A stretch of DNA of 24,052 nt from a virus: IMG/VR virus record IMGVR_UViG_3300045999_006400, positions 1-24,052 of that record; one strand, given 5' to 3'. A model generated the notes under the pieces. The model searched no databases. It was not told where the DNA came from and saw only the letters and a program-made list of their open reading frames with translations. Shown piece after piece: positions 1-24,052 of this stretch (its first letter is position 1; every line of letters begins with the position of its first letter). Made by a program: the position numbers and the translations under genes.

Positions 1-1
1 A

Positions 2-193
2 AGAAAGATGATGCACAATTCGATAGAATTAGGTTATAAGGTAGTGATATGGCCAGATTATATTGAAGCCAAAGATATAAATGAAATGGTAATGTCAGGC
101 ATTTCACCTGACGCAATTGAAGAAATTATAAGTAATAATACTTTTTCTGGTTTGGAAGCACAAACTAGATTTACATTTTGGAAAAGAGTTTAA
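2..193 (+). CDS. DNA primase C-terminus (T4 gp61-like), partial
   Basis: The reading frame is open at the left window edge, so only about the last 63 residues are seen. The motif KDINEMVMSGISPDAIEEII followed by NTFSGLEAQTRFTFWKRV resembles the C-terminal tail of the primases of T4-like marine phages, where a toprim-type domain ends in a 'DINDM...G' element. Such primases make RNA primers for lagging-strand synthesis together with the gp41 helicase. The stop codon is one base from the thyX start, so it is probably the upstream member of the same operon. No catalytic residues are visible in this fragment, so the call rests on the tail motif alone and on the T4-like context. Confidence 0.6.
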   Translation, partial: RKMMHNSIELGYKVVIWPDYIEAKDINEMVMSGISPDAIEEIISNNTFSGLEAQTRFTFWKRV

Positions 194-194
194 T

Positions 195-863
195 ATGAAA
201 GTTAATTTGATTAGTTATTCACAAATAGAACGAACATCAGGTGGTGGCATTGAAAAAGATTTACAAGAGTTAGTCGCTTTCTGTGCAAGAGTATCGAATC
301 CCAGTAACCAATCAAATAAAGAAACAAGTGAGAAGTTAATTCGTTATCTCATCAAAAACCAGCACTGGTCACCTTTAGAGATGGTGAGTATGTGTTTAGA
401 AATTGAAACCACAAGAGATATTGCTAGACAGATGCTTAGACATCGTTCTTTTTCTTTTCAGGAATTTTCACAGCGTTATGCTAATCCTGTAGAAGATTTG
501 GACTTCGTATATCGTGAAGCTAGATTGCAAGATACAAAGAATCGACAAAATTCTATTGAAACGAATGATGATTACTTGCAAGAAAGATGGGAATCAGAAC
601 AAGCATCAGTAATTCTAAGAGCAAAACAAGCATATGAATGGGCTATAGAAAATGGTCTTGCAAAAGAACAAGCCCGTGTAGTTTTGCCAGAAGGTCTAAC
701 AGTATCACGTTTGTATATGAATGGAACCTTGCGTAGTTGGATACACTACATACAGTTACGTTCAGCAAACGGCACACAAAAAGAGCACATGCTCATCGCA
801 CGTAAATGTGCAGAAGTAGTTGCCAAAGTATTTCCGATGGCAAAAGAATTCACAGAAAATTAA
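195..863 (+). CDS. thyX: FAD-dependent thymidylate synthase ThyX
   Basis: ThyX methylates dUMP to dTMP using methylenetetrahydrofolate and reduced FAD, supplying thymidine nucleotides for phage DNA synthesis. The 222-residue protein has the signature RHRx7S at residues 82-92 (RHRSFSFQEFS, followed by QR), which binds FAD and dUMP. The length is normal for the family (about 210-250). The start ATG lies one base after the primase stop and has GGAAAAGAG upstream as a ribosome-binding site. It leads directly into nrdA after a 23-nt gap, a common arrangement in T4-like marine phages. There is no sign of damage. Confidence 0.95.
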   Translation: MKVNLISYSQIERTSGGGIEKDLQELVAFCARVSNPSNQSNKETSEKLIRYLIKNQHWSPLEMVSMCLEIETTRDIARQMLRHRSFSFQEFSQRYANPVEDLDFVYREARLQDTKNRQNSIETNDDYLQERWESEQASVILRAKQAYEWAIENGLAKEQARVVLPEGLTVSRLYMNGTLRSWIHYIQLRSANGTQKEHMLIARKCAEVVAKVFPMAKEFTEN

Positions 864-886
864 TAACAATAAAATTGGAGCAGCGA

Positions 887-2683
887 ATGGAAGATATCAT
901 CAATGGTATTAAGGTAGACTATTCTCAAGATAGTTTGTTTGATGAGTTGGGTGTAAAAAGATTAAAAGAATCTTACATGAAAGAGGAAGAAAACTCTCCA
1001 CAAGAAAGGTTTGCATATGTTTCAAAAGCTTTTAGTTCAAATGAAGAACATGCACAAAGACTTTATAATTATAGTAGCAAGCATTGGCTTAGTTATTCTA
1101 CTCCCATTCTTAGTTTTGGCCGTAGCAAGCGTGGCCTTCCTATCAGTTGTTTCTTACCTTATTTGGATGATAGTGCTGAGGGCTTGGTCGATACGTTATC
1201 AGAAGTCAACTGGCTTTCGATGTTAGGAGGAGGAGTTGGAATTGGTCTTGGTATTCGTTCTGCTGATGATAAGTCTGTTGGTATTATGCCTCACTTGCGT
1301 ACCTATGACGCTTCTTCTTTGGCGTATAGGCAAGGTAGGACCCGCCGCGGTTCTTACGCTGCTTATCTCGATATTAGTCATCCAGATATTCTTATTTTCT
1401 TAGAGATGCGTAAACCAACGGGTGATCAAAACATGCGTTGTTTGAATTTACACCACGGAATTAACATTACAGATGACTTCATGCATTTAATTGAAAAGTG
1501 TATGTTAGACCATGATGCAGATGATACATGGGAACTAAAAGATCCACATAGTGGTGAAGTGCGTGACAAAGTTTCTGCGAGAGAATTGTGGCAACGTGTA
1601 CTCGAAATGCGTATGATGACAGGTGAACCTTATTTGCATTTTATTGATACAAGTAATCGTGCAATGCCAGAGTTTCAAAAGAAATTAGGTCTGTCAATTA
1701 AACAGAGTAATCTATGCAGTGAAATTATTTTACCAACCGACAAAGAAAGAACTGCTGTCTGCTGTCTTTCGTCATTGAATTTGGAGTATTTTGATGAGTG
1801 GAAAAATGATAAACTTTTTTTACGGGACACGGCTGAAATGCTGGATAATGTACTTCAGTACTTTATTGACAATGCTCCTGATCACATTAGCCGAGCCAGG
1901 TACTCTGCTATCCAAGAGCGCAGCATTGGTGTGGGGGCTCTTGGTTTTCACGCTTATCTACAGAGAAATGGCGTACCGTTTGAGTCGGCGCTGGCAACAT
2001 CTTCAAACAATAAAATATTTAAACACATACGAGAAGGATTAAATGAAGCGAATCTTCAATTGGGTGCTGAACGAGGTGAAGCACCGGATGCTAGAGGCAC
2101 CGGACTACGTTTCAGTCATCTTATGGCCATTGCTCCTAATGCTTCTAGCTCTATTATCATGGGCAATACTAGCCCTTCTGTTGAGCCTTATCGTGCCAAT
2201 GCCTATAGACAAGATACTCTTTCTGGAGCCTACTTAAATAAAAATAAGTATTTGGATAAGTTAATCAAGGAGAAATGTGATGCCGACAGTAAATTGGATT
2301 ATCAAGAAATCTGGTCATCTATCATTGCAAACGATGGTTCCGTCCAACACTTGGATTTCTTGGATGAATGGACCAAAGATGTCTACAAAACTAGTATGGA
2401 AATTGACCAAAGATGGATTGTGGACCACGCAGCTAACAGACAAAATTACATTGACCAGGCGCAATCCATTAACCTCTTTTTTAGACCTGATGTAAATGTA
2501 AAGTATCTACATGCTGTACACTTTCAGGCTTGGAAACAAGGACTCAAAACTTTGTATTACTGCCGTAGTGAGAAATTGGCTAAAGCAGATAAAGTATCAA
2601 AGAGAATCGAAAGAAAAGTGATTGAAGAAATTGATTTGAAAGCTTTAGCAACAGAAGATGTTTGTTTATCTTGCGAAGGATGA
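887..2683 (+). CDS. nrdA: Ribonucleotide reductase class I, large subunit (no ATP cone)
   Basis: NrdA reduces ribonucleotides to deoxyribonucleotides with a radical delivered from NrdB. ATG 887 is chosen because TTGGAG sits just upstream; an in-frame ATG at 806 would overlap thyX by 58 nt and add a non-homologous leader. The 598-residue protein keeps the active-site set: Cys88 (PISCFLP), Asn275/Cys277/Glu279 (NLCSE), Cys292 (AVCCL), the radical-relay tyrosines in KTLYYC, and a C-terminal CxxC (Cys593/Cys596) for thioredoxin. It lacks the ~90-residue N-terminal ATP-cone found in the E. coli enzyme (about 760 aa), so inhibition by dATP through that domain is presumably absent. A thioredoxin and nrdB follow downstream. 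Confidence 0.95.
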   Translation: MEDIINGIKVDYSQDSLFDELGVKRLKESYMKEEENSPQERFAYVSKAFSSNEEHAQRLYNYSSKHWLSYSTPILSFGRSKRGLPISCFLPYLDDSAEGLVDTLSEVNWLSMLGGGVGIGLGIRSADDKSVGIMPHLRTYDASSLAYRQGRTRRGSYAAYLDISHPDILIFLEMRKPTGDQNMRCLNLHHGINITDDFMHLIEKCMLDHDADDTWELKDPHSGEVRDKVSARELWQRVLEMRMMTGEPYLHFIDTSNRAMPEFQKKLGLSIKQSNLCSEIILPTDKERTAVCCLSSLNLEYFDEWKNDKLFLRDTAEMLDNVLQYFIDNAPDHISRARYSAIQERSIGVGALGFHAYLQRNGVPFESALATSSNNKIFKHIREGLNEANLQLGAERGEAPDARGTGLRFSHLMAIAPNASSSIIMGNTSPSVEPYRANAYRQDTLSGAYLNKNKYLDKLIKEKCDADSKLDYQEIWSSIIANDGSVQHLDFLDEWTKDVYKTSMEIDQRWIVDHAANRQNYIDQAQSINLFFRPDVNVKYLHAVHFQAWKQGLKTLYYCRSEKLAKADKVSKRIERKVIEEIDLKALATEDVCLSCEG

Positions 2684-2693
2684 TTGATATAAA

Positions 2694-3332
2694 GTGCCAA
2701 CAATTGCATTATTTGTGCAACACCCGAAATGTTCGGTTCAATCGTGCAATGGTATAATCAAAGCACTAGGACCGAACTACACATATAAAATATTTACTAA
2801 ACATGAAATCGAAAACGACTTTTTTGATAATGTGGATCTCTTGTGTTTTCCTGGTGGTGTCGGCGATAGTGATGCTTTCGACACATATTTTAGGCATCAC
2901 GGGAGTTTTATCCTTGACTATATCAAATCTGGTGGCAGATATCTTGGGATATGTATGGGTGCCTATTGGGCTGATAAACATTATTTTAATATACTGTACG
3001 GAGTTGAATCAAAACAATATATTAAAAGACCAAACACCTGCACTAGACGATCATACAGTAAAGCAATTGAATGTAACTGGAACGGCACAGATAACAGATT
3101 CTTCTTTTACGATGGACCTTCATTTGTCGGAGATGAATCGAATTATGAAGTTGTAGCAAGATATAAAAATGGAGATCCAGCCGCAATTATACAAGGTCGT
3201 ATAGGTTTAATTGGACCCCATCTCGAAGCAGAAGAATATTGGTATGATAAACCTTATTTGCATCGTCACTGGAATAATGGTAATCATCATACGTTATTAA
3301 AACAATTTGTTGACAAATTGATGGAGAAGTAG
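2694..3332 (+). CDS. Class I glutamine-amidotransferase-like protein (BPL_N type)
   Basis: This 212-residue protein has the fold signature of the GATase-like domain found at the N-terminus of some biotin-protein ligases (BPL_N). An early strand TIALFV is followed by FPGGVGDSDAF (residues 52-62), a nucleophile elbow GICMGAY with Cys87, and GPHLE with His176/Glu178, which would complete a Cys-His-Glu triad. No biotin-ligase catalytic domain is attached. The start is a GTG; the ATG at 2680 is in another frame. It lies 10 nt after nrdA inside the dNTP operon. The substrate is unknown: amide transfer, amidase or protease activity are all possible. The fold call is fairly sure, the function is not. 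Confidence 0.7.
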   Translation: MPTIALFVQHPKCSVQSCNGIIKALGPNYTYKIFTKHEIENDFFDNVDLLCFPGGVGDSDAFDTYFRHHGSFILDYIKSGGRYLGICMGAYWADKHYFNILYGVESKQYIKRPNTCTRRSYSKAIECNWNGTDNRFFFYDGPSFVGDESNYEVVARYKNGDPAAIIQGRIGLIGPHLEAEEYWYDKPYLHRHWNNGNHHTLLKQFVDKLMEK

Positions 3333-3333
3333 T

Positions 3334-3465
3334 ATGATAGGTGAAATCATTATGTGGGGTTTCTTTTCAGCATGGGGTTGGTTTGGTGCTTCATACATTA
3401 AAGAAAAAATATGGCCAGAAAAACCAGCAATAGTACAAGAGGAAAAAAAGAATGAGCAAAAGTAA
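3334..3465 (+). CDS. Small single-pass membrane protein, unknown function
   Basis: This 43-residue reading frame starts with ATG 3334, one base after the preceding stop, with GGAGAAG as ribosome-binding site. It begins with a hydrophobic, tryptophan-rich stretch (GEIIMWGFFSAWGWFGASYI, residues 3-22) long enough for one membrane span. A charged tail of Lys and Glu follows. Its end overlaps the next gene by 14 nt. Such tiny membrane proteins are frequent in T4-like phage middle-gene clusters. No family was recognised. Tight packing and a good ribosome-binding site are the main arguments that it is real. Confidence 0.6.
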   Translation: MIGEIIMWGFFSAWGWFGASYIKEKIWPEKPAIVQEEKKNEQK

Positions 3466-3616
3466 AGATTACAGCAATTTTGAAACACAAAAAGAAATAT
3501 TATTGGATTATTTACAAGTAATGATTGCGATTGAAGATTGGCATGGCGTATCAGATGTGGCAAACGATTTGCGTGAATTAGAAGCAAAACAAAATGTAAA
3601 TTACAAAAGCAAATAA
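3452..3616 (+). CDS. Small conserved phage protein, unknown function
   Basis: This 54-residue protein starts at ATG 3452, preceded by GAGGAAAAAAAG, and overlaps the gene before it. The sequence LQVMIAIEDWHGVSDVANDL (residues 20-39), continuing into RELEA, looks like a pair of amphipathic helices. A similar 'EDWHGV.D...DLRE' pattern is familiar from small proteins of other tailed phages, but I can name no function. It is acidic in the middle and basic at both ends and has no signal peptide or cysteine. It is probably co-translated with its neighbours in the nucleotide-metabolism operon. Confidence 0.65.
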   Translation: MSKSKDYSNFETQKEILLDYLQVMIAIEDWHGVSDVANDLRELEAKQNVNYKSK

Positions 3617-3625
3617 GGAGATATT

Positions 3626-3760
3626 ATGGCTAAGCAAACCGGAACAAGTAAACACAAATCAGTACACAAAAGAACTAAACAGGGTGGACAGAAAAAAACC
3701 TCCTCCATGAATAAAACAGAAAAAACATCAAATAAAAAATATAGAGGTCAAGGTCGATGA
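3626..3760 (+). CDS. Small highly basic protein, unknown function
   Basis: This 44-residue reading frame starts at ATG 3626 with AAGGAG 9 nt upstream. About a third of its residues are Lys, Arg or His, spread along the whole length, and there is no hydrophobic core, so it is probably disordered and could bind nucleic acid. Its stop overlaps the thioredoxin start in an ATGA tetranucleotide, typical of translational coupling. No family was recognised. Reality is supported by the ribosome-binding site and the coupling, not by homology. Confidence 0.55.
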   Translation: MAKQTGTSKHKSVHKRTKQGGQKKTSSMNKTEKTSNKKYRGQGR

Positions 3761-4002
3761 AAAAAGTTTTAAGATTTACAGCATCATGGTGTGGACCATG
3801 TAAAATGCTAGCTAAAACATTAGACGAAGTTGAAACTAATATACCAATTGAAGTGATTGATATTGATGTCAATCCAGAAATTGCAACAGAATTTGGCATT
3901 CGTAGTGTACCAACATTGGTAATCGTTGAAGATAATATGGCATCAAAAAGACTCATAGGAAATAAAACAAAACAAGAACTAGAGGCATTCATCAATGATT
4001 AA
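3757..4002 (+). CDS. Thioredoxin-like protein (short)
   Basis: This small redox protein carries the canonical active site WCGPC (residues 11-15) and the cis-proline loop SVPT (Pro52). At 81 residues it is shorter than E. coli thioredoxin (about 108): it starts directly at the strand before the active site and so lacks the first strand and helix, like many phage thioredoxins and glutaredoxins. It probably reduces the C-terminal CxxC of the NrdA encoded upstream. Its start overlaps the preceding gene by 4 nt and its end overlaps nrdB by 8 nt, so the three are probably translated together. Confidence 0.9.
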   Translation: MKKVLRFTASWCGPCKMLAKTLDEVETNIPIEVIDIDVNPEIATEFGIRSVPTLVIVEDNMASKRLIGNKTKQELEAFIND

Positions 4003-4987
4003 AAAGCAAGAAACAAAACTAACGGACGAAAGAACCGCATTTAAACCATTCGCATATCCTTGGGCATATAACGCATGGTTGCAACATGAACAAGCTCATT
4101 GGCTTCATTCAGAAGTTCCAATGATTGAAGATGTAAAAGATTGGAAAAACAAATTAACAACAGAACAGAAACAATTTCTCACACACATTTTTAGATTCTT
4201 CACACAAGGTGACATTGATGTTGCAGGCGGTTATGTAAAGAATTATCTTCCTTATTTCCCACAACCAGAAGTAAGAATGATGTTATTGGGATTCGCAGCT
4301 CGTGAAGCATTACACATTGCAGCATACTCACACTTGATTGAAACATTAGGATTGCCTGATACAATGTACAATCAATTTTTAGAATATCAGGCAATGAGAG
4401 ATAAACATGATTACGTACTTAATCTTAGCTCACAGAATGGCGATGCTGCTTCTACTGCTACTCACATTGCAGTATTCTCTGCTTTCACCGAAGGGATGCA
4501 ATTATTCAGTTCCTTTATCATGTTACTTAACTTCCCACGCAACGGTACGATGAAGGGTATGGGACAAATCGTTACTTGGTCAATCGTTGATGAAACAATG
4601 CACGCCGAGAATATGATTAAATTGTTCCGTACATATGTAGAAGAAAACAAAGAAATCTGGAACGATGATTTAAAATCAAGAATATATACTATTGCAGAAA
4701 GAATGGTAGAACTAGAAGATAAATTTATTGACCTAGCTTTTGAGATGGGTCCAATGGAGAACCTAGATGCAGAAGATGTTAAGCGCTATATTCGCTATAT
4801 TGCTGACCGTAGGCTTATTTCTCTTGGTCTTAAAGGGATTTTCAAGGTAAAGAAAAATCCATTACCATGGGTAGAAGAAATGATTAATGCTCCTATTCAC
4901 GGAAATTTCTTTGAGAATCGTGTTACTGATTATGCAAAAGGTGCTTTGTCTGGACAATGGGAAGAAGTTTGGGGTAAAGCTGCATAA
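3995..4987 (+). CDS. nrdB: Ribonucleotide reductase class I, small subunit
   Basis: NrdB holds the di-iron centre and tyrosyl radical that power NrdA. The 330-residue protein keeps all metal ligands with E. coli spacing: Asp73, Glu104, His107, Glu166, Glu200 and His203. The radical tyrosine is Tyr111 (EALHIAAY). The presence of Tyr111 argues for a classical tyrosyl-radical class Ia enzyme rather than a radical-lacking variant. It overlaps the thioredoxin gene by 8 nt and ends the nucleotide operon; downstream is the leader of the phosphate genes. The sequence appears intact. Confidence 0.95.
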   Translation: MIKKQETKLTDERTAFKPFAYPWAYNAWLQHEQAHWLHSEVPMIEDVKDWKNKLTTEQKQFLTHIFRFFTQGDIDVAGGYVKNYLPYFPQPEVRMMLLGFAAREALHIAAYSHLIETLGLPDTMYNQFLEYQAMRDKHDYVLNLSSQNGDAASTATHIAVFSAFTEGMQLFSSFIMLLNFPRNGTMKGMGQIVTWSIVDETMHAENMIKLFRTYVEENKEIWNDDLKSRIYTIAERMVELEDKFIDLAFEMGPMENLDAEDVKRYIRYIADRRLISLGLKGIFKVKKNPLPWVEEMINAPIHGNFFENRVTDYAKGALSGQWEEVWGKAA

Positions 4988-4989
4988 TA

Positions 4990-4996
4990 CTAAATA
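4990..4996 (+). promoter_or_regulatory. Candidate phage late-type promoter (CTAAATA)
   Basis: The heptamer CTAAATA just after nrdB resembles the T4-type late promoter core (TATAAATA). The same heptamer precedes the IscA-like gene (7586) and, on the other strand, the tail-fibre block (23334-23340), so three transcription units share it. It lies 104 nt before pstS. In AT-rich DNA such a short motif can occur by chance. Confidence 0.35.
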
Positions 4997-4999
4997 TAA

Positions 5000-5026
5000 A
5001 GTCTGATTATCTTTTTTTGTCGGACT
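5000..5026 (+). promoter_or_regulatory. Hairpin in the pstS leader
   Basis: AGTCTGA (5000-5006) can pair with TCGGACT (5020-5026) with one G-U wobble, leaving a 13-nt U-rich loop. The right arm can instead pair with TAGTCT at 5078-5083, near the pstS ribosome-binding site. No T-run follows the stem, so it does not look like a terminator. It may be a leader structure if transcription starts upstream of 5000. Confidence 0.3.
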
Positions 5027-5046
5027 ATTAAAAAAAATTCTAAATT

Positions 5047-5064
5047 GTGACGGTTCCGTTACAC
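5047..5064 (+). promoter_or_regulatory. Pho-box-like site upstream of pstS
   Basis: Two 7-mers, GTGACGG and GTTACAC, are separated by TTCC, giving the 7-4-7 spacing of a PhoB box. They match the reverse form of the consensus half-site (ATGACAG) at 5 and 4 of 7 positions. The same bases form an imperfect palindrome (TGTGACGG / CCGT-TA-CACA). A PhoB-type site would let the host's phosphate-starvation response switch on the phage pstS gene, as shown for cyanophage pstS by others. The match is modest. Confidence 0.35.
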
Positions 5065-5100
5065 AGAACGATTTTAGTAGTCTAACCTAAAGGAGATAAT

Positions 5101-6123
5101 ATGAAGAAGTTTTTAGTATCATTAATGTTGTTCACAGGAGTCGCATCAGCCGCAGATTTAACAGGAGCTGGTGCGACTTTTCCATTTCCAATCTATGCTA
5201 AGTGGGCAGAAGCATATAAAGCAGCCACTGGTATTGGACTCAACTATCAATCAATTGGTTCGGGCGGTGGTATCAAACAAATCAAAGCAAAGACTGTAGA
5301 CTTTGGTGCAAGTGATATGCCATTGAAGCCTGAAGAATTAGACAAAGAAGGTCTAATGCAATTTCCAGCAGTAATTGGCGGTGTAGTACCAGTATTCAAT
5401 CTTGACGGTGTAGCAGCAGGTCAATTAAAATTAACACCAGAAGTTATTGCAAACATTCATCTTGGTAAAATCACAAAGTGGAACGATAAAGCAATTGTTG
5501 ATTTGAATCCTGGTGTAAATCTTCCAGCATTAGCAATCACAGTTGTTCATCGTGCAGACGGTTCAGGCACTACATTCATTTGGACAAACTTCTTAGGTAA
5601 AGCAAATCCCGAGTTTGCAAAGACTGTAGGTGAAGGCACAGCAGTAAAATGGCCAGTTGGTGTAGGTGGTAAAGGTAATGAAGGTGTTGCTGTTCAAGTA
5701 CAAAGAATCAAAGGTGCATTTGGCTATGTAGAATATGCATATGCAAAAAGAAATAAAATTGCACACGCACAATTAAAAAATCGTGATGGTGTTTTTGTAC
5801 AACCAAGTGACGATTCATTCAAAGCCGCAGCAGCAAACGCAGATTGGAACAATGCACCAGGAATGTATTTGTTACTCACATGGCAAACAGGTAAAGAAGC
5901 ATGGCCAGCAACAGGTGCAAGTTTCATTCTCATGCACAAACAACAAGCAGATACATTGACAGGTCGTGCAGTTCTCAAATTCTTTGATTGGAGTTGGAAG
6001 AATGGTGCTAAGATGAGTGAAGAACTAGAATATGTTCATTTACCACAATCAGTCATCAAACTAAACCAAGACAATTGGCGCCGTGACTTAAAAGGTCCAG
6101 ACAACAACCCAATTTGGAAATAA
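5101..6123 (+). CDS. pstS: Periplasmic phosphate-binding protein PstS
   Basis: PstS captures phosphate in the periplasm and hands it to the host PstCAB transporter. The 340-residue protein begins with a Sec signal peptide that probably ends at VASA, before ADL. Phosphate-binding segments are visible: GAGATFPFPIY near the mature N-terminus, SIGSGGGI, FGASD, and HRADGSGTT in the middle. The length is normal. The ribosome-binding site AAAGGAG lies 5 nt before ATG 5101. A porin gene follows after 9 nt, so the two are probably one transcript. Phage pstS genes are known from cyanophages and pelagiphages and are thought to sustain phosphate uptake during infection. No PstA, PstB or PstC genes are in the window. 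Confidence 0.95.
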   Translation: MKKFLVSLMLFTGVASAADLTGAGATFPFPIYAKWAEAYKAATGIGLNYQSIGSGGGIKQIKAKTVDFGASDMPLKPEELDKEGLMQFPAVIGGVVPVFNLDGVAAGQLKLTPEVIANIHLGKITKWNDKAIVDLNPGVNLPALAITVVHRADGSGTTFIWTNFLGKANPEFAKTVGEGTAVKWPVGVGGKGNEGVAVQVQRIKGAFGYVEYAYAKRNKIAHAQLKNRDGVFVQPSDDSFKAAAANADWNNAPGMYLLLTWQTGKEAWPATGASFILMHKQQADTLTGRAVLKFFDWSWKNGAKMSEELEYVHLPQSVIKLNQDNWRRDLKGPDNNPIWK

Positions 6124-6132
6124 GGATAAATT

Positions 6133-7539
6133 ATGAAACTATTTAAAAAACTATCTATCGTAGTTGCATTAACCGCAGTAATTCCTGCATATGCTGATGA
6201 GTATAAAGATACACTTGATCTTTTACTACAAAAAGGTATTATTACTCAGCAAGAATATAATACAAAAATTGAAGCACACACTGAGCGTTTAGAGAACAAA
6301 CAGTTTAATGCTGCTCGTATTGATAAAGACTTGCGTGACAACAATAATGCGAGATTTGCTAAGGCTAATGATGGTTCAGTTATGGAAAACGGAATTGGAC
6401 TTAAATCAAAAGATGGGAACAATACGGCACAGTTTACAGGTCGAATTCATATGGACTATCGCCAATACACACCAGATTATGGTGTCGGTCAAACCACGGA
6501 TTCGTATCAAAACTTAGCCGAAGTTCGTCGTGCTAGATTTGGTGTTCGTGGTCAGTTTGCAAAAGACTTCAAATATCAATTACTAGCAAACTTTGGTGCA
6601 AGTGATGGCTTTAGTTCTACATCATCTACAGCCGATGAAATGTGGGTGAACTATGCAGCAAATCCAGAAATGCAATTTCAATTTGGTTTATTCAAGATGC
6701 CATTCAGTCTTGAGCAAATGACAAGTTCAAACAATCTAGATTTTATGGAACGTAGTTTGATTGGTCAGAATGACACTGAATTCATTCCTGCAAAAGAAAC
6801 TGGTTTCATGTTACATGGTGTGCCAAAACCTGGCCTTACATATGCTATAGCAGCAAGTAGGGGCAAATCCAATAAGAGCGCAGAGTTCGATGGACTTGAT
6901 TATATTGGTCGTGTAACAACTAATATTGCTGAACTAACAGGCAGCAAAGCATATACTGCACACTTAGGTGCAGCATACAGCACAGGTGAAATTAAGAGTG
7001 GTGTTGCACCAGCCAGTGGTAGAACAGAATCCCGTATGCAGTCTGGTTGGTTTACAGGTTCCGCATTGAGTGGTGCTACTACAAGAACACGCCAAGGATT
7101 AGAAGCAGCGTTTGCATATAACGGTTTCAAAGTTCAAGGCGAACAGTTCAATTTTAAATATGATGCTGCAACAGGTAGTGACCAAGAAATCAAAGGGTAC
7201 TATGTACAAGCAGTTTATAATTTAACTGGCGAATCACATGCATACAAAGATGGTGCGTTTGGTTGGATTAAACCAAATAATCCAATCGACAAAGGTGGTC
7301 GTGGTGCATGGCAAGTTGGTGTGCGTATGAGTGAGTTTGATGCAAGTGATGTATCCGTTGCAACAGGCAAATCAAATCGTGCTACCGCAATGACATATGG
7401 TTTAACTTGGTTCTGTACTGACAACCTACGTTTCATGTTAAACTATGTTGATACTAAGTTTGATGCGTTGGTTGGTTCTTCAGGTAGTCGTGTAACAGGT
7501 GATAAAGCAATTATGTTTAGAAGTCAATTAAGTTTCTAA
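6133..7539 (+). CDS. Phosphate-selective porin (OprP/OprO family)
   Basis: This 468-residue protein looks like an outer-membrane beta-barrel of the phosphate/polyphosphate-selective porin family. It has a signal peptide ending AYA before DEYKD, an N-terminal helix of the type LDLLLQKGIITQQEYNTKI, FTGRIHMDYRQY as first strand, RRARFGVRG, and FGLFKMPFSLEQMTSSNNL followed by DFMERS, as typical for the family. It ends in phenylalanine, the usual signal for barrel assembly. The family forms trimers whose arginine-lined channel favours phosphate; the individual ladder residues were not assigned. It sits 9 nt after pstS and before a strong terminator, which together suggest outer-membrane entry plus periplasmic capture of phosphate. 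It has no frameshift and full length. Confidence 0.88.
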   Translation: MKLFKKLSIVVALTAVIPAYADEYKDTLDLLLQKGIITQQEYNTKIEAHTERLENKQFNAARIDKDLRDNNNARFAKANDGSVMENGIGLKSKDGNNTAQFTGRIHMDYRQYTPDYGVGQTTDSYQNLAEVRRARFGVRGQFAKDFKYQLLANFGASDGFSSTSSTADEMWVNYAANPEMQFQFGLFKMPFSLEQMTSSNNLDFMERSLIGQNDTEFIPAKETGFMLHGVPKPGLTYAIAASRGKSNKSAEFDGLDYIGRVTTNIAELTGSKAYTAHLGAAYSTGEIKSGVAPASGRTESRMQSGWFTGSALSGATTRTRQGLEAAFAYNGFKVQGEQFNFKYDAATGSDQEIKGYYVQAVYNLTGESHAYKDGAFGWIKPNNPIDKGGRGAWQVGVRMSEFDASDVSVATGKSNRATAMTYGLTWFCTDNLRFMLNYVDTKFDALVGSSGSRVTGDKAIMFRSQLSF

Positions 7540-7556
7540 AAATTTTTTGTTATACT

Positions 7557-7582
7557 AAAAGCCTCGTAAGAGGCTTTTTTTT
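7557..7582 (+). terminator. Rho-independent terminator after the porin gene
   Basis: AAAAGCCTC (7557-7565), loop GTAA, and GAGGCTTTT (7570-7578) form a perfect 9-bp stem that runs into eight T residues. It lies 18 nt after the porin stop and separates the phosphate unit from the next genes. It is the strongest terminator in the window. Confidence 0.9.
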
Positions 7583-7585
7583 CGT

Positions 7586-7592
7586 CTAAATA
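7586..7592 (+). promoter_or_regulatory. Candidate late-type promoter (CTAAATA)
   Basis: CTAAATA occurs just after the terminator, where a new promoter is expected, 19 nt before the next start codon. With the preceding base it reads TCTAAATA, 7 of 8 matches to the T4 late core TATAAATA. It is the best placed of the three copies of this heptamer. Confidence 0.45.
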
Positions 7593-7611
7593 AAGATCGA
7601 AGGAGAAATCT

Positions 7612-7932
7612 ATGATCACAATGACTGAACTCGCATCACGCAAAACTTTAAACTCTTTAAACAAAAGAGGAAAAGGATTAGGCATTAAGGTTGGTGTTAG
7701 AACCACAGGTTGCAGTGGTTTAGCCTATACATTAGAATATGTTGATAGTGTATCGGACACAGATACTATATACGAATCTAACGGTGTTAAAATTTTTGTT
7801 GACCCAAAACATATTCCTTATCTGAACGGAATGGAAATAGATTGGAAAAGAAATGGACTCAATGAAGGTTTTGATTTTATAAATTCTTTAGAAAAGAATC
7901 GATGTGGTTGTGGTGAAAGTTTTAATATTTAA
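7612..7932 (+). CDS. IscA/HesB-like Fe-S cluster carrier
   Basis: A-type carriers bind an Fe-S cluster and pass it to target enzymes. The 106-residue protein has the three diagnostic cysteines: Cys34 in TTGCSGLAY, and Cys98 and Cys100 in the C-terminal CGCGESF. Length and motif spacing are normal. ATG 7612 is chosen because AGGAG ends 6 nt upstream; a second ATG lies three codons in. The gene is first after the porin terminator and is followed by the nuclease gene after 9 nt. Similar genes occur in marine T4-like phages; which phage or host enzyme is served is unknown. Confidence 0.9.
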   Translation: MITMTELASRKTLNSLNKRGKGLGIKVGVRTTGCSGLAYTLEYVDSVSDTDTIYESNGVKIFVDPKHIPYLNGMEIDWKRNGLNEGFDFINSLEKNRCGCGESFNI

Positions 7933-7941
7933 GGAGAAAGA

Positions 7942-8391
7942 ATGAAATTAACAAAAATACTTTTAATTGGTCTATTATCTTTCGCTGGTATAGGAAATGT
8001 TTATGCTGACAAAACAGCAAAAGGTGTAACGTATGATGCACAAATTGTACGAGTGAGTGACGGCGATACTATTGTAATCGCTGCTCCATTTTTACCTGCA
8101 CCACTTAAACCAGAATTAGCCGTTCGTATCTATGGTGTTGATACTCCAGAAAAAGGATTTCGTGGGCAATGCGAAAGTGAGAAACAACGTGGTGAAGCGG
8201 CAAGTGCATTTACTAAAAATCTAGTTGCAAAGTCCACTAAGCGACAAGTTACTCTTTACGGTTGGGATAAATTTGGTGGTCGTGTATTAGGTGATATGAT
8301 TCTAGATGGTCAAAGTCTCCGTAGTATGTTAATTCAAAACGGTTTCGCTCGGGAATATTTTGGTGAAGCCAAACAATCTTGGTGTCAATAA
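7942..8391 (+). CDS. Exported thermonuclease-like (SNase) nuclease
   Basis: This 149-residue protein has a Sec-type signal sequence (MKLTKILLIGLLSFAGIGNV, cleavage likely after YA) and a staphylococcal-nuclease domain. The catalytic set is present with correct spacing: Asp42 (SDGDT), Arg62 and Asp67 (RIYGVDTPE), Glu70 and Arg114 (GGRVLG). The family cuts DNA or RNA with calcium. The signal sequence places it in the periplasm or outside, so it may degrade extracellular or periplasmic DNA, recycle nucleotides or phosphate, or act on competing phage DNA; none of these is shown. The ribosome-binding site AAGGAG overlaps the stop of the gene before. The stop codon shares one base with the next start (TAATG). 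Confidence 0.88.
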   Translation: MKLTKILLIGLLSFAGIGNVYADKTAKGVTYDAQIVRVSDGDTIVIAAPFLPAPLKPELAVRIYGVDTPEKGFRGQCESEKQRGEAASAFTKNLVAKSTKRQVTLYGWDKFGGRVLGDMILDGQSLRSMLIQNGFAREYFGEAKQSWCQ

Positions 8392-8540
8392 TGGCTTCGT
8401 TGAAACATACTTGTGGAGCATGTTCCTCAGAGTTTACAATTAAATATGATGAAAGTAAATGTGAAGATGATCCACACTACTGTCCATTTTGCGGAGAATA
8501 TTTAATTGAAACTGAGGATTTTGGTGATGATGACGAATGA
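8391..8540 (+). CDS. Small zinc-ribbon-like protein
   Basis: This 49-residue protein carries two CxxC pairs, CGAC at residues 8-11 and CPFC at 31-34, the spacing of a zinc ribbon. An acidic tail (TEDFGDDDE) follows. Its start overlaps the nuclease stop by one base and its stop overlaps the next start in ATGA, so it is translationally coupled on both sides. Such mini zinc ribbons are common in phages and may bind nucleic acid or proteins. No specific function can be assigned. Confidence 0.7.
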   Translation: MASLKHTCGACSSEFTIKYDESKCEDDPHYCPFCGEYLIETEDFGDDDE

Positions 8541-8941
8541 CCTGGTACTTTCATAACACTGGTGAAGAATTTACTGAAGATAGTATAGACGGCCATTTTG
8601 GGTTTGTATATTGTATCACACATGCTCAAACTGGTCGTAAATACATCGGCAAAAAGTTCTTCACCAAATCTAAGACCACACAGGTTAAAGGTAAAAAGAA
8701 AAGAACCCGAGTATCGTCTGATTGGATGACATACTGGGGTTCTAATTTATTACTACAAGAAGAAGTTAAAATAAATGGTGAAGATCAATATGTAAGAGAG
8801 ATACTTCACCTTTGTAAAACTAAATCGGAATTGTCTTATTGGGAAACGTGGGAGATATTCTCTCGCCACGCACTATTGAATGAATCTTACTATAATCAAT
8901 GGGTTTCTTGTAAGATTACCAAAAAACATTTACTTAAGTAA
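8537..8941 (+). CDS. GIY-YIG protein, SegE-like putative endonuclease
   Basis: This 134-residue protein has a divergent GIY-YIG core: GFVYCIT near residue 22 and GRKYIGKK about ten residues later, then SDWMTYWGSN and KTKSELSYWETWE, which carries a plausible catalytic glutamate. It matches the pattern of the short SegE-like GIY-YIG proteins of T4-like phages. Those were named after T4 homing endonucleases, but this short, widespread form lacks an obvious DNA-binding extension and may instead repair or process DNA. It overlaps the zinc-ribbon gene by 4 nt. Its end overlaps the converging gene on the other strand by 12 nt. Confidence 0.8.
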   Translation: MTWYFHNTGEEFTEDSIDGHFGFVYCITHAQTGRKYIGKKFFTKSKTTQVKGKKKRTRVSSDWMTYWGSNLLLQEEVKINGEDQYVREILHLCKTKSELSYWETWEIFSRHALLNESYYNQWVSCKITKKHLLK

Positions 8942-9232
8942 TTTTGTATTGTTTTCAGGATTCATTGACAACATATTGGAGAATATCTTCTGAGTTTCTT
9001 CATTGGATTTCACCATCTCATTCCTAAAACTTTCAACAGCTGCACCGGTTTGACGAGACATTCCTGAATTTTCAATCAGTAACATAGGAATAAAAGTCAT
9101 AGCACAATTCCATTCTTCAACTTGTTTACCTGTATTGATATTATAACCCTCAACTTTAGTAAACCATGCACATTTAAACTGTACACATTCTTCTTTCATT
9201 ATAGGACAAAACGTTCCTGGTTTTAATTGCAT
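8930..9232 (-). CDS. Cys-rich small phage protein, unknown function
   Basis: This 100-residue protein starts at the ATG whose first base is 9232, with AAAGGAG upstream; a longer in-frame start at 9253 would span that ribosome-binding site. The first half has four cysteines in the pattern FCP-x5-C-x4-C-AWF and EEWNCAM (Cys9, 16, 21, 43), suggesting a metal or Fe-S site. The second half (NSGMSRQTGAAVESFRNEMV) looks helical. Similar Cys-rich proteins are common in phages of proteobacteria without a known role. It is the last gene of the leftward late block and ends inside the convergent GIY-YIG gene. Confidence 0.7.
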   Translation of the reverse strand: MQLKPGTFCPIMKEECVQFKCAWFTKVEGYNINTGKQVEEWNCAMTFIPMLLIENSGMSRQTGAAVESFRNEMVKSNEETQKIFSNMLSMNPENNTKLLK

Positions 9233-9245
9233 AATATAATCTCCT

Positions 9246-10406
9246 TTAAACAAACCAAGTAATAATAGAATATCTAGTGCCTTTGATTACAGGCATAATT
9301 TCGTGTGGATACATAAAATTTGAAGGGAACATGATTACTGATCCTTTCTTTAAATTATAAATCAACTCTCTATCAAAGAAAGCAAATTCTCCACCTTCAA
9401 AATCATCATTTAGTGCGAAAGAACAAGACACCGCTCTAGGATGTTTTTTGTATGAATCTGTATGTTGCCGGTAAAATTGCCCTACCTCGTACTTCAATAA
9501 ATCATATCCGGAATCTTCTTCTATTTGACTTAGGGGGAAAATATCATTATATTTTCTAATAACCTCATTTGCAACTTTATAAAGTCTATCATCTAAAAGT
9601 TTTCTTATTTCGGGATTTTTTAAAATTGTATTTTCGTGTGAAATGGGAATTGTATTTACATTTCTAGCGTTCAAATTTATTTCTTCGTATCCTACTCCAG
9701 CAAGACACCAATTATCATCATTCCTATACTCATTTATAATTTCATCACATAGTGAGTAGGGAATAATATCTTCATAAATTTGAATGAAATCTGATATTTT
9801 ATTTTTGGAGTTTATTTTAACTGGTGTTGTTTTTTCTTGTTTTACACTTTCTTCTTTTTTGATTGGAGAATCTTTTTTCTTATCAAAATAAGTATAAGCT
9901 TTATCACCTCTACTTCTAACATAATGTAAAAATACCTGAACATATTCTTTACCTAAAAATTGATTTCTCCAATGATCAGCAACACATCCCAAATAAAGCA
10001 TTGCATCACCTGGTTTTAGAATCAATTCAACTTCATTACCATCTGGAGTTTCAATATAAATTGGCCAATCTTCATCACCATCTAAATGTACAGTTAAACT
10101 TATTTCGCAAGCATCTCTATCCCTATGTCTTTCCAGAACACTACCATCTTTATACACTCTAGCATAACTATACGTTGGTAAAACGGTTTCACCTATAATT
10201 GTGCTCACCGTTGGTACTTTATCACATAGCATTTCTAAAAAGTCTATGAAATTATATTCTGCTGAAGAATTTGGAGCTTGATTGTCTCCTTGAACCTCAT
10301 TTTGTTTACAATGACTTTTGAAGTTGGAAGCCATGACTTTTGCAGCGGCTTCACTAATGAAGTTGGGAATATAGATATAATTATTTTCAGTTAATGATTT
10401 ATTCAT
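9246..10406 (-). CDS. Two-domain 2-oxoglutarate/Fe(II) oxygenase
   Basis: This 386-residue protein joins two dioxygenase domains. The N-terminal half has an HxD (His94, Asp96) and a distal His145 with Lys153 as the likely 2-oxoglutarate contact. The C-terminal half is a clearer prolyl-4-hydroxylase-like domain: His315/Asp317 (FYRQHTD), a GGEFAFF strand, His368 (YPHEIMP) and Arg378 (GTRYSI). A Lys-rich linker (residues 170-200) separates them. Both iron sites look intact. The start at 10406 is chosen over an upstream in-frame ATG at 10466, which would overlap the neighbour. The family hydroxylates proteins or small molecules. Sitting at the end of the fibre operon, it could modify a virion protein; that is inference. 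Confidence 0.85.
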   Translation of the reverse strand: MNKSLTENNYIYIPNFISEAAAKVMASNFKSHCKQNEVQGDNQAPNSSAEYNFIDFLEMLCDKVPTVSTIIGETVLPTYSYARVYKDGSVLERHRDRDACEISLTVHLDGDEDWPIYIETPDGNEVELILKPGDAMLYLGCVADHWRNQFLGKEYVQVFLHYVRSRGDKAYTYFDKKKDSPIKKEESVKQEKTTPVKINSKNKISDFIQIYEDIIPYSLCDEIINEYRNDDNWCLAGVGYEEINLNARNVNTIPISHENTILKNPEIRKLLDDRLYKVANEVIRKYNDIFPLSQIEEDSGYDLLKYEVGQFYRQHTDSYKKHPRAVSCSFALNDDFEGGEFAFFDRELIYNLKKGSVIMFPSNFMYPHEIMPVIKGTRYSIITWFV

Positions 10407-10425
10407 AATATAATCACTTTTTAAT

Positions 10426-10785
10426 TTAATTGTTTTCTGCTGCTGCAGCGGCTTCATCAGCAGCATCTGATGCTGCTAGTTCAGATTGTTTTATATTATA
10501 TGCTTGCAACCATACATCATAACAGTTGATAGCCCATTGTGGTAATTCAGTTATATTTTCATTAGGATCATTCGATCTAAATTCTAACCAACCAGATCCT
10601 TGGCCATATTGCAATCCATTTAGATGGGAATTTTGTTTATCTGGCCAAATGGGATTATTCCATTGTAATGCATGTATATTATCTGGTATTCCACATTGAG
10701 ATAAGTCTAACTCTGATAAACCTTCTTGGTCTGTAACGACAATACCATCAACAGGAATTACTACTAATTTATGTGTTTGAATCAT
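10426..10785 (-). CDS. Tail-fibre-associated small protein, possible assembly chaperone
   Basis: This 119-residue protein is encoded just after the tip-like genes, where fibre-assembly chaperones are often found. It has a beta-rich N-terminus (HKLVVIPVDGIVVTD), an IHALQWNN motif, a GSGWLEF strand, a segment LPQWAINCYDVWLQAYN that looks helical, and an alanine-rich tail (ASDAADEAAAAAENN). The IHALQW...GW.EF combination recurs in small proteins next to fibre genes of other phages, but no firm family could be named. AAAGG lies before ATG 10785. A promoter-like sequence lies upstream at 10819-10847, so it may also be transcribed separately with the oxygenase gene. Confidence 0.6.
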   Translation of the reverse strand: MIQTHKLVVIPVDGIVVTDQEGLSELDLSQCGIPDNIHALQWNNPIWPDKQNSHLNGLQYGQGSGWLEFRSNDPNENITELPQWAINCYDVWLQAYNIKQSELAASDAADEAAAAAENN

Positions 10786-10818
10786 AAAAATTGCCTTTCG
10801 GTTAAAAACGAATATACT

Positions 10819-10847
10819 ATTATATATGAATTAGTTTAAAGAAGCAA
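10819..10847 (-). promoter_or_regulatory. Candidate sigma-70 promoter for the chaperone-oxygenase genes
   Basis: On the minus strand TTGCTT (10842-10847) and a perfect TATAAT (10819-10824) are spaced 17 bases apart. The predicted start of transcription, about 10812, leaves a short leader to ATG 10785. It would allow the last three genes of the block to be read apart from the fibres. AT-rich sequence makes chance matches likely. Confidence 0.35.
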
Positions 10848-11328
10848 TAATAACATCAATATAATTTACCGCTATTGTAGGATTTGGACTAAAAACATCA
10901 CCAATAGCTGTAATTGTAATTGGGTGATTGTGCGCTCCTGAACTACCTACTGGTGTGCCGAACGCCGAGCCGGTTGGCACTGATGGAGTCATAGCGGGTA
11001 TAGTTGCTGGAGCCGTAGCATTTGTGGGTATGGTACCGGTTCCAATAGCAAATCTATTTGTTGATGGCGTAATGGGATGAAGGTGGTATGGTAACTGAGC
11101 TCCACTTAAGGTATGGCCACCTACTGTATAAGGAACTTCAACTATAAATCGATACGTTGGACTGACTTTAAATCCTGTTGTGAAATCAACAGTGCCTCCA
11201 GAGCTTAAAGACGATCCATTTACTACTCGAAGTGCGTGATTATCATAATTCACAGTTTCTTTCGTCCAACCAGTGGGTGCGGATGTTTGGTGAAAAATTG
11301 TTTTTGTTCCGGAATCAAAAATAGCCAC
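10831..11328 (-). CDS. Tail-fibre tip/collar-like protein, HxH paralog 3
   Basis: This 165-residue protein begins with the fibre-associated motif SAPTGWTKETVNYDNHALRV, has a glycine/serine-rich beta middle part, and carries two HxH elements: HLH in LPYHLHPI and HNH in GAHNHPITI. It ends IAVNYIDVIIASLN. In T4 gp37, HxH motifs of a trimer coordinate iron in the receptor-binding needle, so these may hold metal ions on a trimer axis; this is inference by analogy. It is the last of three tandem paralogs and is 2 nt from its neighbour. It is probably a small receptor-binding or fibre-tip protein of the virion. Confidence 0.7.
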   Translation of the reverse strand: MAIFDSGTKTIFHQTSAPTGWTKETVNYDNHALRVVNGSSLSSGGTVDFTTGFKVSPTYRFIVEVPYTVGGHTLSGAQLPYHLHPITPSTNRFAIGTGTIPTNATAPATIPAMTPSVPTGSAFGTPVGSSGAHNHPITITAIGDVFSPNPTIAVNYIDVIIASLN

Positions 11329-11330
11329 GA

Positions 11331-11828
11331 TTAACTCCTAACCGCTATAATAGTGTCAACGTATTTTATATTCAAATTTATTTCTGAATTAACTCCACCC
11401 TGATTAATTGAACCAGTAACGGCTACAGTTCCAATTGGATGAGTGTGACCTCCTCCTCCACCAGGATTATTATTGTACTGAATTGGTGCTGCAGCAGGTG
11501 TTTTCGATGCATTAGTTCCGCCAGCACCAGGTCGCCTAGTTACCGTTGCGCCTGGGTGCGGTATAGTAATATGACTATGCGTTGTCATTGCCGCATTGTC
11601 TATCACTGTAGAACCCACAGCAGAATAAGAAAGACCGGGTGCCGGTACGCCAATACTATTATAATTTTTAAAAACTGTAGAAAAAGACTCTCCTGTAGTT
11701 CTATTAATAACAGAACCGGTAGTTACTCTTAGTGCATAATCATTATATGTAGTATCTTTTGTCCATCCCGTTGGTGGAGTGGTCATTTTCATTATTGTTC
11801 TTGATCCTGATTCTATAACTAAAGCCAT
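11331..11828 (-). CDS. Tail-fibre tip/collar-like protein, HxH paralog 2
   Basis: This is the second of three paralogs and has 165 residues. It shares PPTGWTKDTTYNDYALRVTT near the N-terminus and LNIKYVDTIIAVRS at the C-terminus with its neighbours. Two HxH elements are present: HSH (TTHSHITI) and HTH (GGHTHPIGT). The middle is variable and rich in Gly, Pro and Ala (GAGGTNASKTPAAAPIQYNN), which suggests that loop regions have diverged while the frame was kept. It probably forms part of a fibre tip or collar. Intergenic gaps of 1-2 nt on both sides imply co-translation. Confidence 0.7.
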   Translation of the reverse strand: MALVIESGSRTIMKMTTPPTGWTKDTTYNDYALRVTTGSVINRTTGESFSTVFKNYNSIGVPAPGLSYSAVGSTVIDNAAMTTHSHITIPHPGATVTRRPGAGGTNASKTPAAAPIQYNNNPGGGGGHTHPIGTVAVTGSINQGGVNSEINLNIKYVDTIIAVRS

Positions 11829-11829
11829 A

Positions 11830-12393
11830 TTAAGTCCTTGTTGCTAAAATTGAATCCACATATTTAATAGCTAAATCCACTGTAGTGAAGGTTATAGGAC
11901 TTGTTGCTGGATTCAATGGATGATCATGTGCGGTCGCTGTAACTCCAGGATTAACACCACCCGGAAACACTACGCCAGGTGTAAACTGATTCTGTATAGT
12001 TCTGCTTGTTGATGGTCCAGGAATTAATGGTTGAGTTAAAGTTCCCACAACTGTCGCTGCAGCAGGATAAGGTCCGTGGTTGTGGGAGGGTATCATACTA
12101 GATGTAAGTGATGTTCCTCCTACGGTTCCAGTTACCGATAGACTACCAGTTAAATCTTTTGATGACATGACAGAAGAAAATCCTGATGATCCTCCACTTG
12201 ATACTGATCCTGTAACACATCGTAGAGTATAGTCATTGTCTGAAGTATCTTTAACCCACCCTGTTGGCGCTGATCCTTGTAAAACAAAGACCATAGTGGC
12301 GCCTTGGTAATTGGCTTGTTCTGGATCGCCAGTTGCTACTGAACCAATTACAGAATTTAAAACGAATGTGTTTATCGAAGATAATCTAGGCAT
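11830..12393 (-). CDS. Tail-fibre tip/collar-like protein, HxH paralog 1
   Basis: This is the first and longest of the three paralogs (187 residues), with about 30 extra N-terminal residues (MPRLSSINTFVLNSVIGSVA). Then come SAPTGWVKDTSDNDYTLRCV and a beta-rich core with HNH (PSHNHGPY) and HDH (AHDHPLNP). The end LAIKYVDSILATRT matches the other two. It lies 2 nt after the giant fibre gene and so probably works with it, perhaps at its tip. Possible roles are receptor binding or fibre capping. Family: phage collar/fibre-tip-like by motif only. Confidence 0.7.
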   Translation of the reverse strand: MPRLSSINTFVLNSVIGSVATGDPEQANYQGATMVFVLQGSAPTGWVKDTSDNDYTLRCVTGSVSSGGSSGFSSVMSSKDLTGSLSVTGTVGGTSLTSSMIPSHNHGPYPAAATVVGTLTQPLIPGPSTSRTIQNQFTPGVVFPGGVNPGVTATAHDHPLNPATSPITFTTVDLAIKYVDSILATRT

Positions 12394-12395
12394 AT

Positions 12396-15300
12396 TTAAC
12401 CAAAAGTAATTTCAGATCCAAATACGGACCATGAAGATCCTATTCTTAATAAATTAAATGAATAAAATTCAGTTTTGTTTGCTGTTGGTGTCGGTGCTGC
12501 ACCGCCAGCCCAATTAATTGTTTGTGATGCACCATCTATTTGTACGGCATTTGGTATATATCCTGTTGCACCTTGTACTATGACAATTGTAACTGTAATA
12601 GATCGACTTGTTGTGGTTGGTACATTTGTAAAATTTGCAGTAAAGTTTGCTGCAGCACTTGTGTGATAAAAAACAGAACCATTAGTTAAGTTATGAGTTA
12701 CTGTTCCTGTAGCACCAGTTAATGTACTTAAAACTTCTGTTACTTCTTGTAAAGTAGTGAATCCTGTTACCGTTAAATCACCAGAAATCGTACCACCACT
12801 TGTATCTAGTCGAGTATTTGCAGAAGCAAAAGCACCATTAGCATAACTAGATGCGGCAGTAACATTTGTGGAAGTTGTATTAGAAGTACCAAAAGCTGAA
12901 TTAGCATAACTACCACTCGTTACAGCTCTTTGATCGGCGGTATTAGCGGCGTCATAAGCAGCATTAGCATAAGAACCAGACGTTACAGCTTTTTGATCAG
13001 CTGTTGCAGCATTTGTTGTAGCACTGTTGGCCTGACCGTATGCAGCATTAGCATAACTAGATGCTGCGGTGACATTTGTTGCAACTGTATTTGCAGTACC
13101 ATAAGCTGAATTGGCATAAGAACCAGACGTTACAGCTCTTTGATCAGCTGTTGCAGCATTAGTGGTTGCTGTATTTGCTTGTGTATATGCTGAGTTAGCA
13201 TAAGATCCTGATGTTACAGCTCTCTGGTCAGCGGTTGCAGCATTAGTGGTTGCTGTGTTTGATTGGCCGTATGCCGAATTAGCATATGATCCACTTGTTA
13301 CAGCTTTTTGGTCTGCCGTTGCAGAATTAGTAATGGCAGTATTTGCTGCATCATAAGCAAAGTTGGCATGATTAGACGCAACTGTAGTATTAGCTAATGC
13401 GGTATTTGCCGTAGAATATGCTGAGTTAGCATATGACTCAGCTGAACTTCGTGCGAAATCTGCACTATTTAAACCATCAAGTAAATCTGCATCAAGACCC
13501 GAACCTGTACCATCATTACCAGCATGCCATATTGTATTGGCATCATATGTGAGTGGACCTGATCCTGCACGACCTAATAATTTACCATCATTATTACCAA
13601 ATATGATGTAACCGTTTGCAGCGTTTTGTATACCCTTAATTCGAATCGTATCGCCAATATTTGTATCACCGATCCATGCATCATCACCAACCTTATAGTT
13701 CGTTCCACTTCCATTATTAGCAGTTTCAACATAATCAAAAGTTATACCTTGTGTTGAAGAAACTGCTTTTATTCCAGCAATCAATGAGGTATTTGAAACT
13801 GCGCCTGTAACACCAGCAACAGAAGTTACACCGCCACCACCACCAGCCAATAAATTTGTTCCAACGCTAGTATCACATGATGACAAATCAATATACACAC
13901 CACGATTTGTGCCGCTATCTTCAAAGATACGAATTTTATTTTGATGTGCATCAATAACTATACCACCAGCCAATGTTCCATTGGGAGGTTTACCTAAAAA
14001 CATTTCACCACCCTCATCTCCACCTTGTGCTAAAGCTCTAAGTGTGCCTGAAATGTTTAATTCGCCGTTAAAAATTGCGCCACTAGTATTTGCAAGTGCA
14101 TTGTTAGCTTTACTATATGCTGAGTTAGCATACGATCCAGCACTTACAGATTTTTGATCAGCAGTATTAGCGGCAACAAAAGCACCATTAGCATAAGAAC
14201 TAGCCGAATTCGCCACACCAAAAGAAATATTGGTGTGATCAATAGGATCGTAACCCCTTACAGTAATTGTAGTAGTTTCAATATTTGCTTTTAGTCTAGC
14301 AATTTGAAATGTATTATTTGCAACATCTATAGTATTATTTGGTGTTGCAGTATCAAAACTAGGATCAACGTAGTTATGGAACAGATAAAATGATTCATCT
14401 GTGGCATCACGGAAAAGACCAGCATGTTTTTTAGTTATACCAGAATCTTGACTATAATGTCCAAAAAATCCAATATCAAGTGTATCAGATGTTTCATTGT
14501 TGGCCGCCAATTGAATCAAAGCGTCATCCACTTTTAAGTCTGAAACGGAAATACTGGTAGCATTACCAAATACAAGCAAATTACCAGTAATACTTAAATC
14601 ACCAGATATCGCACCACCCGTTGTAGATAATTTCGTATTTGCGGTATCATAAGCAGAATTGGCATAACTGGATGCAACATTAGATGTGTCATAAGCTGAA
14701 TTGGCGTAAACTCCTGATGTTACAGCTCTTTGATCCGATGTATTAGCAGTACCAAATGCTGAGTTAGCATAATTAGACGCAGAATTGGATGTGTCATAAG
14801 CAGCATTAGCATATGAACCTGAAGTTACTGCCTTTTGATCTGCGGTATTAGCAACACCGAATGCTGAGTTAGCATAATTAGATGCAACATTAGCTGTGTC
14901 GTAAGCAGCATTAGCGTATGAACCTGAAGTTACGGCTTTTTGATCCGCGGCATTAGCAGTACCAAATGCTGAATTGGCATAACTAGAAGCGAGAGTCGCA
15001 AAATTTGATGTAGTGTTCGATAACCAAAACGCTGAATTGGCATAATCACCAGCAGAAATAGAATTAGTATTAGCTGTGTTTGCAATACCATAAGCACTAT
15101 TAGCATAATCACCAGAAGTCACTGCTCTTTGGTCGGCTGTTGCAGAACTAGTGGTTGCTGTATTCGCAACACCATACGCTGAATTAGCATAATCTCCGGA
15201 TGTTACTGCTCTCTGATCCGCTGATGCAACATTCGTGTTAGCAGTATTTGCTTGTAAATATGCGGAATTAGCATAATCTCCGGATGTTATTGCTTTCTGG

Positions 15301-17489
15301 TCAGCTGATGCAACATTCGTGTTAGCTGTATTTGCTTGCAAATAAGCACCATTCGCATAATCACCCGAAGTAATTGCTTTCTGGTCAGCTGATGCAGCAT
15401 TAGTGTTAGCAGTATTGGCTTGTAGATATGCAGAATTAGCATAAGAACTTGCCATCGTAGCTTTACTATCAGAAGTGTTGGCTGTAGAGAATGAACTGTT
15501 AGCATAGTCGCCACTAGTTACTGCTCTTTGGTCGGATGTTGCAGCATTTGTTGTAGCGGTGTTTGCTTGACTATACCCACTATTAGCATACGAACTTGCA
15601 CTATTTGAGGCATCTCTAGCCCAAGAATCGGTAATACCACTATTTGCAACATCAAATGCAGCATTAGCGTAAATACCAGCAGAAATAGAATTAGTATTAG
15701 CAGTATTAGCTGTATTGTAGGCAGAATTGGCATAGACACCAGATGTTACAGCTCGTTGTTCAGCAGTTGCAGCATTGGTATTGGCTGTATTTGCCTGTAA
15801 ATATGCTGAGTTAGCGTATGATCCTGCCGAAATTGCTTTTTGATCTGCTGTATTGGCAAGGCCGTAAGCTGAATTGGCATAAGTAGATGCAGCATTAGCG
15901 GTGTCTCTAGCTAAAGTATCTGGTAATCCTGTATTAGCTGCAGCAAAAGCCGCATTAGCATATACACCGGATGATATTGCATTTGTATTGGAAGTGTTTG
16001 CTTGTGAATATGCAGCGTTGGCATAAGCACTAGAAATTAATAAATCTGAACTGACACTATTTGCTAAGTCATAAGCAGAATTAGCATAATCGCCGGATGT
16101 TACCGCTTTTTGATTTGCTGTATTTGCATTAGAAAAAGCACCGTTAGCATACGAACCGGCAGAATTAGCAGCATCAAAAGAAACATTAGTGTGATTTATT
16201 GGATCGTAACCACGAACAGAAATAGTATTTGTAATTATATTTGCTGTTAAATTAGCTATTCTAAATGATGAATTAGCAACATCAATTGTATTATTTGGAG
16301 AACTAGTGTCAAAACTGGGATCTTCATAATTGTAAAATAGATAATATAATCCATCAGTTGCATCACGGAAAAGACCTGTATGTTTTCTACTCGTTCCATC
16401 ATCTGGACTATAATGTCCAAAAAATCCAATATCAAGTGTATCAGAGGTTTCGTTATTGGCAGCTAATTGAATTAACGGATCATCTATTTTGATATCCGAT
16501 ACTGCAATAGTTGAAGCATTACCAAGAACAGTTAAATTGCCAGTAATACTTAAATCACCTGATATTGTACCACCTGTTGAATTTAATTTACTATTCGCAG
16601 TAATATAAGCAGAGTTGGCATAAGAACCAGCAGAAACAGAATTAGTATTGGCTGTGTTAGCAACAGCAAAAGCTGCATTAGCATAACTTGAAGTGGAATT
16701 TGATATAACATAAGCTTCGTTAGCTGTGTAATAAGCTGAGTTGGCATAATTACTACTTATCGTTGCATTTTGATCAGTGGTATTAGCTTGTAAATAAGCA
16801 CTATTAGCATAATCACCACTTATCACTGCTCTTTGATCAGCCGTAGCAACATTAGTATTGGCTGTATTTGCTTGACTATATGCAGCATTAGCATAACTAC
16901 CAGAAGTTACAGCTCTTTGGTCAGCTGTTGCGGCATTGGTATTGGCTGTGTTAGCAACACCATATGCCGAATTAGCATAATCTCCCGATGTTATAGCTCT
17001 TTGATCAGCAGTACTAGCGGTACCTAATGCAGCATCAGCAGTTCCTTGTGCTGAACTAGCAGCACTTGCGGCTGTATTAGCAGCACCATATGCTGAGTTA
17101 GCATAACTGGATGCAGCATTAGCTGTACTTCTTGCTAAAGTATCTGGCGATCCTGTATTAGCAGCAGCATAAGCGGCATTAGCAGCATCAAATGCAGCAT
17201 TAGAATGTGGTCTAGCATAATTGTCCACTGAACCAGATGTTGCTGAATTTGCTAAACCAAATGCAGCATTAGCATATAATCCAGCACTGTTTGCTGTATT
17301 TCTAGCATATGCATCTATTGGATCTGCTACAGCTGTATTGGCCGCAGAAAATGCCTGATTAGCATATGACGCCGCAGAATTTGCTACCGCTAAGGCAGTA
17401 GATATGTTTGCAGCAACCGATGAACTTAAGTCAGATTGCTGAATCGTTCCAGGTTGAATTAAACCGTCTGTTAGTTGTGTTAATGCCAT
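12396..17489 (-). CDS. Giant tail-fibre protein with alanine-core coiled-coil shaft
   Basis: This 1697-residue protein is the largest in the window. A short N-terminus (GLIQPGTIQQSDL) probably attaches it. Three long shaft segments (about residues 20-300, 440-950 and 1350-1560) repeat units such as YANSAYGVANTA and ADQRAVTSGS, with periods of 14, 21 or 28 residues. Alanine falls on nearly every 3-4 spaced core position, so an alanine-zipper coiled coil is likely. Two copies of a ~135-residue globular domain (about 300-436 and 955-1086) and a third insert ending in IWHAGNDGTGSGLDADLLDG (about 1140-1345) interrupt the shaft. The C-terminal ~130 residues form a beta-rich end (SWSVFGSEITFG). It is very probably a trimeric long tail fibre that recognises the host. 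Confidence 0.88.
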   Translation of the reverse strand: MALTQLTDGLIQPGTIQQSDLSSSVAANISTALAVANSAASYANQAFSAANTAVADPIDAYARNTANSAGLYANAAFGLANSATSGSVDNYARPHSNAAFDAANAAYAAANTGSPDTLARSTANAASSYANSAYGAANTAASAASSAQGTADAALGTASTADQRAITSGDYANSAYGVANTANTNAATADQRAVTSGSYANAAYSQANTANTNVATADQRAVISGDYANSAYLQANTTDQNATISSNYANSAYYTANEAYVISNSTSSYANAAFAVANTANTNSVSAGSYANSAYITANSKLNSTGGTISGDLSITGNLTVLGNASTIAVSDIKIDDPLIQLAANNETSDTLDIGFFGHYSPDDGTSRKHTGLFRDATDGLYYLFYNYEDPSFDTSSPNNTIDVANSSFRIANLTANIITNTISVRGYDPINHTNVSFDAANSAGSYANGAFSNANTANQKAVTSGDYANSAYDLANSVSSDLLISSAYANAAYSQANTSNTNAISSGVYANAAFAAANTGLPDTLARDTANAASTYANSAYGLANTADQKAISAGSYANSAYLQANTANTNAATAEQRAVTSGVYANSAYNTANTANTNSISAGIYANAAFDVANSGITDSWARDASNSASSYANSGYSQANTATTNAATSDQRAVTSGDYANSSFSTANTSDSKATMASSYANSAYLQANTANTNAASADQKAITSGDYANGAYLQANTANTNVASADQKAITSGDYANSAYLQANTANTNVASADQRAVTSGDYANSAYGVANTATTSSATADQRAVTSGDYANSAYGIANTANTNSISAGDYANSAFWLSNTTSNFATLASSYANSAFGTANAADQKAVTSGSYANAAYDTANVASNYANSAFGVANTADQKAVTSGSYANAAYDTSNSASNYANSAFGTANTSDQRAVTSGVYANSAYDTSNVASSYANSAYDTANTKLSTTGGAISGDLSITGNLLVFGNATSISVSDLKVDDALIQLAANNETSDTLDIGFFGHYSQDSGITKKHAGLFRDATDESFYLFHNYVDPSFDTATPNNTIDVANNTFQIARLKANIETTTITVRGYDPIDHTNISFGVANSASSYANGAFVAANTADQKSVSAGSYANSAYSKANNALANTSGAIFNGELNISGTLRALAQGGDEGGEMFLGKPPNGTLAGGIVIDAHQNKIRIFEDSGTNRGVYIDLSSCDTSVGTNLLAGGGGGVTSVAGVTGAVSNTSLIAGIKAVSSTQGITFDYVETANNGSGTNYKVGDDAWIGDTNIGDTIRIKGIQNAANGYIIFGNNDGKLLGRAGSGPLTYDANTIWHAGNDGTGSGLDADLLDGLNSADFARSSAESYANSAYSTANTALANTTVASNHANFAYDAANTAITNSATADQKAVTSGSYANSAYGQSNTATTNAATADQRAVTSGSYANSAYTQANTATTNAATADQRAVTSGSYANSAYGTANTVATNVTAASSYANAAYGQANSATTNAATADQKAVTSGSYANAAYDAANTADQRAVTSGSYANSAFGTSNTTSTNVTAASSYANGAFASANTRLDTSGGTISGDLTVTGFTTLQEVTEVLSTLTGATGTVTHNLTNGSVFYHTSAAANFTANFTNVPTTTSRSITVTIVIVQGATGYIPNAVQIDGASQTINWAGGAAPTPTANKTEFYSFNLLRIGSSWSVFGSEITFG
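14225..14632 (-). repeat. Second copy of the fibre's internal globular domain
   Basis: The encoded segment runs from SGDLSITGNLLVFGN through NNETSDTLDIGFFGHYSQDS and GLFRDAT to GYDPIDHTNISF. It repeats the segment at 16185-16590 at the protein level with mostly conservative changes, so the fibre gene has an internal duplication. It is part of the giant fibre gene, not a separate gene. Confidence 0.85.
15187..15438 (-). repeat. Three 84-bp tandem units in the fibre shaft
   Basis: Units begin at 15187, 15271 and 15355, exactly 84 bp (28 residues, four heptads) apart. By eye the first two differ at roughly 11 of 84 bases. They are the most alike stretch of the shaft and point to recent duplication by slippage or recombination. 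Confidence 0.8.
16185..16590 (-). repeat. First copy of the fibre's internal globular domain
   Basis: This copy encodes SGDLSITGNLTVLGN, NNETSDTLDIGFFGHYSPDD, GLFRDAT and GYDPINHTNVSF. It is the partner of the copy at 14225-14632, and about 510 residues of shaft lie between them. Confidence 0.85.
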
Positions 17490-17501
17490 ATCTTTTTCTT
17501 T

Positions 17502-20500
17502 TTATTTTAATTTGTGTTTACTTGGTACAGTAAAATTGGAAGTATAACGAGCAATACCTTTAGTGATACGGAAATCATCTATGTAACCATTAAAATTAAA
17601 TGAATTGCCTGAATATGATCCAATATGTAGTTTACCCATATTACCGACTATTGTAGAAGCAGAAGTCAAAGTATTGGAACCTATTGATTGACCATTTGAA
17701 TATATGGATATGTTAGTTCCGTTTCTAACAAGTGCTATATGATACCATGTTCCAGTTACGAATGATCCAACTCCTGCTATCCAAAATGCACCAGCATTCA
17801 TTGTGCCTACTGCTAATGCTACTGTCCCACCAGCAGTTCCGGCTATGTCAAATGTAAAACCACCTTGTGTATCATATCCACTATCGCCCCACCCTTGATT
17901 AATTAATGCGGCTCTACTATTCACATCATTGAAATAGAACCATCCTTCTATTGTAAAATTGCCAGTTCCAAAAGAAAGTTGTGGTGAACTTACCAAAGCA
18001 CCAGTGGACAAGTTATCTCCACTACCATCGAAAAATAATGATGCGTTGTCATATCTTTTAATATTATTTCTTATCTGCGTATTACCTAAAGTTCTTAAAA
18101 AATTTCTTGCAGTGGAGTCTATTATACTACCATTTGTTCCATTGAGTAATAATGTAGTTCCCGACACTGGTGTTGCTGGAGTTGTTGGTGGAGTGAAATT
18201 CGAAGTATAAAGTGCAGTTCCCTTAACAAGTCTTACATTTGAAATGTAACCCGTAAAAGGAAAATTACCATCTTCTCTTGCCCCGATACTAGTTACTCTT
18301 GCTGATGAAGTTATAGAAGTCGATATTGAACCACTACCTGCACTAGTGCCATTTACGTAAATAGTTAATGTATTAGAATTTCGTACATACGCAATATGGC
18401 TCCATGTATTTAAAGAGAGTGTCGCTGTGCCTGTTACTGTGGTAAGATTGTTATACAAAAAATTTACTGTGCCTGATGTAAAATAAGCAGCAAAACTATA
18501 TCCAGAACCATCAAATGTTCTTGTGACAGGTAAAGTTTCTGTGGGATTTGTCTGGGGGAAGGCCCAAAATTCTATAGTAAAATTTCCAGATCCAAATTCA
18601 AATGCTGCATTATTTGGAACAGTTAAGTAATCTCCAGTGCCATCAAAAAACATACTGCCACCGACATCACTTATCGACCATTCAATCGTAGGTTTAAATG
18701 GACCGAATGGTTGTACTGAAGGACTTCCATAAGTAGTAATTACTCTATTGTTTGTACTATTATCAATTAAACGATTGGATTGACATGATAATAAACTTGT
18801 ATTTGTAATTGCGGTTAAAGGTGTGGTGCTTGGTGTAAAACTAGAGGTATATAATCCAGTTCCTGCGATTAGTCTTGCGTTTGAAATGTAACCGAAAAAA
18901 GAATCTGTAGTTGCGTATCTACCTATATTAACGAATCCAGTATTACCGCCACGATTTGTTAATGTGCTAGTTCCTGTAACACTTTGTAGAGTTCCATTTA
19001 TAAAAAGTCTTATGGTATTTGAATTGACTGATACTGCAATATGTGACCATTCGTTTAAAGGTACAGTTCCAACTGAAGTGGTATTAAATCCTGATGCACC
19101 GTCATACCATCGCCAAACTACATTACGTGATTCTGTTAAACCAAATCCCCAATAAGAACCACCCGCTTCCCCACTCGCATCAACAACTACTTGTGCTACT
19201 CCTCCACCAAACGTAGGGTTAGCAGTTGGAAACACCCATGCTTCTATAGTAAAATTGGATTGAGAAGTGGATATAGGACTACCTGTGTATCGAACCGCAC
19301 TACTACCATTAAAATGACAACTCCAACCTGTTTGGCTAAATGGGCTAAAATTACCTTGAGTTACATCACCATTTCTTGTAATTAAATGATTCAATCCCGA
19401 AGTATCTACAAAACGACTATTAGTTTCACCAAATCTTGATTGTAGTGTCAATAAACTTGTGTTTGCAATCGCTGTTAGTGGGCTGGTAGGTGGAGTAAAT
19501 GCTGATGTATATAATCCGGTGCCCTTTAATATACGAAGATTTGAAATATAACCGCTAAAAGTGTTATCAGTAACAGGAGATCCACTGGTCCAATATGTAG
19601 CAATACCAAATGGCGCTGATGTTCCATAATTATTGGTGTCACTATAAGTTGATCCTGACTGAGTACCATTAACAAATAATCGAGTTGAACCTGAATTTCT
19701 ACACAATGCAATATGATACCATTGTCCTGTAACTAAAGATGCTCCTGTAATTCGGTCAGCATTCGCTGTATAATAACGAATTGAACTGCTGATATAAAGG
19801 TGCGGATTAGTACTAGAGGCACTAGTTAGATTACTGACTACTGTTTGTAATCCCACGGAATTAGGATACATCCAAAATTCAATTGTGAAGTCACCTGTGC
19901 CATATCCATAGCTTGAATTATCTGGAACAGTTAAAGAATCGGTAGCACCATCAAAATAAGCACTACCCGTTGTAACATCCGTTTCAGTAAAAGGACCAAA
20001 ATTACTTACCGTTACATCACCATTGCGTGTAAGTGCAAAATTATTTGTACTATTATCAATTAAACGATTTGATTGACAGGTTAATAAACTTGTGTTTGCA
20101 ATTGCTGTTAATGGTGATGTTGGAGGTGTAAAAGTAGTTGTGTATAAAACTGAATTAGTTACCCTAAAATTTGAAATATAACCATTAAACGCTCCGTCAC
20201 CAGTAGCGTTGATGCCACCTATATCAAAATTTGAGCCTGCTGCGTAACCTTCGGTATATGTACCTGTAGCATTTAATGAACCGTTAATGAATACTTTTAT
20301 ATTACCTGCAGTGGCTGTACATGCGAAATGCTGCCAAACATTTGCTGTAACTGTAAACGTTGCACCTGTTGATTCTTGAAATACTTTTGCTATTTTATTG
20401 TTCCCCCAATTACGGAGTATACTAGTTTCACCTGGGCCACCATCAAATAATCCAATAACGGTTGTAGAGAAAGGATATATCCAACATTCTATTGTAACAT

Positions 20501-21392
20501 CATTGTTTGCTATTAATACACCTGATCCTGATTTTCTTAAATAATCTCCACTACCATCAAAGAAATTACTCCAAACGGTTTCATAAGGACTAAATGCCAT
20601 TGGTCTTGTATCGCCGTTCACTGTCAATGCAAATTTATTTGTACTAACATCTGTAATCCAGGTATTATTGGAAGTTTCACCATTAATTAATAAAACTGTT
20701 TCTCTAAAATAAGTATCGCCAACTGCTACTGTAATATTAAATGATCTAGCAGTTTCTTGATTTTGTGCATCAATCGCATCAACACTAAAACTATAAGTTG
20801 TTTCAGCTTCTATTCCCGATACGGTACCATAGAAATAACCATTTGATGATAAGAATGTTCCTGATGGTAAAGAACTACCCGATGAAACTGCATATGTAAT
20901 TGTGCCATCGCCAGCTGCACCCGAAGCCACCAAATTAATTGCAAATGCGGTTCCCGAATCTTGAGTTGTTAGTGGTGAAGTTGTAGTCCATGAAGGTGTA
21001 CCGTTTGCATTGAGTGATCGTAAATAGATTGAACCTGATCCATCAGTATTGACCACATAAACATCTAATACACCACTACTTAATGCTGGTACTGTAACAT
21101 TTAATCGTGAAGAACTTACGAACGCTGTTGATGTTGCGGCTGTACCTTGAATGTAAACTGCTGCACCACTTTGAAATCCTGTACCATTGATGATCATGTA
21201 ACCACCAGTGGTTTCAATAGCAGTATCGTCTTTTGCGACAAACGTAGAATTCGCAATTTGAATTGAAGAAATATTTACAGTTGCACCGCCACCACCACTA
21301 CCAATACCTGTAATAATATTTACAGGTGTTACAGCTGCAGCAGTAACGCCTCGATTAATTATTGTTTGCGAACTTGTTCTACGAATTGCCAT
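17502..21392 (-). CDS. Large adhesin with IPT/Ig-like N-terminus and five LamG-like domains
   Basis: This 1296-residue protein is a modular adhesin. The N-terminal part has an IPT/TIG-like domain (about residues 45-130, GGYMIINGTGFQSGAAVYIQ) and a putative-Ig (He_PIG) domain (about 130-222, SSGSSLPSGTFLSSNGYF). Then come five concanavalin/LamG-like repeats starting near residues 274, 477, 694, 913 and 1120. Each contains F(D/N)G..., FTIE.W, WYHIA or WSHIA, a (V/I)NG turn, GYISN.R and YTS.FTPP. LamG-like folds often bind glycans, so it probably binds host surface sugars. Linkers with RLIDNSTNNFALTRNGDV recur between domains. Its start codon overlaps the stop of the VLGQ gene by one base. The weak ribosome-binding site is consistent with coupling. 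Confidence 0.85.
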   Translation of the reverse strand: MAIRRTSSQTIINRGVTAAAVTPVNIITGIGSGGGGATVNISSIQIANSTFVAKDDTAIETTGGYMIINGTGFQSGAAVYIQGTAATSTAFVSSSRLNVTVPALSSGVLDVYVVNTDGSGSIYLRSLNANGTPSWTTTSPLTTQDSGTAFAINLVASGAAGDGTITYAVSSGSSLPSGTFLSSNGYFYGTVSGIEAETTYSFSVDAIDAQNQETARSFNITVAVGDTYFRETVLLINGETSNNTWITDVSTNKFALTVNGDTRPMAFSPYETVWSNFFDGSGDYLRKSGSGVLIANNDVTIECWIYPFSTTVIGLFDGGPGETSILRNWGNNKIAKVFQESTGATFTVTANVWQHFACTATAGNIKVFINGSLNATGTYTEGYAAGSNFDIGGINATGDGAFNGYISNFRVTNSVLYTTTFTPPTSPLTAIANTSLLTCQSNRLIDNSTNNFALTRNGDVTVSNFGPFTETDVTTGSAYFDGATDSLTVPDNSSYGYGTGDFTIEFWMYPNSVGLQTVVSNLTSASSTNPHLYISSSIRYYTANADRITGASLVTGQWYHIALCRNSGSTRLFVNGTQSGSTYSDTNNYGTSAPFGIATYWTSGSPVTDNTFSGYISNLRILKGTGLYTSAFTPPTSPLTAIANTSLLTLQSRFGETNSRFVDTSGLNHLITRNGDVTQGNFSPFSQTGWSCHFNGSSAVRYTGSPISTSQSNFTIEAWVFPTANPTFGGGVAQVVVDASGEAGGSYWGFGLTESRNVVWRWYDGASGFNTTSVGTVPLNEWSHIAVSVNSNTIRLFINGTLQSVTGTSTLTNRGGNTGFVNIGRYATTDSFFGYISNARLIAGTGLYTSSFTPSTTPLTAITNTSLLSCQSNRLIDNSTNNRVITTYGSPSVQPFGPFKPTIEWSISDVGGSMFFDGTGDYLTVPNNAAFEFGSGNFTIEFWAFPQTNPTETLPVTRTFDGSGYSFAAYFTSGTVNFLYNNLTTVTGTATLSLNTWSHIAYVRNSNTLTIYVNGTSAGSGSISTSITSSARVTSIGAREDGNFPFTGYISNVRLVKGTALYTSNFTPPTTPATPVSGTTLLLNGTNGSIIDSTARNFLRTLGNTQIRNNIKRYDNASLFFDGSGDNLSTGALVSSPQLSFGTGNFTIEGWFYFNDVNSRAALINQGWGDSGYDTQGGFTFDIAGTAGGTVALAVGTMNAGAFWIAGVGSFVTGTWYHIALVRNGTNISIYSNGQSIGSNTLTSASTIVGNMGKLHIGSYSGNSFNFNGYIDDFRITKGIARYTSNFTVPSKHKLK

Positions 21393-21721
21393 TAGGTCAG
21401 CTCCGTACCAAATAGATTGAAACTAAAACTGGTATTATTTGCATACACCGTGATCACATCGGTATTACCCAATGTCATACCCATCGTTAAATGAATCGAA
21501 TCATTTCCTGGTACAATAGTATCGTAGGCTATGTAATGTTTGTTTGCAATCGATTCACCAGCAGGACGTATAGCAATTCTAAATGTGCCACCAGTTGCTG
21601 AACGATTACAAACTGAAATAGATGATGCTACTGTTTGTGTTGATGAAGGTACAGTATATAATGTTGTATCTGTTGTGGCTGATGGTGCTACTTGTCCTAA
21701 AACTTTATATGTTGTTGGCAT
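21392..21721 (-). CDS. VLGQ-type virion protein, copy 2
   Basis: This 109-residue protein begins YKVLGQVAPSATTDTTLYTV and ends VYANNTSFSFNLFGTELT. It is a clear paralog of the gene at 22779-23111: both have VLGQ, TLYTVP, IAIRPAG, HYI, DSI.LT.G.TLGNTDV and a final FG(T/S)E(L/I)T. The sequence looks all-beta, like a small sandwich domain. It lies between a small LSGM protein and an adhesin gene, and its stop overlaps the adhesin start by one base. It may be an adaptor or decoration protein of the fibre; no named family was recognised. Confidence 0.75.
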   Translation of the reverse strand: MPTTYKVLGQVAPSATTDTTLYTVPSSTQTVASSISVCNRSATGGTFRIAIRPAGESIANKHYIAYDTIVPGNDSIHLTMGMTLGNTDVITVYANNTSFSFNLFGTELT

Positions 21722-21723
21722 TT

Positions 21724-21876
21724 TTACATTCCCGAAAGTACGAATGGATGAAATTGTGTTGCTGTATTTGCTGTAGCCATTGCGTAATTAATGTTCGCAG
21801 TAACTTCAGTATTTAAGTCTGCTGTTTTGATTGTACCTGGCTTAATAAGACCAGGTGAAAGTTTTGTGATTGTCAT
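21724..21876 (-). CDS. Small fibre-N-terminus-like protein ending in LSGM
   Basis: This 50-residue protein starts at ATG 21876; a longer in-frame start at 21975 would lie within the glycine-rich gene and is rejected. Its N-terminus (TKLSPGLIKPGTIKTADL, then NTEVTANI) closely resembles the first 30 residues of the giant fibre (TQLTDGLIQPGTIQQSDLSS). Here it stands alone and ends FHPFVLSGM. The gene at 23113-23310 also ends in LSGM. It could be an attachment or adaptor peptide for the adhesin cassette, or a remnant of a fibre N-terminus. The 4-nt gap to the gene upstream and 2-nt gap downstream support a real gene. Confidence 0.65.
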   Translation of the reverse strand: MTITKLSPGLIKPGTIKTADLNTEVTANINYAMATANTATQFHPFVLSGM

Positions 21877-21880
21877 ATGC

Positions 21881-22777
21881 TTAGAAAGTAATTGAACCTG
21901 AACCTGTGAATGTGTAAATTCTGTAACCGCCTGATGTTGTGACTGTAGGAGATCCGGTAGTGGTTGCAACACCATCAGTATCGGGATGACGAAAAATAAT
22001 TATTCCCGAACCTCCACCTCCGCCGCCGCTGCCATCATAGTTCCAGTTGGATCCACCACCGCCGCCAGTGTTTAGTGTACCGTTTGTTCCTCCACCACCG
22101 GAGCTTCCCCTCATCCCTTTACCGCCGCCACCCAATCCACCAGGAGGATCACTGCCGGGACCTGATCCTCCGCCACCACCACCGTAATAAGTCGCTGTTC
22201 CAGATATAGATGAAGATAATCCTATACCTCCTGCCGCTGTTGATGATTGATTAACCCCAACTGCACCGGCGCCACCACCGCCTCCTCCGCCACCGGTACC
22301 GTTTGCATTTCCTCCTGCATTGCCTTGTTCGGAAGTTCCGCTTGCGCCAGTCGAATAATTCATATTAGTTTCGGTATAATATGCGCCGCCGCCACCAGAT
22401 CCACCCACTCTCGGAGGATACCCTCCTGCTGATGATCCTGGGCTAGCACCAGCTCCACCACCTAAAGCAAGAATATTTACGGACGATCCTGTTATGGAAG
22501 AATTCGATCCATTATACGTGGAATTGTCAACAAATAGAGAAATTCTAGAAGAACCTGCACCTACAGTTACAGTATAGTTTGATCCCGGAAAAAAATTTGC
22601 TGTTCCTGTTATTACGCCGCCGGCGCCGCCGCCACCACCCGTACCAGATCCTCCACTTCCTCCTCCAGCCACAGTTAAGAACTCAACACTTCTTGGCTTA
22701 GATGGGTTTATGGTATTCCTAGAATTAAATCTTTGACTTCTAAAAGAAGGTATGATAGATAAAACTTTAATGCTCAT
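21881..22777 (-). CDS. Glycine-rich adhesin-like protein
   Basis: The 298-residue protein has a basic N-terminus (RSQRFNSRNTINPSKPRSVE), then FLTVAGGGSGGSGTGGGGGA and many further glycine runs. These are separated by short beta segments such as NYTVTVGAGSS and GIIIFRHP. It ends GGYRIYTFTGSGSITF. Such proteins occur as fibre-tip adhesins in phages; in the T4-like phage S16 the adhesin gp38 packs glycine-rich strands as polyglycine type II helices, and this protein could use the same principle. The gene is much richer in G and C than its surroundings because of glycine codons. It is the adhesin of the first LSGM-VLGQ cassette. Confidence 0.75.
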   Translation of the reverse strand: MSIKVLSIIPSFRSQRFNSRNTINPSKPRSVEFLTVAGGGSGGSGTGGGGGAGGVITGTANFFPGSNYTVTVGAGSSRISLFVDNSTYNGSNSSITGSSVNILALGGGAGASPGSSAGGYPPRVGGSGGGGAYYTETNMNYSTGASGTSEQGNAGGNANGTGGGGGGGGAGAVGVNQSSTAAGGIGLSSSISGTATYYGGGGGGSGPGSDPPGGLGGGGKGMRGSSGGGGTNGTLNTGGGGGSNWNYDGSGGGGGGSGIIIFRHPDTDGVATTTGSPTVTTSGGYRIYTFTGSGSITF

Positions 22778-22778
22778 T

Positions 22779-23111
22779 TTAAGTTATCTCTGATCCAAAA
22801 ATACCAAATGAAACATTTGGTAATGAAGTATAAACAGTAACCACATCAGTATTTCCCAAAGTCAATCCTAGAGTCAATGCGATACTATCTACTGCTTGAA
22901 CCACATTATTGTTTGTAATATAGTGTTGTGCTGCCAATGTAGCACCAGCTGGTCTAATTGCAATACTATAATTAGCATTTGCGGAGGTGTTTGCATTTGC
23001 AATTGTAATTGTTGATATAACCGCTTGAGTCGCTGCTGGTACAGTATACAAAGTTGTATTTGTAAATGCTGTTGGATTTGATTGTCCTAGTACTTTGAAG
23101 GTTTGTGGCAT
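22779..23111 (-). CDS. VLGQ-type virion protein, copy 1
   Basis: This 110-residue protein is the paralog of the gene at 21392-21721. Matching parts are FKVLGQSNPTAFTNTTLYTV, IAIRPAG, HYI, DSIALTLGLTLGNTDVVTVY and the end FGIFGSEIT. The last six residues also match the end of the giant fibre (VFGSEITFG). It is predicted all-beta and has no signal peptide. It follows the small LSGM gene by 1 nt and precedes the glycine-rich adhesin gene by 1 nt. Its role as fibre adaptor or decoration protein is inferred from position. Confidence 0.75.
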   Translation of the reverse strand: MPQTFKVLGQSNPTAFTNTTLYTVPAATQAVISTITIANANTSANANYSIAIRPAGATLAAQHYITNNNVVQAVDSIALTLGLTLGNTDVVTVYTSLPNVSFGIFGSEIT

Positions 23112-23112
23112 T

Positions 23113-23310
23113 TTACATTCCCGATAACATTAACATTGTTGGTATTGAAGATTCTGCACTACCGCCGCCACTTACCGCAACATTTGATGCTGCTGTGATT
23201 CGACCTTGTGCATCGACAGTAATAGCCGCTGCATTTCCATCCCCGCCATAAGAACCTGCTGTGACTGCGGTGTTTGCAAGATTATGCGATTTTACTTTTG
23301 TGTTTGGCAT
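23113..23310 (-). CDS. Small fibre-like protein ending in LSGM (first gene of the late block)
   Basis: This 65-residue protein has the fibre-type motif TAVTAGSYGGDGNAAAITVD followed by AQGRITAASN, common in phage tail fibres just before the shaft or tip. It ends IPTMLMLSGM, like the small protein at 21724-21876. It is the first gene of the leftward adhesin block, preceded by AGAGG and a candidate late promoter. It may be an attachment piece for the VLGQ protein or the glycine-rich adhesin. Short length and lack of a known family limit the call. Confidence 0.7.
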   Translation of the reverse strand: MPNTKVKSHNLANTAVTAGSYGGDGNAAAITVDAQGRITAASNVAVSGGGSAESSIPTMLMLSGM

Positions 23311-23333
23311 GGGTACCTCTTGAATTTATACAC

Positions 23334-23340
23334 TATTTAG
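23334..23340 (-). promoter_or_regulatory. Candidate late promoter for the tail-fibre block (CTAAATA)
   Basis: On the minus strand CTAAATA lies 24 nt before ATG 23310, at the head of the adhesin block. The same heptamer precedes two + strand units at 4990 and 7586. A second late-like octamer, TATAAATT (23323-23330, minus strand), lies closer but would leave almost no leader. Structural genes are expected to be late, which fits. Confidence 0.45.
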
Positions 23341-23410
23341 TCAAACTAATTACCGTAAAAAATGTGCTCTTGCAACATAGGGTTGGATATATACTTGTAC
23401 AGGAGTTTTT

Positions 23411-23554
23411 ATGAGTTGATTACAAAAATTAATCGATTTTCTAACACCGGATCATAAATCGGAGATAGAAGTATTTATTGAGTCTAAAAATCCAAAATCT
23501 ACGGCTGACGTAGAACATTGGATCCAATATTATTCAAATTACAGGAGAAACTAA
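23411..23554 (+). pseudogene. Small gene interrupted by TGA at codon 3
   Basis: AGGAG (23401-23405) is followed by ATG AGT TGA, then an open stretch of 44 codons in the same frame up to TAA at 23552. The part after the TGA reads like a normal small protein: LQKLIDFLTPDHKSEIEVFI, then ESKNPKSTADVEHWIQYYSN, ending in YRRN. A single G-to-A change from TGG (Trp) to TGA would explain the break (MSWLQKL). Other genes here end properly at TGA, so the phage does not read TGA as Trp in general. It may be a recent nonsense mutation, a sequencing or assembly error, or a start-stop device. No good alternative start was found inside. Confidence 0.6.
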
Positions 23555-23555
23555 A

Positions 23556-23804
23556 ATGTTTTATACATTTCCACCAGTACCGACTTTCAATGAAGTTGCA
23601 GAGCGTCAAAAAGATTTTCTAAAGGCTTTCATTGACCTTAAAGTTGAAGGTTTTAAATCATACAACAAAGCTTTTGACCATGCTACATATTCCTTTTTTA
23701 CTACATATACCAAAGAGTCTGAAAAATTTGTAGTAGGATTAGGAAACTATGCAAAAGAAGCCATTGACTTTGAACCAGGTAAAGTTCAATCAAGTAAAAA
23801 GTGA
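23556..23804 (+). CDS. Phasin-like small helical protein
   Basis: This 82-residue protein starts at ATG 23556 with AGGAG 8 nt upstream. After FPPVPTFNEVAERQKDFLKA it continues as amphipathic helices with regularly spaced aromatic residues (FKSYNKAFDHATYSFFTTYT) and a short charged end. The opening and the helix pattern recall phasins, which coat polyhydroxyalkanoate granules in host cells, but it is shorter than most (usually 100-180 residues) and similarity is judged by eye only. It could also be an unrelated helical protein. It lies one base after the TGA-interrupted frame and overlaps the next gene. Confidence 0.45.
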   Translation: MFYTFPPVPTFNEVAERQKDFLKAFIDLKVEGFKSYNKAFDHATYSFFTTYTKESEKFVVGLGNYAKEAIDFEPGKVQSSKK

Positions 23805-24018
23805 TTTAAAATTTTGGTCACCAGTAGAACGAAATGGGTGGTACATTAAATTCTCCATCTCCAAAGATGAAAGTGTACTACTCATTTTCGTTTCTGCTTA
23901 TACTTGTCAAACCATCATTCGTTACTTTGAAAACGAAAATGATGCCGTCAAATATATAAACTTCCTTTGCGAAAAAGATCCTAGTATATTATTACAAGGT
24001 AACGAAAACCCAGCATAG
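23749..24018 (+). CDS. Small hypothetical protein
   Basis: This 89-residue reading frame overlaps the phasin-like gene by 56 nt if ATG 23749 is used. That ATG has AGGAAA upstream, and no other ATG lies further in, although TTG codons at 23764 and 23770 are possible starts. The convincing part begins near SDLKFWSPVERNGWYIKFSI and continues with VLLIFVSAYTCQTIIRYFEN and a final helix, suggesting a small alpha/beta domain. No family was recognised. Its stop codon TAG lies in the loop of a terminator hairpin. Confidence 0.6.
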   Translation: MQKKPLTLNQVKFNQVKSDLKFWSPVERNGWYIKFSISKDESVLLIFVSAYTCQTIIRYFENENDAVKYINFLCEKDPSILLQGNENPA

Positions 24019-24031
24019 TCTGGGTATTTTT
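24008..24031 (+). terminator. Rho-independent terminator
   Basis: ACCCAG (24008-24013), loop CATAGT, and CTGGGT (24020-24025) form a 6-bp stem followed by ATTTTT. The stop codon of the gene before (24016-24018) lies in the loop. The stem is short but GC-rich for this genome. Confidence 0.7.
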
Positions 24032-24052
24032 ATGGCAAAAGAAAAAGATTCT
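24032..24052 (+). CDS. Possible start of a next gene, partial
   Basis: ATG 24032 directly after the terminator T-run opens seven codons (MAKEKDS) that run to the window edge. No clear ribosome-binding site is visible, since CTGGGTA is a poor match. Too little is seen to name a product. Confidence 0.3.

Follow-up and report, generated by a model that had tools for sequence, protein, structure and literature searches.

Genomic context of a long fiber gene

The window analyzed here, the whole 24,052-nt stretch of DNA of an uncultured aquatic phage, carries on its minus strand a 1697-residue open reading frame (ORF) read from position 17489 to 12396 (Table 1). ORF calling recovered this frame as a preliminary description of the sequence had proposed it, and the plus strand contains many stops across the same interval. 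A Pfam search with the encoded protein yielded no match. PHROG searches matched it to tail-fiber families 33642 (E = 1.9e-16), 13173, 13481, and 25042, and to PHROG 19280, a family of unknown function. As the tail-fiber matches are repeat rich, we take them as support rather than proof; along with the neighboring genes and a shared C-terminal tip, they support the assignment of the product as a putative phage fiber.

Table 1. Features of the fiber gene and its immediate neighbors in the 24,052-nt window
Feature	Coordinates	Strand	Basis
1296-residue protein, five laminin-G/concanavalin-like stretches; PHROG virion structural/baseplate wedge	17502..21392	-	Pfam-type and PHROG matches
Fiber gene, 1697 aa	12396..17489	-	ORF; PHROG matches
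Probable virion anchor at the N terminus, residues 1-32	17394..17489	-	Start nearly the same in sister locus L002
Weaker coil and register-reset joints, residues 33-118	17136..17393	-	Sequence; outside strict register
Coil array 1, continuous heptads, residues 119-299	16593..17135	-	Small-residue register
Beta module 1, residues 300-440	16170..16592	-	Other copy of module modeled by AlphaFold2
Coil array 2, residues 441-952, 512 residues, in register except two one-residue skips	14634..16169	-	Register; C-terminal part modeled as helix
Register-reset joint DTLAR, residues 524-528	15906..15920	-	D-x-[YWLFT]-[AVG]-R motif
Register-reset joint DSWAR, residues 621-625	15615..15629	-	D-x-[YWLFT]-[AVG]-R motif
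Beta module 2, residues 953-1092	14214..14633	-	AlphaFold2 strands
Short coil, residues 1093-1130	14100..14213	-	AlphaFold2 helix after beta module 2
Non-coil module, residues 1131-1349	13443..14099	-	Part matches DSL-LC03 protein
Coil array 3, residues 1350-1558	12816..13442	-	Small-residue register
C-terminal tip domain, residues 1559-1697	12399..12815	-	Domain also ends Ala-coil, collagen, and other proteins
Three consecutive small collar-like proteins, paired HxH motifs in each	10831..12393	-	ORFs; same order in L002

Within the fiber, coil is interrupted by two beta modules of ~140 residues, one module of ~220 residues, and two one-residue register skips. The beta module occurs in ~70 distinct copies across the window and related loci, and residues 1249-1325 match a protein of Synechococcus phage DSL-LC03 at 54.5%. 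In the sister locus L002, gene order is conserved on both sides of the fiber, whose start (MPLTQLTDGLIQPGTIQQSDL...) is nearly identical to the N terminus in the window.

The L002 counterpart of the laminin-G/concanavalin-like neighbor is shorter (893 residues). The three small proteins share an APTGWTKD/E-type start and lack a credible Pfam match; their HxH pairs (e.g., HNHG/HDHP) resemble the metal-binding histidine pairs of phage fiber tips. Upstream of the cluster, a minus-strand ORF stretch of 50 codons at 21724-21876 (MTITKLSPGLIKPGTIKTADLNTEVTANINYAMATANTATQF...) resembles the fiber N terminus (MALTQLTDGLIQPGTIQQSDL...), as if it were a truncated copy of the putative anchor segment. A 2OG-Fe(II) oxygenase gene that could modify a structural protein lies directly behind the fiber cluster (9246-10466, minus strand), a position kept in L002. 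Plus-strand genes at 195-8391 encode a ThyX-like protein, ribonucleotide reductase subunits, a thioredoxin-like protein, a PstS-like phosphate binding protein, a phosphate-selective porin O/P, an Fe-S assembly protein, and an SNase nuclease. Carriage of the porin by a phage seems unusual, and a peptide scan of genomes found no bacterial relative.

An alanine heptad register

By motif count, the fiber contains 42 [YFH]AN[SAGF][AGS][YF] units. The preliminary description had shaft units repeating in multiples of seven residues (14, 21, and 28), and such spacings, along with 42, do recur; the exceptions are two spacings of 27, one of 57, and three inserts, two of them of 157 and one of 233. Its scheme for a 28-residue unit, with alanine or, once, serine at positions 2, 5, 9, 12, 16, 19, 23, and 26, is exact in five of the twelve units of that length (171, 558, 683, 1430, and 1479), all with serine at 26, while one or two core sites are changed to valine, serine, or glycine in the rest.

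A heptad register fitted from small residues at positions a and d alone, leaving the YAN motif unused, spans 898 of the 1697 residues in three arrays (Table 1) and includes 512 of 512 positions between residues 441 and 952. Coverage was 0 in all 100 shuffles of the whole protein and in all 100 of residues 441-952. At a period of 3.5 residues, the Fourier power of alanine was 24-31 across the three arrays, whereas none of 2000 shuffles exceeded 8.2. Over ~130 heptads, position a is 84% alanine and 10% serine (94% combined) and position d is 73% alanine and 20% serine (93%); b is 64% asparagine and c is 76% threonine or serine. Asparagine, threonine, serine, and glycine, which are poor helix formers, abound at positions b, c, e, and f, and this counts against a helical explanation of the shaft. 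Overall, the evidence supports an alpha-helical heptad coil with a core composed almost entirely of alanine and serine. The coil of about 1000 almost all-alanine residues envisaged from the sequence is thereby upheld as to its alanine/serine core and helical heptads but shortened to an interrupted ~900 residues by the strict register; the total could reach ~1000 when weaker ends are counted.

At the DNA level, units share a median identity of 73%, with 27% of bases differing. Synonymous change between them is near saturation (pS 0.59) and nonsynonymous change is low (pN 0.16), indicating that the repeat pattern is old and selected rather than the outcome of recent DNA slippage.

Structure prediction

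Monomer AlphaFold2 modeling of residues 882-1126, using an alignment of 49 module copies, returned a 74-residue uninterrupted helix (residues 883-956) and a 44-residue helix (residues 1082-1125) with the beta module between them, at a mean pLDDT of 77.5. Block pLDDT within beta module 2 was mostly 56-93, with one loop at 47. No usable model was obtained for residues 430-1130 (701 residues, repeat-rich alignment; mean pLDDT 34). The preliminary description had weighed its coiled coil against a beta-helix or solenoid with alanines outside the core; the shaft piece modeled has a predicted alpha-helical backbone at a pLDDT of about 80, which disfavors a beta-solenoid.

Foldseek retrieved similar proteins of uncultured phages from BFVD and nothing from the PDB at E <= 0.001. 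Sequence searches of the PDB, for which the queries were the fiber itself, a pair of profiles, and the coil of lambda Stf, gave nothing credible; a match to gp120 (E = 0.029) was judged to be due to chance.

Relatives in uncultured phages

Relatives of the fiber are encoded at 62 IMG/VR loci; of the 1089 spacings between units there, 886 are divisible by seven, and 21 is the commonest. Among the matches listed, which include loci from a DNA-pattern scan for the YANxAY unit as well as loci from protein search, the heptad register is kept across 122 non-redundant ORFs, and the largest fiber (L012; IMGVR_UViG_3300008117_004657) is at least 3658 residues long, 1917 of which are coil, and carries 106 YAN units. 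Closely related fibers differ in length: those of L002 and L003 are 100% identical apart from a clean difference of 105 residues (15 heptads), which could be an assembly collapse of repeats, those of L001 and L004 by indels of 28, 70, and 70 residues plus two one-residue gaps, and those of L038 and L035 by two indels of 28.

T4-type gp23 was found on six of ten related contigs tested, and the capsid region of one related contig is nearest to those of Methylophilales phage Melnitz and S-PM2, which together indicate that many of the relatives are T4-like. The 24-kb window itself contains no capsid gene. The preliminary description suggested seeking the same repeat in other phages, and it recurs at the 62 loci. 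Isolates were scanned with an exact degenerate pattern, and no instance turned up in the seven genomes covered (lambda, P-SSM2, HTVC008M, DSL-LC01, DSL-LC03, Melnitz, and S-PM2). This shaft type is common among uncultured T4-like phages.

Aromatic residues at positions e and g

The tyrosines and phenylalanines noted earlier at fixed flanking sites recur at g and e. Across the 122 non-redundant ORFs, among the matches listed, tyrosine, phenylalanine, and tryptophan account for 42.5% of the residues at e and 29.3% of those at g, compared with at most 1.5% at any other position. An aromatic at g is followed by one at e five residues later in 1813 of 1924 cases (94%), an odds ratio of 61 overall against 0.03 at offset -2, again among the matches listed. 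For the loci that came from protein search and not from the YANxAY DNA pattern, the g-to-e(+5) odds ratio was 334, although some of the query peptides did include YAN motifs. In a crude ideal parallel trimer, the closest e/g pair is g and e'(+5), with C-beta atoms 6.3-6.9 Å apart, and the closeness at +5 extends to modeled dimers and tetramers. Contacts between g and e' are of the type made in parallel coiled coils. The placement of the aromatics at e and g and their pairing at +5 suggest an inter-chain clasp, in which tyrosine and phenylalanine would probably meet between chains at g-e'.

Joints that reset the register

Unit spacings not divisible by seven fall into a few defined joint types. 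After D-x-[YWLFT]-[AVG]-R joints, the register restarts so that arginine occupies e in 110 of the 111 joints that could be scored; upstream of D-x-(W/Y/F/L)-(A/V/G)-R joints, the register varies. Alpha/beta coiled coils with beta-layers tolerate insertions of two or six residues, and their downstream register likewise restarts at e (PMC4786415). Inserts of 2 and 6 are present among the fiber joints, as are inserts of 1, 3, and 5. The fiber motif, D-x-[WYFL]-[AVG]-R, differs from the published beta-layer consensus [aliphatic]-A-T-K-[polar]-[DE] (PMC4786415). For this reason we put forward a beta-layer identity of the joints as a hypothesis, and a rather doubtful one. Near the N termini of the L038 and L042 fibers, G-G-(I/V)-P-L-A-R directly precedes the coil and is similar to the Mtd beta-layer GGFPLAR (PMC4786415).

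The tip domain

The C-terminal tip domain caps 12 collagen-class shafts (all of the collagen-class hits), 9 alanine coils, and 42 other shafts. One of the collagen proteins, from Actinomycetia phage DSL-LC01, has the same tip at 51% identity. Collagen forms a triple helix. Since the tip caps both collagen and alanine-coil shafts, it is most simply trimeric, and the stalk is probably a homotrimer.

A proposed trimeric alanine-cored stalk and its alternatives

With a probability of roughly three in four, we interpret the gene product as a long virion fiber in which a parallel homotrimeric alanine-core coil alternates with beta modules and terminates in the tip domain, i.e., a tail fiber stalk, most likely that of a T4-like phage. 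The chains would lie in register as alpha helices, with alanine or serine at nearly all a and d positions. Because such a core buries little side chain, we propose that each YAN-x-A-Y/F unit adds a clasp, with tyrosine at g packing on tyrosine or phenylalanine at e' (+5) of the next chain. Beta modules would punctuate the helical rod, D-x-(W/Y/F/L)-(A/V/G)-R joints would restart the helix with arginine at e, and coil arrays would change length by whole heptads. The tip, swapped among shaft types, may nucleate trimerization and touch the host. The expected contour of the coil is ~133 nm (898 x 0.1485 nm).

The same coil could instead be sited elsewhere on the virion, as a head, collar, or whisker fiber or a baseplate spacer, and not bind the host as a tail fiber. 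This is consistent with the absence of tail genes beyond the fiber cluster in the 24-kb window; the PHROG tail-fiber matches, the tip domain, and the collar-like neighbors make it unlikely. We consider it less probable still that the alanine-cored helices form a dimer (Alacoil), a tetramer, or a folded-back antiparallel bundle. Alanine cores do allow close dimers, and geometry by itself cannot tell two, three, and four chains apart. However, g-to-e(+5) aromatic pairing is a parallel-chain contact, which speaks against an antiparallel bundle, and the tip also caps collagen, which is trimeric. The PCoil precedent discussed below is trimeric as well (PMC3368898).

Beta structure occurs in many phage shafts, the modules adjoining the coil are beta, and the composition is rich in asparagine, serine, threonine, glycine, and tyrosine, all of which would suit a beta-solenoid or triple beta-spiral with a 14-residue rung and incidental alanines. 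Against this stand the alanine period of 3.5 residues, the AlphaFold2 helix, and a commonest spacing of 21 residues, with which a fixed 14-residue rung is incompatible, and we judge such a shaft highly improbable. The chance that the arrays are a low-complexity expansion with no selected structure appears negligible: alanine content (20%), repeats, and in-phase indels might hint at one, but the median difference between units is 27% of bases, synonymous change is saturated and nonsynonymous change low, and the register is held over 122 non-redundant ORFs among the matches listed. An ice-binding alanine-rich bundle was also considered and dropped, as no context favored it.

Comparison with known alanine-cored stalks

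The rarity first ascribed to an alanine-cored shaft was overstated, as lambda Stf, PCoil, and DT57C LtfA are already heptad stalks of this kind. The designed alanine-zipper Lpp-56 is reportedly a trimer with alanine at all a and d positions; it may resemble the shaft but is engineered and short. Lambda Stf (orf-401, J02459) maintains a continuous register over 222 residues with 69% alanine at a and 97% at d, and its alanine period of 3.49 is near the 3.5 of the window shaft; unlike the window fiber, it has 75% serine at g, contains lysine and glutamate, and has no aromatic at any position. The lateral tail fiber LtfA of DT57C, a three-helix bundle by cryo-EM (PMC10713586), also has an alanine core (87% at a and 93% at d over residues 128-226) but differs in the 99 residues covered by the register test, a charged surface, and the lack of aromatics.

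The PCoil of EPclA/EPclB, E. coli O157:H7 prophage fibers, has alanine/serine heptads, and CD, AUC, and light scattering show it to be a helical trimer (PMC3368898). It shares with the window fiber a near-absence of leucine and isoleucine, length steps of seven, and a stalk joined to globular modules. PCoil has a loose Ala-X-X-Ala/Ser-X-X-Ser pattern, an often charged outside, and a ~14-16 nm stalk, whereas the window fiber has arrays of up to 512 residues, a mostly uncharged asparagine/serine/threonine surface, and tyrosine or phenylalanine at e and g; an aromatic clasp is not described for PCoil in the passages cited (PMC3368898). The likeness is one of principle, and we do not claim PCoil-type membership.

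Given these precedents, the window shaft is best regarded as a variant that is longer, mostly uncharged, putatively aromatic clasped, and equipped with reset joints. Length, a proposed tyrosine/phenylalanine clasp in each unit, and register-resetting joints are what it adds to the known stalks. More tentatively, it may represent a separate coiled-coil design, in which a nearly side-chain-free alanine core is held mainly by a g-e' Tyr-Tyr/Phe ladder beneath a mostly uncharged asparagine/serine/threonine surface, with register-resetting beta-layer joints and growth by whole heptads to ~1,900 coil residues per chain. The shaft could show whether circumferential aromatic contacts replace a hydrophobic core, which would be useful for the design of thin rods. 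Alanine at a and d plus YAN-x-A-Y/F every 14-28 residues provides a simple, testable sequence rule for very long predicted coils in virus fibers, here those of uncultured phages that are abundant in aquatic environments.
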